This document shows, piece by piece, positions 1-64,000 of a stretch of DNA of 64,000 nt; the stretch's first letter is position 1, and every line of letters starts with the position of its first letter. The notes below the pieces were generated by a model. It was not told the origin of the DNA, ran no database searches, and worked only from the letters and a program-made list of their open reading frames with translations. The position numbers and the translations under genes were made by a program. Source of the DNA: Wocania arenilitoris (GTDB lineage: Bacteria; Bacteroidota; Bacteroidia; Flavobacteriales; Flavobacteriaceae); assembly GCF_021728535.1 (NCBI RefSeq), contig NZ_JAKKDU010000009.1, positions 1 to 64,000 on the forward strand, given 5' to 3'.

Positions 1-83
1 AAACGAAAATCAAAACATTAAACGACAGAAAAAAACAATATCAAAAATTTAGCTTAAATTAGCATTAAACCCTCTCTTAAATT

Positions 84-617
84 TTAAACCAAAAAGTTCA
101 AATTTATCTGAAGACTTACAACGTAACCGTAATCTGAAACCGTGTTTTTCAACAAGTAGGCCATAGTACTAAAATTGTACGATTTCTTATCAGTCTGTTT
201 TAAATGATCTGCCATGACCTGAAAAGCCTCTCGACTGTAAAAGTCATCTGCATTAATGATGGCGAAGTTTTCAGTTACGATGTCTTTTGTCATTAAAAGT
301 GCATGCCCCGTACCCCAAGGCTTGGTACGCTCGGGATTTAAAAATCTTTCAGGAACGTTTTCCAGCTCCTGATAAACAAAATCGGCTTCTGCTCGTCCAG
401 AAAGTTTTTTGTTGAAAATGGCTTTAAATTCCTTTTCAAAACTTTTTCTTATTATAAACACGAATTTCCCAAAACCTGCCTGTAGAGCATCATATATAGA
501 AAAATCTATAATTGTATCGCCTTCAGGTGTAAAAGAATCAATCTGTTTTAAACCTCCATAACGGCTTCCCATACCTGCTGCTAATATGACTAGTGTAGGT
601 TTACTTATTTTACTCAT
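84..617 (-). pseudogene. Truncated sugar-nucleotide nucleotidyltransferase (N-terminal part)
   Basis: The N-terminal half of a sugar-phosphate nucleotidyltransferase is recognisable. It has the nucleotide-binding signature LVILAAGMGSRYGGLKQ at residues 9-25 and the metal/nucleotide motif INADDFY near residue 121. Members of this family are about 300 residues long and activate sugar-1-phosphates. Here the familiar sequence stops after SDYGYV (residue 166, near position 120). Eleven unrelated residues and a stop follow, so the C-terminal sugar-binding half is missing. It is the last gene of the leftward glycan-utilisation run, 20 bases after the CBM9-like gene. It is probably inactive, or an edge of a rearrangement. 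The break is seen; its cause is not. Confidence 0.75.
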
Positions 618-637
618 TGCTTTATTTTATAATTATT

Positions 638-1366
638 TTATTTATTTAATATTATTTTCCCAAATGAAGTAGGTACATGAAAATCTGGTTCATCTGTTTT
701 TGGATCCACCCATGTAATCCATTCAATCTTAGCTTCACTCTTTAAATCTTCTGCTAGCCTAGTACAATCTCCTCTATAAATACCTACTTCCATCTTATTA
801 TCTTTTAATAAGCCTAACATTTTCAAGGATTCTAAACTAAGTATTACGTCTACTCTATATCCATTTTTTATGGTCACTCCTTTTGCAAATAAATGACCAT
901 TGGGCCAATTCCAAGAATTATCAAACCTCCTATAGAATTCAGCCTTATAATCTAATACTTTTCCTTTAGGGTCAATTTCTAGACAGAAATATGGATTCAT
1001 ATTTTTATTTTTCCTAAAAAATATTTCTACACGATCGGATTGAGCTACATCTAATTCGCTCTTCATCTTATCATAAATCAATACATTTGAATCTTTAACA
1101 TCATATCTTAAATATAGATACTTGCCAGTATGAATAGCCTTAAAGCTCATGTCAAAAGGATAATCTTTATTCCAAGGGTTCGAAAAATCATTTAAGCATT
1201 GAACAGAATTCCATACGCTATCTGGTATAAAGTCGTTAATAGATTTGACTTTATAACCTATTTTCTCAACTGTATAACTATTATAGTTTAGTGGTTTATT
1301 ACAACTCAATAGAATAAAAAATAAAAGACTAGTTCCAACACTTAAACATCTAATTTTAATTATCAT
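638..1366 (-). CDS. CBM9-like/DOMON carbohydrate-binding lipoprotein
   Basis: The signal sequence ends in a lipobox (FILLSC, Cys22), so an envelope lipoprotein is expected. The rest resembles the CBM9-like fold found in Bacteroidota: DMSFKAIHTGKYLYLRYDVKD (strand-rich, given here in part as YLYLRYDVKD), then SDRVEIFF, CLEIDPKGKVLDY and a C-terminal FGKIILNK. These proteins bind sugars and have no catalytic residues. The start overlaps the stop of the upstream nucleoside phosphorylase gene by 4 bases, which points to translational coupling in the leftward utilisation operon. A role in holding the glycan or its products at the cell surface is inferred from context. Confidence 0.7.
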   Translation of the reverse strand: MIIKIRCLSVGTSLLFFILLSCNKPLNYNSYTVEKIGYKVKSINDFIPDSVWNSVQCLNDFSNPWNKDYPFDMSFKAIHTGKYLYLRYDVKDSNVLIYDKMKSELDVAQSDRVEIFFRKNKNMNPYFCLEIDPKGKVLDYKAEFYRRFDNSWNWPNGHLFAKGVTIKNGYRVDVILSLESLKMLGLLKDNKMEVGIYRGDCTRLAEDLKSEAKIEWITWVDPKTDEPDFHVPTSFGKIILNK

Positions 1367-2232
1367 TTTGTAATTTTGTCTAAAACATACTTTATTAGTT
1401 TCTCAACTTCACTTTTGTAATTTGGATTTGCATTTTTATTTAGTCTATTTGCAATGATTAAACAAATAGCAATAGCCTCATGACCCAATAATTTTGACAA
1501 ACCATACATAGCAGAACTCTCCATTTCATAGTTCGTTATTCTATGGTCTTCATAAAAAAAACTAGACAACTTGTTGTTTATATTTTTCAACTTAGAATTT
1601 AACCTTAGTTCTCTCCCTTGTGGAACATAAAATCCAGGAGAAGTAATTGTTATGCCTGAATGAGTTTCTTTACTGTTTAATATATCATATAATTCTTCTG
1701 AAGCATCTATAACATATGGAGAAAAAAATAAATGATCTGATCCTAGATGTGTCTTAAAGGTTACGCTATATTCCTTATTTATTATCTTTTCGTTATTTAG
1801 ATAAAAGTATAATAGGTTATCAAATCCTACAGATTTTTTTGATATCACATAAGAATTTACAATGATATCTTTCTGCAAACTTCCAGATGTTCCTATTCTT
1901 ATAAAATTTAACTTCTTTCTTTTATTTTTAATCTTTCTGCTTTCAAAATCTATATTCACTAAAGCATCGAGTTCATTCAATATAATATCAATATTACCTA
2001 TTCCAACTCCTGTTGAGACTACTGTAATTCTTTTGCTATTATATTTGCCTGTAATACTAACATATTCTCTGTTTGATATTTTAAATTCAACATCATTTAA
2101 AAAAGATTCGATGACATTAACACGTTTAGGATCACCAACTAAAATGATGGTATCTGCAACTTGTCCTGGTTTTAAATGCAAATGAAAAATACTATCATCT
2201 GGATTTAATATTAACTCTGAATCTAATAACAT
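1363..2232 (-). CDS. Nucleoside phosphorylase (PNP/UDP family)
   Basis: A cytoplasmic protein without signal sequence. VGDPKRV near residue 33 is the phosphate-binding entry of the PNP_UDP_1 family, VSTGVGIGN lies near 73-81, and ITNYEMESSAMYGL near residue 237 is the ribose/purine-pyrimidine-binding signature of uridine-phosphorylase-like enzymes. The length of 289 residues is normal. The family cleaves nucleosides with phosphate to give a base and a (deoxy)ribose-1-phosphate. It sits 2 bases after the phosphodiester glycosidase gene and overlaps the CBM9-like gene, an unusual place for a nucleoside salvage enzyme. A substrate within the glycan pathway is possible but unproven. Confidence 0.8.
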   Translation of the reverse strand: MLLDSELILNPDDSIFHLHLKPGQVADTIILVGDPKRVNVIESFLNDVEFKISNREYVSITGKYNSKRITVVSTGVGIGNIDIILNELDALVNIDFESRKIKNKRKKLNFIRIGTSGSLQKDIIVNSYVISKKSVGFDNLLYFYLNNEKIINKEYSVTFKTHLGSDHLFFSPYVIDASEELYDILNSKETHSGITITSPGFYVPQGRELRLNSKLKNINNKLSSFFYEDHRITNYEMESSAMYGLSKLLGHEAIAICLIIANRLNKNANPNYKSEVEKLIKYVLDKITK

Positions 2233-2234
2233 CC

Positions 2235-3161
2235 TTATTTTGCTTTAATAATTAATGCCATTGAAATATTTCTACAGCCTTCATGGTCAAACTTACCATT
2301 GTCTGTTGGGTAATTAACGACACCATTATAGGGATGATCTTTAATCCACATCGTTGAAGAACCTCCTCCGTCTAAATTAAGAGCCTTGTTACATTTAAAG
2401 ATATCAAATAACAACGTTGTTAATTCTTTAGCACTCATTCCTTTGGCTTGTTCACTTCTACCATCAACTACAACCATAATTAAATGATTATCTTTTGTAA
2501 GTCCTATAGCTGTTCTAGGGTGGCGAACTCCCTGATGACGGTTTCTATCTTCATAATGCAATTCATTAAGTTCTTTTTGAGTATAATTACCTTCTACAAA
2601 GTACTTTCCTACAGGCACTCCTTCTTGGATTAGAACAGGTGATGAACTCATTACATAAGGTGTATCTGTATGTTCGTATAATGCTTTATTGCCTAGACGA
2701 ATATCTATCTCGCCTTTTTTGTTTATGGATATAAACCCTTCTGACTTCCAATAAAGAGGGTGTTCTTTAGGGTACTCAATAGTCTGATATATAGAATCGT
2801 TTCTTTTAAAAAAACTACCCCATCGTCCTTCTTTATCTCTATCTGGATATGTTCCATTAATAGCAACAAGAGCTCCTTTCCCTTCAATCAGTTTATAAAC
2901 GGGCTGAAATTTATCTTTTGAATTAACCCAATCTAATTTCACATCTGCTTTGTCTAAATCAATATCAATAACATTTATGGTTTGATTTGAACTAAACAAG
3001 GGGTAATATGCTTTCCACTGCTTCCATATAATTCCTTTTTGCAAGGAGGAAGTGCTCCAACCATTGTTTACTTTTAATTCTAGGTTTTTATTTGAATTGC
3101 AGGAAGCAATCAAAAAAACTAGAAATAAATAAACATGGATTTTTATTGATTTTAATAACAT
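2235..3161 (-). CDS. Phosphodiester glycosidase (NAGPA/DUF2233 family) lipoprotein
   Basis: A lipobox (LIASC, Cys21) predicts an envelope-anchored protein. The NAGPA-type domain is clear: AINGTY (100-105), RHPRTAIG (213-220), VVVDGR (about 231-235) and the hallmark NLDGGGSS (263-270). The family includes the human uncovering enzyme, which removes GlcNAc from a GlcNAc-1-phospho-6-mannose diester, and bacterial enzymes acting on sugar-phosphodiester bonds. It lies between the GH109 and nucleoside phosphorylase genes in the same direction, with short gaps, so it is probably part of one transcript. The context suggests the target glycan carries HexNAc-1-phosphodiester decorations; this is inference. 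Confidence 0.85.
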   Translation of the reverse strand: MLLKSIKIHVYLFLVFLIASCNSNKNLELKVNNGWSTSSLQKGIIWKQWKAYYPLFSSNQTINVIDIDLDKADVKLDWVNSKDKFQPVYKLIEGKGALVAINGTYPDRDKEGRWGSFFKRNDSIYQTIEYPKEHPLYWKSEGFISINKKGEIDIRLGNKALYEHTDTPYVMSSSPVLIQEGVPVGKYFVEGNYTQKELNELHYEDRNRHQGVRHPRTAIGLTKDNHLIMVVVDGRSEQAKGMSAKELTTLLFDIFKCNKALNLDGGGSSTMWIKDHPYNGVVNYPTDNGKFDHEGCRNISMALIIKAK

Positions 3162-3188
3162 CTTTTAAAATATTTTAATAGTTATAAA

Positions 3189-4589
3189 TCACAAATTAGC
3201 CATTCCCAATTTCCTAGAGGTTTCCCATTTACCTCTAGTAAAATCAGGAAATTTCACAGGAATACTTCCCAGTTCTACTGATATTTTTGATAATGGTCCA
3301 ACCACTGACCAAGCAACGCCATCATATACATCCATATCTAGAGCCCATCCTTTATTTAAACATTCTATTAATCGGTATGCCATCACAAAATCCATACCTC
3401 CATGTCCACCTTTGTGCTTATCTATTTTTTCTTGAAGTTTATTCCAAATAGAATGACGGTGTTTTGCATGCAATTCTTTATATTCAGTTTCATTTAAAAA
3501 ATGGTGTCCTTTTCCATCTAAAGAAATTTTACTTGGATATCCTTGGTGGTAGGCTTTTGTACCTGCCAACACATTTTTTCTATCATAAGGTCTAGGTGTC
3601 ACCACATCATGTTGTACTAGAATAGAACGCCCTTTATTCGTCTTTATCAAACTATTATTCATATCGCCATGAGCAAAATCTGTTTTTCCATAAAACTCAT
3701 TGTCCTTACTTACTGTTTGAGCATATTCTGACAGTGCAGCTTGTGGGCTACTCATTGATACTAAAAAGTCAAATTTATCACCACGTTGAACATCCATGTA
3801 CTGAGCTACGGGTCCTAAACCATGGGTTGCATATAAATTACCATCTCGTTTTATATGATGCTTCATACGCCAGTTATTGTATGTTGCATTGTTAAAAAGT
3901 CCTTTTCTCAAATCATGTACATAAGCAGCTTCTGCATAGGTAAGAGTTCCAAAAACACCGGCTTGCGCCATATTTAACAACCACAATTCTTCATCGCCAT
4001 AGCATACATTTTCAAGCATCATACAATTGCGTTGGGTGGCTTCTGCAGTATCTACTAATTTCCAACAATCGTCAATTGTGTAAGCAGCAGGAACTTCAAC
4101 CCCAACATGTTTTCCTTGTTCCATAGCATAAACACTCATGGGTACATGGTCTTCCCATGGTGTTGCTATAATAATTAAATCTAAGTCATCTCTTTTTACC
4201 ATTTCTTTCCAAATAGTGAGGCTTCCTGTATATGTCTTTGGTTTTTCATTCCCATGCTTTTTTAAATACTCTAAAGAGCGATCTACCATACTTTCACGAA
4301 CATCACAAATCGCTGTAATCTCAGCCATTTCTGGACACAAGGCATTGAATTGGTATAATAAGCCTAAACCTCTATCTCCACAACCTATTAAACCTATCCT
4401 AACTTTTTTAATAGGTGCTACCTTTAAGCCCATTACAGACTTATTTGTTGTGGGTCTTGCCTTTGAAATTTGTTCTACTATATTTTCTTTAGAAACCTCA
4501 CTACTTAAACCAAAAGCTGAAGCACCTATAAATGCACTTAAATAAGTGCTGTTTCTTAAAAATTTTCTTCTTGAATTATTATTTTCCAT
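3189..4589 (-). CDS. GH109-type alpha-N-acetylgalactosaminidase (Gfo/Idh/MocA fold)
   Basis: An N-terminal twin-arginine signal (SRRKFLR, residues 6-12) followed by a hydrophobic stretch predicts Tat export with cofactor bound. The NAD-binding Rossmann motif GLIGCGDRGLG is at 66-76. ENVCYGDEELWLL and ATHGLGPVAQ match the GH109 branch of the Gfo/Idh/MocA superfamily, where the His of THGLGP is important in catalysis. GH109 enzymes remove terminal alpha-GalNAc through an NAD-dependent oxidation-elimination-addition mechanism. The length of 466 residues fits. It is 14 bases downstream of the GH20 gene and belongs to the same leftward operon. Non-glycosidase members of the superfamily exist, but these motifs favour GH109. 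Confidence 0.85.
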   Translation of the reverse strand: MENNNSRRKFLRNSTYLSAFIGASAFGLSSEVSKENIVEQISKARPTTNKSVMGLKVAPIKKVRIGLIGCGDRGLGLLYQFNALCPEMAEITAICDVRESMVDRSLEYLKKHGNEKPKTYTGSLTIWKEMVKRDDLDLIIIATPWEDHVPMSVYAMEQGKHVGVEVPAAYTIDDCWKLVDTAEATQRNCMMLENVCYGDEELWLLNMAQAGVFGTLTYAEAAYVHDLRKGLFNNATYNNWRMKHHIKRDGNLYATHGLGPVAQYMDVQRGDKFDFLVSMSSPQAALSEYAQTVSKDNEFYGKTDFAHGDMNNSLIKTNKGRSILVQHDVVTPRPYDRKNVLAGTKAYHQGYPSKISLDGKGHHFLNETEYKELHAKHRHSIWNKLQEKIDKHKGGHGGMDFVMAYRLIECLNKGWALDMDVYDGVAWSVVGPLSKISVELGSIPVKFPDFTRGKWETSRKLGMANL

Positions 4590-4603
4590 TTATTAATATT
4601 TTA

Positions 4604-6601
4604 TTATTTTTCTACTAATTCTCCTGCTTCTTGCTTAATTTCTATCTTCTCTATAACGCCACTAAAGGACTCTTCAATAGCTGATCCAAAAAACTTCATT
4701 GGGCAAAGCATTTGAATATTTTCACTACCAATTAATTTTCCATCAGCATATAAACTTGTTTCTCCTTTTTTTCCTACAATAGTTATTTCTACTGATTTAT
4801 TTATAGGCAATTGATAATCAAAAACGAGTATCTTAGGGATAAGTGATGTAAGTGGCGTTACTCCTTCAGATTTATTGGCACGAACAATGCCTATTCCTCT
4901 TTTTGTTATTTTTTTATCTCTATCGGTAAAAACATGCTCTAAATTTGCATAAACCGTAGCCCACCTAGAGGATAAAAGAACTTGATTGTCTAAAGATGTA
5001 GAGGCTCGTTTTAAAGTCAATTTCAATTTCCATGGATACTCCACATTTTTTGTTTTACTTTTTAATTTCAAAAATGGCTTATGTTCTAAATCAATTAATC
5101 TAGCCGACTTATAAAGTATTTTATCTTTTGAAAAACTTCTACTCAAAAATTTAGTTTGTGGAATTTTCATTAAACTGCTCATCACTTTATTAAACTCTTC
5201 TATAGAATCATAAGCTTTAGTTCCCCACATTTTTTCAGAAAACACCATCATTGATGGAATGCTCAATCTAGAGATTTCAGAAATAGTGTATCCGCTAGGT
5301 CCATAATCATTCCATATATGTAATTTACTACCCAACAACCCTGGGCTTTCTTTTGATAAATTTTGATCCTCATTATGGCTAAAATATTCTGGTGTCCATT
5401 TTTCATAAATAAACTTGTTCTTTACTCCATAGTACGGAGCTCCGGGAACAATGTAAGTGAAATAATGACCAGAATTAATAAATTGATACCCATTTTCCGA
5501 TTTATTTTTTGAGTCATTGGTTTCCCACATATCTATAATAATATCCTTATCTACCTCTGTATGACCTGGCATATGCTCATAGCCAGACCAAATACGTGTT
5601 GTTTTGTTATATTTTTTAACTACTTTATTAAAATGGTTAATATATTTTCTAAAAGTTTCTCCTAAATGAATTTTTAAAGAATCGTTTTTAATACTCTTTA
5701 TCCTATATTCGTCTGTACCCAAATGAAAATCTGGTGCATCAAAATGAGGAATAACTTCATCTAAGATTTCTTCTACAAAAGGGTAAACATCTTTATTGGT
5801 AATATCCAGATATTTAGCTGTAAGCCAAGGGCTTTTTAAATCTGGACGGACGTTGGTAAAGGCCAATGAATGACCAGGAGAATCAATCTCAGGCGTTATG
5901 GTAATACCATAAGAATGAGCAAAATCTTGTAATTCTCTAATTTCTTTCCAGCTATAATGTCCATCTATTGAAGTTAAACGAGGATATTTATTACTCTCAA
6001 GACGATAAGCCCCATAAGTAAGTCCAGAATTATCACTTAAATGTATATGAAACTCGTTCATTTTAACCCAAGCCATAGCTCTTATATAATCTTTTAATTC
6101 TTCAATGCTGAAAAATTTTCTAGCTACATCAATAAGGAGCATCCTTTTTTCATATGAAGAATAATCTACAATATATCCGTTAGGAATACTTTTATGATAT
6201 TTTTTTTGTGAAAAAAGTTGTAATAACGTTCTGGTAGCATATAGCATTCCGTTATAAGAAGCTGCTGTAACGTGAGTCTGCTTACCTAAATTAATCTTAT
6301 ACAAATCTTTTTTTGAAATTTCTTTTATATAATTAATATCAAAATAGATATCTATGGAGGATTTATTAGGTTTGTTCTTAACTTTTAAACCTATATCTTT
6401 TAATTCTTCTCGGAATCTTTCTAACAATAATTTTTGATTTGAATTTATATTTTTTGAATAGATTATAGTAATACAATCATAATAAGATTTTGTTAAAGAA
6501 TCTGTCCATTCTTGTATTGCTGGAACTACGGTTAGAGGTTCTTGAGAATTTATCTGATTGAGCGAGCCTATCAGTATCATTAAAAATATTATTTTTTTCA
6601 T
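4604..6601 (-). CDS. GH20 beta-N-acetylhexosaminidase
   Basis: A Sec signal peptide covers residues 1-19 (ends INSQ). An N-terminal GH20b-like domain precedes the TIM barrel, which begins near RMLLIDVARKFF (153-164) with HLSDNSG (187-193). The catalytic Asp-Glu pair is in FHLGTDEYR (D297-E298), as expected for substrate-assisted cleavage of terminal beta-GlcNAc or beta-GalNAc. A C-terminal beta-rich extension of about 150 residues is present. It is the first gene of the leftward enzyme block, about 430 bases after the SusD gene with a terminator between, so it may be separately initiated or reached by read-through. Confidence 0.92.
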   Translation of the reverse strand: MKKIIFLMILIGSLNQINSQEPLTVVPAIQEWTDSLTKSYYDCITIIYSKNINSNQKLLLERFREELKDIGLKVKNKPNKSSIDIYFDINYIKEISKKDLYKINLGKQTHVTAASYNGMLYATRTLLQLFSQKKYHKSIPNGYIVDYSSYEKRMLLIDVARKFFSIEELKDYIRAMAWVKMNEFHIHLSDNSGLTYGAYRLESNKYPRLTSIDGHYSWKEIRELQDFAHSYGITITPEIDSPGHSLAFTNVRPDLKSPWLTAKYLDITNKDVYPFVEEILDEVIPHFDAPDFHLGTDEYRIKSIKNDSLKIHLGETFRKYINHFNKVVKKYNKTTRIWSGYEHMPGHTEVDKDIIIDMWETNDSKNKSENGYQFINSGHYFTYIVPGAPYYGVKNKFIYEKWTPEYFSHNEDQNLSKESPGLLGSKLHIWNDYGPSGYTISEISRLSIPSMMVFSEKMWGTKAYDSIEEFNKVMSSLMKIPQTKFLSRSFSKDKILYKSARLIDLEHKPFLKLKSKTKNVEYPWKLKLTLKRASTSLDNQVLLSSRWATVYANLEHVFTDRDKKITKRGIGIVRANKSEGVTPLTSLIPKILVFDYQLPINKSVEITIVGKKGETSLYADGKLIGSENIQMLCPMKFFGSAIEESFSGVIEKIEIKQEAGELVEK

Positions 6602-7027
6602 AAATCTAATTGCATTTTATAATTTATTACTATTCAATAAATACCTATTTAGTTGTAAAAAAATAATTTAATTTTTCTTGAAAATTAGTTCTGTTGTTAA
6701 TATTTGCCATTACTAATTGACAACTAGGTGTTGGCTTTCCGTTACTTTCATTTATTCTAATTTCCTTTATGTAAAACAGATAAAATTAAATCTAAAAAAA
6801 GTTGTACTGCCTAATTAGAGGCTAAAAGAGAAATATGCTTCCAACCATTCTAAAAAGCTTATATCATGTCAACTTAACACTCATTAATAAGCCAATATTC
6901 TCCGACAAATAATTAAAAAATAAAAGAAGAAAAGGCTTAAAATATATATCTTAAGCCTTTTAAAAAAAACTAACTCAAACTAACTAAGATTTCAAAATTC
7001 AACATTAGTAAAACTATTACACTAAAG
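6602..7027. other. Intergenic region between GH20 and SusD genes
   Basis: About 426 A+T-rich bases without a convincing reading frame. The right-hand part contains a terminator-like hairpin (6930-6961). The left-hand part should hold the promoter of the leftward GH20 operon, but no clear TAnnTTTG box with a -33 partner was found. Confidence 0.6.
6930..6961 (-). terminator. Hairpin terminator after the SusCD operon
   Basis: The 11-bp arms AAAAGGCTTAA (6930-6940) and TTAAGCCTTTT (6951-6961) form a perfect inverted repeat with a 10-base loop. It lies about 70 bases past the SusD stop on the minus strand and probably ends or attenuates the SusCD transcript before the enzyme genes. Confidence 0.65.
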
Positions 7028-8611
7028 TTAATATCCTGGATTTTGATCTAATATATCAGGGCCTACTAAATCAATTTCATGCTGAGGGATTGGCCATAAA
7101 TAATGCTTAGAAGCATCAAAACTTAGATCTCGAATAAACCTATAATCTCCTGCTGCATCTTTTGCACCCTTCATCTCACCATTTAATACTGTTTCTGCTA
7201 TTTTCCATCTACGAATATCATTAAGTCTAAAATCTCCATGTTCCATTCCTAATTCAACACGACGTTCTCTTCTAACTATTTCGCGAAGTTCACTTTGACT
7301 TGTAGTCGTTATTGCTGGATAATTACCAACACCAGTACGTGTTGTATTATATGCTCTTGCTCTAACATCATTTATTGCATCTAACACGGATTGGTTTATA
7401 GAACCACTTTCAATATTAGCCTCGGCAAAGATTAATAACACCTCAGCATAACGCATTAATATAATATCTCTATCATACCTACCCCAACCAGTATAGCCAG
7501 CATCTTGAATCAATTTACGAGCATAATATCCAGTATTACTTGCAGCGTCAACACTAGGCCCTGTCAAAGGACTTCCTGATAACATATCTCCTTTTTTAAA
7601 CACAGCCATATTCAATCTAGGGTCTCGATTATTAAATTCATTGTTCGGGTCAAATATTGATGTTGCATCATTAATGGCTTTCCCATCAGTTGTTTCAAAG
7701 GCATCTACAAATGATTGTGCTATTTTCACTGCACCAGTTTCATTTCCAGCAATCACATGGTTATTAGCATATACTCTAGCTAAATAATAATGAAATGTAT
7801 CAGGATTGTTGTATCTCACTGAAAAAATAACTTCTACATTATCCTCGTTAGGTTTTTGATGTAGATTTAAATAGCCTTCACCAGTTCCATCTTGAAAAAG
7901 ATCATAACCTAAAGCCATGACATCTTGTGCAGCTGTAGCAGCTTCAGGATAATTTCCTGCGTATAATAATGTACGTGCTTTTAAAGTTAATGCCGCTCCT
8001 TTTGTAGCTCTTCCTAAATCTGAAGCTCCATATGATGTAGGCAAATCTTCAGCTGCTTCAGTTAATTCTGATGAAATAAATGCGGTAATTTCTGCTGCTG
8101 TAGATCTTGGAACCCCTAACTCATCGGTTCCTAACGGAGTTGTAACAAGTGGCACACCTCCCCAATTATTTCTTAATATTGAATAGTGATAGGCTCTAAT
8201 AAACCTTGCTTCTGCAATAAATCTAGCACGCAAATTTTCATCCATCTCTGGTCTATCAATATTGGCTAAAAAAACATTACAAATCCTGATACTAGTATAT
8301 AATTCTTTGTAAATATTTCCTACGTTACTATCTGTAGCCCCTATAGACCCATTTTGAAAACCGTTATAAGTTCCTGTGGCATCATCCGTCATTGTTCCTG
8401 CAGCAAAAAGATAGGTGTTCATCGTGCTCCAAACACTTCCTCGTTCTGCAAAAGTAGCGTATGCAGCTGTAAGTGCATCAAAAGCTTCCTTTTCTGTTTT
8501 CCAAAATGATACATCTGTTAATTTATCACCAGGAGCTACATCTAAAAAATCGTCATTACAACTTATGACTCCTATAGCTAATAAAGTATATAATATAAAT
8601 ATTTTTTTCAT
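7028..8611 (-). CDS. susD-like: SusD/RagB-family glycan-binding outer-membrane lipoprotein
   Basis: The signal sequence with lipobox ending VISC (Cys18) followed by NDDFLDVAPGDKLTDVSFWKTE is typical of SusD proteins. Helical TPR-like segments include RFIRAYHYSILRNNWGGVPL near residue 140 and the C-terminal signature RRERRVELGMEHGDFRLNDIRRW (seen near 438-460), ending in LWPIPQHEID. The 527-residue length is normal. SusD caps the SusC transporter and captures oligosaccharides at the cell surface. It follows the SusC gene by 10 bases in the same operon. The ligand is inferred from the neighbouring hexosaminidases to be a HexNAc-containing glycan. Confidence 0.96.
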   Translation of the reverse strand: MKKIFILYTLLAIGVISCNDDFLDVAPGDKLTDVSFWKTEKEAFDALTAAYATFAERGSVWSTMNTYLFAAGTMTDDATGTYNGFQNGSIGATDSNVGNIYKELYTSIRICNVFLANIDRPEMDENLRARFIAEARFIRAYHYSILRNNWGGVPLVTTPLGTDELGVPRSTAAEITAFISSELTEAAEDLPTSYGASDLGRATKGAALTLKARTLLYAGNYPEAATAAQDVMALGYDLFQDGTGEGYLNLHQKPNEDNVEVIFSVRYNNPDTFHYYLARVYANNHVIAGNETGAVKIAQSFVDAFETTDGKAINDATSIFDPNNEFNNRDPRLNMAVFKKGDMLSGSPLTGPSVDAASNTGYYARKLIQDAGYTGWGRYDRDIILMRYAEVLLIFAEANIESGSINQSVLDAINDVRARAYNTTRTGVGNYPAITTTSQSELREIVRRERRVELGMEHGDFRLNDIRRWKIAETVLNGEMKGAKDAAGDYRFIRDLSFDASKHYLWPIPQHEIDLVGPDILDQNPGY

Positions 8612-8621
8612 TTTTTTTGTT

Positions 8622-11600
8622 TTAAAAAGTTACATTAAACCCAAGTAGAAACTGTCTATTTGTTGGATAATTATTATTATTCCAAGCAAAGCCATTACCA
8701 TGTGCAAATTCAGGATCAATATCCTTTAATTTAGAAATATATAGTAAATTCTCTCCAGATAAATAAATTCTAAATTTATTAACTCCTAAAGAACTTAGAG
8801 CCTCTTTTGGTATCGTATAACCTATTTGCATGTTTCTCAACTTAGCAAAATCACCCTTATTAACCCAATACGTACTAGCTTGGTAATTTCTTCCTTGGTT
8901 AGCAAAACCTAATCTAGGGAAATCTGCATTCGTGTTTGTTGGTGTCCAAAAATTATCAACCATACTTTGTACTGGTGCTGCATCTCCCCAAAATGGACGT
9001 ACTGTTGGTCCATTTGTTAATACCTTATGACCTGCAAACCCCTGCCAAGCCATAGAAAAATCGAAATTATTCCAATCAAACCCTAAATTCAGTCCAAAAT
9101 TATATTTTGGAAAATAGCTTCCTAATGATTTTCTATCATCACTATTCACTTTACCATCAGGCTGCCCTGTTAACTCTCCATTAGCATCACGCCCATTAAA
9201 GTCAAGATAACGAACGTCTCCAGCTTTAGGAGTACCACCCAAAGCTGATTGGTCTGGAGCAAAAATTGCCTCCGTATCAGTATTAAACAAACCATCAGCT
9301 ACATAACCATAAATGTTTTGGATTGGATCTCCCACAGAACGCCCTGGACTATCTGTACCTTTTAAATCTGTTATTTGGTTTTTTACATAGCCAACATTTG
9401 CATTTATATAATAATTAAAATTATTATTAATAGCATTTTTGTAGTTTACATTAACTTCCCATCCTTTGTTTTCAACAGATCCTGCATTTAATATCGGAGG
9501 CTTTGCTCCTAAAAGATATGACTGATCTAAACCTATTAGAATATCGTCTGTAGTTTTTATAAAATAATCAGCAGTAACAGATAACGAATTGTTAAAGAAT
9601 CTAGCATCAATACCAAAATTTGTTGTTGTAATCTTTTCCCATAAAATATTAGGATTCCCCAAAGTTGCACTCTCTAGAACACCATTAGTTGAAGAATCAC
9701 CAAACGAATAATTGTAATTATTTCTTGGACCAAATGTATTTAGAAATTTATAATCTCCTATTTCTTGATTTCCTAATATTCCCCATGATCCTCTTAATAA
9801 TAAATGACTAATGCTTTCCGATTTAAAAAATTCCTCATTAGAAATTTTCCATCCTCCAGAAAATGAAGGAAAATAATCGAATCTGTTTTCTTTTGTGAAT
9901 CTAGACGTTCCATCGTATCTTACTATGCCTTCAATAAAGTAAGTATCCTTAAAGTTATAATTAACTCTCCCAAAAACTGATCTTAATGTATATTCAGTAG
10001 CATTACCTTTAGTACCATCACTTCCATCAGCAACACCATCTAATTCAGTTAACTCATTACTTGAAGAAAGATTAAACCTACCTGCTTCAACCATAGACCA
10101 ATTTCTATCTCGCTGTTCAAAACCTAACAACCCTTTTACATTATGATTGTTAAATGATTTATTATAAGTTAAAAGTAAATTAGACGTATAATCTTTAACG
10201 GTTTCATTTCTTCTAACTAAATAACCAGAGGCTATATTACTACCATTATAAGTATCAGTTGCAGCATCGTATCTATGCCATTGTACCACGTCTCTTTTTC
10301 TATTTTGAAGTCTATTGTCGTTTCTTGCAGAAAATTGACCTCTCACTTTTAAATCTGGAGTTATTTTGAACTCTGCAAAAGCAGTAGTTACGTAGTCTGT
10401 GTTTTTATCGACATCAGTCCCTAATGGTAATTCTAAATAAGCTAGCATATTTCTTCGACCAACACCAAATTCTCCCATGTTTTTCCAAAGACCATTTTCA
10501 AATTGATCAACTTCTCCAGGAAATTCTCTATATGATTCTGTAATAATTTGACCTACCGATTGAATATTTCCTGTTGTTGTTCCAAAAGACCCTGCCAACT
10601 TTAAACCTACATCTAATTTATTAGATACTTTTTGGTTTATATTAACACGATAGTTTTTTCTGTTATAACCAAATGTTTTAATTAAAGAACCTTCATCAAG
10701 ATAACCAAAAGATAAATTGTATGTTGTTTTATCATTACCGCCAGCTACACTTACATTATGAAAATACTTCAATGGACTACCACTTTCTAACAGTTTTTTA
10801 AAGTGATCTATATTGGCGTGTGTTTGAGGACTTGTACCATCTCTAAATTTTGACAAATCATCATCTGTAAACAAAGGAGCTTGTCCATCGTTTATTCTTG
10901 CTTCATTATACAATTTAGCATAATTGTACGAGTTAACTCTGTTTGGCACTTTAAAAGCCTCTTGAGTGCCTACACCGCCATGATATTTTACTACAGGAAT
11001 TCCTTTACGACCATTTTTTGTTGTAATTAAAATAACTCCATTTGCAGCTCTTACACCATATATAGCGGCCGATGCGTCTTTTAATACCGAAACGTTTTCA
11101 ATATCGTTTACATCTACATCTTGCATATCTCCTTCTATACCATCTACTAAAATTAAGGGGTTGTTTTTAGAAGCGTCGCCTAAAGTCCCAATCCCTCTAA
11201 TTCTCAATTGTCCTGCGCTCGCACCTGGTCTTCCAGATTGTTGTATAACAGCCAACCCTGGAACTTGTCCTGCCAATAATGTTGACACATTTGGCGCTGG
11301 TCTGTTTTCAATATCCTTAATACTTACTGAGGATACCGCCCCTGTTAAATTAACTTTCTTTTGGGTACCATAACCAACAACAACAACCTCGTCTAACAAA
11401 GCAGTGTCTTCAACCAATATCACAGAAATATTTGATTGATTATTAACAACAATTTCCTGTGTTGAAAACCCTAAATAAGATACAACAAGTGTGGCATTTT
11501 TATTTGTAACTGCAATTGAAAACTTGCCATCAAAATCTGTTTGAACACCATTAGCTGTTCCTTTTTCAAGAATATTTGCTCCTGGTAAGGGCTGCCCATT

Positions 11601-11780
11601 GCTATCTACTACAATACCAACCACTTGATGTTGTTGTATTTCAGACATCAAAGATTCTGAATAGCTATTATTTGCTTTCATAGTAAATAATATTGCTACT
11701 GTAAATAAAGCTGCTAATTTCATTTTTAAATTAACTTCTATTAAAGAGAATAGCCCCCTTTTTTGATATATTTTTCTCAT
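8622..11780 (-). CDS. susC-like: SusC/RagA-family TonB-dependent receptor
   Basis: The 1052-residue protein starts with the long flavobacterial signal region (MRKIYQKRGLFSLIEVNLKM, then a hydrophobic core). Next comes a carboxypeptidase-D-like regulatory domain (VVDSNGQPLPGANILEKGT, about 57-75), the linker DEVVVVGYGTQKK, and a TonB plug with the SusC signature LRIRGIGTLG and VLKDASAAIYGVRAANGVI. The remainder is a beta-barrel ending in an aromatic residue (NVTF), as barrel insertion requires. It imports oligosaccharides across the outer membrane with TonB energy. It forms an operon with the upstream surface lipoprotein (17-base gap) and SusD. Confidence 0.97.
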   Translation of the reverse strand: MRKIYQKRGLFSLIEVNLKMKLAALFTVAILFTMKANNSYSESLMSEIQQHQVVGIVVDSNGQPLPGANILEKGTANGVQTDFDGKFSIAVTNKNATLVVSYLGFSTQEIVVNNQSNISVILVEDTALLDEVVVVGYGTQKKVNLTGAVSSVSIKDIENRPAPNVSTLLAGQVPGLAVIQQSGRPGASAGQLRIRGIGTLGDASKNNPLILVDGIEGDMQDVDVNDIENVSVLKDASAAIYGVRAANGVILITTKNGRKGIPVVKYHGGVGTQEAFKVPNRVNSYNYAKLYNEARINDGQAPLFTDDDLSKFRDGTSPQTHANIDHFKKLLESGSPLKYFHNVSVAGGNDKTTYNLSFGYLDEGSLIKTFGYNRKNYRVNINQKVSNKLDVGLKLAGSFGTTTGNIQSVGQIITESYREFPGEVDQFENGLWKNMGEFGVGRRNMLAYLELPLGTDVDKNTDYVTTAFAEFKITPDLKVRGQFSARNDNRLQNRKRDVVQWHRYDAATDTYNGSNIASGYLVRRNETVKDYTSNLLLTYNKSFNNHNVKGLLGFEQRDRNWSMVEAGRFNLSSSNELTELDGVADGSDGTKGNATEYTLRSVFGRVNYNFKDTYFIEGIVRYDGTSRFTKENRFDYFPSFSGGWKISNEEFFKSESISHLLLRGSWGILGNQEIGDYKFLNTFGPRNNYNYSFGDSSTNGVLESATLGNPNILWEKITTTNFGIDARFFNNSLSVTADYFIKTTDDILIGLDQSYLLGAKPPILNAGSVENKGWEVNVNYKNAINNNFNYYINANVGYVKNQITDLKGTDSPGRSVGDPIQNIYGYVADGLFNTDTEAIFAPDQSALGGTPKAGDVRYLDFNGRDANGELTGQPDGKVNSDDRKSLGSYFPKYNFGLNLGFDWNNFDFSMAWQGFAGHKVLTNGPTVRPFWGDAAPVQSMVDNFWTPTNTNADFPRLGFANQGRNYQASTYWVNKGDFAKLRNMQIGYTIPKEALSSLGVNKFRIYLSGENLLYISKLKDIDPEFAHGNGFAWNNNNYPTNRQFLLGFNVTF

Positions 11781-11796
11781 ATCTAAATAATTTATA

Positions 11797-13164
11797 TTAT
11801 TTTATTTTTATGTTATCTACTCTCATTTGAACTCCTTGTCCGCCTCCAGTTCCACTACTACTATAAAAGAAGGCAACATAAGCTTCTCCAGAATACATTG
11901 ATAAAGATGCTGAAGAGCTTGCATAAACCGTATTATTATTCAACGCATTGTCAATATTTGCATTTAAGGATGTCCAAGTGGCTGAAGTAGGATCTCCTGA
12001 GCCATTGTAATCTGTTGAAATCATTGCATCTAATCCAAAACCTGCTGCATCTGACCATTTTGAAAAGTAATCAAAAGTTAATTTGATATCATTGTCAGTA
12101 GGTAGTTCTAAAGCTGGTGTAATTAGCCAATCTTTAGATGGCTCATCACCTCCATAAGAATTTACTTCAAAAGCAGAGCCACCATCGAAGTCGCCTACGC
12201 AGTGCCAATCTTTATTGCTGGCTTCAGAATAATTTGTCCAAAAATCTGGTAAATCAGGACATGTAGCATCAAAATTTTCTACTAACAAAGGCTCTTTAAG
12301 ACTTACATTATCTACTCTCATTTGAACACCTTGTCCACCTCCAGTTCCACTGCTAGTATAAACGAAAGCAATAAACAAAGATCTTCCTGAATAAGGAGAT
12401 AAGGATGTTGTAGAGTTAGCATAAACCGTATTATTATTCAATGCATTATCTATATCAGCATCAATCGATTCCCAAGTGGCAACCGTTGGGTCTCCTAAAC
12501 CGCTATAATCTGCTGAAATCATTACATCTAATCCAAAACCATCTGCGTCTCCCCATTTGGAAAAATAATCAAAACTTAACTCCGCGATATTCACATCAGA
12601 TAATTCAAAAGCTGGTGTAATTAGCCAATCTTTAGATGGCTCATCACCTCCATAAGAATTTACCTCAAAAGCAGAGCCTCCATCGAAATCACCTACACAG
12701 TGCCAATCTTTATTACTGGTTTCAGAAAAACTTACCCACCCTTCTGGTAAATCAGGGCAAGCGCCATCAAAATCTTCTGAAAAAGATGCAAGTTTAGGAG
12801 GCGCTACAGGAGTGCTACTAATTGTTGCTCCTTCTGAATAAACAAAAGGTTCTCTTTCTCCTGCTGCTGAGGAAAGTGTAAAAGTATATTCTTGATCGTT
12901 TTCTAATGGTATAATCTCATAAGAGGTTACTTCCCTTCTTAAAAATATAGGATCTGAACCACCAGGAGAATATGTTAGTTTATAACCTACAACATTTTCT
13001 TGTTTAGCCCAACTTAAAGTTACTTTTCGGTCTCCTTCAGACGCTTGAAGGTTTGTTGCATTTTCTGGTGAGGCTATTGGTGCAACAACAATATCATCAT
13101 CTTTATCACATGATATATTATATAGCAATGCAATACATGCTATTAAGGTCAAAGTCTTTTTCAT
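11797..13164 (-). CDS. Surface lipoprotein with FN3 and two repeated choice-of-anchor-J-like domains
   Basis: The start at 13164 (MKKTLTLIACI) gives a clean lipoprotein signal ending YNISC followed by DKDDD, which resembles the surface-export signal of Bacteroidota. An FN3-like domain follows (ATNLQASEGDRKVTLSW to FTLSSAAGE, given in part). Then come two near-identical modules of about 160 residues, each with CPDLP, the block DWHCVGDFDGGSAFEVNSYG, SKDWLITPA and a final MRVDN. These resemble cleaved-adhesin/choice-of-anchor-J domains, beta-sandwiches often seen in surface glycan-binding or adhesion proteins. As the first gene before SusC it probably plays the surface glycan-binding (SusE/F-like) role. 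No enzyme motif was seen. Confidence 0.8.
   Translation of the reverse strand: MKKTLTLIACIALLYNISCDKDDDIVVAPIASPENATNLQASEGDRKVTLSWAKQENVVGYKLTYSPGGSDPIFLRREVTSYEIIPLENDQEYTFTLSSAAGEREPFVYSEGATISSTPVAPPKLASFSEDFDGACPDLPEGWVSFSETSNKDWHCVGDFDGGSAFEVNSYGGDEPSKDWLITPAFELSDVNIAELSFDYFSKWGDADGFGLDVMISADYSGLGDPTVATWESIDADIDNALNNNTVYANSTTSLSPYSGRSLFIAFVYTSSGTGGGQGVQMRVDNVSLKEPLLVENFDATCPDLPDFWTNYSEASNKDWHCVGDFDGGSAFEVNSYGGDEPSKDWLITPALELPTDNDIKLTFDYFSKWSDAAGFGLDAMISTDYNGSGDPTSATWTSLNANIDNALNNNTVYASSSASLSMYSGEAYVAFFYSSSGTGGGQGVQMRVDNIKIK
11800..12790. repeat. Tandem duplication inside the surface lipoprotein gene
   Basis: Two direct copies of about 490 bp lie head to tail (about 11800-12290 and 12300-12790). 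The stretch encoding DWHCVGDFDGGSAFEVNSYG and SKDWLITPA is nearly identical in both copies at DNA level (around 12124-12215 and 12619-12710), which indicates a fairly recent duplication or gene conversion. Confidence 0.85.
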
Positions 13165-13309
13165 TTTTTTTAGTTTTAGAAATTGTTTTAACATAGTTTA
13201 TTTTTTTTAGTTGTAAGTAATTGTTTCGTCATAGTTCAAAATGTTTTTTTGGTTAATATTCATTTTTAAGTTTATGTTGTAAAATTATAGGCAAGAACCT
13301 GTTTGCGAG

Positions 13310-13345
13310 TTTTAATTTTTCATCAAAAGCTTTTAATTTTTCATC
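13310..13345. promoter_or_regulatory. Direct-repeat operator candidate for the hybrid two-component regulator
   Basis: The 15-mer TTTTAATTTTTCATC occurs twice without mismatch, at 13310-13324 and 13331-13345. The start-to-start spacing is 21 bp, two helical turns. AraC-family domains typically contact direct repeats on one DNA face with this period. It sits between the divergent lipoprotein-SusCD operon and the regulator gene, about 145 bases upstream of the operon's first start codon. Binding is inferred. Confidence 0.6.
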
Positions 13346-13438
13346 TATTTACTAAAAACGTAAAAAATTCGTTATTTAAATAATTCGTCTAATCTCTGTA
13401 TTTACTATATTACAAGAAGATAAAAGACCTTTTAGTAT

Positions 13439-16400
13439 ATGCATAAAGAGCACAACATATTAATCCTGCTTTTAAGTAATATTTTTTTTATATCCACTTT
13501 TGCCTATTCTCAAAACGGCACTTTAAAGTTTGAAGAGTTTGTTATTGAAGATGGTTTGGCTTCTGTTAATTGTATACTAAAAGATAGTGAGGGTTTTATG
13601 TGGTTTGGAGGCACACATGGCCTTTATAGATATGATGGTTATAAATTTAAAGTCTTTAAAGTAAATCCTAATAACATTTATGCAATTAGTAACAACAACA
13701 TTATCTCTTTATATGAAGATAATGAAGGTTATATATGGGTTGGTACCAAACAAGGTGGTATTAATAAATACAACCCAAAAACCGAAACCTTTTTAAATTA
13801 TAAAAACACTAAAAATTCTATTTACAAGGAGAATTATATTACTTGTATAACAGGGAATGATAATACTATATGGATTGGCTCTTATGGAGATGGTATGTAT
13901 GTATTAAACAAAACCGACAATACCCATATTACATATTCCCATAATAAAACTGACAAAAATTCGATTAGTAACAATTATGTATTCTCAATAGCTATAGAGA
14001 ATAATGATGTATGGATTAGCACCAGAGCTGGAACACTTGATAATTATAATACAAAAACAAAATTTTTCTCTCATTATACTTACAATAATATCAATTACCA
14101 AAGTACTAGAACTGGTCAGCGTATTTGTTTAGACGCTTTAAAAAATGTGTGGATAGGCACTGAAGATGATGGTTTGTATAAATTCGATATCAAAACAAAA
14201 TTATTTAAACATTTTAAACAAGGAAATATAGAAAACACTTTAAGCTCTAACGGTATTACAGATATAAAATATTCTAACTCTGGAATAATATGGGTAACAA
14301 CCTATAATGGACTTAATGCTATTGATATTAGCACTAATAAGGTTACTAGTTATCAAAAAGATAATTACAATCCATATAGCGTTACATACAATCTTTCTTA
14401 TTCTTTATTTGTTGATGATAACAATACACTTTGGCTGGGCATGAATGATGGAACGGTTAACAAAACTACTAGTTCGCCTTTCGAAATTTATCAAACATCA
14501 TTATCTAAAGAATTAAATAGTTTAAGTTTTAATGCTGTTACTTCACTGTATATGGGAACCAAATATTTGTGGGTTGGTACAGGTGCAGGCGGACTAAATA
14601 GATTCGATTTAAAAACAGGTGCATTTTATATTTACAAAAGGGATCTAAATAATGACAAATCCATTCCGTCAAATATTGTGATGAATGTATTTGAAGACAA
14701 GGCAAAAAATGTTTGGACAGGAAACTTTAAGAATAGTATTGTAGGTTACAAAAGAGAAAACTCTGATGATTTTTTAAAAGCCAAAATAGCCTCTCCTTTT
14801 GCTCAAAAATTTGAAGCCTTATCTATATTTGATATGCTTGAAGATGCTACTCAAAATATATGGGTTGCCACATACAATCATGGTTTATTTAAATACAATA
14901 AACAAACATTTGAATTTCAACATTTTACTAATTCTAACACAAATAATCAATTAAATTCAGATACCATTTTAAGTATTTTTGCTGATTCTTCAAATAATTT
15001 ATGGATAGGCACTTTAGATAAAGGCATCAGTATTTACAATCAAGATACCAATACATTTTATTCTTTATCAGATATTGGAATAATGATTAATCCCAACTTA
15101 AAATTTCCAATAAAAGACATTTATGAAGATACTCATGGGTTAATATGGATTGCAACCGAAGGTGGAGGTCTTTTTTATATTAACAAAAAAGAAAAATCTA
15201 TAAATCATTTAAATACAGAAAACGGTTTTCCAAGTAATGCTTTTTATGGTATTATACAAGACAATTATGGAACTTACTGGTTTAGTACCAATAAAGGTCT
15301 TATTTCATATAATCTAGATAACAACAAAATACACATCTATAATACTAATGATGGTTTACCAACCAATGATTTTGAATCTGGTGCTAATGCCAAAACCAAA
15401 GATGGAAAATTGTTTTTTGGAAGTAAAAAAGGCCTAGTTTCTTTTTACCCTGAACAACTTATAAACACTCCAAGACCTATAAATTTAAAATTAACCAATT
15501 TAAAGGTATTTAACAATGTTGTAAATGTATTAGATAAAATTGAAAAATATCAACCTTTAGATTCGTCTATTTCACATAAAAAAACCTTAAAACTACCCTA
15601 TTTCCTTAATAATTTTGGTCTTGAATTTGCTGTTCCAGGTCATAGCGCACCGCATAATATTGAATACCAGTACCAATTAGAAGGCATTGATAATCGATGG
15701 ATTACAACATCGTCTGAGCTTCCTTATGCAAACTATTCAAATATTCCGCACGGAAATTATACGTTTAAAGTAAAAGCCTTTGATGAAAACAATTTTGATT
15801 CTAATAATATTTCTGAAAAACATATTGCTATTATAATTACACCTGTCTGGTGGCAAACAAACTTGGCATACTTTGTATACCTTTTATTTATTAGTGGTTT
15901 CATTTATTTTATTTATAAGAGTGTAAGAGATCGTGTTCAATTAAAAAATGAACTTCTTATTGAAAAATACAAGCACGAAAAAGATGAAGAATTGCATAAA
16001 TCTAAAATCAATCTTTTTACAACTATTTCTCACGAATTGAGAACATCTTTAACACTCATTTTATCTCCCTTGCAACAGTTATCCAATGTAAAAACAAATA
16101 ATAAAGCAACAAACTTAATTATGACTATGAACAGAAACGGTCAACGTCTTTTAAGTTTAATAAATCAAATTCTAGATTTTAGAAAAATAGAATCGTCAAC
16201 TACACAATTAAACATTAAAGAAATTAATCTTAAAGCCTTCTTTAAAGAACTATGCATTCCTTTTTATCAATATGCAGAAGAAAAAGACATTAAATTTCAA
16301 TTATCGGTATCTAATAATTGTGAAAAGGGATGGCTTGATGCAAATAAACTAGAAATTATCCTTTACAATATTTTATCTAATGCCTTTAAACACACCAAAG

Positions 16401-17545
16401 ATAAAATTGATATCAATATTGATTTAGATGAAAAGGACGAACGCCTTATTATAAAAATAAAAGATAATGGCAAAGGAATAAACGAAGAGGAAGTCACAAA
16501 AATATTTGAAAATTTTTACCAAATAAATGACGATTCTGATTCTACATCCGGTACTGGTATAGGATTAGCCATAACTAGAAACCTTATAGATGTGCATCGT
16601 GGAAGTATTACAGTTAAAAGTGAACCTAATGTATATACCATATTTAATGTCATTATTCCTATAGTAAAATCGTATTATAACGATAAAGACATTAGTAGTC
16701 TTGACTCTGAAACCGTATTAATTGATAATACTAGTGAAGAGGAGCTTCTCCTTAGTACAGATACTGAAGGTGACTCTTTAAAAACTAAGCCTATACTCCT
16801 TATTATTGAAGATCATTTTGAAATAAGAAACCTCATTAAAAACAATTTCTCTAATCATTTTAAAGTTATTACTAGCACTAATGGTTTAGAAGGTAAAGAG
16901 AAAGCTTTTGACGCTATACCAGACATTATAATATCAGATATTATGATGCCAAAACTTAATGGGTTAGAATTATGCAAAACACTTAAATCTGACAGTAGAA
17001 CATCTCACATCCCAATCATTCTTTTAACCGCCAGAGGTTCACACACATTTAAAGTTGAAGGCTTTGAATATGGAGCTGATGACTATGTAACCAAACCATT
17101 TAATATTGACGTTCTAAATGTTCGAGTTAAAAACTTAATAAAATCTAGACAAATTTTAAGAGATAAATTCAAAAAAGAGACTCTATTAAACCCCAAAGAA
17201 ATTGCAATTAACAATGTTGATGAAGTTTTTATCGAAAAAATAATTAGTATTATAGAAGAAAACATCTCAAACTCAAAATTTTCAGTATCTGACTTCGCTT
17301 CAAGCATAGGTATGAGTCACTCAGTATTGTATAGAAAAACCTTAGCTATAACTGGCCAAACCATTACCGAGTTTATCAAATCTATAAGGCTAACCAAAGC
17401 AGAACAGCTTCTACTTAAAAGCAATTATCATATTAATGAAATTAGTGATATGACTGGTTTTTCTAATCCTAGTTATTTTAGTACCTGTTTTAAGAAAAAA
17501 CATGGTTTTCCTCCAAGTGAGTTTTCTAAAGAGAATCAGGGTTAA
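13439..17545 (+). CDS. Hybrid two-component system sensor/regulator (HTCS)
   Basis: A one-protein phosphorelay of 1368 residues. A signal peptide (to about 25) is followed by a periplasmic sensor of many Reg_prop beta-propeller repeats (recurrent IWxGT/LWIGT blocks, about 30-700) and a Y_Y_Y domain (YQLEGIDNRWI region, about 740). One membrane span lies at about 805-825 (YFVYLLFISGFIYFIY). The cytoplasmic part has HisKA (FTTISHELRTSLTLILSPL, His near 864), HATPase (NILSNAFKHTKD, GTGIGLAI), a receiver domain with phospho-acceptor Asp in SDIMMPKLNGLEL (about 1167) and a C-terminal AraC HTH (SNPSYFSTCFKKKHGFPPSEF). The residue after the His motif Thr is Ser where Pro is usual. It faces the SusCD operon and probably activates it on binding an oligosaccharide in the periplasm. 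Confidence 0.96.
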   Translation: MHKEHNILILLLSNIFFISTFAYSQNGTLKFEEFVIEDGLASVNCILKDSEGFMWFGGTHGLYRYDGYKFKVFKVNPNNIYAISNNNIISLYEDNEGYIWVGTKQGGINKYNPKTETFLNYKNTKNSIYKENYITCITGNDNTIWIGSYGDGMYVLNKTDNTHITYSHNKTDKNSISNNYVFSIAIENNDVWISTRAGTLDNYNTKTKFFSHYTYNNINYQSTRTGQRICLDALKNVWIGTEDDGLYKFDIKTKLFKHFKQGNIENTLSSNGITDIKYSNSGIIWVTTYNGLNAIDISTNKVTSYQKDNYNPYSVTYNLSYSLFVDDNNTLWLGMNDGTVNKTTSSPFEIYQTSLSKELNSLSFNAVTSLYMGTKYLWVGTGAGGLNRFDLKTGAFYIYKRDLNNDKSIPSNIVMNVFEDKAKNVWTGNFKNSIVGYKRENSDDFLKAKIASPFAQKFEALSIFDMLEDATQNIWVATYNHGLFKYNKQTFEFQHFTNSNTNNQLNSDTILSIFADSSNNLWIGTLDKGISIYNQDTNTFYSLSDIGIMINPNLKFPIKDIYEDTHGLIWIATEGGGLFYINKKEKSINHLNTENGFPSNAFYGIIQDNYGTYWFSTNKGLISYNLDNNKIHIYNTNDGLPTNDFESGANAKTKDGKLFFGSKKGLVSFYPEQLINTPRPINLKLTNLKVFNNVVNVLDKIEKYQPLDSSISHKKTLKLPYFLNNFGLEFAVPGHSAPHNIEYQYQLEGIDNRWITTSSELPYANYSNIPHGNYTFKVKAFDENNFDSNNISEKHIAIIITPVWWQTNLAYFVYLLFISGFIYFIYKSVRDRVQLKNELLIEKYKHEKDEELHKSKINLFTTISHELRTSLTLILSPLQQLSNVKTNNKATNLIMTMNRNGQRLLSLINQILDFRKIESSTTQLNIKEINLKAFFKELCIPFYQYAEEKDIKFQLSVSNNCEKGWLDANKLEIILYNILSNAFKHTKDKIDINIDLDEKDERLIIKIKDNGKGINEEEVTKIFENFYQINDDSDSTSGTGIGLAITRNLIDVHRGSITVKSEPNVYTIFNVIIPIVKSYYNDKDISSLDSETVLIDNTSEEELLLSTDTEGDSLKTKPILLIIEDHFEIRNLIKNNFSNHFKVITSTNGLEGKEKAFDAIPDIIISDIMMPKLNGLELCKTLKSDSRTSHIPIILLTARGSHTFKVEGFEYGADDYVTKPFNIDVLNVRVKNLIKSRQILRDKFKKETLLNPKEIAINNVDEVFIEKIISIIEENISNSKFSVSDFASSIGMSHSVLYRKTLAITGQTITEFIKSIRLTKAEQLLLKSNYHINEISDMTGFSNPSYFSTCFKKKHGFPPSEFSKENQG

Positions 17546-17557
17546 TTTAACCTTTTC

Positions 17558-18199
17558 TCATATCAATACATGCCACCATTGTAAAGTACCTTGAACCTCT
17601 AAATGAGTAAGCTCTTTAGCAACTTGTAATCCATAAGTTTCAGTTATTACATTAGCATACTCAAAATCGGCTTTAGGCACCAAGGGCTTTAAGGTTACCT
17701 CTGTATAGTCTGATTGTAGCTCAAACATTTTGCTTACAGTAATTTTTTTGATGTTTTTATTTAAAAACTTCTGAATATGAAATGTCTTAAACTCTGCTGG
17801 GTGACCTTCCCAAAGCTTTTTTCCTTGTGCATTGTATAAAATTCCGTAGGGCAAAGTTTGTATATTATTTTTTTTAAATGTTTCTCCTTTATAGTCAATA
17901 GCTACAGCTAAATTTATTTTATGCTTTTTCATAAAACGTTTAACTATGTCTGGGTTTTCTTGCGACAACGAAAGTATATAAAAGTTATTGGGATGTTGAG
18001 CTTGTAATATCTCTAAATATTTTGACACATGTATACACGGTGTGCACCAAGTAGCCCAAAAATCAATAAAATAAAGCGCATTTTCATCTTGGGTAGCGAG
18101 ATATGAATCTTGAATTTTTTCAGAAACTTTTATCTGTCCTAAAAAAATTATGGGGTATAAAACACATAACAAACAAACTAAAGGCTTTATCTTTTTCAC
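17558..18199 (-). CDS. Exported thioredoxin-like protein
   Basis: A signal sequence (MKKIKPLVCLLCVLYPIIFLGQ) is followed by a thioredoxin fold with the active site FWATWCTPC (Cys52 and Cys55) and a cis-Pro region TLPYGILYN. A C-terminal tail of about 60 residues continues past the usual fold. Such proteins reduce or shuffle disulfides in the periplasm (TlpA-like). The gene converges with the regulator gene, 12 bases from its stop. No functional partner is adjacent, so the client is unknown. Confidence 0.8.
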   Translation of the reverse strand: MKKIKPLVCLLCVLYPIIFLGQIKVSEKIQDSYLATQDENALYFIDFWATWCTPCIHVSKYLEILQAQHPNNFYILSLSQENPDIVKRFMKKHKINLAVAIDYKGETFKKNNIQTLPYGILYNAQGKKLWEGHPAEFKTFHIQKFLNKNIKKITVSKMFELQSDYTEVTLKPLVPKADFEYANVITETYGLQVAKELTHLEVQGTLQWWHVLI

Positions 18200-18348
18200 A
18201 TGCTTAAATTTAAAATATCTTTTTTTAATTATGTTTTAAAATTTGTTACTGTTAGCTAAAACAAACTATTATAGTTCATTGATGGTAATTGTATAACAAT
18301 TATTATGCTAAAATAGTATTTAAATAAAAATATTTTGAGTTTAATTAA

Positions 18349-19304
18349 TTAAAGCCCATAAACACCACCTTCTTTAGCAAAATTAAATCCAAGATTTTTA
18401 ATGATCTCTTTTAATCTATGTTTATTTTTTAATGTAGGATTGGTATGATTAAAATGGATAGGTGAATTTTATTTTTTGTTTCTTTTGATTCATTTTTAAA
18501 TAATGTTGTTGTCTCGGTAGTAAAAGGGTAAGGTATTTTACTCATATCCCTATCTAGTTTGGCGTCTCTAAAAAAAGATGTATCTAAAAAAGCATAATCA
18601 ACTTTTTTAACCTCATCAACAATATTTTTATGCCAAACATGCCATTTATCAATATCAGGGATAAATAACGCAGATTTATTTTGTCCTTCAATTTTATAGC
18701 CAACGGTTTCAGAATATTCATCAAGATGTGGCACTAAAAAAGGGGTGGTTTTTAAATTTGAATGCAATACAATTGTAGAGTCGTTTTCAAGGAGTATTTA
18801 AATTAATATTATTTTAAACTTACCAATTTGGCTCCATGGTCCATTATCTTCTAAATACGCTTTCATTTTTGGCATTGGCATAAACAGGAATGTTATTTCC
18901 GCCTAAAGCTTCTCTCCCAAAATACATAAGCCCAGTGTAATGCCCAATGTGTGCATGTATTAAAAAAACACCATCAATCACTTTTATATTATCTAAATGG
19001 TTGCTTAATCTTTTTATTTGCTCAGTAATATCTGGAGTAGCATCAAATAGCCATTTTGTGTTTTGTCTTAAATCAATTAAACCCAAAGATGAAATTATTT
19101 TTTTGGCTCTTTGCCGTTGTAAAAAGCCTCACAACAAATTTTATTACAATTAATTTGAGAAAACTTTGTGTCTTGGACTATGCCTAAAACTGTAATATAT
19201 TGTTTTGTTTTTTTGGCTAGGTTTTCTATACTATTCTTTTTGTTTTTTTTACAATTGAAGATAGTGACACAACATATTAGGCATAGTATTTGAAATAACT
19301 TCAT
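18349..19304 (-). pseudogene. Broken MBL-fold (PqqB-like) metallohydrolase lipoprotein
   Basis: Pieces of one protein run in order on the minus strand in different frames: signal plus lipobox MKLFQILCLICCVTIFNC and YITVLGIVQD (from 19304); SLGLIDLRQNTKWLFDATPD and the metal motif HAHIGHYTGL (19090-18890); MPKMKAYLEDNGPWSQ (near 18840); FLVPHLDEYSETVGY and ALFIPDIDKWH (18770-18640); and IHFNHTNPTL to the stop at 18349. At least four single-base shifts separate them, one beside a run of seven A (minus strand) near 19090. The HxHxxH zinc motif survives. With this many lesions the gene is decayed, not mis-sequenced. The intact family is a conserved flavobacterial MBL-fold lipoprotein of unknown role. 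Confidence 0.85.
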
Positions 19305-19346
19305 TATTAAAAATATATCTTTGTTAAATATATAAAACATAAAATT

Positions 19347-20051
19347 ATGATTCGTAAGTTTTTAGCAATCTTCTTAATATTCAACCTTACTGCTTGTGCA
19401 GAATTACAAGAAATAGCAAAACAATTACCTCAAAGTGGAGGCTTAGGCAATGCTGAAATAGCTTCTGGACTCAGACAAGCTTTGGATTTTGGAATAGACA
19501 AACAAGTAACTAAGCTAACACAAAAAGACGGATTTTTTAAAAACAAACTGGTAAAGATTTTATTACCAGAAGAATTACAAAAAGTAGATAAAACATTACG
19601 TGATATTGGTTTAGGAAATTTAGCCGATGAAGGTTTAAAAGTACTAAACAGAGCTGCTGAAGATGCCGTTAAAGAAGCCACACCAATTTTTGTAAATGCT
19701 GTTAAAGACATTACGTTTGCAGATGCTAAAAACATATTGCTAGGTTCTGATAATGCAGCAACGCAATATTTAACTAGCAAAACAGAAATGGCTTTATACG
19801 ATAAATTTAATCCAGTAATTAAAAACTCGTTTAGTAAAGTTGGAGCAGACCAAATATGGGAGAATTTAATTAACAGATACAACAGTATTCCATTTACCAA
19901 TAATGTGAATCCTGATTTAACCGATTATGTTACTGGTGAAGCACTAAAAGGTGTATATACCATGATTGCGGTTGAAGAAAAAGAAATACGTAATAAAGTC
20001 TCATCTAGAACAACCGATTTATTGAAGCGTGTGTTTGCATTGCAGGATTAA
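19347..20051 (+). CDS. DUF4197 lipoprotein
   Basis: The signal sequence ends in LTACA (Cys17), so it is an envelope lipoprotein. The rest matches DUF4197: GLRQALDFGIDKQV near 43-56, LLPEEL, a helical core and the C-terminal GVYTMIAVEEKEIRNKVSSR. The fold is mostly helical and the function is not known. It is transcribed alone, divergent from the MBL-fold pseudogene with 42 bases between start codons. Confidence 0.85.
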   Translation: MIRKFLAIFLIFNLTACAELQEIAKQLPQSGGLGNAEIASGLRQALDFGIDKQVTKLTQKDGFFKNKLVKILLPEELQKVDKTLRDIGLGNLADEGLKVLNRAAEDAVKEATPIFVNAVKDITFADAKNILLGSDNAATQYLTSKTEMALYDKFNPVIKNSFSKVGADQIWENLINRYNSIPFTNNVNPDLTDYVTGEALKGVYTMIAVEEKEIRNKVSSRTTDLLKRVFALQD

Positions 20052-20068
20052 AACACATTTTAAAAATC

Positions 20069-20083
20069 CTTCCCGTTGGGAAG
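20069..20083. terminator. Short hairpin between convergent genes
   Basis: CTTCCC-GTT-GGGAAG (20069-20083) is a compact perfect stem between the DUF4197 gene and the convergent DUF1579-like gene. An A-run precedes it, giving a weak U tract on the minus-strand transcript. It probably ends one or both transcripts. Confidence 0.4.
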
Positions 20084-20086
20084 AAC

Positions 20087-20593
20087 TTAATTTTCTTTCT
20101 TATACAACCCATCAAAAGCCACAGTAATATCTTTATCATTGGTAATGGTTTCCCAATACTGTCGTACGGTTCCATCATCATTTTTTGTCCAAGTTACACG
20201 ATGATAAAACGGTTCACCCTTTTGATTTTTGGCAATATCGGTTTTTAAAATCATTTGGTTGCCTACTCTATTTCCCTTTAAATGTAAGCTTCCTCCTTGG
20301 TTATCAATCCATATTTGTTCCCATTGCTTAGTTTTAGCATTATAAAAATTGTTGCTTGTTCCTGTGAAATTCCCTTTAGCACTAATCCAATTTTCACGAA
20401 GGATGCAGTTATTCTGAATTTTATCAATTTGGTTTGTTCCAGCAGCAGTCCCGTCAGGATTAGTAACATTCCAGTTGCCAATCCAAAAATCGAATTCTGC
20501 ATGTTTTTCGGTACAACACCCACAATTGTTAGTTTGCGAAAAGCCAGAAACCAATACAAACAAGATCATTAAAGAGCTTACTAAAGTTTTCAT
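20087..20593 (-). CDS. Exported DUF1579-like protein
   Basis: Starting at 20593 (MKTLVSSLMILFVLVSG) gives a normal signal peptide. The mature part begins NNCGCCTEKHAEFDFWIGNW. The FDFWIGNWNV motif, followed by repeated antiparallel strands (NFYNAKTKQWEQIWID, FYHRVTWTKNDDGTVRQYWE), is the hallmark of a small lipocalin-like/DUF1579-type family. No catalytic residues are known. The mature N-terminus is Cys-rich (CGCC), which could bind metal or form disulfides. Function unknown. Confidence 0.7.
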   Translation of the reverse strand: MKTLVSSLMILFVLVSGFSQTNNCGCCTEKHAEFDFWIGNWNVTNPDGTAAGTNQIDKIQNNCILRENWISAKGNFTGTSNNFYNAKTKQWEQIWIDNQGGSLHLKGNRVGNQMILKTDIAKNQKGEPFYHRVTWTKNDDGTVRQYWETITNDKDITVAFDGLYKKEN

Positions 20594-20775
20594 GTAAAAC
20601 AAGTTTAGTTAGTGTTTTAAAGTTATTAAATAGGCATGCAATAAGGCTTCATATTAACAAAACATTATCACTATTCATCTTTATTTATTTGAAAATCAAA
20701 AAAATTAATGACCAGCCTTTTCTTCGTTTTAAATAAAAAAATGCATATTTATTAACGTTACTTTCACACTTAAAA

Positions 20776-20973
20776 ATGAACAGAATTGATATTATAAAGA
20801 GCAATCAAACAAAGCTTAATGAACGTTATAAAGAACTTATTGAGCAAGCCTATAATTTTCGTCAAACTGATTCTGCTTTGAGTGATATTTCTGAATATAA
20901 AGCTATAAAACTTCTAAATAAACTTAACAGACTTAAGTATTTATCAAGAGAACTAACGCAAACTCCTGCTTAG
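20776..20973 (+). CDS. Small helical conserved-type protein
   Basis: 65 residues, charged and predicted wholly helical (heptad-like Leu/Ile spacing in KAIKLLNKLNRLKYLSREL). It is preceded by an A-rich leader typical of Bacteroidota translation starts. No family recognised. It lies alone between two unrelated genes. Confidence 0.55.
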   Translation: MNRIDIIKSNQTKLNERYKELIEQAYNFRQTDSALSDISEYKAIKLLNKLNRLKYLSRELTQTPA

Positions 20974-21048
20974 TTTTGCAATTTTTTAACGTTTACACAA
21001 CATCTAAAAAACTGATTTACACGTACTTTATATATAAAAAAGAACGTT

Positions 21049-21195
21049 ATGAGTCAACATTTTTGTAAAGTTGGAAAAATTAAACCCAACCTAAGTAAAT
21101 TTATGAGTCTAAAGGAATTAGAAATTAAAATTGCAAATTTTGTAGAGGATACTACAAAGCTTGAAACGCCTCAAGATTTAAGCGCAAGTTTTTAA
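21049..21195 (+). CDS. Possible 48-residue small ORF
   Basis: An ATG at 21049 opens a 48-residue frame (begins MSQHFCKVGKIKPNLSKF, ends LSASF) in the 175-base gap downstream of the 65-residue gene. Its end overlaps the convergent BtuF-like gene by 44 bases. No homology recognised. Listed because the frame fills an otherwise empty gap, but it may be chance. Confidence 0.2.
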   Translation: MSQHFCKVGKIKPNLSKFMSLKELEIKIANFVEDTTKLETPQDLSASF

Positions 21196-21967
21196 AATAA
21201 GTAAACACTTTTGTAAGCCTAGACCCGTACCACGAAAACATTTCTCCATCTACTAATTCTATAGTTGCATTGGGGTAAAATGTTTGCAGTTCTTTTTTAT
21301 GCAAATTTTTAAAAGGAAAAGGTTCGCTTGATAATAAAACTACATCTACATCTTTGTAAATTGTTGAGTTATTCAACTCTATTTCTGGATAACGCGTTTT
21401 AGTTTCGTAAACATTTTCAAAGTTATTTAAGCCCAAAACATAATTAATAAAAGTACTATTTGCGGCAACCATCCATGGGTTTTTCCAAATAAAATAAACT
21501 ACTTTTAATATTGGTTTTTTTTGAATGAATGTTTTAAAATCGTCCGCTTCTTTTTGAATTTTGTTTACAATTTTTAAAGCTTCTTCTTTTTTATCGAAAA
21601 GTGATCCGTATTGACTTATAAGCTGCAAGCTATCTTCAATATTAAATATATCTGATACATGTGTGCTACATATTTTCTGGCAAGCCTCAACAATTTCTTT
21701 TGTGTTTTCTTCTTTATTACAAAGAATTATATCTGGGTTTAAACTTTGTATTTTATCAATGTTAATATGCTTTGTACCACCAACTATTGTTTTCGATTTT
21801 TTTAGATGAATAGGATGCACACAAAATTTAGTTACACCAACAATACTAGTTTCTAAACCTAAATCTACCAACAATTCGGTTTGACTTGGCACTAGAGATA
21901 CGATTCGTTTTGGTGTATTTTTTAGATAAAGTTTACGATTAAGCTGGTCTTGAATTTGTTTCGTCAT
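21152..21967 (-). CDS. Helical-backbone metal/cofactor receptor (BtuF-like) without signal peptide
   Basis: The TroA/BtuF-type periplasmic-binding fold is visible: RIVSLVPSQTELLVDLGL (21-38), VVGGTKHINIDKI-like IVGGTKHINIDKIQSLNPDI (61-80) and a long connecting helix, ending in VDGEMFSWYGSRL. There is no signal peptide or lipobox, unlike ABC substrate-binding proteins. No permease or ATPase lies next to it. Cytosolic members of this family occur in Bacteroidota and their ligand (corrinoid, haem or siderophore) is uncertain. It is followed, in the same direction, by pyrF at 94 bases. Confidence 0.75.
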   Translation of the reverse strand: MTKQIQDQLNRKLYLKNTPKRIVSLVPSQTELLVDLGLETSIVGVTKFCVHPIHLKKSKTIVGGTKHINIDKIQSLNPDIILCNKEENTKEIVEACQKICSTHVSDIFNIEDSLQLISQYGSLFDKKEEALKIVNKIQKEADDFKTFIQKKPILKVVYFIWKNPWMVAANSTFINYVLGLNNFENVYETKTRYPEIELNNSTIYKDVDVVLLSSEPFPFKNLHKKELQTFYPNATIELVDGEMFSWYGSRLTKVFTYFKNLRLNLEAFQAL

Positions 21968-22061
21968 AGCGAAGAAAATTTATAATTTTCTGTGGCTATC
22001 TCACAATCGTTTGTAAAGATTCCCACATTTCGGCTGCGCTCAATGCAAGCTTTTATCACTC

Positions 22062-22883
22062 TTAAAAATGACGGTTCAATTCCACAGCCATTTGCTTTTG
22101 AAGTTCTTCCGCTTTTAAAGCTGCGGCTTGTGCAAAATCTTTTTCTTTAGATGCATAAATAATACCTCGAGAAGAATTAATAAGTAGTCCTACTTGGGAA
22201 TTCATTCCGTATTTACAAACATCTTGTAAATTCCCGCCTTGTGCTCCAACTCCAGGAACCAGTAAAAAACTATCTGGTATAATTTGTCTAATATCTGCTA
22301 AAAACTTTGCTTTGGTAGCACCAACTACATACATTAAATTTTTAGAGTTTTTGTATGTTTTTGATGTTTCTAAAACTTGCTTGTACAATTCTTTTCCATC
22401 AACAGCTTTGGTTTGAAAATCATATGCACCTTGATTAGATGTTAACGCTAAAAGAATTGTATGCTTATCTTCAAACGCTAAAAACGGTTCTATAGAATCT
22501 TTCCCCATATATGGAGCTACAGTAACACTATCAAAAGCTAAATCCTCAAAAAAAGCTTTGGCATACATGGTACTTGTATTGCCAATATCACCACGTTTTG
22601 CATCAGCTATGGTAAAGATTTCAGGATACTTTTTGTTTAAATAATTAATCGTTTTTTCTAGAGATTTCCACCCTTTTAAACCATATGCTTCATAAAACGC
22701 TGTATTGGGTTTATAAGCTACGCATAAATGATGTGTGGCATCAATAATAGCTCTATTGAATGCAAATATGGGGTCTTCTTCCTCTAAAAGATATTGTGGT
22801 ATTTTATTTAAATCGACATCTAATCCTATACATAGAAAGGATTTCTTTTTTTTAATTTCTTGAACTAGTTGTGTTGTATTCAC
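22062..22883 (-). CDS. pyrF: Orotidine-5'-phosphate decarboxylase (type 2)
   Basis: Catalyses OMP to UMP, the last step of de novo pyrimidine synthesis. The catalytic motif [12 protein letters not shown] (about 92-103) and [10 protein letters not shown] near residue 19 identify it. The phosphate-binding end VPGVGAQGG is near 210. The 273-residue length matches the longer type 2 enzymes of Bacteroidota and mycobacteria. It follows prfA by 13 bases on the minus strand and is probably co-transcribed, a common flavobacterial arrangement. Confidence 0.95.
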
Positions 22884-22896
22884 TTAATATAATTTG

Positions 22897-23973
22897 TCAT
22901 ATTACATCATCATTAGCCTTTAACTTCTCAGTGTTTTCAGCTAACATCAATTCGTCTATTATTTTTTGAATATCGCCATTTATAATATTCTGCAAATCAT
23001 AAAGCGTTAAACCAATTCTATGATCGGTAACACGCCCTTGTGGATAGTTATAGGTTCTGATTTTAGCACTTCTATCGCCAGAACTTACCATACTACCACG
23101 CTTAGCAGCATCTTCTTCTTGTTTTTTAGCCAATTCTAAATCGTATAACCTTGAGCGTAATACTTTAAAAGCTTTTTCTTTGTTTTTGTGTTGTGATTTC
23201 TGGTCTTGACACTGCGCCACCAATCCTGTTGGTTCGTGTGTTAATCGCACCGCAGAATAGGTTGTGTTTACCGACTGCCCACCAGGACCCGACGAACAGA
23301 AAAAATCTATTCTTACATCTTTAGGATTGATTTCTACATCAAATTCTTCAGCCTCTGGAAACACCATACAGGTAGCTGCACTTGTATGCACACGTCCTTG
23401 AGTTTCAGTTTGTGGTACACGCTGTACTCGATGTACTCCTGCCTCAAATTTTAATGTGCCATAAACATCCTCACCAGAAACCTCAAATTGAATCTCTTTA
23501 AAACCACCGTTTGTACCTTCGCTAAAATCTACTGTACTTACTTTCCAGCCTTTACTCTCGCAATATTTGGTGTACATTCTAAACAAATCACCAGCAAAAA
23601 TACTTGCCTCATCTCCACCTGTTCCAGCACGCAATTCTACTACTGCGTTTTTAGAATCTTCAGGGTCTTTAGGTATTAAAAGCAATCTTATTTCTTCTTC
23701 TAATTTAGGAATGCCTTCTTTAGCTTCGTCATACTGCATTTTAGCCATTTCAATCATTTCATCATCACTTCCATCAGCGATGATAGCTTCTGCTTCTGTT
23801 AAATTATTTGTAAGTTCTATGTATTGCTCGCGCTTATCCATAAGAATTCGTAAGTCTTTATATTCTCTATTAAGCTCTACATAACGCTTTTGATTGGTAA
23901 TTATATCGGGTTGGATAATTAAATCGCTAACCTCATCAAAACGTTGTTTTACTATTTGTAATTTCTCTAGCAT
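22897..23973 (-). CDS. prfA: Peptide chain release factor 1
   Basis: Recognises UAA/UAG stop codons. The domain order is an N-terminal coiled helical domain (1-110), the codon-recognition domain (region [15 protein letters not shown], 185-199) and the GGQ peptidyl-hydrolysis motif ([15 protein letters not shown] at 231-233). The C-terminus carries [18 protein letters not shown]. The length of 358 residues is standard. It is first in a short operon with pyrF. Confidence 0.98.
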
Positions 23974-24092
23974 CTGCCTTTTTTATTGGTAGCCAAAAAT
24001 ACGATAATTTATGAATTTTTAGTACTATTAGCACATTGTTATAGGGTAATTGTTAGAATAATTTTTAAATATGTACGTTATTATACTAGGCT

Positions 24093-24383
24093 ATGCAACA
24101 ATTATTTTCCATATTATCATTTTACAAACGTTTTGTAATAATGTCTTTAGTATTAAACCCTATACTGCTTCTTTGGTGCAAGGGTGATATTTTATTAGTT
24201 TTGAGCTTAAAGCTGATTCTTGTATGTTTTTTATGGTACATTATAAACGAAACAACCGCAAAACGACTACTCGTTTTCTATAAAAACTTAGGGGTTTCTA
24301 CTTTAAAATTATTCTCTTTTTTATACCTTATCGATTTACTTTTAAGTATTCCTTTTCTTTTAATTTTTAAAGAGTTTTTATGA
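24093..24383 (+). CDS. Small polytopic membrane protein
   Basis: 96 residues with about three hydrophobic segments (MSLVLNPILLLW, LVLSLKLILVCFLWYI, LFSFLYLIDLLLSIPFLLI). No family recognised. Its stop overlaps the start of the following ABC ATPase by 4 bases (ATGA), so the two are translationally coupled and probably act together. It may be the membrane partner of that ATPase, although it is far too small for a typical permease. Confidence 0.6.
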   Translation: MQQLFSILSFYKRFVIMSLVLNPILLLWCKGDILLVLSLKLILVCFLWYIINETTAKRLLVFYKNLGVSTLKLFSFLYLIDLLLSIPFLLIFKEFL

Positions 24384-25042
24384 TTTTAGAAATAGACAAT
24401 GTTGAACTTTATTTTAAAGTCAAACGAATTCTTAATGGTGTTTATTTAAAAACTGAAACTGGAAAAATAACTGGAATCTTAGGAAGTAACGGATGTGGAA
24501 AAAGTTGCTTGTTAAAAATAATTTTTGGGAGTTTAAAACCAAAATACAAATTTGTAAGAATAGATAGTAAACCTATTTTAAAACCGCTTTATCAAACAAA
24601 ACTGGTAGCCTATTTACCTCAGCATCATTTTGTGCCAAATAGTATGAGAATTAAAACGGCTTTTAAGCTTTTTAAGGTGTCTTGGAATAACTTTATAGCT
24701 GATTTTGAATCGTTTTCGATTTTCAAAAACGTTAGTTTTAATAAACTATCGGGTGGAGAGCGCCGTTTAATAGAAACTTATATTATTCTAAAAAGTGATA
24801 AAAAAATCATTTTGTTAGATGAACCTTTTTCTCATTTAGCACCTTTACATATTGAAAAAGTAAAAGCTTTAATTTCAAAAGAAAAACAACATAAAATTAT
24901 TATAATAACCGATCATATGTATCGCCATATTATTGATACATCAGATAACATTTACCTTATTAAAGGCGGACACACCAAACTTATTAATGATTTAACAGAA
25001 CTTGAAGATTATAAATATTTAAGTTCAGGAACAATAAACTAA
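24380..25042 (+). CDS. ABC transporter ATP-binding protein
   Basis: All nucleotide-binding motifs are present: Walker A GSNGCGKSC (35-43), Q-loop region AYLPQHH, signature LSGGERR (near 124), Walker B IILLDEP, and the switch His in ITDHMYRH. The length of 220 residues is a bare ATPase subunit. It overlaps the small membrane gene upstream and the convergent DUF3078 gene downstream by 4 bases each. Substrate unknown. Confidence 0.88.
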   Translation: MILEIDNVELYFKVKRILNGVYLKTETGKITGILGSNGCGKSCLLKIIFGSLKPKYKFVRIDSKPILKPLYQTKLVAYLPQHHFVPNSMRIKTAFKLFKVSWNNFIADFESFSIFKNVSFNKLSGGERRLIETYIILKSDKKIILLDEPFSHLAPLHIEKVKALISKEKQHKIIIITDHMYRHIIDTSDNIYLIKGGHTKLINDLTELEDYKYLSSGTIN

Positions 25043-26010
25043 AAATCTACAGCAAAACCAACACCTAAAAACTGTTTCCATTGTATTTTTGCTCCAGCTT
25101 CTTCAAACTCACCTTCAACATCTGTTGGCTGTGTAGTTTTTACATCATCATCATACTTTAAATGAGAGCCAAAAGTAGCTCTTATAAAACTATTTACTTT
25201 AAAGTCGAAATCTACGCGCCAATCCATATCAACATTACCAAAATTATTAATATAATCGGTATATAAATTTACTTGATGCACCATGGTTACATTTTCCGCT
25301 ACTTGCATTTTGTAGCTGTTTGTTAACAAAATACCTACCTCTTCTCTTATGCGTTCACCATCTACAATTACATCACCATTGACATCTAAAACAGCTGGTG
25401 TAACACCAAAAGACCCTGCATTTGCTAAATCTTCATCTAAAACAAATGTTGCTTTTAATGTTATTGGCGAGAAATAAAAAGATAACTCTTCAATGTCTTT
25501 ACCATACTCCATTCCTCCACCAAAAAACAAATAACCCGGAGCCATTAACCTAGAAATTGGATTATCGGTGTTTGGATATTTATAACCGTTTGTTAGCTGT
25601 GTTCTAAAATTAAGCTTTGCCGAATAAAACCAATTAGATTTTTCATCTGGCTTATAACCAATATTAGAGTTGATTTCGAACAAATCATCAGTTTTTCTTA
25701 TCTCTCTACCTTGTTGTTTGTTTATTCCGTAGCGCGTTAAAACATTATTAGTCCAGAAAAAATACTTGTCTTTGTAATTAGCTTCAGACCTAAATCCAAC
25801 CAAACCAGAAATCGAGTTACTACCACCAGCATTCCAATTAACAAAAGCAACTTCGCTTAAATCGAAAGTAGCCCTATTTTTTCTTGTCCATTCTGGTCTC
25901 AATTCTTTGAGTTCGTCTTTAGGTTGAATAGGTTTAATAAATAAAGAATCTGGTTGAGCAAAAGCAAATTGAATGCAAAAGCAAAATAAAGCTATAAGCG
26001 TTTTTTTCAT
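25039..26010 (-). CDS. DUF3078 protein, probable outer-membrane beta-barrel
   Basis: A signal peptide (to AQPDS) is followed by WTRKNRATFDLSEVAFVNWN, the DUF3078 hallmark (NWNAGGSNS), then alternating amphipathic strands with an aromatic girdle and a C-terminal GVGFAVDF ending in Phe, as outer-membrane barrels do. Function unknown. It is monocistronic, with purM upstream at 73 bases. Confidence 0.82.
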   Translation of the reverse strand: MKKTLIALFCFCIQFAFAQPDSLFIKPIQPKDELKELRPEWTRKNRATFDLSEVAFVNWNAGGSNSISGLVGFRSEANYKDKYFFWTNNVLTRYGINKQQGREIRKTDDLFEINSNIGYKPDEKSNWFYSAKLNFRTQLTNGYKYPNTDNPISRLMAPGYLFFGGGMEYGKDIEELSFYFSPITLKATFVLDEDLANAGSFGVTPAVLDVNGDVIVDGERIREEVGILLTNSYKMQVAENVTMVHQVNLYTDYINNFGNVDMDWRVDFDFKVNSFIRATFGSHLKYDDDVKTTQPTDVEGEFEEAGAKIQWKQFLGVGFAVDF

Positions 26011-26083
26011 AATTAGTGTTGGATATAATTTAAATTACGATTCATATCAAAAATCATTCCAGTTTAACAAAAAATAAGGGATT

Positions 26084-27262
26084 CTAATAATTAAACTCTC
26101 CAAATTCAGATTTTATTGTAAGCTTCTTGGTTTTAGAAGCCTCAACTCTACCAATTATTTTAGCATCAACATGAAAAGATTTTGATATTGCAATAATATC
26201 ATCTGCAATTTCTGGGCTTACATAAAGCTCCATTCTGTGCCCACAATTAAACACTTGATACATTTCTTTCCAATCTGTTTTACTTTGCTCTTGAATTAAT
26301 TTGAATAATGGAGGAATAGGAAACATATTATCTTTTATAATATGAAATTCATCAACAAAATGAAGAATTTTAGTCTGTGCACCACCAGAACAATGCACCA
26401 TACCATGTATGGTCTCAGCATTATATTTTGATAAAATACTTTTAATTATTGGCGCATAAGTACGCGTTGGAGATAATACTAGCTTACCTGCATCAATTGG
26501 CGCATTATAAACTTTATCAGTTAATTTAACACCACCAGAATACACTAAATCCTCTGGAACTGAAGCATCAAAACTCTCAGGGTATTTTTCAGCTAAATAT
26601 TTACTAAACACATCGTGTCTTGCCGATGTTAAACCATTACTTCCCATGCCGCCATTATATCCTTTCTCGTAAGTAGCTTGCCCAAAACTTTCTAAACCAA
26701 CAATAACATCTCCAGATTTGATATTTGCGTTATCTATAACATCACTTCGTTTCATGCGTGCAGTAACGGTAGAATCTACAATAATGGTGCGCACCAAATC
26801 GCCAACATCGGCAGTTTCTCCACCCGTAGAATGAATGGTTACTCCAAACGATTTTAAATCTTCAAGTAACTCTTCAGTACCATTAATAATTGCTGAAATA
26901 ACTTCTCCTGGAATTAAGTTTTTGTTTCTTCCAATGGTTGAAGACAGCATAATATTATCGGTCGCGCCAACACACAACAAATCGTCTATATTCATTATAA
27001 GTGCATCTTGTGCAATGCCTTTCCAAACTGAAATATCTCCAGTTTCTTTCCAATACATATAAGCTAACGATGATTTAGTTCCTGCGCCATCGGCATGCAT
27101 TATCAAGCAATAATCTTCATCATTTGTTAAATAATCTGGAACAATTTTACAGAATGCCTTTGGGAACAACCCTTTATCTATATTTTTTATAGCATTGTGC
27201 ACATCTTCTTTTGATGCCGAAACACCGCGTTGTGCATATCGTTTAGAAACTTCTTGACTCAT
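26084..27262 (-). CDS. purM: Phosphoribosylformylglycinamidine cyclo-ligase-type AIR synthase
   Basis: Produces 5-aminoimidazole ribotide in purine synthesis. The start MSQEVSKRYAQRGVSASKEDV matches the Bacteroidota form. HADGAGTKSSLAY (near 55) and the NIDDLLCVGA metal/ATP region are followed by TGGETADVGDLV. A longer protein (392 residues) than the E. coli enzyme (about 345), as usual in this phylum. Transcribed alone. Confidence 0.92.
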   Translation of the reverse strand: MSQEVSKRYAQRGVSASKEDVHNAIKNIDKGLFPKAFCKIVPDYLTNDEDYCLIMHADGAGTKSSLAYMYWKETGDISVWKGIAQDALIMNIDDLLCVGATDNIMLSSTIGRNKNLIPGEVISAIINGTEELLEDLKSFGVTIHSTGGETADVGDLVRTIIVDSTVTARMKRSDVIDNANIKSGDVIVGLESFGQATYEKGYNGGMGSNGLTSARHDVFSKYLAEKYPESFDASVPEDLVYSGGVKLTDKVYNAPIDAGKLVLSPTRTYAPIIKSILSKYNAETIHGMVHCSGGAQTKILHFVDEFHIIKDNMFPIPPLFKLIQEQSKTDWKEMYQVFNCGHRMELYVSPEIADDIIAISKSFHVDAKIIGRVEASKTKKLTIKSEFGEFNY

Positions 27263-27421
27263 AATAAATTATTGTGATGCAAAAGTAAAGTAATATTTTA
27301 AAATTGACGCTCTTTCATTAAAAATGAAACAAGTATTTATTAACGGTTTTTCAAACAAACTATGAATTGAAATAAAACCATTTACAGAGAATATATTTTC
27401 TTGACTTTATCAGAAAAATTG

Positions 27422-27474
27422 CCGACCTTCGTTTAACGGCGGATATAAACCATATTAGCAGACAGTTTATATCC
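27422..27474. repeat. Left boundary hairpin of the atypical block
   Basis: A perfect 10-bp inverted repeat, GGATATAAAC (27441-27450) and GTTTATATCC (27465-27474). It is flanked on the outer side by a conserved tail that reads on the minus strand CCGTTAAACGAAGGTCGGCA (27420-27439). A related tail, CCGCTAAACGAACCTTCCCA, follows a different hairpin at the right end of the block (31080-31099) in the opposite orientation. GTTTAAC (27431-27437) fits the integron core patterns RYYYAAC/GTTRRRY, but no complete attC is shown. Confidence 0.5.
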
Positions 27475-27521
27475 TAAAATCATTGTAGGTAATTAAACGA
27501 TAACAGTAAACAAAAAATAGA

Positions 27522-28589
27522 ATGCCACTATACATGGATATCCACACAGTTGATTCTGACGAATTTTCGGCAGAAGATGTTGTTAAAGCTCATATGGAAG
27601 ACCTTGCTATTCAAGATCAATTTGGTGTTAAACAATTGAAGTATTGGGTGAATGAACAGGCGAAAACAATCTTCTGTTTAATGGAGGGTCCGGACAAGGA
27701 TGCCTGTAATCAGGTACATCTACAATCTCATGGAAATACCGCGTGTAATATTATTGAAGTAGCAGACAACGAATATAATTTGTTCATGGGGCAAGGTACA
27801 GATGTTGATGATCTCGCCAAAACTGATTCTGGCGAACTGGATCCTGGTTATCGAACTATTCTTTTGACAAACATTGTCAGTTTTACAAAGAAAGAACAAG
27901 ATCACCTAAAGCGAATAATGGAAGTCATCAAAGAGCACAACGGTATTATTGTTCGTGAACCAGATCACCAAACTATGGCAACTTTCATGTATGCCAACGA
28001 TGCAATCTCATGTGCTACATCAATTAAAAACTTGCTCGATAAAGCTTCGGATAATCTTGAATTCAACTTAGCGGTTGTTAGTGGTAAACCAGTTGATGAA
28101 GAAGGTGAGACATTCTTTGAAGAAACAAAGTTGAGAGTAAATGGGCTTTGCGCTCTTGGACTCAACAGTCAATTATACCTTGATAAAGAAACTATCGTCT
28201 TATCTGATAAAGAAATGTCAGATCAAAAAGAAAAACAAAACAACTTCACCATTCTTGACAGTGATGATCTTCTTTTTTCGATGAATTTGTCCAAGATTGT
28301 GAGCGACAACTTCACTCGTTCTGATTTCACCACAGAAGATTTATTCAACGCCTTAGGCCTTAGCAAATCGCAAGCTAGCAGGAAAATTAAATCCTTAACG
28401 AACATGGCGCCGAATCAATTAATCCAAGAATCAAGATTACTGAGAGCTGTTAGCACCATGATTAAAGCCAATAAGACCATAGCCGAAATTGGTTATGAAT
28501 CTGGCTTCAACAGTCCAACATATTTCACCCGTGTGTTCAAGAAAAGATTTGGTGTTTCTCCAACAGACTTCTCCAAACAACTAGCATAG
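27522..28589 (+). CDS. Fusion regulator: DUF4242, degenerate nucleotide-cyclase-like domain, AraC HTH
   Basis: Three parts can be read. Residues 1-90 (MPLYMDIHTVDSDEFSAEDV) match the DUF4242 nickel-binding-like ferredoxin fold. Residues about 108-240 align with class III adenylate cyclase: RTILLTNIVSFTKKEQDHL takes the place of the catalytic strand, but the metal Asp is Asn and the second metal motif GDG is replaced by EPDHQ, so it is probably catalytically dead and ligand sensing. Residues about 255-355 are an AraC HTH ending SPTYFTRVFKKRFGVSPTDF. It precedes the nitrilase gene in the same direction and probably controls it. The DNA is less A+T rich than its surroundings. Confidence 0.8.
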   Translation: MPLYMDIHTVDSDEFSAEDVVKAHMEDLAIQDQFGVKQLKYWVNEQAKTIFCLMEGPDKDACNQVHLQSHGNTACNIIEVADNEYNLFMGQGTDVDDLAKTDSGELDPGYRTILLTNIVSFTKKEQDHLKRIMEVIKEHNGIIVREPDHQTMATFMYANDAISCATSIKNLLDKASDNLEFNLAVVSGKPVDEEGETFFEETKLRVNGLCALGLNSQLYLDKETIVLSDKEMSDQKEKQNNFTILDSDDLLFSMNLSKIVSDNFTRSDFTTEDLFNALGLSKSQASRKIKSLTNMAPNQLIQESRLLRAVSTMIKANKTIAEIGYESGFNSPTYFTRVFKKRFGVSPTDFSKQLA

Positions 28590-28709
28590 TACCTAAAAAA
28601 TAGAATTTGAATCAATTGTTTCATCTTTTGAATCAATCGTGAAATAGTTCTGCCCTTACGTGTTGCAACTTTGCATCATAGAGTTTCATTAACAACTAAA
28701 AGAAACAAC

Positions 28710-29627
28710 ATGATGAAGAAAACAAAAATAGCAGCAGCACAATTGACGCCAGTATTCCTTAACAAAGAGAAAACGGTAGAAAAAGCATGTGAAGCAATTA
28801 TAGAAGCAGGAAATAATGGAGCTAAGGTAATTGTATTTCCAGAAGCATTTATATCAGGCTATCCTGATTGGGTTTGGCTTATCCCAAATAGCAAAGGTGC
28901 AGAGTTGAATGCTCTTTACATCGATCTCGTTGAGAACGCAGTTACAATTCCAGACAACTCAACAAACAAATTATGTGAAGCAGCTAAACAATCTGGTGTG
29001 AGTGTCGTAATGGGCATGCATGAACGCAACTCAGAAACGAGCGGAACTAGTTTATACAATAGTATCCTATTCATTAATGATCAGGGAGAAATAACAGGTA
29101 AACACCGCAAATTAATGCCAACAGGAGGTGAACGCTTAATTTGGGCTCATGGTGATGGAACTACATTTAAATCTTACGACACAGTAGCAGGTAAAATCGC
29201 AGGTCTAATCTGCTGGGAAAACTTCATGCCTCTCGCTCGAAACGCAGTTTATGAAACAGGTGCACAAATATTGGCAGCACCTACATGGGACAAAAGTCCA
29301 AACTGGTTGCAGTCGATGCAACACAATGCTAGAGAAGGCGGCTTATTTGTAGTAAGTACATGTATGGCATTGCGTAAAAATGACATCCCTGATGAATACG
29401 ATTTCAAGAATTTATATCCAGAAGGAAGAGAATGGATAAACACTGGCAATAGCTGTATCATCGATCCAAAAGGGCAAATAATTGCCGGCCCATTAGAAGC
29501 TGAGGAAGGAATTATTTATGCCGATATTGATCTCAACACGATTACAGAGGCTAAACGCATGTTCGACGTTGTAGGGCATTATGCAAGACCTGATGTATTC
29601 AATTTCTCAGTTAACAATAACCAATAA
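28710..29627 (+). CDS. Nitrilase (carbon-nitrogen hydrolase, branch 1-like)
   Basis: The start at 28710 (MMKKTKIAAAQLTPVFLNK) removes an unlikely N-terminal extension. The catalytic triad is complete: Glu45 in VFPEAFISGYPDW, Lys134 in HRKLMPTGGERLIW and Cys168 in GLICWENFMPLAR. The CWEN-type motif and the MPTGGERL block fit true nitrilases, which hydrolyse nitriles to acids and ammonia, more than amidases. The length of about 305 residues is normal. It is followed by DinB and methyltransferase genes with gaps of 12 and 8 bases, so one operon is likely. The physiological nitrile is unknown. Confidence 0.88.
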   Translation: MMKKTKIAAAQLTPVFLNKEKTVEKACEAIIEAGNNGAKVIVFPEAFISGYPDWVWLIPNSKGAELNALYIDLVENAVTIPDNSTNKLCEAAKQSGVSVVMGMHERNSETSGTSLYNSILFINDQGEITGKHRKLMPTGGERLIWAHGDGTTFKSYDTVAGKIAGLICWENFMPLARNAVYETGAQILAAPTWDKSPNWLQSMQHNAREGGLFVVSTCMALRKNDIPDEYDFKNLYPEGREWINTGNSCIIDPKGQIIAGPLEAEEGIIYADIDLNTITEAKRMFDVVGHYARPDVFNFSVNNNQ

Positions 29628-29639
29628 ATCAACCATAAA

Positions 29640-30131
29640 ATGACAAATTCAAACACTCGAGCGAACGCACTAGCTGAGCGACTACTTTTAGGAGCCAACA
29701 CACTTGCCACATTCGCTGAAGGATTATCCGATGCACAATGGAACCAACCCGTTTTGGGTGATGGGAGAACCATTGGAGTTGTAGTTCACCACGTTGCAAA
29801 TGTTTATCCACTGGAAATAGAACTAGCACAGGTTTTAGCCTCTGGAAATCCAATTACAGAAGCAACAATGGAGGTAGTAAATCAAATGAATGCTGATCAC
29901 GCGAAGGAATTCGCAGGAGTAAACAAACAAGAAGCTATTGCATTATTGCGACAAAACAGTAAGATCGCTGCAGAATCGATTCGGGCATTCACGGATGCAG
30001 AATTAGATCAGTCAGCTAAGGTATCATTGAACGCAAATGCACCATTGACAGCTCAGTTCTTTATTGAAGATCACGCGCTTCGGCATAGCTTTCACCATTT
30101 CGAAAAAATTAAAAACACAATTAAAAAATAA
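29640..30131 (+). CDS. DinB-family four-helix-bundle protein
   Basis: 163 residues, all helical, with ADGLSDAQWNQP-like GLSDAQWNQPV (28-38) and a metal-type His in VVHHVAN (about 50). A second His-rich patch, EDHALRHSFHHFEKI, near the C-terminus completes the DinB/YfiT metal site. Members include thiol-dependent transferases (bacillithiol, mycothiol) and proteins of unknown role. It lies between nitrilase and methyltransferase genes in one operon and may share their small-molecule pathway. Confidence 0.75.
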   Translation: MTNSNTRANALAERLLLGANTLATFAEGLSDAQWNQPVLGDGRTIGVVVHHVANVYPLEIELAQVLASGNPITEATMEVVNQMNADHAKEFAGVNKQEAIALLRQNSKIAAESIRAFTDAELDQSAKVSLNANAPLTAQFFIEDHALRHSFHHFEKIKNTIKK

Positions 30132-30139
30132 TTTCAATT

Positions 30140-31003
30140 ATGAAAAAAGTATTTGACCCACAGCATTATAAAACAACAACTAGAGAACAATGGCAAACAG
30201 CCGCAGAAGCATGGCATCGATGGCATCCAACACTAAAAAGCTGGCTAGGACCTGCAACAGATCTTATGCTTGATATGGCAGAGGTCAAAGAAGGATACCG
30301 TGTATTGGATATCGCAGCAGGTGCAGGAGAACAATCAATCACTGCAGCTGAAAAAGTTGGTCCAAACGGATATGTACTGGCGACCGACCTTGCCCCAAAG
30401 ATTCTGGATTACGCGTTAGAGCTTGCAAATGAAAAAGGAATCAACAATATTGAAATTCAAGAAATAGATGGTGAAAACTTGACGCTTCCTGATAATTCTT
30501 TCAACACTGTAATTTCCAGAGTAGGGTTGATTTTCTTTCCTGACCAGCAAAAAGCGCTGAAAGAGATAAAGCGCGTGTTAAAACCTGGTGGATTCGTAGC
30601 GGCTATTGTTTATTCCACTGTAGATAAAAATCAATTCTTTTCAACTCCAGTTTCCGTAATTAGAAGACGTGCACAATTACCTCCACCATTAGCTGGACAA
30701 CCAGGTCCTTTTAGTTTAAGCGCGGAAGGAGTGTTGGACGATGCTTTCAAGCAAGCTGGTTTTACCAATGTTCAGTCAAAAATCGTTAGTGCTCCAGTTA
30801 AAATGGAAAAAGCAGAAGATTGCGTGAGATTTGAGTATGAGTCTTTTGCTGCGTTACACCAAATGCTTGGTGGATTGTCAGACCGTGAAAAAACTGCAGC
30901 GTGGGAAGAAATACGTGTTGAATTATCGAAATTTGAAGATGAAAATGGATTCTCAGGTCCGTGTGAACTAGTAGTTGGGGTTGGGCAAAAACCGTTAGAA
31001 TAA
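30140..31003 (+). CDS. Class I SAM-dependent methyltransferase
   Basis: SAM-binding motif I is VLDIAAGAGEQS (about 55-66), with the acidic residue of motif II in ATDLAP and motif post-I VISRVGLIFFPD. The fold is of the UbiE/COQ5-like Methyltransf_11 type. 287 residues. It closes the regulator-nitrilase-DinB-methyltransferase unit. The substrate cannot be told from sequence; a product of the nitrilase step is one possibility. Confidence 0.8.
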   Translation: MKKVFDPQHYKTTTREQWQTAAEAWHRWHPTLKSWLGPATDLMLDMAEVKEGYRVLDIAAGAGEQSITAAEKVGPNGYVLATDLAPKILDYALELANEKGINNIEIQEIDGENLTLPDNSFNTVISRVGLIFFPDQQKALKEIKRVLKPGGFVAAIVYSTVDKNQFFSTPVSVIRRRAQLPPPLAGQPGPFSLSAEGVLDDAFKQAGFTNVQSKIVSAPVKMEKAEDCVRFEYESFAALHQMLGGLSDREKTAAWEEIRVELSKFEDENGFSGPCELVVGVGQKPLE

Positions 31004-31019
31004 AACTACCTAAATATTA

Positions 31020-31098
31020 GCTATACTTCATGCCGTAAATTTCCTATATTCGAGAAACGGCACAGAAGTATAGCCTTGACCGCTAAACGAACCTTCCC
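31020..31098. repeat. Right boundary hairpin of the atypical block
   Basis: Imperfect 17/18-bp inverted repeat: GCTATACTTCATGCCGT (31020-31036) against ACGGCACAGAAGTATAGC (31057-31074). It is followed outward by CCGCTAAACGAACCTTCCC (31080-31098), which resembles the outward tail of the left hairpin (see 27422-27474). It starts 16 bases after the methyltransferase stop. Confidence 0.55.
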
Positions 31099-31146
31099 AA
31101 AAACAAAACAGCGTTACGTTTTAAAAACTCACACTAGCAAAAAAGT

Positions 31147-31226
31147 GCGTTAGGGATTGTAGTGGAAAGCCCACAGCGAGGTACGAGCGCGGACTTGTAA
31201 CGTAAAGCCCGACCTTTAGGTAACGC
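31147..31226. ncRNA. Structured repeat-like element, possible Flavo-1-type RNA
   Basis: A relatively G+C-rich 80-base element is closed by the perfect pair GCGTTA (31147-31152) and TAACGC (31221-31226), with internal AGGGATTG and AGCCCGACC blocks. Elements with this GCGTTAGGGATTG...GCCCGACC...TAACGCC pattern are scattered between genes in many Bacteroidota as I remember them. Assignment to the Rfam Flavo-1 motif is my guess. Strand uncertain. Confidence 0.4.
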
Positions 31227-31238
31227 CCAAATAAAAAA

Positions 31239-33425
31239 TCACCTAGTAAATAACAACTCGCGGTACTTTGTTAGCGGCCAAACCTCATCGTCTACCAATA
31301 ATTCTAATTTATCGCAATGGTAACGAATATCTTCAAACAACGGTTTTACATTAAAGCAATAGGCATGTGCTTTTTTATCGGCATCATTAATGGCGTTTGC
31401 TTTTTTTCGTTCATTAATCATTTTTGTAACATTGGCATTAATACCTTCTATATGACTTGATATGTCTTCGATTAAATTGATTTGTTCTTTAGATACTTCT
31501 TTAAATTTTTTATCGAAAATTTCTTTTAAGCCTTTTACATTTTCAATTAATGTATTTTGATATTTTACCGCTGTAGGTACAATATGATTACGAGCTATAT
31601 CACCTAAAACACGACCTTCTATTTGGATGTGCATAATGTAAGCCTCTACCTCAATTTCGTAACGTGCTTCGGTTTCAATTTTACTCATAACTTGCATCTC
31701 TTCAAATAAAGAAATACTGTCTTTTGATATTTTTGCCTTTAGAGCTTCTGGCGTGGTTTTATTATTACTTAAACCTCTTTTTTCGGCTTCTTTTTCCCAA
31801 GCTTCTCCATAGCCATTTCCTTCAAATAAAATACGTTTAGAAGACTTTATATACTCACGCAAAACATTAAAAACAGCTTCATCTTTCTTTAACCCTTTTT
31901 CATCTATAAGCTTATCAACTTCAACTTTAAAATCTTTTAATTGTTTTGCGACAATGGTGTTTAAAACCGTCATAGGGTCGCCACAATTAGCTTTAGATCC
32001 TACTGCTCTAAACTCAAATTTATTTCCTGTAAATGCAAATGGCGATGTACGGTTTCTATCTGTATTATCTAATAAAACATCGGGGATTTTACCAACAACA
32101 TTTAATTTTAGTTCTGTTTTTTCTTCTGGAGATAATTTACCTTTAGTAACACCTTCTAACTCTTCTAAAACTTTGGTTAATTGCTCACCAATAAATACAG
32201 AAATTATTGCTGGTGGCGCTTCGTTAGCTCCCAATCTGTGGTCGTTACTAGCTGATGCAATGGTTGCTCTTAAAAGTGCTTCGTGTGTATTTACCGCTTT
32301 TATAGTATTAATAAAAAATGTTAAAAACTGTAAATTACTCATTGGTGTTTTTCCTGGAGCCAGCAAATTAACACCTGTATCTGTTGTTAGCGACCAATTA
32401 TTATGCTTACCAGAACCATTTATTCCTGCAAAGGGTTTTTCATGAAATAACACCTTAAAATTATGGCGAGACGCTACTTTACCCATAATATCCATAAGTA
32501 AGGAATTATGATCGACTGCTAAGTTAGCTTCTTCAAAAATTGGCGCCAACTCAAATTGGTTTGGTGCCACCTCATTATGTCTGGTTTTTACAGGAATGCC
32601 TAAAAGCATACATTCGGTTTCTAACTCGCGCATAAAACTTAAAGCTCTAGTAGGGATTGAGCCAAAATAATGATCGTCTAGCTGTTGTCCTTTTGCAGCC
32701 GAATGCCCTAATAATGTTCGGCCGGTTAGCGTAATATCTGGACGACTTGCTGCCAGTGTTTTATCGATTAAAAAATATTCCTGCTCCCAACCTAAAGACG
32801 AGGTTACCTTTTTTACATTTTTATCAAAATATTTACAAATTGCCGTTGCAGCATCGTCAACAGCGTGTAATGCTCTTAATAATGGTGTTTTATAATCTAA
32901 AGCTTCACCCGTATACGCTACAAAAATAGTTGGAATACAGAGAGTGGTTCCGTAAATAAATGCGGGCGATGTAGGGTCCCAAGCTGTATATCCACGAGCT
33001 TCAAACGTATTTCGAATACCTCCACTAGGAAAACTTGAGGCATCAGGCTCTTGCTGTACTAATTGGCTGCCTCCAAATTTTTCTATAGACATACCATTAC
33101 CAATAGTTTCAAAAAAAGCATCGTGTTTTTCGGCAGTTGTACCTGTTAATGGCTGAAACCAATGTGTATAATGTGTTACACCTTTAGATAATGCCCAATC
33201 TTTCATTGAAGAAGATACTTGATCGGCAATAGTTCTGTCAATTTTTTTACCATATTGTACGGCATTCATTACACCAATAAAAGCGTCTTTAGTTAAATAC
33301 TGGCGCATGGTATTTTCATTAAACACATTTTTACCAAATAAATCTGAACGACGTTCTTTTTCCTCTACAATTATAGGCTTAGACGAAAGCGACTTTTTTA
33401 CAGCATGAAATCTTAAAGTTGACAT
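31239..33425 (-). CDS. glnN: Glutamine synthetase type III
   Basis: Makes glutamine from glutamate, ammonia and ATP. At 728 residues it is the large type III form. It shows the GSIII N-terminal block (FGKNVFNENTMRQYL), the metal/glutamate region GWEQEYFLID, the long NGSGKHNNWS motif, NRTSPFAFTGNKFEFRA and the C-terminal extension. It is divergent from the type II enzyme gene with a shared 271-base region. Having both types probably allows different responses to nitrogen supply. Confidence 0.96.
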   Translation of the reverse strand: MSTLRFHAVKKSLSSKPIIVEEKERRSDLFGKNVFNENTMRQYLTKDAFIGVMNAVQYGKKIDRTIADQVSSSMKDWALSKGVTHYTHWFQPLTGTTAEKHDAFFETIGNGMSIEKFGGSQLVQQEPDASSFPSGGIRNTFEARGYTAWDPTSPAFIYGTTLCIPTIFVAYTGEALDYKTPLLRALHAVDDAATAICKYFDKNVKKVTSSLGWEQEYFLIDKTLAASRPDITLTGRTLLGHSAAKGQQLDDHYFGSIPTRALSFMRELETECMLLGIPVKTRHNEVAPNQFELAPIFEEANLAVDHNSLLMDIMGKVASRHNFKVLFHEKPFAGINGSGKHNNWSLTTDTGVNLLAPGKTPMSNLQFLTFFINTIKAVNTHEALLRATIASASNDHRLGANEAPPAIISVFIGEQLTKVLEELEGVTKGKLSPEEKTELKLNVVGKIPDVLLDNTDRNRTSPFAFTGNKFEFRAVGSKANCGDPMTVLNTIVAKQLKDFKVEVDKLIDEKGLKKDEAVFNVLREYIKSSKRILFEGNGYGEAWEKEAEKRGLSNNKTTPEALKAKISKDSISLFEEMQVMSKIETEARYEIEVEAYIMHIQIEGRVLGDIARNHIVPTAVKYQNTLIENVKGLKEIFDKKFKEVSKEQINLIEDISSHIEGINANVTKMINERKKANAINDADKKAHAYCFNVKPLFEDIRYHCDKLELLVDDEVWPLTKYRELLFTR

Positions 33426-33648
33426 TTATAAAATTTTTAAAAGGTTGTAATAAAACACAGGGCAAAAATAATCACCCAAAACAACAAAAGCATAAAACAA
33501 AAAACTTTCTTATTAACAATTTTTTATTTTTATTATAAAATTATAGCTTTTTTATAAAATAAACCCACAAAAAATAGGGGTTAAATAAAAATATGCACAT
33601 TGTTAACTAAAACACCCCTACAAAATACCATGCATACTTATAATATTT

Positions 33649-33656
33649 TATATTTG
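33649..33656 (+). promoter_or_regulatory. -7 box of the type II glutamine synthetase promoter
   Basis: TATATTTG fits TAnnTTTG and lies 40 bases before the start codon at 33697. No TTG was seen at the usual -33 position, so an activator may be needed. An AGGGGT/ACCCCT inverted pair lies further upstream in the divergent region. Confidence 0.5.
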
Positions 33657-33696
33657 CTTCTTTAATATTTAGTATAGTATTTATAAATTATTCATT

Positions 33697-34719
33697 ATGG
33701 CAAAAATTAAATTAGAATACATTTGGTTAGATGGATACTTCCCTACTCAAAACATGAGAAGTAAGACCAAAGTAGAAGAGCATGAAAATTTTAAAGGAAC
33801 TTTAGAAGAAATTGGTAATTGGTCTTTTGATGGATCTTCTACGCGTCAAGCAGAAGGCGGATCGTCAGATTGTTTACTCAAGCCTGTTGCTATTTACCCA
33901 GATCCAGCAAGAAAAAATGGTTATTTAGTTATGACGGAGGTTTTAAATGCAGATGGAACACCTCACGTATCAAACGGAAGAGCAACTATTGATGATGATG
34001 ATAACGATTTTTGGTTTGGTTTCGAGCAAGAATATTTTATAATGGATACTGCAACTCAGCTTCCTTTAGGCTTCCCAATTGGCGGGTACCCTGCACCACA
34101 AGGTATGTACTACTGCTCTGTTGGTGGTAAAAACACTCATGGAAGAGATTTAGTTGAAGAACATGCAGATTTATGTATAGAAGCTGGCTTAAACTTTGAA
34201 GGCATTAACCAAGAAGTAGCTTCAGGACAATGGGAGTTTCAATTATTTGCAAAAGGCGCTAAAAAAGCCGGAGACGAAATTTGGATTGCCAGATATTTAC
34301 TAGACAGATTAACCGAAAAATATGGCTACTACATTGAGTATCATCCAAAACCACTTGGTAAAGAAATGGATTGGAACGGTTCTGGTATGCACGCCAACTT
34401 CTCTAACACAACCTTAAGAACTTGTGGTTCTCAAGAAGTTTACGAGAAAATTTGTGAAGCTTTCCGTCCAGTTGTTAGCGAACATATTGCTGTTTATGGC
34501 GAGTTTAACGACCAACGTTTAACTGGTTTACACGAAACTGCTGCCATAACAGATTTCTCTTATGGAGTATCTGATAGAGGGGCGTCAATAAGAATTCCAA
34601 TTATTACCGTTGAAAAAGGCTGGAAAGGTTGGTTAGAAGACAGACGTCCTGCATCAAACGGAGATCCGTATAAAATTGCAGGTAGAATTATTGAAACTGT
34701 TAAATCTGCTAAAATTTAA
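33697..34719 (+). CDS. glnA: Glutamine synthetase, type II-like short form
   Basis: 340 residues with the eukaryote-type (GSII) arrangement: IWLDGYFPTQNMRSKT at the N-terminus, WSFDGSSTRQAEG, FGFEQEYFIMD, GINQEVASGQWEFQ, the ammonia/ATP motif WNGSGMHANFS, and EFNDQRLTGLHETA. This short form replaces the common type I enzyme in many Flavobacteriia. It lies divergent from glnN and is followed by a strong symmetric terminator. Confidence 0.95.
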   Translation: MAKIKLEYIWLDGYFPTQNMRSKTKVEEHENFKGTLEEIGNWSFDGSSTRQAEGGSSDCLLKPVAIYPDPARKNGYLVMTEVLNADGTPHVSNGRATIDDDDNDFWFGFEQEYFIMDTATQLPLGFPIGGYPAPQGMYYCSVGGKNTHGRDLVEEHADLCIEAGLNFEGINQEVASGQWEFQLFAKGAKKAGDEIWIARYLLDRLTEKYGYYIEYHPKPLGKEMDWNGSGMHANFSNTTLRTCGSQEVYEKICEAFRPVVSEHIAVYGEFNDQRLTGLHETAAITDFSYGVSDRGASIRIPIITVEKGWKGWLEDRRPASNGDPYKIAGRIIETVKSAKI

Positions 34720-34734
34720 TTATTGTTAGATTAA

Positions 34735-34799
34735 TAATTTTGTTCATAAAAAAAGCACTTAGAATTATATTTTAAGTGCTTTTTTTATGAACAAAATTA
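34735..34799. terminator. Long perfect bidirectional terminator after glnA
   Basis: A 27-bp perfect inverted repeat (34735-34761 against 34773-34799) with an 11-base loop. The core GCACTTA/TAAGTGC is flanked by A and T runs on both sides, so it can end transcription in either direction. Confidence 0.85.
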
Positions 34800-34843
34800 C
34801 AATTACATTTAAACCATAAAACACAGAATAAAAATTAGGGAAA

Positions 34844-35140
34844 ATGAAAAATGAGAAACTGACAATAATTGCAAAAATTTTGGTAAAACCTGAAAAACTA
34901 GATTTAGTAAAAAAAGAACTCCTTAAATTAATTACTTTAACAAAAGCTGAAGAAGGATGTATTAACTATGATTTACATCAAGATAATCAAGAAAAAAATC
35001 TGTTTTTGTTTTATGAGAATTGGGAAAGTAAGGTCTTATGGCAATTACATATGAATAGTAAACATTTGGCAGATTTTCAGAAATTAACAGATGGAGCAAT
35101 AGAAAAAGTCATTTTAAATGAAATGACACATATTGGGTAA
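34844..35140 (+). CDS. Antibiotic biosynthesis monooxygenase (ABM)-fold protein
   Basis: 98 residues. The ABM ferredoxin-like dimer fold is visible: LTIIAKILVKPEKLDLVKKE, EEGCINYDLHQDN and NLFLFYENWESK, then HLADFQKL. These small enzymes or stress proteins (YgiN-like) act without cofactor on quinols or aldehydes. Monocistronic. Substrate unknown. Confidence 0.85.
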   Translation: MKNEKLTIIAKILVKPEKLDLVKKELLKLITLTKAEEGCINYDLHQDNQEKNLFLFYENWESKVLWQLHMNSKHLADFQKLTDGAIEKVILNEMTHIG

Positions 35141-35264
35141 TCCTATTTGTTAAGCTTTGCTTATCAAGACATAATTAAAAAGGAAGATTTCATATAAAAT
35201 TTGTAATAATAATTTATAAGAATTATTGGTAACTGGCCTTTAATTGATAAACATGTTTTCACAC

Positions 35265-35615
35265 TTAATTAAACCATACGGCATATCTTTGTCTTCTTAA
35301 TTCTAGCGCAAGCAATTCTTCCATTTTAAGTGCTTCAGCTCTTGTAGGCAATGGATCAATATGATTATATAGACTAGGTCTTAAATACATACCATACTTC
35401 TCAACTATATTTGAAGAAAGTTTATAACCTTTCTTATTTCTATATCCTGTTTTATGTTGTAGAAATCTTTCTTTGGGAGTTTTACTAGTCATTCCAACAT
35501 ATAGGCATTGTAAAACTCCATTAAATTGTGGATTTGATGCCCTAAACCTCGCATTTTCAGAAAAAACTCGTTTTGATAATTCTATCACATATATTCTATA
35601 CTCGACTTTGGGCAT
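35265..35615 (-). CDS. GIY-YIG-like small protein
   Basis: 116 residues. IYVIEL (9-14), followed by LYVGMTSKTPKERFLQHKTG (39-58), is a recognisable GIY-YIG-like pair (here Y-V-I and Y-V-G) with the conserved Arg of the R-x3-H helix. The C-terminal part, with MEELLALELRRQRY, contains a candidate metal Glu. Such stand-alone domains are often nucleases, but many Bacteroidota examples are uncharacterised. Confidence 0.65.
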   Translation of the reverse strand: MPKVEYRIYVIELSKRVFSENARFRASNPQFNGVLQCLYVGMTSKTPKERFLQHKTGYRNKKGYKLSSNIVEKYGMYLRPSLYNHIDPLPTRAEALKMEELLALELRRQRYAVWFN

Positions 35616-35764
35616 TTCTATAAAAATTATTTAATCCGCTTTTAAATTTTACCGTTTCAGAAATTTCTTTTTAACTCCCCTTCGGTCATTTGTCTGTTTT
35701 TTTGCTAATTACCAAAGTCTAGGCTGTGTGATTCGGTTACAGAATCGTTCGAATATTTTACAAA

Positions 35765-36715
35765 CTAAAACTTACCTTTAGTAAACACCAAAAACATAAA
35801 TACTCCATAAGCAAATACAAGTAAAAATCCCTTAACTCTACTTATTTTCATGCGCTTTGGTATAAAAATCAATGGTATTAAAATTGCCGAAAAACCAAGC
35901 ATCCAAAAAATATCGCTTGTTAGTATTTGCGGTTCTGTAACTGGAATTGGTTTAATAATAGATGTTAAACCTAAAACAGACCCTATATTAAATATATTAG
36001 ACCCTATTAAATTACCTAACGAAATAGCTTTTTCTTGTTTTGCTGCAGCTATAACAGATGCTGCTAACTCTGGCACACTAGTGCCTATTGCTATTAAAGA
36101 CACGCCTATAACAGCTTCGCTTACTCCAATAGAAGTAGCAATATCTTTAGCACCAAAAACTAACCATTCACTACCAAAATATAAAGCCGTAGCACCAATA
36201 GCCAACCATAGCAAAATCTTAAAGTTAGAAACTATTGCTAAACTGTCATCTACCTCTTCAACAATTATGTCTTTTTTTGTGTTTTTAATTAATAGATATA
36301 GAAATAAAATAAGTCCGATAAATAAAATTGAACCTTCAAAAGCAGTTAGTAAACTATCGTTTTTTAAAAAATAATAAAGTGCTAACGAAAACAACATCAT
36401 TACTGGCCAATTAACTTTATAAAACGATTTATCAACCGAAATAGCACCAACCATAGCTGTAATACCTAACACCAAACCTATGTTAGCAATATTAGAACCT
36501 ACTACGTTATTTATAGCTATTGCTGGAGAACCTGATAGTGCCGCTTGCAAACTTACCAACAACTCTGGTGCCGAAGTTGCAAATGAAACCACCGTCATAC
36601 CTATTACCATTTTAGATATGCTAAATTTAAATGACAAGGCAACAGACGATCGTACTAAATACTCGCCCCCTATTACCAATAATATAAACCCTAGTATAAC
36701 CCAAAGTAAGCTCAT
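35765..36715 (-). CDS. Calcium/sodium antiporter (CaCA family, YrbG-like)
   Basis: 316 residues with about ten membrane segments in two inverted halves. Each half carries an alpha-repeat: SFATSAPELLVSL...NNVVGSNIANIG (first) and AIGTSVPELAASV...GNLIGSNIFNIGSV (second), with the ion-binding Glu in each PEL. It exchanges Ca2+ or K+ for Na+ across the inner membrane. Transcribed alone; an AGTTAAA heptamer array lies in front of it. Confidence 0.93.
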   Translation of the reverse strand: MSLLWVILGFILLVIGGEYLVRSSVALSFKFSISKMVIGMTVVSFATSAPELLVSLQAALSGSPAIAINNVVGSNIANIGLVLGITAMVGAISVDKSFYKVNWPVMMLFSLALYYFLKNDSLLTAFEGSILFIGLILFLYLLIKNTKKDIIVEEVDDSLAIVSNFKILLWLAIGATALYFGSEWLVFGAKDIATSIGVSEAVIGVSLIAIGTSVPELAASVIAAAKQEKAISLGNLIGSNIFNIGSVLGLTSIIKPIPVTEPQILTSDIFWMLGFSAILIPLIFIPKRMKISRVKGFLLVFAYGVFMFLVFTKGKF

Positions 36716-36744
36716 AACTATTATTTTTTGCGAAGATAAATTAA

Positions 36745-36779
36745 AGTTAAAAGTTAGAAGTTAAAAGTTAAAAGTTTTT
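36745..36779. repeat. AGTTAAA heptamer array
   Basis: Five consecutive 7-bp units: AGTTAAA, AGTTAGA, AGTTAAA, AGTTAAA, AGTTTTT. It lies 30 bases upstream of the antiporter start codon (minus strand) and about 55 bp before the BlaI operators. Slippage-prone; any regulatory effect is unproven. Confidence 0.7.
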
Positions 36780-36833
36780 GTTAACCCAAACACAACGATG
36801 TTTACTTATTAACCAACCTTAAAACTTAAAATT

Positions 36834-36881
36834 TAGTTAAATAACTACTAATTTAGTTGTATAACTATAAAAATAGTTATA
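36834..36881. promoter_or_regulatory. Palindromic operators of the BlaI-type repressor
   Basis: Two palindromes precede the blaI start: TAGTTA-AA-TAACTA (36834-36847) and TATAACTAT-AAAA-ATAGTTATA (36860-36881). Both share TAGTTAT/ATAACTA half sites, and they are spaced so that two dimers could bind the promoter. This is the usual self-regulation arrangement of BlaI/MecI repressors. The second ends 24 bases before the ATG. Confidence 0.65.
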
Positions 36882-36905
36882 AGTTTGGAAAGTAAAATTA
36901 AACCC

Positions 36906-37265
36906 ATGCAAAAACTAACAAACAAAGAGGAAGAAATTATGCATATTCTATGGAAGCTTAAAAAGGCTTTTGTAAAAGATGTACTTGCTGAAATTAAGGA
37001 AGACAAACCACATTACAACACTTTATCTACAATTATTAGGAATTTAGAGGAGAAAGGTTTTGTGGCTTATAATGCTTATGGTAAAACGCACCAATACTAC
37101 CCAATTATTAAAAAGGAAGACTATAGAAAACGTTTTATGACGGCAGCAATTGATAACTATTTTAACAACTCTTACAAAAATATGGTATCGTTTTTTGCTA
37201 AAGAGGAAAAAATAAGTGTCGAGGAACTTAAAGAGATTATTGCATTAATTGAAAAACAAAAATAA
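36906..37265 (+). CDS. BlaI/MecI/CopY-family repressor
   Basis: The ATG at 36906 is chosen (MQKLTNKEEEIMHILW) over an upstream TTG. The winged-helix domain shows LTNKEEEIMHILWKLKKAF and YNTLSTIIRNLEEKGFV, with the typical KTHQYYP wing. The C-terminal dimerisation helix is followed by EELKEIIALIEKQK. It ends 2 bases before the M56 membrane peptidase gene. The family dissociates from its operator when the partner sensor transmits a signal. Confidence 0.92.
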   Translation: MQKLTNKEEEIMHILWKLKKAFVKDVLAEIKEDKPHYNTLSTIIRNLEEKGFVAYNAYGKTHQYYPIIKKEDYRKRFMTAAIDNYFNNSYKNMVSFFAKEEKISVEELKEIIALIEKQK

Positions 37266-37267
37266 CC

Positions 37268-39370
37268 ATGGAATATTTACTTAAAGCTAGTGCTGTTATT
37301 ACCATTTTTTATGTGTGCTATAAATTGTTTTTAAAGCGCGACACCTTTTTTGAGTCTAACCGCTGGTTTTTATTGCTTGGTTTAATTACTGCTTTTACTT
37401 TACCTTATGTGGTGATTCCTATTTACATTGAATACACCCCAATGCCTATACATAATTTTGCCATTAGCGAGTCTGCCCCTATTCAAATTACCCAAGAAGA
37501 ACCTTTTAATATTTTTAACTATCTCTTTACTGCATACAGTATTGGCGTTGTTATTTTCGCTATTCGGTTTTGTGTACAATTACTATCGTTAGGGTTACTT
37601 ATTATAAAAAGTAAACGTGAAAAGCAAAACGGATTTACTTATGTAAAAACAGATAACAATGCACTGCCTTTTTCATTTTTTAGATGGATAGTTTACAACC
37701 CATCTCTGTTTAACGGCAACGATTTACAACATATTATCGCCCACGAAAAAGTGCATGTAAACCAGTACCACTCTATAGATATTATACTATCACAACTGGC
37801 CGCCATTGTGTTTTGGTTTAACCCCATTACTTGGTTTTACAAAAAAGATTTACAGCAAAACCTGGAGTTTATTGCAGATAATAAAGCTCAAAACTCTACA
37901 AGCTGCAAAAAAAGCTATCAACATTTATTATTAAAAACAAGCTTATCTAGTCAGTACATGGCTTTAACCAATAATTTTTATTCATCATTAACTAAAAAAC
38001 GAATCGTTATGTTACACAAATCAAAATCGAAAAAACGAAACCTATTTAAGTATGCTTTAGTACTGCCCTTGCTTGCAATCTTTTTAATGAGCTTTAATAC
38101 TGAGGAAGTATATGTTGCTAAGGTTTTAGAGGATGCTAATTCTGTTGAAACTGAGAATAAAACAGAACAACACGAAATGACTTCTAATGATGATAAAATC
38201 AAAATTATTTTTAGAAAAGACTTATCTGTCAACGATTTACAAAAGATTAAGAAAAAGTTACAGAAAATGAATATTACTTTTACTTACAAAGAATTAAATC
38301 GAAATGTAAAAGGAGAAATTACTAAAATTATAGCCAAATTTGAAACTAAGGGAGGCCATTGTATCTACAGTTCAGATAAATCTCCAATAGAGCCTTTTTA
38401 TTATTTTAGACACGGAAAAACAAGTGGAGTTGGGCGTTTAGAAGACCTTAAGGAAGTTGATAAAGAATTTGACTTTAGTGGCTCCAAAACTTTAGATTAT
38501 AATTTTAATTCAAACTTAAACAACAAGAAAACTACCGAAAGCACACATACATACATATTAGCACCAGATTCAACAAAAACAGTTTACAGATATTCTGTCG
38601 GTCAAACAACACCACATGATACTATAAAGATAAAAAGCAAGTATATAGTATCTAAAAATGGCAAAATCACTGATACCATATATTCAAACAACAAACAAGG
38701 TTTTGCTTATACAATTTCAGATTCTATTTTTTACACTGTTGACAGAAAAACTATTTCAACTGATAGTATTTATTTTGACCGAAATACCATCACTACTGAT
38801 TCCATTTCTTGGAAAACAGGTCACCCAATTCCAAATACAAAAACTCTTGGTAATTCCTTATTAATAAATGGAGAAAAACCACTTTATATTTTAGATGATA
38901 TTGAAATTTCTGAAGAGGAAATTCACAACATAAATCCAAGTAAAATTGCATCAGTAACTGTACTCAAGGATAAAACTACTACTGCATTATATGGCAAAAA
39001 AGCAAAAGATGGTGTAGTAATTATTACCACAAAAAAAGATTGGGATACTGAATTTAAAGTTGGAAAACCTTTTAATTCTAATAAAGCCTACTCCATTGAA
39101 ATGAACAATAGTAATCAACGTACCGAAGGCTATTTAGATGAAAAAACAGGAAGCTTTAGTCTAAGAGGTCATGCGATGCTTGATGTTAAAGAAAGTAATA
39201 TTGGACTAATATTTATTGACGGGAAAAAATCTTCTTTAAAAAAGGCAGAAAAAATCCCTGCTGAAAACATCGAAAGCATATCCGTTTTAAAAGGAGAAAA
39301 AGCCATTAAAAAATATGGCAAAAAAGCAAAAAAAGGTGTTATAGAAATTACCACCAAAAAGAAAAACTAA
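37268..39370 (+). CDS. BlaR1-like M56 membrane peptidase with TonB-plug-like repeats
   Basis: 700 residues. The N-terminal M56 region has four likely membrane spans and the zinc motif HEKVH (His159) in HIIAHEKVHVNQYHS, followed by ELIADN-like EFIADNKAQN. After a fourth span (FLMSFNT), the remaining 420 residues have no penicillin-binding sensor domain. Instead there are two short modules resembling SusC/TonB plug segments: SVTVLKDKTTTALYGKKA near 558 and SISVLKGEKAIKKYGKKA near 672, each ending in VIIT/IEITTKK. Coupled to the repressor gene. Signal unknown; it is unlikely to sense beta-lactams directly. Confidence 0.85.
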   Translation: MEYLLKASAVITIFYVCYKLFLKRDTFFESNRWFLLLGLITAFTLPYVVIPIYIEYTPMPIHNFAISESAPIQITQEEPFNIFNYLFTAYSIGVVIFAIRFCVQLLSLGLLIIKSKREKQNGFTYVKTDNNALPFSFFRWIVYNPSLFNGNDLQHIIAHEKVHVNQYHSIDIILSQLAAIVFWFNPITWFYKKDLQQNLEFIADNKAQNSTSCKKSYQHLLLKTSLSSQYMALTNNFYSSLTKKRIVMLHKSKSKKRNLFKYALVLPLLAIFLMSFNTEEVYVAKVLEDANSVETENKTEQHEMTSNDDKIKIIFRKDLSVNDLQKIKKKLQKMNITFTYKELNRNVKGEITKIIAKFETKGGHCIYSSDKSPIEPFYYFRHGKTSGVGRLEDLKEVDKEFDFSGSKTLDYNFNSNLNNKKTTESTHTYILAPDSTKTVYRYSVGQTTPHDTIKIKSKYIVSKNGKITDTIYSNNKQGFAYTISDSIFYTVDRKTISTDSIYFDRNTITTDSISWKTGHPIPNTKTLGNSLLINGEKPLYILDDIEISEEEIHNINPSKIASVTVLKDKTTTALYGKKAKDGVVIITTKKDWDTEFKVGKPFNSNKAYSIEMNNSNQRTEGYLDEKTGSFSLRGHAMLDVKESNIGLIFIDGKKSSLKKAEKIPAENIESISVLKGEKAIKKYGKKAKKGVIEITTKKKN

Positions 39371-39390
39371 ATCTACAACTTTTCCAATAC

Positions 39391-39421
39391 AAAAAAGGCA
39401 CTTTTAAAAAGTGCTTTTTTT
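39391..39421. terminator. Terminator after the M56 gene
   Basis: GCACTTTT (39398-39405) and AAAAGTGC (39407-39414) form a stem followed by a run of T, 20 bases past the M56 stop codon. Confidence 0.75.
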
Positions 39422-39712
39422 ATGCCCTATTTTAAAATTAAAAGATGAAAATGCTAAAAACATCTATTTTTTTAACAAAAAAGCCCTTGGATTATAAAAA
39501 TAACCACAAAAAGTGCCTACAATTATTATAAATTATAATAATTACAACAACTTATAATTACATTTTAAAACTTATATTAAGAGCTTCACATAAATATTGA
39601 AATATAAATCATTTTTTTACTTACAAATCTATATCCAATTTCACAGATTTATTTAATAACATTTGGCGGGTATATTCGAAAAAATATATCTTCAAAAAAC
39701 ATTGATAAAATA
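39422..39712. other. A+T-rich intergenic stretch
   Basis: No gene or clear signal was seen in this stretch between the M56 terminator and the MITE-like element. Confidence 0.5.
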
Positions 39713-39873
39713 ATACCATTTCTGATTTAAAATGACTTGAATAAAAAGTAGTTATTTTTTTATTAGGCGATAAAGAAAATGAAAGCATAGCCCAAGCTAC
39801 GGTTTCTTTTTATTTTGAAGCATCAGGAAAAAAGAACAATTTTTAACAAATTATTTTGAGTTAGAAATGGTAT
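39713..39873. mobile_element. MITE-like inverted-repeat element
   Basis: The ends ATACCATTTCT (39713-39723) and AGAAATGGTAT (39863-39873) are a perfect 11-bp inverted repeat, and a weaker match continues inwards for about 17 more bases. The 161-bp body has no reading frame. A non-autonomous transposon or a repeated intergenic element is likely. No target-site duplication was identified. Confidence 0.5.
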
Positions 39874-39906
39874 CAACCATTTACTAACCTTTAAAATCTT
39901 GAAATT

Positions 39907-39966
39907 ATGATGACACTTGCTAAGTTTATAATCGATATTATCTTTGTTATTTTCTCGATTATATAA
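39907..39966 (+). CDS. Possible 19-residue hydrophobic peptide
   Basis: ATG ATG opens a 19-residue frame (MMTLAKFIIDIIFVIFSII) that would form one membrane helix with two charges. A perfect terminator hairpin starts 13 bases after the stop. Short hydrophobic peptides with their own terminator resemble type I toxins or small membrane regulators. No antisense RNA gene was recognised. May be chance in A+T-rich DNA. Confidence 0.35.
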   Translation: MMTLAKFIIDIIFVIFSII

Positions 39967-39979
39967 ATCCAAAAAAACA

Positions 39980-40015
39980 AGTAAAACTTAGTCTAGAATA
40001 AGTTTTACTATTTTT
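39980..40015 (+). terminator. Perfect hairpin terminator
   Basis: AGTAAAACTTA (39980-39990) and TAAGTTTTACT (39999-40009), an 11-bp perfect stem with an 8-base loop, followed by ATTTTT. It lies between the 19-residue peptide and the 50-residue gene. Confidence 0.7.
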
Positions 40016-40039
40016 ACCTTTTAATAAGGGTTTTTAAAT

Positions 40040-40192
40040 ATGAAAAAGCAAGTATTTAAGTTTTTAGCAAAGGTTAATAAAGTTATCTTACCGAGTTATT
40101 CCAAAAAAGAATTGGACTTAACAAAAGCCACAAAACTACAAATGGCAATTATAGGCTGGAGATGGTTTGTTACAAAAAATGCTTTGGATTGA
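40040..40192 (+). CDS. Small basic conserved flavobacterial protein
   Basis: 50 residues beginning MKKQVFKFLAKVNKVILPS and ending IIGWRWFVTKNALD. This short, basic protein type recurs in Flavobacteriia, where, as I recall, database entries sometimes label it SsrA-binding protein, but it has no SmpB fold (real SmpB is about 150 residues). One possible amphipathic N-terminal helix and a hydrophobic C-terminal segment (MAIIGWRWFV). Function unknown. It ends 19 bases before the convergent manA stop. Confidence 0.75.
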   Translation: MKKQVFKFLAKVNKVILPSYSKKELDLTKATKLQMAIIGWRWFVTKNALD

Positions 40193-40211
40193 TTTTTAAA
40201 ACAATTATGCT

Positions 40212-41414
40212 TTAAGGTGTTGTAGCTTTATATATAGTTGCCATAGATGATGTAGATATATTATATTTACAATGGGCTTCTAAAAAAACTGATTCACCTT
40301 TACTAATCTTCAAGGCATTATCACCTTCAACTATTTTGGCATCACCTTCTATAACTATTAAAATTTGTGCTGTTTTTGTTTTAGACTGATAGATTTGTTC
40401 TTGCTTTAAATCAATCTTACTCAACTCAAAATCTGGAGCTGGTGTTTTATAAATGCGTTCAATACCATCGTTTTGCATATCGCCCTGCATTACATGAGGT
40501 ATAGTTTCTTCAAAAGCAACGTGTTTCAAGAGTTCAGGAACATCAACATGCTTTGGTGTTAAGCCACCACGCAATACATTATCTGAATTTGCCATAAGCT
40601 CCATGTTTTGGCCTTCAAGATAAGCATGCGGAATTCCTGCATCCTGAAAAACGGCTTCACCCTTTTCAGCTTTAACGATATTGAAGAAATAGATGGAGTA
40701 AATACCTTTATCTAAAAGGTTTTTATCTTCCGATGAATCTACAGCTTTAGCAGCCCAATAATCAGGACTAGATTTATCTAATTTTCCCTGTAAATACAAA
40801 GGCATAATACGTTTTAATAATGGTGCTAAAATACGGTTAGTGTCTTCAGAAGATTCCTCCATCACTTTTTTATATAAACCATAATATCCTGCTTTTTTAA
40901 ATACAGAAAGTAAATCAGCAAACTCCGGAGTTTCTTTTAATCTCTCAATTAATTTATCTTCAGTCAAAAACCCATGTAACAACCAAAACTCGCTTAATGC
41001 TACCATAATTTCTGGTTTATGGTTATCGTCTTTATAGTTTCTATGAGGCGCAGTTAATGGAATGCCCAATTCATTCTCAAGCTTAAAGCCTTTTTCGGCT
41101 TCTATTTTAGTTGGATGTACTTGAATTGAGAGCATATCGTGTACATCTAATACTTTGAATAAAAAAGATAAACGTCCAAATTTTTCAGCAACCTTTTCAC
41201 CTAAACTTTCTGTTATATTATGTTTTAAATAACTATCTAAATTCTGATTGCCATTTGGTGTAGATACTACAGAAGGTGCATTTACATGAGCGCCCAACCA
41301 ATATTCTGCACATTTTATATTATTACTTTTAATTCCTAATAATTCAGGAATAAAATGGGTTCCGCCCCAAGCGTAATTTTGAATTTTTCCTTTAAGAGCA
41401 AATAACTTTGGCAT
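40212..41414 (-). CDS. manA: Mannose-6-phosphate isomerase, class I
   Basis: Interconverts mannose-6-phosphate and fructose-6-phosphate. The zinc-site motifs of the cupin fold are present: SIQVHPTK (near 99) and DDNHKPEIMVAL (near 129), with the later GIPHAYLEGQNMELMANSDN (start near 265) carrying the conserved His. 400 residues is usual. Not in an operon with other mannose genes here. It supplies mannose precursors for envelope glycans. Confidence 0.93.
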   Translation of the reverse strand: MPKLFALKGKIQNYAWGGTHFIPELLGIKSNNIKCAEYWLGAHVNAPSVVSTPNGNQNLDSYLKHNITESLGEKVAEKFGRLSFLFKVLDVHDMLSIQVHPTKIEAEKGFKLENELGIPLTAPHRNYKDDNHKPEIMVALSEFWLLHGFLTEDKLIERLKETPEFADLLSVFKKAGYYGLYKKVMEESSEDTNRILAPLLKRIMPLYLQGKLDKSSPDYWAAKAVDSSEDKNLLDKGIYSIYFFNIVKAEKGEAVFQDAGIPHAYLEGQNMELMANSDNVLRGGLTPKHVDVPELLKHVAFEETIPHVMQGDMQNDGIERIYKTPAPDFELSKIDLKQEQIYQSKTKTAQILIVIEGDAKIVEGDNALKISKGESVFLEAHCKYNISTSSMATIYKATTP

Positions 41415-41504
41415 ACTTTTGTGTTATTGATTAGTTACCAGCAAATTTAAACTAAAGCCATTAATAAGGAAAAAAATTAGAATAATACATTGAAAATTAT
41501 ATTA

Positions 41505-41667
41505 AGAACTCATCTTGACTTTTTCTATTTCCTAAAAAAATGGCTGAAATTCACCCATATTTTATTACTTTTCTTACCCGTAGGACTGCTATGGCTTTCA
41601 AAAAATGCCTCATCTGGTCAAATTTCAACTCATTTTCGGTTAAAAACAAAAAGTCAAGATAAGTTCT
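41505..41667. mobile_element. MITE-like element with 22-bp terminal inverted repeats
   Basis: The left end AGAACTCATCTTGACTTTTT (41505-41524) and the inverse of the right end, AGAACTTATCTTGACTTTTT (right end near 41646-41667), differ at one position in 20, and weaker similarity continues inwards. The total length is 163 bp, with no coding capacity beyond a chance 40-residue frame. No target duplication was seen. Confidence 0.55.
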
Positions 41668-41691
41668 AAAAAAAAATCAGCACAAAAAAAA

Positions 41692-41752
41692 AGAGACTCT
41701 CTAAAAAACCAATAAATTTTCTTGTTTATATTCAGCTTTTTAGAAAGTCTCT
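41692..41752. terminator. Terminator after the sulfur operon
   Basis: AGAGACTCTCTAAAAA (41692-41707) pairs with TTTTTAGAAAGTCTCT (41737-41752) with a single wobble. It lies about 30 bases past the stop of the leftward DsrE gene and ends the SQR-TusE-DsrE transcript. Confidence 0.65.
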
Positions 41753-41784
41753 TCCGTTTAATTAAATATGATAAATCAATCTTT

Positions 41785-42258
41785 TTAGATAAAAACTATT
41801 TGACACCCCTCTTGATCTGCTCTACTATAAAAATCGCCAATAGTCAAAATACCATCTAACTCATCAATTAGGTCTTCTCGTTTTAAATGAAACATATCTA
41901 CTGCTAATTTACACCCCCATAGTTTGCACCCAGAATCTGATAATATTTCTAAAAACTCACCTATTGGGGGCATATCAAGTTTTTCCATTTCTTTTTTCAT
42001 CATTTTGGTTGCAAGCGCCTCGACTCCAGGTAAACCGCCTAACATTGTTGGAATATGCATTGCAGGGTTACCAACAGTGGCAACATGCAAATGCTCTAAT
42101 TTTTTCTTTTGTATAGCCTCTAGCCCAAAAAACGTGAAAAATATCTCGGACTCTATACCTTCCATTCTAGCTCCATTAGCCATTACAAATGCTGCATAGG
42201 CATTCTCAATTGTAGCTTTAGATAATATGAAAAGCATCTTTTTAACTTTTGATTCCAT
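41785..42258 (-). CDS. DsrE/DsrF-like (DsrE2-type) sulfur-carrier protein
   Basis: 157 residues. KKMLFILSKATIENAYAAFVMANGA at the N-terminus is the typical flavodoxin-like DsrE2 opening, followed by IFFTFFGLEA and the Cys-containing SDSGCKLWGCKLAVDMF (two Cys about 116-121), which may carry persulfide. Such proteins relay sulfane sulfur between rhodaneses, TusA and TusE/DsrC. It is the last gene of the SQR-like operon, 23 bases after the TusE-like gene. Confidence 0.85.
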   Translation of the reverse strand: MESKVKKMLFILSKATIENAYAAFVMANGARMEGIESEIFFTFFGLEAIQKKKLEHLHVATVGNPAMHIPTMLGGLPGVEALATKMMKKEMEKLDMPPIGEFLEILSDSGCKLWGCKLAVDMFHLKREDLIDELDGILTIGDFYSRADQEGCQIVFI

Positions 42259-42281
42259 GGTTTGAAATTTTTAAAATTTAA

Positions 42282-42590
42282 CTAAATACAACTTTTTGGC
42301 TTTGGAATTCCAGCAATTAACGTTGACTTTTTTAAAGGTCCTCCTGGGAATAAATTATAAAACTCTTTAATATTTATAACACCACTCTTTTTTATACCTC
42401 TTATTGATAACGCCTCTTCTTTATGATGTTTATCTTGTAAATACTCTATAACTTCCCAATGTTTATCTGTCATTACTATATTACACTCACCTGCAATACA
42501 TTCAGATACTTCTTTATCCCATTGACTAAAGTCTACTAAGTATCCTTCTTCGTTTACATCAATTTCTTTGTTTGCTATTATTTTTTTCAT
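42282..42590 (-). CDS. TusE/DsrC-family sulfur-relay protein
   Basis: 102 residues. WDKEVSECIAGE, MTDKHWEVIEYLQDKH and the C-terminal arm FYNLFPGGPLKKSTLIAG, then IPKPKSCI, identify the family. The penultimate Cys101 (Cys A) is kept. The second Cys found about ten residues earlier in DsrC proper is absent (Ser-Thr there), so it resembles TusE and Cys-A-only homologues that carry a persulfide without forming the trisulfide. It follows the SQR-like gene by 23 bases and probably accepts sulfur in that pathway. Confidence 0.88.
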   Translation of the reverse strand: MKKIIANKEIDVNEEGYLVDFSQWDKEVSECIAGECNIVMTDKHWEVIEYLQDKHHKEEALSIRGIKKSGVINIKEFYNLFPGGPLKKSTLIAGIPKPKSCI

Positions 42591-42613
42591 TATTTAAATA
42601 TTTAAATTTATTA

Positions 42614-43855
42614 TTATGCTTCATCTAATTGTTTTCCTTGTTTACTCATAGTTGCTGACACAAATGGAATATGAATACCTTTTATTAACATATTCCAATA
42701 AATCCATCTAAAAGCCATTTTTCCCATATGGTTTGTTCTACTTTCTTCTAACAATTTCAAAGGACCAACTCCAGGAAACGGAAATGTGCCTTTAACGGGT
42801 TCTTGATTATAATTAAAATCAATTAATAACGCTTTTCCTTCTCCAGTTTCAATAAAACAATTGGCATGACCATCAAATTCTTCTTTCAAAGGTTCTCCCT
42901 TTATAAAACGAAGTATGTTTTCTGTTAATATTTCTGCTTCAAAATGCGCTACAGATCCTGCTTTTGATGCTGGTAGATTTGTTGCATCACCAATAGCAAA
43001 AATATTTTCATAATCTTTGGTTTGCAATGTCGATTTATTTGTAGGAATATAATTTAAATCATCTCCCATACCAGAACGCTGAATAAGAGAATCTCCCATA
43101 TTTGTTGGAACAGTGACTAAAAGATCATACGCTACTTCAATATCTGCATAGTCAATTATTTTGTTATTCTCATAATCAATTCGTTCAATATTAAAATCGG
43201 TTACTTCTTTAATATCTTTTTCTTCTAGCAAATAATGAAGGGCTTCGGTAGCCTTTGGTTTAGTAAATGCACCATCTAAGGGGGTTACAAATGTAATATC
43301 AATCTTATCTCTAATCCCTTTATGCTTAAAATAAGAATCAGCTAAAAAAGCAAACTCTAATGGAGCTACAGGACATTTAATTGGCATTTCTGTAATATGA
43401 ACTACTAGTTTGCCCCCTTGCCAATCTCTTAGTTTATTTCGTAAGGCTTTGGCACCTTTATAAGTATAGAAATCGAATATAGATTTATGCCACTCCGGTC
43501 CACTCATACCTTCAGTTTCTTCAGGTGCTATATCAGTTCCAGTAGCAACAATCAATACATCATAATTTAAAACATCCCCATTACCTAAGATTACCTTATT
43601 TTCTTTTGGTTTGATTAGTTCAATTTTCTCTTGAATATAATTAACCTTTTTTGGAATAAACTTTTTACCGTTTTTCTTAATTTGCTTTGTTGTATAAATA
43701 TCAAAAGGAAGAAATAAAAAACCAGGTTGATAGTAATGTGTTTTATGCTGATCTATAATAGTAATCTTCCACTCTTTTTTGGGAAGTTTAGATACCAAAT
43801 GATTCGCCATCATAGTTCCTGATGTGCCTGCTCCTAATATTAGTAAACTTTTCAT
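42614..43855 (-). CDS. FAD-dependent sulfide:quinone oxidoreductase-like protein
   Basis: 413 residues. The N-terminal dinucleotide fold ILGAGTSGTMMANHL (5-19) and the second ATGTDIAPEE region are followed by VHITEMPIKCPVAPLEFAF (about 150-168), where the Cys fits the disulfide/sulfide-reactive position of SQR relatives. The C-terminal FAIGDATNLPASKAGSVAHF is the flavin-binding end with a membrane-associating tail. It probably oxidises sulfide or a persulfide at the membrane and passes electrons to quinone; its TusE and DsrE neighbours would take up the sulfur. Its promoter carries an Fnr-like site (43933-43944). Confidence 0.82.
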   Translation of the reverse strand: MKSLLILGAGTSGTMMANHLVSKLPKKEWKITIIDQHKTHYYQPGFLFLPFDIYTTKQIKKNGKKFIPKKVNYIQEKIELIKPKENKVILGNGDVLNYDVLIVATGTDIAPEETEGMSGPEWHKSIFDFYTYKGAKALRNKLRDWQGGKLVVHITEMPIKCPVAPLEFAFLADSYFKHKGIRDKIDITFVTPLDGAFTKPKATEALHYLLEEKDIKEVTDFNIERIDYENNKIIDYADIEVAYDLLVTVPTNMGDSLIQRSGMGDDLNYIPTNKSTLQTKDYENIFAIGDATNLPASKAGSVAHFEAEILTENILRFIKGEPLKEEFDGHANCFIETGEGKALLIDFNYNQEPVKGTFPFPGVGPLKLLEESRTNHMGKMAFRWIYWNMLIKGIHIPFVSATMSKQGKQLDEA

Positions 43856-43901
43856 TTTTTATACATTTAAAATCAACTACTACTGTGATTTTTGTTTTGA
43901 G

Positions 43902-43944
43902 CTAAATTAAATCAAATAACTTTTAAAAAACATGACAAAAATCA
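43902..43944 (-). promoter_or_regulatory. Crp/Fnr-like site and -7 box of the SQR operon
   Basis: TGACAAAAATCA (43933-43944) is a palindrome-like TGA-N6-TCA site. Exactly 33 bp downstream on the minus strand (centre to centre) lies TAATTTAG (43902-43909), five of six positions of TAnnTTTG. The start codon is at 43855. Confidence 0.65.
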
Positions 43945-43955
43945 TGAAAACCCTT

Positions 43956-43973
43956 GTGTAACAAAGGTTACAC
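43956..43973. promoter_or_regulatory. GTGTAAC-N4-GTTACAC palindrome
   Basis: A perfect 7-bp-arm palindrome GTGTAAC-AAAG-GTTACAC in the SQR/FadL divergent region. It recurs with one mismatch in the central 15 bases upstream of the TolC gene (47714-47727). It is similar to HcpR/Crp-type sites. Confidence 0.6.
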
Positions 43974-44005
43974 AAACAATTGTTATTTCAGGATTAATTA
44001 AAAGC

Positions 44006-44048
44006 TGACAAAAGTCATAATTAAAATTAGATCTTAATAGTAACTTTG
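44006..44048 (+). promoter_or_regulatory. Crp/Fnr-like site and -7 box of the FadL-type gene
   Basis: TGACAAAAGTCA (44006-44017), a perfect palindrome, and TAACTTTG (44041-44048, full TAnnTTTG) are 33 bp apart centre to centre, placing the site near -41.5. No TTG -33 box is present, as expected for a class II activated promoter. Confidence 0.75.
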
Positions 44049-44132
44049 ACTTACAACTATTTAACTTCTATATTCTGTAAAAATATTTTACTATTCTGAT
44101 TATTTTACAGAATGTTACTAAATATTTTAATT

Positions 44133-45476
44133 ATGAAAATTAATCTTATTAGTTATCTGTTTTTGCTGTTTAATACAGCAATTTTTTCGCAAGCTGGTCA
44201 TATTATGCAAGGCGTAGGTGCAACTAATATGTCTATGGGTGGAGCCTCAACTTCTCAACCATTAGACATTTCTGGAGCATTACACTGGAACCCCGCTTCT
44301 ACCTCGGTTTTTAATAACAAGATTATTAAACTTGATGTTGGCTTGTTTTTTTCTTCTCCAGAATTATCGTCTTCTATTGGATCTTTATCTGGTACTACAA
44401 AAGATGATAGAGGAGCCTCTCCTATGCCCGCGTTAGCCATAGTTTGGGGTAAAGCTGAAAGCAAACATACTTTTGGGGTTTCTGCATTTGGCATTAGTGG
44501 CTTTGGTGTAACCTTTCCAGAGGATTCAAACTATCCTCAAGATATGATAGGTACCCCAAACCCTAATTATAATTCAGCACAGTCTTCAAACCCTGTTAAT
44601 TTTCCACAAACGGCAGGTGGTTTTGGGCATATAGAATCTGATTATATTTTATTACAAATTGGACTATCTTATGCTTATGAAGTTACTAACAAACTATCTA
44701 TTGGTATACAACCAAATATAGATTATGCTACTTTAGAATTAATACCAAATCCAACAGCTAACCCGTCTCAAACGGCAGGATATCCATCAACAAACAAAGC
44801 CTCTGCAATAGGTTTTGGCACGCAATTTGGACTCTTTTATGATACTGGGGTTGGATTAAAAATGGGAACTTCTTACAAAACAACTCAAAAATTTAATGAC
44901 TTTAAATTTGATAACACCTATTTAGATAACTCAAAAAATAATAGCGAATTTCAAATGGACTATCCAGCTATTTTCTCTCTAGGACTTGGATACTCAACAG
45001 ATGTTTTCGATTTTGCTTTTGATTTTAGAAGAGTTGATTATGAAAACACTGATGGCTTCTCAAAAACAGGATGGACTCATACAGGTGCTGTCTCTGGTTT
45101 TGGTTGGAAGAATATTTCTATTATTTCAACTGGTTTTCAATATAAGGGGATTAACAAATTACCGTTACGTGTTGGATACACCTATAGTTCAAACCCTATT
45201 CCAGAAGAAGTGGTGTTTTTTAATGTGCCTGCTACAGCTATTATAAAAAATGCTTGCCAATTTGGGTTGAGCTATGCAGTAAATAGCACATGGAAAGTCG
45301 ATGCAGTTTATCATTATGGAGATAGTAACGGTAAAACAGAAGGTAAAATCCTATCTCCGTTTATGTCTTCTCAAAACAACCCTTTAGGCGCATTTCCAAA
45401 ATCATCTGTAACCTATAATATGACTACATCAATGTTACAATTTGGTATTAGTTATACTTTTACAAAAAAAAAGTGA
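44133..45476 (+). CDS. FadL/OmpP1-family outer-membrane transporter
   Basis: The start at 44133 is preferred (MKINLISYLFLLFNTAIFSQ); an ATG at 44112 overlaps a 10-bp inverted repeat. The mature N-terminus AGHIMQGVGATNMSMGGAST and the NPAS motif (ALHWNPAS) are the FadL hatch signature. The remainder is a 14-strand-type barrel ending GISYTFTKKK. FadL proteins pass hydrophobic compounds through the outer membrane. It is divergent from, and shares an activator-type promoter with, the SQR-like operon, so uptake of a hydrophobic sulfur compound is a possibility; this is inference. Confidence 0.88.
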   Translation: MKINLISYLFLLFNTAIFSQAGHIMQGVGATNMSMGGASTSQPLDISGALHWNPASTSVFNNKIIKLDVGLFFSSPELSSSIGSLSGTTKDDRGASPMPALAIVWGKAESKHTFGVSAFGISGFGVTFPEDSNYPQDMIGTPNPNYNSAQSSNPVNFPQTAGGFGHIESDYILLQIGLSYAYEVTNKLSIGIQPNIDYATLELIPNPTANPSQTAGYPSTNKASAIGFGTQFGLFYDTGVGLKMGTSYKTTQKFNDFKFDNTYLDNSKNNSEFQMDYPAIFSLGLGYSTDVFDFAFDFRRVDYENTDGFSKTGWTHTGAVSGFGWKNISIISTGFQYKGINKLPLRVGYTYSSNPIPEEVVFFNVPATAIIKNACQFGLSYAVNSTWKVDAVYHYGDSNGKTEGKILSPFMSSQNNPLGAFPKSSVTYNMTTSMLQFGISYTFTKKK

Positions 45477-45489
45477 TACAAATTTTTAA

Positions 45490-45936
45490 TAACAAATAAA
45501 AAGAAGGCTGTCTGAAAAGAGGGGACTGAAAAAGTAACATAAAAAACACAAGCAGTAAAACGTTGATTCAATCATAGTTTTTACTGCTTTTTCGCATCTT
45601 GATGTCCAGTCTAATATAGTAATTTCAATTTTTTTTAAGTAGCTATTATACATGACAAAAAAGACCCCCAAAATAAAAGGCGCCCCATCTTACCAATTTT
45701 TTAACCATTCCCCTTCAAAAAAAATGAACTTTTCGAACCAGAATTTTTTTTTGAAATGAATTCTCCTTTGTCAGGAGTATTTATCCTAGAAAAGCTTAAT
45801 AAATAAAATTTGTTAAATAAAAAATGTCCGAAGTTTATTTCTTAGCTGTTCCTATTAAATTACTTGATAATATTTAAGCTAGATAACCAATCTCGTGAAA
45901 AGTATCACGATAAATGACTCAATTCAAAACACAAAA
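45490..45936. other. Non-coding stretch between FadL and tRNA-Arg
   Basis: About 450 bases without a credible gene. Near its left end, GGCTGTCTGAAAAG (about 45508-45521) resembles insertion-sequence ends I have seen in Bacteroidota, but no partner end or transposase was found. A hairpin lies at 45550-45589; otherwise nothing was seen. Confidence 0.35.
45550..45589. terminator. Hairpin downstream of FadL
   Basis: AAGCAGTAAAA (45550-45560) pairs with TTTTACTGCTT (45579-45589), followed by a T run. It lies 75 bases after the FadL stop and may be its terminator. Confidence 0.5.
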
Positions 45937-45971
45937 AATCCCAATCGACTTGAAATCAGTTAATTGGGATT
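45937..45971 (-). terminator. tRNA-Arg terminator
   Basis: AATCCCAAT (45937-45945) and ATTGGGATT (45963-45971) make a perfect 9-bp stem. Read on the minus strand it is followed by TTTTT, just downstream of the tRNA. Confidence 0.75.
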
Positions 45972-45980
45972 AATAATTCG

Positions 45981-46054
45981 TGACCACGGCAGGATTCAAA
46001 CCTGCAACCTCTTGAGCCGTAATCAAGTGCGCTATTCAGTTGCGCCACGTGGCC
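45981..46054 (-). tRNA. tRNA-Arg (anticodon ACG)
   Basis: A 74-nt cloverleaf. The acceptor stem is GGCCACG/CGTGGTC with one G-U pair, the D arm is GCGCAACTGAATAGCGC, and the anticodon arm is CTTGA-TTACGGC-TCAAG giving ACG. The T arm is GCAGGTTTGAATCCTGC. CCA is not encoded. A terminator follows. Confidence 0.95.
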
Positions 46055-46228
46055 TTTTTTAAGTGGCTGCAAATATACATTTTTTATTAAAACACTACCA
46101 AACAATTTCTTTCAATTTCAATAAAATTTTGATTACTAATATTTACTGAAATAAAATAATCTATAAGTAACTAAAGCTACAATGTATCACTAAATAATAT
46201 ACTAATTTTAAGTTTTAATATTAGAAGA

Positions 46229-46691
46229 ATGAAAAAACTTGTATTCCCCTACTCCTTCTTTTTCTTAGTTTGTTTTTAAGTTGTAATAATTCTAATAAGT
46301 CAAATTATTCTATCAATAATAAACAGAATAAAGCTAACAACCTCCTGAAAAAAAATTAATGGAAACCAATTGCTATTTGTGCCATAGTCCTTCAGTGAAC
46401 CACGGTAACAGAATAGCACCGCCAATGATAGCCATAAAAAAGCACTATATAGATGATGCTACACAAAAGAACAATTTATTGAATCGTTACAAGCTTGGAT
46501 TAAAAAAAACCAAATGATAAAAATGCTAAATGTTCGGAGCTGCAAGAAGGTTTGGTGTAATGCGCAAAACACCTTACCCTGAAGAAACCATTCGACAAAT
46601 TACAGACTATATGTTCCACAATAATAATAAACACCCGGATTGGTTTGAAGATTATTTTAACGAGAAAAAAGGAAAGCAACAGGGTAAATAA
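46229..46691 (+). pseudogene. Broken c-type cytochrome lipoprotein
   Basis: The reading can be followed across three frames. It begins MKKLVFPYSFFFL with a lipobox-like LSLFLSC after a frameshift, then a stop, then METNCYLCHSPSVNHGNRIA with a haem-c site CYLCH. A further shift near 46480 leads to KTPYPEETIRQITDYMF and a stop at 46691. At least three lesions disrupt it. The original was a small monohaem cytochrome c of the cell envelope. It is the first of three decayed genes downstream of the tRNA. Confidence 0.8.
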
Positions 46692-46714
46692 CAGGAAAAG
46701 GCAAGAAAAACAAT

Positions 46715-47234
46715 ATGAGTAAAAAACACATGCAAACAAACTTTAAAGATTTACCATATGCTGAACGAGGTTTAAAATATGCTCTTTCAACAAAAGCAAT
46801 ACTTGGAAAGAATTTAATGGGTACCACTCAAAAAAAAGGAACATTAAAGCTATAGCATTTTGTAATGAACGCGCATACCCATTAACAGATAGTATGACTA
46901 AGATGCATAATACTTTTATAAAACGAGTTTCAAATAAACCAAGAAATAATAACAATACCGCTAACCCTGAAGAGTTGGACTATATTAAAATTTTAATGAA
47001 GTAATTTCTAATAATAATGAACCAAAACCTGTTGTTAAAGAAATAGAATATAGCATACTTGTTTACTATCCAATAGTTACAAACGCAATGTGTTTTCAAT
47101 GTCATAAAAAAACAAGTGAATCTTTAGAAATAACCTCTTTAGATAAACTGAAAAAACTATATCCGATTTACAAAGCAATTAGATATGATATTAATAAAGT
47201 AAAGGGAATTTGGCGTATTAGTTTTACTAAGTAA
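46715..47234 (+). pseudogene. Broken DUF3365 haem-domain protein
   Basis: DUF3365-like pieces lie in successive frames: KDLPYAERGLKYALSTKAIL, then after a frameshift AIAFCNERAYPLTDSMTKMH and RVSNKPRN, then after another VYYPIV-like VYYPIVTNAMCFQCH with the haem motif CFQCH, ending KGIWRISFTK. Two frameshifts (near 46850 and 47003) interrupt it. Such domains bind haem c in redox sensing or transfer. It decayed together with the cytochrome upstream. Confidence 0.8.
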
Positions 47235-47281
47235 AATTAAGAATGATAATTTGATAAATTTTCATCTAAGTTGTTACATGC

Positions 47282-47293
47282 TGACAAATATCA
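47282..47293. promoter_or_regulatory. Degraded Fnr-like site
   Basis: TGACAAATATCA matches the TGA-N6-TCA pattern of the sulfur promoters, upstream of the decayed small membrane gene. No well-spaced -7 box remains. Confidence 0.3.
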
Positions 47294-47346
47294 TATTTCA
47301 TAATACCTAATTAATACTTTCAGCCTAGTTAAAAAAATATATAATT

Positions 47347-47496
47347 ATGATAACTAAAAACATAGTATTGTTCGACTAGAGAAATGGTGTATTAATAATA
47401 GCTGTTTTTGCACTTGCTTGTTTATTCCTTATTGATTTTTTAGTAAAATTTATGATGAGTGGTAATAAGGGTAGTGATGAGACAAAGAAAAGGTAA
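47347..47496 (+). pseudogene. Small membrane protein interrupted by an in-frame TAG
   Basis: MITKNIVLFD, then TAG, then RNGVLIIAVFALACLFLIDF and a basic tail ending KGSDETKKR. Without the stop it would be a 49-residue single-span protein. The frame is otherwise open and its codons remain sensible, so the loss looks recent. It lies beside the decayed cytochrome genes and may have belonged to them. Confidence 0.55.
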
Positions 47497-47503
47497 TAAA
47501 TAA

Positions 47504-47618
47504 CCCTCGAGGCAAGCCCACGAGGTATTCAACGGAGAAAAATTTATTTTTAGTTTGATGAAATCATTAGGTTTTCAAACTTTCGTCTTTTGCCCACGAG
47601 GTAAGCCTCGGAGAATTC
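47504..47618. repeat. Pair of CCTCGAGG/CGAGG hairpin repeats
   Basis: Two G+C-rich units flank about 60 A+T-rich bases: CCTCGAGGCAAGCCCACGAG (from 47505) and CCCACGAGGTAAGCCTCGGA (from 47593). Each folds into a CCTCG/CGAGG stem. They are similar to short repeats seen between genes in flavobacteria. Function unknown. Confidence 0.5.
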
Positions 47619-47665
47619 TTTTAGATTAAAAAAACGCCATTCTTATGATTTGGTTTGATGATGAG

Positions 47666-47693
47666 CATTCTGTAAAAGGAGTGCTTTTTTTAT
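47666..47693 (+). terminator. Terminator before the efflux operon
   Basis: AGCATTC (47666-47672) pairs with GAGTGCT (47681-47687, one wobble), followed by seven T. It insulates the TolC promoter from upstream transcription. Confidence 0.6.
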
Positions 47694-47713
47694 ATAAGTG
47701 ATTGTTTTAGTAA

Positions 47714-47757
47714 GTAACATAGGTTACATATTTCCCTATTAGCTAGATGTATTTTTG
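47714..47757 (+). promoter_or_regulatory. Crp-like site and -7 box of the TolC-RND operon
   Basis: GTAAC-ATAG-GTTAC (47714-47727) is centred 33 bp upstream of TATTTTTG (47750-47757), a full TAnnTTTG. The spacing equals that of the TGA-N6-TCA promoters. The start codon follows at 47777. Confidence 0.7.
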
Positions 47758-47776
47758 CGCTATAAATTTTTAATCA

Positions 47777-49087
47777 ATGAAAAACAAGATTCATATCGCA
47801 CTAGTGCTTCTGTTTTCTGGACATACATTTTTAATAGCTCAAGTTATAGTACCTATTACCAAAACAGAGGTTTTGTATAAAGTACTTGAAGGAAATACTA
47901 GTATTAAAATTTCTAAAGAAGAATTTAAACAAGCTCGAGCAGATTACAGACAAACAAACGCTGTGTTTTTACCAAATATTACTGCAAGTCATACAGCAAT
48001 AGCAACTACTAATCCGTTAATGGCTTTTGGCTCTAAACTAAATCAGGAAATTTTAACGCAAAACGATTTTAATTCTACATTGTTAAACAATCCATCTCAA
48101 ATTGAAAATTTCGCAACAAAACTTGAAATTCAGCAACCTTTAATTAATCTAGAAAGTATGTTTCAACGAAAAGCTTCCAAATCTAAAATGGAGGCTATGG
48201 CTTTAAAAACAGAACGCACGCAAGATTATTTATCCTTAGAAGTAGATAAGGCTTACATGCAATTACAATTAGCTTATAAAGCGGTTGATGTATTAGAAAA
48301 AGCACTAGAAGCTGCTAATGCCAACAAAAATTTAGCAGATGATAGTTTTAAACAAGGCTATTTACAACGCGCCGATGTTCTTAATGTAGAAGTACGCGTA
48401 ACCGAAGTTCAGAACCAGTTACAAATGGCAAAAAGTAACGTGCGAAACGCATCAAATTATTTGTCTTTTTTAATGAATGATGAAAGATTTGTTGTTTACG
48501 TGTCAACAGAAGAATTAACTGTATCTGCCTCTACTTTGGAAGACAAAACAGTTTCAGAAAACCGTTCAGATATTAAAGCGATGCAATTTACATCAAACGC
48601 TTTTGAAGCCATGAATAAAGCAGATAAAATGGCATTCCTACCAAAATTAAATGCCTTCGGTAGTTATGAGATGTATGACGATCAAATATTCCAAGCAAAT
48701 GCTAATGGCTATTTATTTGGAGCACAAATAAGTTGGGATATTTTTCAAGGCTCTAAACGTTTTGGAAAAACACAAAAGAGCAAAGCAGAATTCGAAAAAT
48801 CTAAGCTAGAATATAAGCAATATGTATCACAAAGTCAATTAGAATTAAATAAAGTAAAACGCGCATTTTTAGATGCAGAAAACAAATTAAAACTTACTGA
48901 ATTAGCATTACAACAATCAGATGAATCTTTACGAATACGAACAAACAGATTTAAAGAAGGTTTAGAAAAAACATCCGATTTATTAATGGCAGAAACACAA
49001 TACGCCCAAAAACAATTAGAATATTATCAAACGATTTTTGAATACAATTATACACAAGCGTATTTACATTTTTTAACTAAAGAATAA
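47777..49087 (+). CDS. TolC-family outer-membrane efflux channel
   Basis: 436 residues with a signal peptide (to IAQ). The two OEP repeats are visible: long helices with QARADYRQTNAVFLPNITAS and, in the second half, EYKQYVSQSQLELNKVKRAF. It forms the outer-membrane tunnel of a tripartite pump. It is the first gene of an operon with the adaptor (8-base gap) and RND transporter, under a Crp-like class II promoter. Confidence 0.93.
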   Translation: MKNKIHIALVLLFSGHTFLIAQVIVPITKTEVLYKVLEGNTSIKISKEEFKQARADYRQTNAVFLPNITASHTAIATTNPLMAFGSKLNQEILTQNDFNSTLLNNPSQIENFATKLEIQQPLINLESMFQRKASKSKMEAMALKTERTQDYLSLEVDKAYMQLQLAYKAVDVLEKALEAANANKNLADDSFKQGYLQRADVLNVEVRVTEVQNQLQMAKSNVRNASNYLSFLMNDERFVVYVSTEELTVSASTLEDKTVSENRSDIKAMQFTSNAFEAMNKADKMAFLPKLNAFGSYEMYDDQIFQANANGYLFGAQISWDIFQGSKRFGKTQKSKAEFEKSKLEYKQYVSQSQLELNKVKRAFLDAENKLKLTELALQQSDESLRIRTNRFKEGLEKTSDLLMAETQYAQKQLEYYQTIFEYNYTQAYLHFLTKE

Positions 49088-49095
49088 TTTTTAAA

Positions 49096-50172
49096 ATGAA
49101 AAAAACATATACAATCCTAACACTCTTGGTAACACTAATATTATCAAATTGTGAAAGCGAAGACAAAAATAACGTTGCTAATAATTCACCAGCAATTATT
49201 ATTAAAGTAAACCAAGTGGAAGCAAGTGGAAATAGTCCGTTTTTATCTGCTAGCGGAAAAATACAAGCTAAAAATAGTGCCGATTTAAGCACTAGAATGA
49301 TGGGATACGTTAATAAAGTACATGTAAATGTTGGAGACCAAGTGAGCAAAGGGCAATTATTAGTATCTATTAATAATGCCGATTTACAAGCTAAAAAAGC
49401 ACAAGTCAATGCCAGAATTACCGAGGCTACAGCTGCTTTTAACAATGCCCAAAAAGATTATAACCGTTTTAAAAACTTATTTGCAAGCAGTAGTGCATCA
49501 CAAAAAGAAATGGACGATATTACCGCTAATTTTGAAATAGCTAAAGCACGTTTAGAAGCTGCAAACCAAATGAAAAACGAAATTAAGGCACAATTTACAT
49601 ACAGTAATATTTCTGCTCCTTTTAACGGTATTATTACTAGCAAAAATGTAAAAGTTGGTGATATGGCAAATCCTGGAATGCCCTTAATAAGCATAGAAAC
49701 ACCAGATGTTTTCGAAGTGATGGCTATGGTGCCTGAAACAGAAATTTCAAGCATTAAAACAGGAATACCCGTTAATGTTTTGGTGAAATCCGTCAACAAA
49801 ACTCTTAAAGGAAAGGTGACAGAAGTAAGTTCATCTGCAAAAAATACAGGAGGGCAATATTTAGTTAAAATAGATTTAGACAGAACAGAAACCAATATTT
49901 TATCTGGCATGTTTGCTACCGTACAATTTTCAGTAGAAAAGAAAACTAAATCACCTATGGTTTTAATACCTCAAGACGCTATTGTAACAAATGGGCAACT
50001 ATCTGGAGTTTATACTGTAAGCCAAAGCAATACAGCCTTGTTACGTTGGCTGCGTTTAGGCAGAACATTTGGTAATCAAATAGAAGTATTATCTGGATTA
50101 AAAGCAGACGAAGCTTACATTGTTTCTGCCGAAGGAAAATTGTTTAATGGCGCAAAAGTAAGTGTTCAATAA
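49096..50172 (+). CDS. RND efflux periplasmic adaptor (membrane fusion) lipoprotein
   Basis: The lipobox TLILSNC anchors the protein (Cys19). The barrel-sandwich segment VHVNVGDQVSKGQLLVSIN (about 76-94) and the hairpin helices precede the beta-barrel FNGIITSKNVKVGDMANPG. The C-terminal membrane-proximal region ends EVLSGLKADEAYIVSAEGKL. It bridges the RND pump and the TolC channel. 358 residues, as expected. Confidence 0.93.
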   Translation: MKKTYTILTLLVTLILSNCESEDKNNVANNSPAIIIKVNQVEASGNSPFLSASGKIQAKNSADLSTRMMGYVNKVHVNVGDQVSKGQLLVSINNADLQAKKAQVNARITEATAAFNNAQKDYNRFKNLFASSSASQKEMDDITANFEIAKARLEAANQMKNEIKAQFTYSNISAPFNGIITSKNVKVGDMANPGMPLISIETPDVFEVMAMVPETEISSIKTGIPVNVLVKSVNKTLKGKVTEVSSSAKNTGGQYLVKIDLDRTETNILSGMFATVQFSVEKKTKSPMVLIPQDAIVTNGQLSGVYTVSQSNTALLRWLRLGRTFGNQIEVLSGLKADEAYIVSAEGKLFNGAKVSVQ

Positions 50173-50279
50173 GCAGTTGCATTTACCATTATCCATTTAA
50201 GATTGAAAATATAAGTATTAACTAATAAATATCCCCTAATAATTTTTCCTCTTTGGGAAAATTTAAAGGAACTTTAATT

Positions 50280-53200
50280 ATGAAAGAAGGAATCGCAGGT
50301 AAAATTGCTAAAATCTTTATACAATCGAAGTTAACAGTTTTGTTAATGATTGTTTTTATGGTAGTTGGTGTATATAGTTCGTTTTTAATTCCGCGAGAGG
50401 AAGAGCCACAAATTAATGTACCTATGGCCGACATTTTTGTGGGGTATCCTGGAGCAAGCCCTACGGAAGTAGAATCTCGCGTTATTAAGCCTTTAGAGCA
50501 ACTCATTTCGAATATTAGAGGTGTAGAATATGTTTATTCTACAGCTATGAAAGAGCAAGGTATGGTAATCGTGCAGTTCTATGTTGGTGAAGATATTGAG
50601 CGTAGTTTCGTAAAACTTTACAACGAAATTAATAAACACATGGACGAAATGCCTGCAGGTGTAACATTTCCATTGGTTAAAACACGTGCCATTGACGATG
50701 TGCCGATGTTAGGCTTAACCTTATGGAGTAAAAACTACGACGATTACCAATTAGGCCAAATAGCACAAGAGCTTGAAGCTGAAATTAAAAAGATAAACGA
50801 TGTAGCCATAACTCATAAAATTGGCGGAAGAAATCGCCAATTACGTGTAGTTTTAGATAAAGACAAACTGGCCGCAAGTGGACTAGATTTCTTGATGGTT
50901 TCTGAAATGATTAACGCCAACAACAGTCAATTAAACTCAGGGAGTTTTGATAAGAATGACACCGAATTTTTAGTAAATACCGGAAAGTTTTTAGAATCGG
51001 TTGCCGATGTAGAGAATTTGGTGGTTGGTGTACAACAAAATCAGCCTATTTATTTAAAGCAAATCGCTACTATTATTGACGGACCAGAAGTACCACAAAA
51101 CTATGTAAGTTTAGGCTTTGGTAAAGGCAGTGAAAAAGCTTCAGAATACCAATCTGAGTATCCTGCAGTTACCATTTCTGTTGCTAAAAGAAAAGGTGCT
51201 GATGCCATGAAAATTGCCGAAGTTATTATTGATAAAGTATCACATCTTCGAAAAACTTTAATCCCAGATGATGTCCATGTTCAAATTACAAGAAACTATG
51301 GTGAAACGGCTTCACACAAAGTATCAGAATTGCTCTTACATCTTATAGGATCTATTATTGCCGTTACTATTGTGGTTATGCTAGCCATGGGTTGGCGAGG
51401 AGGATTGGTTGTGTTTTTATCTGTACCCATTACGTTTGCTTTGACACTTTTGAGTTACTATATGTTGGATTACACATTAAACCGAATTACCCTATTTGCT
51501 TTAGTTTTTGTAACCGGAATTGTGGTGGATGACTCCATAATTATTGCCGAAAATATGCACAGGCATTTCAAAATGAAGCGCTTGCCTTTTAAACAGGCTG
51601 CATTATATGCTATAAACGAAGTTGGAAATCCAACCATTTTAGCAACATTTACCGTAATAGCATCCGTTTTACCTATGGCGTTTGTTTCTGGATTAATGGG
51701 GCCATATATGGCACCAATGCCCATTGGAGCTTCCATTGCAATGATATTATCCTTATTCGTAGCGTTAACAATTACACCTTATTTAGGTTATATTTTCTTG
51801 AAAGAAAAAGATAAAAAAGGCGTTGAAGATAAACCAGAAAAAGCAATTGAGGACATCCTTATTTATAGAATATATAACAAGTATGAAAGACCATTATTAG
51901 AAAGCAAAGCAAAACGTTGGATGTTTTTAGGAGGAACATTTTTGTTATTAATAGGAACCATGGTTTTATTTTTTACAAAATCGGTTGCAGTAAAAATGCT
52001 GCCTTTTGATAATAAAAATGAATTCCAAGTAGTCATAGACATGCCTGAAGGCACAACATTAGAAAGAACTGGTGTTGTTGCTCAAGAAATTGCTCAGTTT
52101 TTATCAACAAGACCAGAAGTAGTGAATTATCAAAACTACATTGGCACCTCAGCACCAATAACCTTTAATGGACTGGTACGTCATTATGATTTACGTGGCG
52201 GAAGCAATATGGCCGATATTCAGGTAAACTTATTGGACAAAAAAGAACGCTCTTCTCAAAGTCATGATATTGCTAAGTTATTGCGCCCAGACATTCAAAA
52301 AATAGCTTCAAAATATAATGCAAACGTGAAGTTAGTTGAAGTACCTCCAGGACCTCCGGTTTTATCAACAATAGTAGCAGAAGTTTATGGTCCCGAGTAT
52401 AACAAGCAAATTGAAATTGCAAACAGCATAAAAGGTATCTTGAAAAGCACCAACGATGTTGTGGACATCGATTGGATGGTAGAAGCGGATCAGACCGAAT
52501 ATCAATTCGAAATTAACAAAGAAAAAGCGATGTTATATGGAGTTACTCCACAACAAATAGTTTATACCATGAATATAGCTCTGTCTAACAGAATGCTAAC
52601 AAACTTATATGATGAAGATGCTGTTAATCAAGTTGCTTTATTGTTAGCTTTAGATGAAAAAGAAAAATCTACAATTAATGATATTTCACAATTAAAGGTA
52701 AAATCTAAACAAGGTAATATGGTGCCAATTTCAGACTTGGTAAAGATTTCTGAAACAACCACTGCAAAAAATATTTACCGTAAAAACCAAAAACGTGTAG
52801 TCTACGTCATGGCAGACATGGCTGGAGAATTGGAAAGTCCTGCGTATGCCATTTTAGGCATGGAAGAAAAATTGAAAGACATTCCATTACCAATAGGTTA
52901 CGAGATTAACGAAATGTATTTAGGTCAGCCAGATTTTGAAGATAATTACACTGTAAAATGGGATGGCGAATGGCAAATCACCTTAGAGGTATTTAGAGAT
53001 TTAGGCATCGCATTTTTAGGAGCTATTATTCTTATTTACATTTTAATTGTAGGATGGTTTCAAAATTTTAAAGCACCAATAGTTATGATGGTGGCTATAC
53101 CGTTATCCTTAATCGGAATTATTTTAGGGCACTGGCTCATGGGCGCTTTTTTTACAGCTACGTCTTTTATTGGAATGATTGCTTTGGCAGGAATTATGGT

Positions 53201-53474
53201 AAGGAATTCGGTATTACTCATTGACTTCATCAACTTACGAACTGCAGAAGGGGTTCCGCTAAAACAAGCCGCAATTGAAGCTGGAGCAGTACGTACAACA
53301 CCCATTCTGTTAACAGCAGGTACGGTTGTAATTGGAGCGTTTGTTATACTTTTTGACCCTATATTTCAAGGGTTAGCTATATCGCTAATGGGAGGCACTA
53401 TAGTTTCAACAGTTTTAACCTTATTGGTTGTACCACTTGTTTATTATATGATAGAGAAAAAAAATTATAAATAA
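50280..53474 (+). CDS. RND-family efflux transporter (AcrB/CzcA-like)
   Basis: The ATG at 50280 (MKEGIAGKIAKIFIQSKLTV) is preferred over an upstream TTG. About 1064 residues with twelve membrane helices in two halves, large periplasmic loops, and the HAE1-like signature GASPTEVESRVIKPLE near 66-81. The helix-4 region LFALVFVTGIVVDDSIIIAE carries the proton-relay Asp pair. The substrate is unclear: the Asp-Asp pair and adjacent PII-like gene would suit metals or hydrophobic compounds. Promoter shared with TolC. Confidence 0.94.
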   Translation: MKEGIAGKIAKIFIQSKLTVLLMIVFMVVGVYSSFLIPREEEPQINVPMADIFVGYPGASPTEVESRVIKPLEQLISNIRGVEYVYSTAMKEQGMVIVQFYVGEDIERSFVKLYNEINKHMDEMPAGVTFPLVKTRAIDDVPMLGLTLWSKNYDDYQLGQIAQELEAEIKKINDVAITHKIGGRNRQLRVVLDKDKLAASGLDFLMVSEMINANNSQLNSGSFDKNDTEFLVNTGKFLESVADVENLVVGVQQNQPIYLKQIATIIDGPEVPQNYVSLGFGKGSEKASEYQSEYPAVTISVAKRKGADAMKIAEVIIDKVSHLRKTLIPDDVHVQITRNYGETASHKVSELLLHLIGSIIAVTIVVMLAMGWRGGLVVFLSVPITFALTLLSYYMLDYTLNRITLFALVFVTGIVVDDSIIIAENMHRHFKMKRLPFKQAALYAINEVGNPTILATFTVIASVLPMAFVSGLMGPYMAPMPIGASIAMILSLFVALTITPYLGYIFLKEKDKKGVEDKPEKAIEDILIYRIYNKYERPLLESKAKRWMFLGGTFLLLIGTMVLFFTKSVAVKMLPFDNKNEFQVVIDMPEGTTLERTGVVAQEIAQFLSTRPEVVNYQNYIGTSAPITFNGLVRHYDLRGGSNMADIQVNLLDKKERSSQSHDIAKLLRPDIQKIASKYNANVKLVEVPPGPPVLSTIVAEVYGPEYNKQIEIANSIKGILKSTNDVVDIDWMVEADQTEYQFEINKEKAMLYGVTPQQIVYTMNIALSNRMLTNLYDEDAVNQVALLLALDEKEKSTINDISQLKVKSKQGNMVPISDLVKISETTTAKNIYRKNQKRVVYVMADMAGELESPAYAILGMEEKLKDIPLPIGYEINEMYLGQPDFEDNYTVKWDGEWQITLEVFRDLGIAFLGAIILIYILIVGWFQNFKAPIVMMVAIPLSLIGIILGHWLMGAFFTATSFIGMIALAGIMVRNSVLLIDFINLRTAEGVPLKQAAIEAGAVRTTPILLTAGTVVIGAFVILFDPIFQGLAISLMGGTIVSTVLTLLVVPLVYYMIEKKNYK

Positions 53475-53626
53475 TAACTTGTATGGTTGAGCACGATAGG
53501 GACCTATAACTAAATTGATATAAAATTAAATAACAATGAAACATCCATGTCTAATTTTTAGACACACAGCGGAATGATTATTTAGGATGTTACATGTGAC
53601 CGTTGAATAACAATAAATATAAACAC

Positions 53627-53932
53627 ATGAAATTAGTCATCGTTACAGCAGTAGAGCAGTTTCAAAAAGATGTTTTGAAACTTTTTAAGAAAGCAAATAT
53701 TGAAAACTTTAGTAGTTCGGAAATTGATGGATACAAAAGTGGCACCTCATTATTAATGGCCTCTAATTGGTTTTCAGGTAAAAAAGGAAGTAATGAATCA
53801 AGTCTATTTTTTTCATTTACAGAAGACAAAAACATTGATGCATTATTCCATTTAATTAAAAAATTTAATACAAACTTAGAAACTAATAATCCCTTAAGAG
53901 CGGTTGTAGTTCCTATTGAAAAAATTATATAA
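53627..53932 (+). CDS. PII-like/DUF3240-type ferredoxin-fold protein
   Basis: The ATG at 53627 (MKLVIVTAVEQFQKDVLKLF) gives 101 residues. The alternating strand-helix pattern MKLVIVTAVEQ, ENFSSSEIDGYK and PLRAVVVPIEKI fits the PII/CutA-like superfamily; DUF3240 members commonly accompany metal RND pumps. It lies 150 bases after the RND gene. It could act as a sensor or chaperone for the pump. Family assignment is tentative. Confidence 0.6.
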   Translation: MKLVIVTAVEQFQKDVLKLFKKANIENFSSSEIDGYKSGTSLLMASNWFSGKKGSNESSLFFSFTEDKNIDALFHLIKKFNTNLETNNPLRAVVVPIEKII

Positions 53933-53951
53933 TCTTAAAAAATTAAGTAAA

Positions 53952-54137
53952 ATGTTAAATACATATTTTAGAGTAATTGTTGGTTTTATGATACTATTAA
54001 GTGTAGTTCTAACCGTGTTTTTACATCCAAATTGGGTTTGGTTTACAGTATTTATTGGCGTAAATATGATGCAATCGGCGTTCACAAAATGGTGTTTATT
54101 AGAAACTATATTGCAAAAATTAGGAGTAAAAAAATAA
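53952..54137 (+). CDS. DUF2892 (YgaP-like) inner-membrane protein
   Basis: The ATG at 53952 (MLNTYFRVIVGFMILLSVVL) is chosen. 61 residues with two membrane helices, and FIGVNMMQSAFTKWC, which matches the DUF2892 membrane module found fused to rhodaneses in YgaP. It sits within the sulfur-related gene run. Often a partner of rhodanese or sulfur-transfer proteins; role unproven. Confidence 0.8.
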   Translation: MLNTYFRVIVGFMILLSVVLTVFLHPNWVWFTVFIGVNMMQSAFTKWCLLETILQKLGVKK

Positions 54138-54237
54138 GATCTGCGCCCGTACTTCTTTATAATCAGCAATTATATTACTACGTTTGTTATTAAACCCAAA
54201 TAATAATTTAATACATTTTAAATTGTTATTTTTGGGT

Positions 54238-54867
54238 ATGGATTATAATTTATTACAACAAAAGTTTTCCCATATTTTTGATAACGAATTAATAGTTGAA
54301 ATTTCAAAAAAAGGGATATTTAAAAACTTCAAGAAAGATGATATTATAATTGATATTGATCAACCATTAAATTTCATTCCTTTATTACTAGTTGGAGATA
54401 TCAAAATCATTAGAGAAGATGATGATGGCAATGAAATTCTTATATATTTTCTTGAAGCTGGGGAGACTTGCACTATGTCTCTAACATGCTGCTTGGGTAT
54501 CGCAAAGAGTAAAATTAGAGCTGTAGCCGAAAAAGACTCTAGTTTAATTATGATTCCTGTTGATAATATGCAAAAGTGGTTTGACAGTAATGCTAGTTGG
54601 AGAAACTTTATTTTACAAAGCTACCAAATTCGCTTTGAAGAAATGCTTGAAGCTATAGATAGTCTTGCCTTTATGAAAATGGATGAACGTTTATACAAAT
54701 ATCTAAAAAACATGGCTATGATTGATGAATCTAATACCATATTCATAAAACATCAAGATATTGCCGAAGATTTAAATACTTCTCGTGTGGTTATCTCTAG
54801 ACTTTTAAAGAAATTAGAGAACGAACGTAAAATTAAATTGGGACGAAATAAAATAGTTATGATATAA
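54238..54867 (+). CDS. Crp/Fnr-family transcriptional regulator
   Basis: The ATG at 54238 (MDYNLLQQKFSHIF) is chosen. An N-terminal cyclic-nucleotide-binding-like beta-roll contains AGETCTMSLTCCLG (about 79-92), whose three Cys may sense redox or sulfane sulfur. The C-terminal HTH has the helix SRVVISRLLKKLE, close to the FNR recognition helix around ISRLL. 209 residues. It lies between the YgaP-like gene and the YeeE/YedE transporter genes, and is the only Crp/Fnr protein in the window; it may bind the TGA-N6-TCA promoters listed here. Confidence 0.92.
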   Translation: MDYNLLQQKFSHIFDNELIVEISKKGIFKNFKKDDIIIDIDQPLNFIPLLLVGDIKIIREDDDGNEILIYFLEAGETCTMSLTCCLGIAKSKIRAVAEKDSSLIMIPVDNMQKWFDSNASWRNFILQSYQIRFEEMLEAIDSLAFMKMDERLYKYLKNMAMIDESNTIFIKHQDIAEDLNTSRVVISRLLKKLENERKIKLGRNKIVMI

Positions 54868-54960
54868 GTTTTTCACTTTTAAAAGGTCTTTTTTCGTTCA
54901 TTAAAATTCTTAAAAAAGTTTTTAATACCACAATTAACACGTAAAAAGTAAACTTCAATG

Positions 54961-54968
54961 TAAATTTG
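54961..54968 (+). promoter_or_regulatory. -7 box of the YeeE/YedE operon
   Basis: TAAATTTG fits TAnnTTTG, 16 bases before the start codon at 54985. No TTG -33 element; a weak TTAAT-N6-ATTAA palindrome is centred 35 bp upstream, so activation is possible. Confidence 0.5.
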
Positions 54969-54984
54969 CATACAAACATTAAAT

Positions 54985-55542
54985 ATGAATTATATATTAA
55001 ACCCATGGCCTTGGTATATTTCAGGTCCGCTTATTGCCTTAGTTATGGCGCTCCTACTCTACTTTGGTAAAACATTTGGTATGTCTTCAAATTTAAGAAC
55101 CATGTGTACTATTGCTGGAGCAGGTAAATTTGTTGATTTTTTCAATTTTAGCTGGAGAGATCAAATTTGGAATTTAACCGTAGTGTTTGGCTCAATAGTT
55201 GGTGGCTACATTGCTGTTAACTTTCTATCCAATGATGCTAGGACAGATTTAAATCCAACAACAATAACAGAACTACAAAATATAGGATTTAATAACCCAG
55301 GAAAAACACTAGTGCCAAACGAAATTTTCGATTTAGATGTTTTAGTATCTCCTAAAGCCTTAATAATTATCGTTTTAGGCGGTTTGCTGGTTGGTTTCGG
55401 TACACGCTATGCCAATGGCTGTACATCTGGGCATGCCATAACAGGTTTAAGCAGCTTACAAAAACCCTCTTTAATTGCTGTTATTGGCTTTTTTATTGGA
55501 GGTCTTATTATGGTTAATTTCATTTTACCCTTAATATTTTAA
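54985..55542 (+). CDS. YeeE/YedE-family sulfur-compound transporter, first half
   Basis: 185 residues with about four or five membrane helices. The family Cys motif ANGCTSGHAITGLSSLQ (near 145) is present, as in the thiosulfate channel YeeE. It is followed after 3 bases by a second short family member, so the two probably make a two-part channel. Likely carries thiosulfate or a related sulfur species into the cell. Confidence 0.88.
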   Translation: MNYILNPWPWYISGPLIALVMALLLYFGKTFGMSSNLRTMCTIAGAGKFVDFFNFSWRDQIWNLTVVFGSIVGGYIAVNFLSNDARTDLNPTTITELQNIGFNNPGKTLVPNEIFDLDVLVSPKALIIIVLGGLLVGFGTRYANGCTSGHAITGLSSLQKPSLIAVIGFFIGGLIMVNFILPLIF

Positions 55543-55545
55543 ATT

Positions 55546-55959
55546 ATGAAGTTTCTAAAATTTTTATTAGTTGGTATTTTCTTCGGAATTGTATTAGTAA
55601 AATCCGAAGCCGTTTCTTGGTACCGTATTTACGAGATGTTTCGTTTCCAGTCTTTTCATATGTATGGTATTATTGGCACCGCAATAGCGACAGGTATTCT
55701 TTTTTTACAAATCTCCAAAAGAGGTTACATAAAAAGCATCAAAGGCGCTAATATTTTTGTTCCTAAAAAAGAAAACGGTCTTATTAGATATATTGTTGGC
55801 GGCACCATTTTTGGTTTAGGATGGGCGCTAATAGGCGCTTGCCCAGGGCCTATGTACATTTTATTAGGTACAGGTATTTACAGTATGCTTATTGTAATAG
55901 CTGCAGCTTTACTGGGCACATTCATTTATGGTGCTTTAAAAGTCAAACTACCTCACTAA
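55546..55959 (+). CDS. YeeE/YedE-family sulfur-compound transporter, second half
   Basis: 137 residues, four membrane helices, with the second family motif LIGACPGPMYILLGTG (near 100). The Cys of GACPGP mirrors the CTSGH Cys of the preceding protein; in single-chain homologues both lie on one polypeptide. Abuts the TauE/SafE gene (next start directly after its stop). Confidence 0.88.
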   Translation: MKFLKFLLVGIFFGIVLVKSEAVSWYRIYEMFRFQSFHMYGIIGTAIATGILFLQISKRGYIKSIKGANIFVPKKENGLIRYIVGGTIFGLGWALIGACPGPMYILLGTGIYSMLIVIAAALLGTFIYGALKVKLPH

Positions 55960-56760
55960 ATGGATAACACCCAACTCCTTGGATATATTGGCGCTTTAAT
56001 AGTAGGATTAGTTTTAGGGCTAATTGGTGGCGGTGGTTCAATACTTACCGTACCTTTATTAGTTTACTTATTAGGCTACAACCCAATTGTTGCAACCGCA
56101 TATTCGTTATTTGTTGTTGGTGCAACATCAATGGTTGGCACATTCCAAAAATATCAAAAAGGTTTAGTTGATTTTAAAACAGGGTTAGCATTTTCATTTC
56201 CTTCATTTTTAGCAGTTTATTTATCTCGACGATATTTAGTACCTAGAATTCCAGATACCCTTTTTAGTATTAATAATTTTTCTTTAACTAAAGAAATGGG
56301 CATCATGGTATTTTTTGCCATTATTATGCTTTTAGCTTCCATTTCAATGATTAAAAAGAAAAAAGAAATAGATGCAATTCCAGAAAAACAAGCTTATTAC
56401 AAAACCTTTATACAAGGATTAATAATTGGAACAATAACAGGATTAATAGGCTCTGGCGGTGGTTTTTTATATGTTCCTGCACTTGTAATTTGGGCAAATA
56501 TCCCCATGAAAAAAGCAGTAGGTACCTCGTTAATTATAATCACTATTAATTCACTAATTGGGTTTACAGGCGATATGCAAACACTAGAAATTGATTGGGT
56601 TTTTCTACTTTTATTTACTTTTATATCTGTAATAGGAATTATACTAGGTGTTTTCCTTTCAAAATTTATAAGTGGTAATAAGCTTAAAAAGAGCTTTGGT
56701 TTTTTTACATTAATTATGGCTATTTATATTATATACAAAGAAACTAATTTATTAATGTGA
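55960..56760 (+). CDS. TauE/SafE-family sulfite/sulfonate exporter
   Basis: 266 residues with seven or eight membrane helices. The repeated glycine-rich motifs LGLIGGGGSILTVPLLVYLL (about 19-38) and GLIGSGGGFLYVPALV (about 160) are typical. It exports or imports small organosulfur anions such as sulfite. It starts on the base following the YeeE/YedE stop. Its last codons overlap the Fnr-like site of the next promoter. Confidence 0.9.
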   Translation: MDNTQLLGYIGALIVGLVLGLIGGGGSILTVPLLVYLLGYNPIVATAYSLFVVGATSMVGTFQKYQKGLVDFKTGLAFSFPSFLAVYLSRRYLVPRIPDTLFSINNFSLTKEMGIMVFFAIIMLLASISMIKKKKEIDAIPEKQAYYKTFIQGLIIGTITGLIGSGGGFLYVPALVIWANIPMKKAVGTSLIIITINSLIGFTGDMQTLEIDWVFLLLFTFISVIGIILGVFLSKFISGNKLKKSFGFFTLIMAIYIIYKETNLLM

Positions 56761-56800
56761 TAAAAGTCACAAACGAAACCATTTAGGTTTTATATTTTTG
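56758..56800 (+). promoter_or_regulatory. Crp/Fnr-like site and -7 box of the MBL-rhodanese gene
   Basis: TGATAAAAGTCA (56758-56769, extended TGTGA/TCACA arms) lies 33 bp centre to centre upstream of TATTTTTG (56793-56800, full TAnnTTTG). The start codon is at 56853. The site overlaps the end of the TauE gene. Confidence 0.75.
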
Positions 56801-56852
56801 AATGATTTATTGAAATAATTTTCGCTTTAGAGGAAATGAAAAAAGTTTAAAA

Positions 56853-58265
56853 ATGAAAATAGAACAAATTTATACAGGCTGCTTAGCTCAAGGCGCTTAT
56901 TACATCGAATCTAATGGCGAGGTTGCAATAATTGACCCATTGCGCGAAACCCAGCAATACGTTGATAAAGCTAATAAAGAAAATGCAAAAATTAAATATA
57001 TTTTTGAAACACATTTTCATGCAGATTTTGTTTCTGGCCACGTCGATCTAGCAAAAAAAACAGGCGCAACAATTATTTTTGGTCCTGGTGCTACAACCGA
57101 ATATGACATTCATGAAGCTGAGGACAATGAAACCTTCAGACTAGGCAATGTAACTATTAAAGTTTTGCACACGCCAGGGCATACCTTAGAATCTACTACC
57201 TTTCTTTTAATTGATGAAAACGGGAAAAATCACGCCATTTTTTCAGGAGACACCTTATTTTTAGGTGATGTTGGACGACCAGATTTAGCCATAAAATCAG
57301 ACCTCACTAAAGAAGATTTAGCAGGTATGTTATACGAATCGTTGCGTAATAAAATAATGCCTTTAGAAGATGATGTTATAGTTTATCCAGCTCACGGTGC
57401 AGGTTCGGCTTGTGGTAAAAATTTAAGCAAAGAAACTGTTGGTGTTCTTGGTGAGCAGAAGCAAACTAATTATGCATTACGAGAAGATATGACTAAGGAA
57501 GAGTTTGTAGAAGAAGTGCTTGATGGTATTCCACCGCCACCACAATATTTTGCAAAAAATGCCATGATGAACAAATCTGGCTACGATAATTTTGAAACGG
57601 TTTTGCAAAAGGGAGATGTAGCTTTAAGTGCTGAAGATTTTGAAATCACTGCCAATCAAGAAGACGCTTTAGTGCTTGATGTTAGAAACGAAAAAGACTT
57701 TGTAAATGGCCACATACCAAACTCCATATTTATTGGTATTCATGGTGGGTTTGCTCCATGGGTTGGTGCATTAATTACCGATTTAAAACAGCCCATTTTA
57801 CTAGTTACACCACAAGGAAAAGAAAAAGAAACTGTAACGCGATTATCTCGTGTTGGTTACGATAATACTTTGGGCTATTTAGATGGCGGTATTGAAGCAT
57901 GGAAAAAATCTGGTAGAGATATAGAAACAATTGAGTCTATAACTGCCGAAGAGTTTTCTAAACATTATAAAAGCAGCAACATTAACACACTTGATGTTAG
58001 AAAAGAGGGTGAATACAAAGCTGAACATTTAGATGGCGATAATGTGCAACACTTTGCATTAGATTTTATTAATGATAACATGAATGCCATTGATAACCAT
58101 AAAACATATTACATGCATTGCGCTGGTGGTTACCGCTCTGTTATTGCAGCATCTATTTTAAAGGCTCGTGGATTTGATAAATTGATAGATATTGCTGGTG
58201 GATTTGATGCCATTAAGAAAACTGATTTACCTACTACAAATTTTATTTGTCCTTCAAGATTATAA
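56853..58265 (+). CDS. MBL-fold persulfide dioxygenase-like protein with two rhodanese domains
   Basis: 470 residues. The N-terminal metallo-beta-lactamase domain has the iron/zinc motif THFHADF (53-59) and later VYPAHGAGSACGK, as in persulfide dioxygenases (ETHE1/Blh type). Two rhodanese modules follow. The first (about 273-358) keeps LDVRNEKDFVNGHIPNS but has no active-site Cys. The second has Cys423 in HCAGGYRS and should be active. The protein would oxidise a thiol persulfide to sulfite and pass sulfane sulfur. It is followed after 2 bases by a heavy-metal-domain gene. Confidence 0.92.
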   Translation: MKIEQIYTGCLAQGAYYIESNGEVAIIDPLRETQQYVDKANKENAKIKYIFETHFHADFVSGHVDLAKKTGATIIFGPGATTEYDIHEAEDNETFRLGNVTIKVLHTPGHTLESTTFLLIDENGKNHAIFSGDTLFLGDVGRPDLAIKSDLTKEDLAGMLYESLRNKIMPLEDDVIVYPAHGAGSACGKNLSKETVGVLGEQKQTNYALREDMTKEEFVEEVLDGIPPPPQYFAKNAMMNKSGYDNFETVLQKGDVALSAEDFEITANQEDALVLDVRNEKDFVNGHIPNSIFIGIHGGFAPWVGALITDLKQPILLVTPQGKEKETVTRLSRVGYDNTLGYLDGGIEAWKKSGRDIETIESITAEEFSKHYKSSNINTLDVRKEGEYKAEHLDGDNVQHFALDFINDNMNAIDNHKTYYMHCAGGYRSVIAASILKARGFDKLIDIAGGFDAIKKTDLPTTNFICPSRL

Positions 58266-58267
58266 TT

Positions 58268-58537
58268 ATGAAAACGACATTACAAATACAAAACTTAAAA
58301 TGTGTTGGTTGTGCCAATACTATTATTAATAGGTTGAGCGAATTAAATTGCCTAACTGAAATTAACGTTGATAATATCTATGATTCTGTCTCTTTTAACT
58401 ATGAAACCACAGAGAATCTTAAAGAAGTTAAAACCTTGCTAGCAAAACTTGGTTATCCTATTGCTGGAGAAAAAAACGCATTAACTACTAAAGTAAAATC
58501 CTTTGTAAGTTGTGCCGTTGGAAGGTTGAGTAAATAA
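58268..58537 (+). CDS. Heavy-metal-associated (HMA) domain protein
   Basis: The start at 58268 (MKTTLQIQNLKCVGCANTII) gives 89 residues. The CVGC metal-binding pair (Cys12, Cys15) is in the usual loop of the beta-alpha-beta-beta-alpha-beta fold. A 25-residue tail contains one more Cys. These bind Cu+ or other soft metals, or sulfur-related ligands. It lies 2 bases after the MBL-rhodanese gene, so it is co-transcribed. Confidence 0.9.
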   Translation: MKTTLQIQNLKCVGCANTIINRLSELNCLTEINVDNIYDSVSFNYETTENLKEVKTLLAKLGYPIAGEKNALTTKVKSFVSCAVGRLSK

Positions 58538-58544
58538 CTAAACT

Positions 58545-58576
58545 AAAAAAGCTCTGATTAAAATCAGAGCTTTTTT
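58545..58576. terminator. Bidirectional terminator between HMA and clpS
   Basis: AAAAAAGCTCTGATT (58545-58559) and AATCAGAGCTTTTTT (58562-58576) form a perfect 15-bp inverted repeat with a 2-base loop, serving both convergent genes. Confidence 0.9.
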
Positions 58577-58852
58577 TTATACTATTTCTGCACTTAAGCC
58601 AGCTTCTAAAAGCATGGAGCAGCGCGGTTTTAAATCATCGTATAAACCTGTTTTAACCGTGCATTTTCCATTATGATGCACAATTATAGAGCATTGTTCT
58701 GCTTGTTCTGGAGTGTGTTCGCAAGCAGTAATGAGTGTATCTATAACATGATCGAAAGTATTTACTTCATCATTATAAAGCACAATCTCATTTTGCGTAA
58801 CTACTTCTTCTTTTAAAAGCAGCTCTTCTGATATTTTTTCTTTAGTACTCAT
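58577..58852 (-). CDS. clpS: ATP-dependent Clp protease adaptor
   Basis: 91 residues from MSTKEKISEELLLKEEV. The core LYNDEVNTFDHVIDTLITAC and the N-degron pocket region HTPEQAEQCSIIVHHNGKC match ClpS, which hands N-end-rule substrates to ClpAP. It is followed on the other strand by the HMA gene across a shared terminator. Adjacent prmA is 14 bases upstream, a usual flavobacterial pairing. Confidence 0.93.
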   Translation of the reverse strand: MSTKEKISEELLLKEEVVTQNEIVLYNDEVNTFDHVIDTLITACEHTPEQAEQCSIIVHHNGKCTVKTGLYDDLKPRCSMLLEAGLSAEIV

Positions 58853-58866
58853 TTGCAATTTTTATA

Positions 58867-59703
58867 CTAATTTAAAAATTTTAACGAAACCCAATTGTTT
58901 CTTTCCAATTTTTCTTCAAATTTTAACAAATGTTTTTCACATTCAGCTCTTATAATAGGAATATCTTCATAATAAAATCCGCTTAAAAACAACATACCAT
59001 TTTCGTTTAAACAAGACGCATAGGTTTTCATATCTTGCAGTAAAATATTCCTGTTAATATTAGCTATAATAATATCGTAAGATTTATTTATTAATAAGCT
59101 TGCATCGCCTTCTAAAACTGTAATGTGTTTGCTTTTGTTACGCTCCACATTTTCTAAACTATTTAGGTAACACCAGTTATCGTAATCTATAGCTTCAATG
59201 GGCTTAGCTCCTTTTATTTCTGCCAAAATTGCTAAAACACCAGTACCACAGCCCATATCTAGAACAGATTTATTAGTAAAATTATTTTTTAAAATATGCT
59301 GAATCATCATGTATGTAGTTTCATGATGACCTGTACCAAAACTCATTTTTGGCTCGATAATTATATCGTATTTTGTATCTGGTTTGTCGTGAAAAGGGGC
59401 TCGCACTGAACATAAATCATCGACAATAATAGGATTGAAATTCTTTTCCCATTCAGCATTCCAATTGGTTTGCTCTATATCTTCAAACGTATAGGTAATT
59501 TCAAACTCATCAGAATTTAAAATATGTATATCATCTAATACTCCTTTGTTCCATTCACTTTTTTGAATATATGCTGTAACACCATCTTCGTTTTCTACAA
59601 AACTTTCAAAACCTGCGTAACCTAATTCTGCAATTAAAATTTCTACTGCAGGGTGCAATGGTTTTACTTTAAAATAGTAACCTAAGTATATAGTGTTTGA
59701 CAT
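58867..59703 (-). CDS. prmA: Ribosomal protein L11 methyltransferase
   Basis: 278 residues. The N-terminal substrate domain is followed by the SAM fold: MSFGTGHHETTYMMIQ (start near 133), DMGCGTGVLAI (motif I, near 158) and the NPPY-like loop IANINRNILL. Methylates ribosomal protein L11. It lies between the GH29 and clpS genes. Confidence 0.94.
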   Translation of the reverse strand: MSNTIYLGYYFKVKPLHPAVEILIAELGYAGFESFVENEDGVTAYIQKSEWNKGVLDDIHILNSDEFEITYTFEDIEQTNWNAEWEKNFNPIIVDDLCSVRAPFHDKPDTKYDIIIEPKMSFGTGHHETTYMMIQHILKNNFTNKSVLDMGCGTGVLAILAEIKGAKPIEAIDYDNWCYLNSLENVERNKSKHITVLEGDASLLINKSYDIIIANINRNILLQDMKTYASCLNENGMLFLSGFYYEDIPIIRAECEKHLLKFEEKLERNNWVSLKFLN

Positions 59704-59917
59704 TATTTACTTTTTTCAGACTTAAATATCTAATTACCAATAATATAACTAAATTCATATAAAATAGAATAAAAGATTTTAAAGGAAAAAATCAGCTTTT
59801 TAGGAAAAAATTTGAGCTATAGTCATAGCTGTGGCGATAATTTTTAACGAAGAAATTTAAATTTTTTGCTCAAAATATTAATACTATTTTATGTTGATTT
59901 AGCTATAATATCTATTC

Positions 59918-61453
59918 CTAATTTACTTTTGATATTTTTAAAACATAAGCGTAATTAGATATGTTCCAATTTGGATTGTAATTTGGCAATGTAATTTCAA
60001 CATTTTTACCAGTTTTCTTGCATGATAAACTCCCTTTTACACCAAGCAGGGTAATTTTTGATCTTGACGACAAATTAATATCCTTTATAACTATTTTTTT
60101 TCCTGGCCATTTAGGTAAAATGGCATAAACATTTTCTTTTTTTGATGTAAAAAGAACTTCTTTAACAGCCATTCCAGGTTCTGGGTTTATAGTTTGTTTT
60201 AAAATATAATTACCTCCTATATACGATTTTCCTTTTTTAGGTTCATGATTACGATTTCCTTTAGACCATTGTCTAGAACGAATCCATTTTCGAGTGCCAT
60301 AAATAGCTTCTCCATTTATATCTAGCCAAGACCCTATTTGTAATAAACGTTCTTGCATAATAACTGGAATTTTCCCATCACTTGATGGCCCTACATTTAA
60401 CAATAGATTACCTCCCATACTTACCAAATCGCAAAGCATTAAAACTAATGCTTTAGGCGATGTATAATCTTCAATGTTTTCATTACGATTATATCCAAAA
60501 GAAAATCCCATACCTCTGTTTTCTTCCCAAGGATGATTTCCTTCCATACCCTCTGTTTCATACTCTGTAGTATAATATCCGCCATGTTTATGTCTACTTC
60601 CTTTAAACCAACGATCATTAATAAGGATCTCTTTATCCTTACTAGCCGACTCATTAAACAACCAAGTTAACAACTCACCACTTTTCCAATAATCATCTTT
60701 ATGATCCCACTCTCCATCTGCAAATAATATATCTGGCTCATAACGATTTACTAAATCTTTAAATTGTGGGTGATAATGTTCTTTTACAAATTTATCGCCA
60801 GGAATATTATACCATGGGTGGTACCATTCATATAAACTATAATACAATCCTGCCTTTAATCCTGCTGTTCGCATAGCTTCCATATATGGCCCCACTAAAT
60901 CGCGTTTGGGTCCTATGTCTCCTGCATTCCATTTAAAATGTCGGGCATTTTGTGCTTGTTTATTAGGCCATAATGTAAAACCATCATGATGTTTTGAGGT
61001 TAAAACAACATACTTTGCACCAGCTTTATTAAATAATTCTGCCCACTCATTAGGATTATAAAGTTCTGCCTTAAACATCTTGCCGAAATCATAATAACTA
61101 GATTCATCTCCGTAAACTTCATTCTGAAATTTAGGAACGGCTTTAGGGTCTGGTTTATTGTTACCAAAAATACTTTTACTTTGCAACCATTTTTGATACC
61201 ATTCTGTGTAAGTACCCACTGGCGACCATGAAGGTACAGCATATGGTCCCCAATGAATAAAAATTCCAAACTTAGCATCTTTATACCAATCTGGAATTGG
61301 TCTTGCATCAATCTTTTCCCATAGTCCTGAAGCTTTAGATACTTCAACCTTTACATCCCATTCCTTTTTAGTAGTATCCTGCGCATTTACTACAATTGAA
61401 CTAAAAAGAATTACTAAAGAAAATATTAGTGATTTTAAGTCTCGTTTATCCAT
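59918..61453 (-). CDS. GH29 alpha-L-fucosidase
   Basis: A signal peptide ends VVNAQ. WYKDAKFGIFIHWGPYAVPS (56-75), KHHDGF (154-159) and the catalytic nucleophile Asp246 in DILFADGEWDH identify GH29. The C-terminal beta-sandwich ends near 511. It removes terminal alpha-fucose from glycans. It starts 17 bases after the tpiA stop, in an otherwise housekeeping operon, a location I do not expect for a fucosidase. Confidence 0.94.
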   Translation of the reverse strand: MDKRDLKSLIFSLVILFSSIVVNAQDTTKKEWDVKVEVSKASGLWEKIDARPIPDWYKDAKFGIFIHWGPYAVPSWSPVGTYTEWYQKWLQSKSIFGNNKPDPKAVPKFQNEVYGDESSYYDFGKMFKAELYNPNEWAELFNKAGAKYVVLTSKHHDGFTLWPNKQAQNARHFKWNAGDIGPKRDLVGPYMEAMRTAGLKAGLYYSLYEWYHPWYNIPGDKFVKEHYHPQFKDLVNRYEPDILFADGEWDHKDDYWKSGELLTWLFNESASKDKEILINDRWFKGSRHKHGGYYTTEYETEGMEGNHPWEENRGMGFSFGYNRNENIEDYTSPKALVLMLCDLVSMGGNLLLNVGPSSDGKIPVIMQERLLQIGSWLDINGEAIYGTRKWIRSRQWSKGNRNHEPKKGKSYIGGNYILKQTINPEPGMAVKEVLFTSKKENVYAILPKWPGKKIVIKDINLSSRSKITLLGVKGSLSCKKTGKNVEITLPNYNPNWNISNYAYVLKISKVN

Positions 61454-61470
61454 TCTTTTATTTTTTTAAT

Positions 61471-62229
61471 TTAAAATGCATTTACAATAGCAAAAAAATC
61501 GTCTGCATTAAGTGCAGCTCCTCCTATTAAACCACCATCTACATCTGGTTTAGAGAAAATTTCTTTGGCGTTTGTGGGTTTACAACTTCCGCCGTAAAGA
61601 ATAGACACGCTATTTGCTACCTCGTCGCCATACTTATCTGCTAATGTTTTTCTTATAAATGCATGCATATCTTGTGCTTGCTCTGGGCTTGCAGTTTCTC
61701 CCGTACCAATGGCCCAAACAGGCTCGTAAGCCAATACAATATTTTTAAATGCTGAAGCTTCTAAATGAAATAAAGCGTTTTTAATTTGATTTTCTACAAC
61801 GGCTTCTTGATTGCTAGATTTTCTGTCGGCTAACACTTCTCCAAAACAGAAAATAACCTTCATTTTATTGGCTAAAGCTGCATCTACTTTTTTTGCTAAT
61901 AAGGCATCGGTTTCTCCAAAGTATTCTCTGCGTTCTGAGTGCCCCAAAATTACTGTTTTTACACCTACAGATTTTAACATTTTTGCAGATATTTCTCCTG
62001 TAAAGGCACCATTCTCTTCAAAATGCATGTTTTGTGCTGCTACTTTTACTTTAGATTTTTTTGTTGCTTTTACTGCACCTGCTAAACTTACAAATGTTGG
62101 TGCTATAATTACGTTTGCATTTTTAATTTTTGCTTTTTTTACTTTTTTTGCAACTTGTTTAGCTAACTTTTTTGATTCTGCTAAACCATTGTTCATCTTC
62201 CAATTTCCTGCAACAATTTGTTTTCTCAT
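61471..62229 (-). CDS. tpiA: Triosephosphate isomerase
   Basis: 252 residues. VAGNWKMNN (6-14), the catalytic His in ILGHSERREYFGE (about 95-107) and the Glu in VLAYEPVWAIGTG (near 164) are intact, and the phosphate loop is YGGSCKPTN. Glycolytic interconversion of DHAP and glyceraldehyde-3-phosphate. The protein is Lys-rich near residues 28-35. Co-transcribed with GH29 downstream; TlpA upstream at 67 bases. Confidence 0.98.
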   Translation of the reverse strand: MRKQIVAGNWKMNNGLAESKKLAKQVAKKVKKAKIKNANVIIAPTFVSLAGAVKATKKSKVKVAAQNMHFEENGAFTGEISAKMLKSVGVKTVILGHSERREYFGETDALLAKKVDAALANKMKVIFCFGEVLADRKSSNQEAVVENQIKNALFHLEASAFKNIVLAYEPVWAIGTGETASPEQAQDMHAFIRKTLADKYGDEVANSVSILYGGSCKPTNAKEIFSKPDVDGGLIGGAALNADDFFAIVNAF

Positions 62230-62296
62230 AAGATTGGTATTATTTTTTATGTTTTGAAGTTAATCTATTTTATATATTGAATTTTGCACAAAAATA

Positions 62297-62788
62297 CTAC
62301 TTTTTTATGGCTTGAATTAACTTATCATCTCCTGCTTTTATTGCTTTAAATAATTCTATATTTCCTGCTTTGTTTATTACCATATATCTAGGAATCCAAT
62401 TTAAATTTATAAAATTGGAAAAAACGCCATCCCAACCTGATTGAATAAAATAATGCACACCTGTAAGATTGTATTTTTTTATGCCTCTTTTCCATGATTT
62501 TTCGCTTTTATCTAATGATAAAAACACATAAACTACATCTTTAAACTCGTTTTGTAATGCTTTAATTTCTGGTATTGCTACAATACAATCTTTACACCAA
62601 CTTGCCCATATATCAATAAATACTGTTTTTCCTTTATAGGTGTTTAAAATGTCTTTGAAAGTGGTGGTGTTTCCTTCTAAAGTTATAAATGTATCGTTTA
62701 ATGCTTCGTCTGAAAATTGTGTTGGCTCCTCTGTATTGCAACTAAAAATACTGAACAATAGAATTAAAATGTAATTCGTTTTTTTCAT
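62297..62788 (-). CDS. TlpA-like thioredoxin lipoprotein
   Basis: 163 residues, with lipobox FSIFSC (Cys17) and the active site WASWCKDC (Cys65, Cys68) followed by IPEIKAL. Envelope thiol-disulfide oxidoreductase. In Flavobacteriia it typically lies between the BT_3928-like gene and tpiA, as here, with 66 bases to the former. Confidence 0.88.
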   Translation of the reverse strand: MKKTNYILILLFSIFSCNTEEPTQFSDEALNDTFITLEGNTTTFKDILNTYKGKTVFIDIWASWCKDCIVAIPEIKALQNEFKDVVYVFLSLDKSEKSWKRGIKKYNLTGVHYFIQSGWDGVFSNFINLNWIPRYMVINKAGNIELFKAIKAGDDKLIQAIKK

Positions 62789-62854
62789 TTTTTATTTTAA
62801 TGATGGCTTATGTAGCTACAAATTCACGAATGCCTTGTTTTATAAAATCTTAAC

Positions 62855-64000
62855 TTATTCTTTTTTTAAATCGATTTTCATAAAACCGTCGTAATTACTA
62901 TTATTGACTATATTTATAGAATCTATTATTGAAGAGTCTATGGTGTATAAATAGTTTTTAAAAGTTTTATCAGCTAAAACGGAATCCATTTCTTTTTTGG
63001 TTGAAACCTTTCCGTCTATAACATAAAGAATATTATTTATTTTAATCCGACTCGTTTTTGGTGCTGACTTCCATTCTACTTTAGGTAACTTCAATTTTTC
63101 AATATCGTTCCAGTGGAGTTTTTGTTTTACTGTTCCAGCATCTAATTCTAATATTCCTGGGTTAGAACGCACAACCGTTTTTAGTGCTTTTTCATCACAT
63201 AAATACCAATTAAAATTTAAATTATAAGCATTATTGATACGCTGCTTAGCATCGTTTCCAGATGCTGTTAATCCTATAACTTTATAACCATTTTTAATAG
63301 CTTCATCGGTTATTGCTTTTAGTTTTAAAACACCTTCTTTTTCAATCTTTTCTAAACTATACGAGACTATAACAATTAGATTTTCTTTACTTAAAAAATG
63401 CTTAGTTAAATCTTCGTCATCAGTTTCAATAGAAAAATCTAAAACTGGTGGTTGATATGCTTCTCTAATAACTTTGGTTTCTACACCTACATACTCGCCA
63501 TCAACTGTTGGATAGCTACCATCTGTAACAATTTCTTTTTCTTCACCATTAATATTAAATGTCCATGTGTATTCTTGAATAGCTTTTGGTGCATCCTCAG
63601 GAATTATCATACCTTCATAAATATTGTTTCCAATTTTATAGGCTCTAAAATCTATTGTGGGTAAATGCATAAGTACATGATAGCCAAACCACAAACTAAC
63701 CACAAAGCTTAATAGTGCTAGAATTGTAGTTGGTAATTTGCTAAGCAAAGGTTTTACATGTTGTAATCCAAATACTAAAATCAGAATAAAAAACAGTAAT
63801 ATAACATCTTTAGTAAAACTCTCCCAAGGTGTTAGTTTTAATGCATCACCAAAGCAACCGCAATCTTTCACCTTATCGAAATAAGCCGAATAAAAGGTTA
63901 AAAATGTAAAAAAAACAATCATTGCTAACAAACTCCAAACGGTGAATTTAGGTTTGTAACCAATGAGTAAAAATACACCTAAAACGACTTCGAAAACCAC
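62855..64000 (-). CDS. BT_3928-type DoxX/thioredoxin-like membrane protein (runs off the window)
   Basis: The gene continues past the right edge, so the first residues are missing. The visible 381 residues start within DoxX-like membrane helices (VLLGVFLLIGYKPKFTVWS), with DKVKDCGCFGDALKLTP, the Cys pair of the family, and two more spans. A periplasmic thioredoxin-like half (LIVIVSYSLEKIEKEGV) follows. BT_3928-type proteins are conserved next to TlpA and tpiA and probably take part in envelope redox. Confidence 0.85.
   Translation of the reverse strand: MVFEVVLGVFLLIGYKPKFTVWSLLAMIVFFTFLTFYSAYFDKVKDCGCFGDALKLTPWESFTKDVILLFFILILVFGLQHVKPLLSKLPTTILALLSFVVSLWFGYHVLMHLPTIDFRAYKIGNNIYEGMIIPEDAPKAIQEYTWTFNINGEEKEIVTDGSYPTVDGEYVGVETKVIREAYQPPVLDFSIETDDEDLTKHFLSKENLIVIVSYSLEKIEKEGVLKLKAITDEAIKNGYKVIGLTASGNDAKQRINNAYNLNFNWYLCDEKALKTVVRSNPGILELDAGTVKQKLHWNDIEKLKLPKVEWKSAPKTSRIKINNILYVIDGKVSTKKEMDSVLADKTFKNYLYTIDSSIIDSINIVNNSNYDGFMKIDLKKE

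Follow-up and report, generated by a model that had tools for sequence, protein, structure and literature searches.

Class A and class B operators suggest two Crp/Fnr-type regulators at a sulfur locus of Wocania arenilitoris

The window (the 64,000 nucleotides of Wocania arenilitoris DNA analysed here) carries a sulfur locus, and the question it raises is which regulator or regulators act at its promoters. SQR and FadL have one divergent intergenic region in common, and the run headed by TolC keeps to one strand through the pump, the regulator REG and the YeeE halves (Table 1). The two half transporters are labelled PmpA and PmpB. A preliminary description had claimed one class II-type activator for the sites before SQR, FadL and PDO; from this claim, a spaced and conserved operator set on sulfur genes is retained, but the single regulator is not. 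The comparisons suggest instead, with a probability of about 0.74, that two Crp/Fnr paralogs with distinct 14-bp operators about 41.5 bp upstream divide and share the locus. The operators were defined as class A (ATGAY-N4-RTCAT, 14 bp) and class B (GTRAY-N4-RTYAC, 14 bp; ideal form GTAAC-N4-GTTAC).

Table 1. Genes, candidate operators and promoter boxes of the sulfur locus (positions in the window).
Feature	Position	Strand	Remarks
DsrE/DsrF-like protein	41785..42258	-	Pfam DrsE_2
DsrC/TusE-like protein	42282..42590	-	domain/family matches
SQR, sulfide:quinone oxidoreductase	42614..43855	-	NF049943, type III, selenoprotein subtype model
SQR -7 box TAATTTAG	43902..43909	-	1 mismatch to TAnnTTTG
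Class A (FNR-type) site ATGATTTTTGTCAT, -41.5 of SQR operon	43932..43945	-	putative, sequence match
Class B palindrome GTAACAAAGGTTAC, SQR-FadL intergenic	43958..43971	.	26 bp upstream of class A centre
FadL site CTGACAAAAGTCAT	44005..44018	+	class A with one mismatch
FadL box TAACTTTG	44041-44048	+	exact TAnnTTTG
FadL/TodX-type outer membrane transporter	44112..45476	+	domain match
Class B site GTAACATAGGTTAC, 50 bp before TolC	47714..47727	+	sequence match
TolC box TATTTTTG	47750-47757	+	
TolC-like outer membrane efflux protein	47777..49087	+	heads same-strand run into sulfur genes
HlyD/CusB-like membrane fusion protein	49096..50172	+	
RND efflux pump (ACR_tran)	50253..53474	+	scan began at 50280
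REG, local Crp/Fnr regulator, 209 aa	54238..54867	+	recognition helix TSRVVISR
PmpA, YeeE/TsuA-like half transporter (Sulf_transp)	54985..55542	+	
PmpB, second half transporter (DUF6691/Sulf_transp)	55546..55959	+	
TauE/SafE exporter	55960..56760	+	
PDO operator GTGATAAAAGTCAC	56757..56770	+	outer pair of class B, core TGA/TCA
PDO box TATTTTTG	56793-56800	+	exact TAnnTTTG
PDO, MBL-fold and rhodanese domains, persulfide dioxygenase type	56853..58265	+	function inferred from domains

The three palindromic 12-mers reported previously are all in place; the distance of 33 bp between site centre and box centre is exact at SQR, FadL and PDO, and no TTG was seen by eye at -33 of the three sites. The class B palindromes at 43958 and 47714 had both been overlooked. 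TAnnTTTG occupies positions -12 to -5 in the available part of a transcriptome map of Flavobacterium psychrophilum (PMC9723704), and the sites are therefore predicted to centre at about -41.5.

Common palindromes in AT-rich intergenic DNA might produce such sites by chance, and the bare counts would agree with this. In this genome TGAYN4RTCA occurred 19 times (18 in the reversed control), GTAACN4GTTAC 5 times (4 in the control) and GTRACN4GTYAC 6 times (6 in the control). Four of the last six are outside the locus, three of these within reading frames; one outside the locus adjoins a sequence that looks transposase-like by eye. Across 149 genomes GTAACN4GTTAC was not over-represented (848 matches, 1333 in the control), being above the control in 42 genomes, equal in 9 and below in 98. 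As the bare palindromes show no enrichment over the control, their counts are no proof, and the weight lies on spacing, conservation and presence or absence.

The genome scan for palindrome plus box that had been proposed earlier (TGAYN4RTCA+23+TAnnTTTG, 0-1 mismatch) gave 21 places in this genome, 7 of them exact, compared with 10 in the control. Among 80 strand-counted class B palindromes from the window and the neighbourhoods of 20 relatives, an exact box was found at gap 22 (29 cases) or 21 (3 cases); over the range of 8 to 44, the remaining 35 gaps gave none. A set of 80 named REG loci, which overlaps the other genomes compared here, gave 56 class B sites with an exact box at gap 22 and 19 at gap 21, while the remaining 35 gaps together gave 6. 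For class A, the 50 palindromes of the same 20 neighbourhoods and the window showed one exact box, at gap 37, since few class A promoters there have exact boxes. For class B, the fixed spacing is genuine. This fixed gap, the conservation and the co-occurrence described below make chance an extremely improbable explanation.

Class B sites were then compared with the presence of REG; the p-values given here and below are optimistic, because related genomes are not independent. In the 1,100 bp before PDO, a class B site was found in 55/74 genomes with REG, versus 1/16 without it (Fisher 5e-7; 90 of 135 PDO genomes compared), and in 17/1800 shuffles. Neither class was found near the PDO copy examined in 17 of the 74. 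Class A was found at PDO in G008, which has REG, and the classes tied in G125. The 16 genomes without REG comprised four with class A-like PDO sites (G141, G148, G096 and, weakly, G052), one with class B, one tied and ten with none. In the 80 named REG loci, 75 class B sites had a box; they were located before PDO (32), PmpA (16), TauE (13), TolC (3), REG (1) and other genes (10). In 24 of the loci no class B site was followed by an exact box. Class B before TolC also occurs in G132 and G121.

The 400 bp before SQR also hold an exact class B site in 15/21 genomes, versus 38/4200 shuffles. The genome G147 (73% complete) has class B at SQR yet no REG match. Among genomes of 2.5 Mb or more, GTAACN4GTTAC reached 1.92 per Mb in 109 with REG versus 0.88 in 13 without (p 3e-5). 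The PDO site is of class B and is tied to the local REG by co-occurrence. The product of 54238-54867, previously put forward for DNA binding, is the likely regulator of PDO, and through the class B sites at 43958 and 47714 REG would be tied to SQR-FadL and the efflux genes as well. Among the distant REG loci (L372-L399), 16/28 have class B plus a box of one mismatch or less; as some of these loci are from the same family, the breadth of REG and class B beyond it is only suggestive.

The sites before SQR and FadL appear to follow another protein. Upstream of SQR, 19/21 genomes have a class A core followed at gap 22 by a box (one mismatch or less to TAnnTTTR), the relatives' box being mostly TAnnTTTA. 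Scoring of the FadL sites of six relatives gave three exact class A, one CTGA..TCAT and two with one half of each class. The SQR, FadL and PDO sites thus recur in related genomes, a comparison that the preliminary description had asked for. Class A-type sites are also located before genes read as ccoN, ccoI and hemN in this genome, and predicted sites of its FNR-type protein (C33:224147-224821; hereafter the C33 protein) before OmpW and Usp genes too. Most ccoI-side boxes have one mismatch.

In the 149 genomes, class A plus box gave 581 matches versus 1 in the reversed control. It was present in 85/91 genomes with FNR orthologs at E<=1e-40 versus 33/58 without (Fisher 1e-7), and in 114/124 versus 4/25 when FNR-like homologs at E<=1e-20 were added (Fisher 2e-14), a cut-off chosen only after the outcome at E<=1e-40 was known. 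The persistence in 33/58 genomes at the strict cut-off counts against the FNR link. In several relatives that lack an FNR ortholog, an FNR-like protein is present whose N-terminus is longer and receiver-like. The -41.5 sites of SQR and FadL are accordingly classed, from sequence comparison across the 149 genomes, as class A or near-class A sites linked to FNR-like proteins.

It could be argued that the three sites form a single class under REG alone and that the outer bases are irrelevant, as the three cores are similar and SQR-FadL has class B palindromes too. However, the sites at SQR are of the type found before ccoN, ccoI and hemN, the occurrence of class A plus box follows that of the FNR-like proteins, and the outer pairs divide by gene. 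We consider this very unlikely; the claim of one regulator for all three sites is not supported, as class A at SQR and FadL tracks FNR-like proteins and class B at PDO tracks REG.

The outer pairs were compared in the 30 closest PDO matches, of which 26 had the core site at gap 22 and the other 4 at gap 21. The pair G..C was present in 22/26 PDO sites at gap 22, versus 0/23 on the ccoI side of fnr (Fisher 4e-10; no site came from 4/30 PDO and 7/30 ccoI-side rows), where A..T (21/23) or C..T (2/23) was found. G was the third base in 25/39 A/G half-sites at PDO, versus 4/38 at TolC/PmpA (p 1e-6). The PDO operator of this clade looks like a hybrid of class A and class B in sequence; as it has features of each, the pattern of the preliminary description had merged both classes. 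Covariation of helix residue 184 of REG (Val or Glu) with the operator was striking in distant homologs but failed on counting (3 E-type sites, p 0.36).

The TGA/TCA halves of the PDO site here, together with the class A-like PDO sites in 4/16 genomes without REG, might suggest that FNR alone runs all three sites and REG acts elsewhere. However, the presence of class B depends on REG, and the PDO sites of G044, G145 and G017 have drifted to GTAATATAAGTTAC, losing TGA and keeping G..C. Moreover, G036 keeps its PDO site GTAACAAATGTCAC without a C33-FNR ortholog at E<=1e-40, though FNR-like homologs are present. This alternative is therefore quite unlikely.

REG belongs to the Crp/Fnr superfamily (PF00027, cNMP_binding, and PF13545, HTH_Crp, above the Pfam cut-offs), and its structure model suggests a Crp fold. 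Cys78 and Cys84 are invariant in 30/30 aligned sequences and Cys85 is present in 90% or more; Cys84 and Cys85 are in a loop (81-85) of low model confidence. In the helix SRVV[IV]SR, the residues S, R, V, V, S and R are invariant in 30 sequences. REG as FNR proper was rejected, as it has no Cys before residue 78 and has Val184 where FNR has Glu. In the alignment of the C33 protein, 28/30 rows have C4, C7, C53, C59 and C106, and 27 have C29; two rows are gapped. It resembles FNR in the conserved N-terminal CxxC, in Glu and Arg of the recognition helix, and in its predicted TGA..TCA sites before genes read as ccoN, ccoI and hemN. E. coli FNR has a characteristic spacing of the third cysteine, which is absent from C33.

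Known regulators of SQR/PDO-type genes include SqrR/BigR (ArsR type), CstR (CsoR type) and FisR (sigma-54 type), which have folds other than Crp/Fnr and several of which are repressors; REG, a Crp/Fnr protein, would control similar genes. REG might likewise be a repressor, with palindromes at -41.5 obstructing the polymerase, since the sulfane-sulfur regulators BigR, SoxR and sHdrR repress, according to the excerpts available. Repression usually involves an operator overlapping the box; the site-box distance here is fixed, and no -33 TTG is apparent by eye at the window's three sites. Position -41.5 is that of class II activators such as NtcA, whose consensus GTAN8TAC is at about -41.5 in the available part of PMC3898017. 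A repressor is therefore unlikely.

The REG recognition helix aligns with that of NtcA, a cyanobacterial nitrogen regulator of the CRP family with the same Crp fold, and the predicted REG operator fits the GTA-N8-TAC pattern at a similar predicted position. REG is not an NtcA equivalog (NCBIfam NtcA score 44.8, cut-off 244.95); unlike NtcA, it is predicted to have sulfur rather than nitrogen targets, has a conserved cysteine loop and comes from another phylum. No description of REG or the class B operator was found in the literature searched at abstract level. In F. psychrophilum, cbb3 oxidase and heme genes are up at low oxygen (PMC9723704), and 'Fnr' and 'Crp' have 0 occurrences in the main text as available. 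PMC8510549, as available, treats Flavobacteriales Crp homologs as MalR-like, with 0 matches for rhodanese and 1 for sulfur.

In the two-paralog reading, REG most likely binds GTRAY-N4-RTYAC and would activate PDO and the TolC-led run, with the same role in relatives at PmpA, TauE and SulP-like genes. The C33 protein most likely binds ATGAY-N4-RTCAT and would activate SQR, FadL, ccoN, ccoI and hemN; REG may act at SQR-FadL as well, through the class B palindrome that lies upstream of the class A one. The clade's PDO operator probably drifted to GTGAC-N4-GTCAC, keeping the outer G..C of REG and gaining the TGA..TCA core of FNR. Oxygen is the presumed signal for FNR, and persulfide or polysulfide on Cys78/Cys84 that for REG. 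The sequences, spacing, conservation and co-occurrence are observed, and from these we infer the pairing of proteins with sites and the activation.

A wider reading is tentative and, in our estimate, somewhat less than an even chance: an undescribed Flavobacteriaceae regulon in which the NtcA-like Crp/Fnr activator REG senses sulfane sulfur via its cysteine loop and binds GTAAC-N4-GTTAC at -41.5, while other classes of the phylum would have regulators related to REG. The regulon would cover the oxidation of persulfide, transport of the thiosulfate type and, in part of its members, an RND pump, and oxygen would enter via FNR through paired operators at SQR and a hybrid PDO operator recognised by both.

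What is known of the control of sulfide and persulfide oxidation comes mainly from regulators of the ArsR, CsoR and sigma-54 types. Since 120/149 genomes sampled from the family have a REG homolog (E<=1e-40), a sulfur activator of the Crp/Fnr type could be the principal switch of this kind across a large bacterial group. Such a system would also show how two paralogs keep their operators separate, or share them on purpose, when the differences lie chiefly in the outer pair and the third base.

The three motifs upstream of the SQR (sulfide:quinone oxidoreductase; 43933), FadL (outer membrane transporter; 44006) and PDO (MBL-rhodanese of the persulfide dioxygenase type; 56758) genes were confirmed with their TAnnTTTG-like boxes and 33-bp spacings. 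In a published transcriptome map of Flavobacterium psychrophilum, the TAnnTTTG box lies at -12 to -5 (PMC9723704), which puts the predicted site centres near -41.5. In the whole-genome scan proposed in the preliminary description, the bare motif was not enriched (19 matches vs. 18 for the control, the reversed pattern); motif plus box occurred at 21 places vs. 10. Several of these precede genes for a COX1-type oxidase, a copper-ATPase beside a Crp/Fnr gene, and a radical-SAM protein, which by sequence are read as ccoN, ccoI and hemN. Others precede a cytochrome c gene, OmpW, a universal stress protein, an HPF-type protein and a CBS protein; the remaining places are at unrelated genes or intragenic. 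The double-stranded 12-mer of the ccoN site (221604 on contig C33 of the same genome) is identical to the SQR site. Among five cNMP-domain proteins of this genome, the Crp/Fnr protein beside ccoI has an N-terminal CxxC and a TESAIR helix, and is therefore FNR-like.

In the 30 closest PDO matches, read from the box, the common form is GTRAY-N4-RTYAC (class B), with exceptions, and the palindrome-to-box gap is 22 in 26 and 21 in 4. Across fnr, in the direction of ccoI (gene identity established in this genome only), the sites share ATGAY-N4-RTCAT (class A), with a box mostly carrying one mismatch. The outer pair G..C was found in 22 of 26 PDO sites vs. 0 of 23 ccoI-side sites. The sites and their set distance from the box thus stand; a single regulator for all three is not supported. 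In this clade the PDO operator looks like a hybrid with a TGA core, which would explain why a single motif was seen before. Among half-sites with A or G as third base, G was found in 25 of 39 at PDO vs. 4 of 38 at TolC and PmpA (a YeeE/TsuA-like half transporter) in the close clade, largely in the same genomes; this might reflect selection for FNR recognition besides REG, the local Crp/Fnr regulator (54238-54867).

Upstream of SQR, 19 of 21 genomes have class A with box; G125 and G007 do not. G007 carries GTAACAAAAGTTAC at this place; it lacks an FNR ortholog at E<=1e-40, but has weaker FNR-like homologs. FadL sites of six relatives were class A in three, CTGA..TCAT in one and half of each class in two; a seventh (G125), too close to the locus edge, was left unscored. 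The 400 bp upstream of SQR also contain an exact class B match in 15 of 21 genomes vs. 38 of 4200 shuffles. Of the 14 genomes with both classes, 8 have the two centres at a distance of 26 or 27 bp, about 2.5 turns, so REG and FNR would occupy opposite faces. GTRACN4GTYAC itself gave 6 matches in this genome, two of them at this locus, vs. 6 for the control.

Features of the locus added to the preliminary description
Feature	Positions	Context
Class B palindrome	43958-43971	GTRACN4GTYAC genome scan
Class B palindrome	47714-47727	GTRACN4GTYAC genome scan
Small protein without Pfam match	53627-53932	between RND pump and regulator
Small hydrophobic frame	53916-54137	between RND pump and regulator

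A similar small protein precedes the transporter genes of the relative G113. Visual inspection of the stretch between FadL and TolC (46230-47240) showed decayed frames with the haem-type motifs CYLCHSP and CFQCHKK, which look like a pseudogene for a cytochrome-like protein. Another TGACAAATATCA site adjoins it (47282-47293); no box was seen by eye at the expected spacing, and the site is possibly a relic FNR promoter.

Among 80 class B palindromes from the window and relatives' neighbourhoods, exact boxes occurred at gap 22 (29) and gap 21 (3), with none at the other 35 gaps. The 236 palindromes in 80 named REG loci had boxes at gap 21 (19), gap 22 (56) and other gaps (6); 56 of these loci have class B with a box at gap 21-23. 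Class B precedes TolC where TolC leads the gene run (the window, G132 and G121), and PmpA in 16 of 18 other close relatives, with a weaker site in G125; no such PmpA site was found in G034 and G133. In more distant family genomes the site often reads GTAAC-N4-GTTAC, and precedes TauE, PDO and 575-aa proteins, which we take to be SulP-like. Tandem PDO duplicates adjoin the regulator at loci L171, L186 and L187 (G114, G105 and G113), with a clear class B site at one copy and no clear one at the other.

All links between site and regulator are comparative and come from related genomes, which are not independent; the operators are predicted. The 149 genomes contain 581 places with class A and box, spread over 118 of them, vs. 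a single control match in all 149. Of the 91 genomes with an FNR ortholog at E<=1e-40, 85 have the pattern; of the other 58, 33 do. A looser search (E<=1e-20) found FNR-like homologs in 33 of these 58; counting them, the figures are 114 of 124 vs. 4 of 25, although such calls hinge on E-value cut-offs, one chosen after the first result. The four are G023, G048 (82% complete), G086 and G147 (73%). Among the 33 genomes with FNR-like homologs, open frames of ~350-370 aa with an FNR-type C-terminus are common, and class A sites are still present in many genomes carrying such proteins. In the few whose start was read, at L260, L266 and L268, the N-terminus looks by eye like a response-regulator receiver. 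In the 1,100 bp preceding PDO, class B is present in 55 of 74 genomes with REG vs. 1 of 16 without, the latter being a small group. This sample covers 90 of 135 PDO genomes (the 30 closest matches and 60 hand-picked, those without REG included on purpose), the region in G079 being shortened by a contig end.

REG is a Crp/Fnr protein by domain and by predicted fold; the fold search ranks a Thermus Crp protein and 3dv8 highest and has NtcA within the top 50. At E<=0.001, 133 of 149 genomes of the family, Flavobacteriaceae going by the named records, encode a REG-like protein (120 at E<=1e-40); across the phylum, 68 of 198 genomes do so at E<=1e-25. Unlike FNR, REG lacks the N-terminal cysteines; its helix TSRVVISR aligns with STRVTVTR of NtcA, and Glu replaces Val184 in some distant homologs (8 loci). 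An excerpt on NtcA gives the consensus GTAN8TAC at about -41.5 (PMC3898017), which the REG-linked GTAAC-N4-GTTAC also fits. Cys78 and Cys84 are invariant in 30 aligned sequences, and residues 81-85 form a low-confidence loop in the predicted model. The cysteines, together with the genes at the locus, suggest persulfide as a possible signal for REG.
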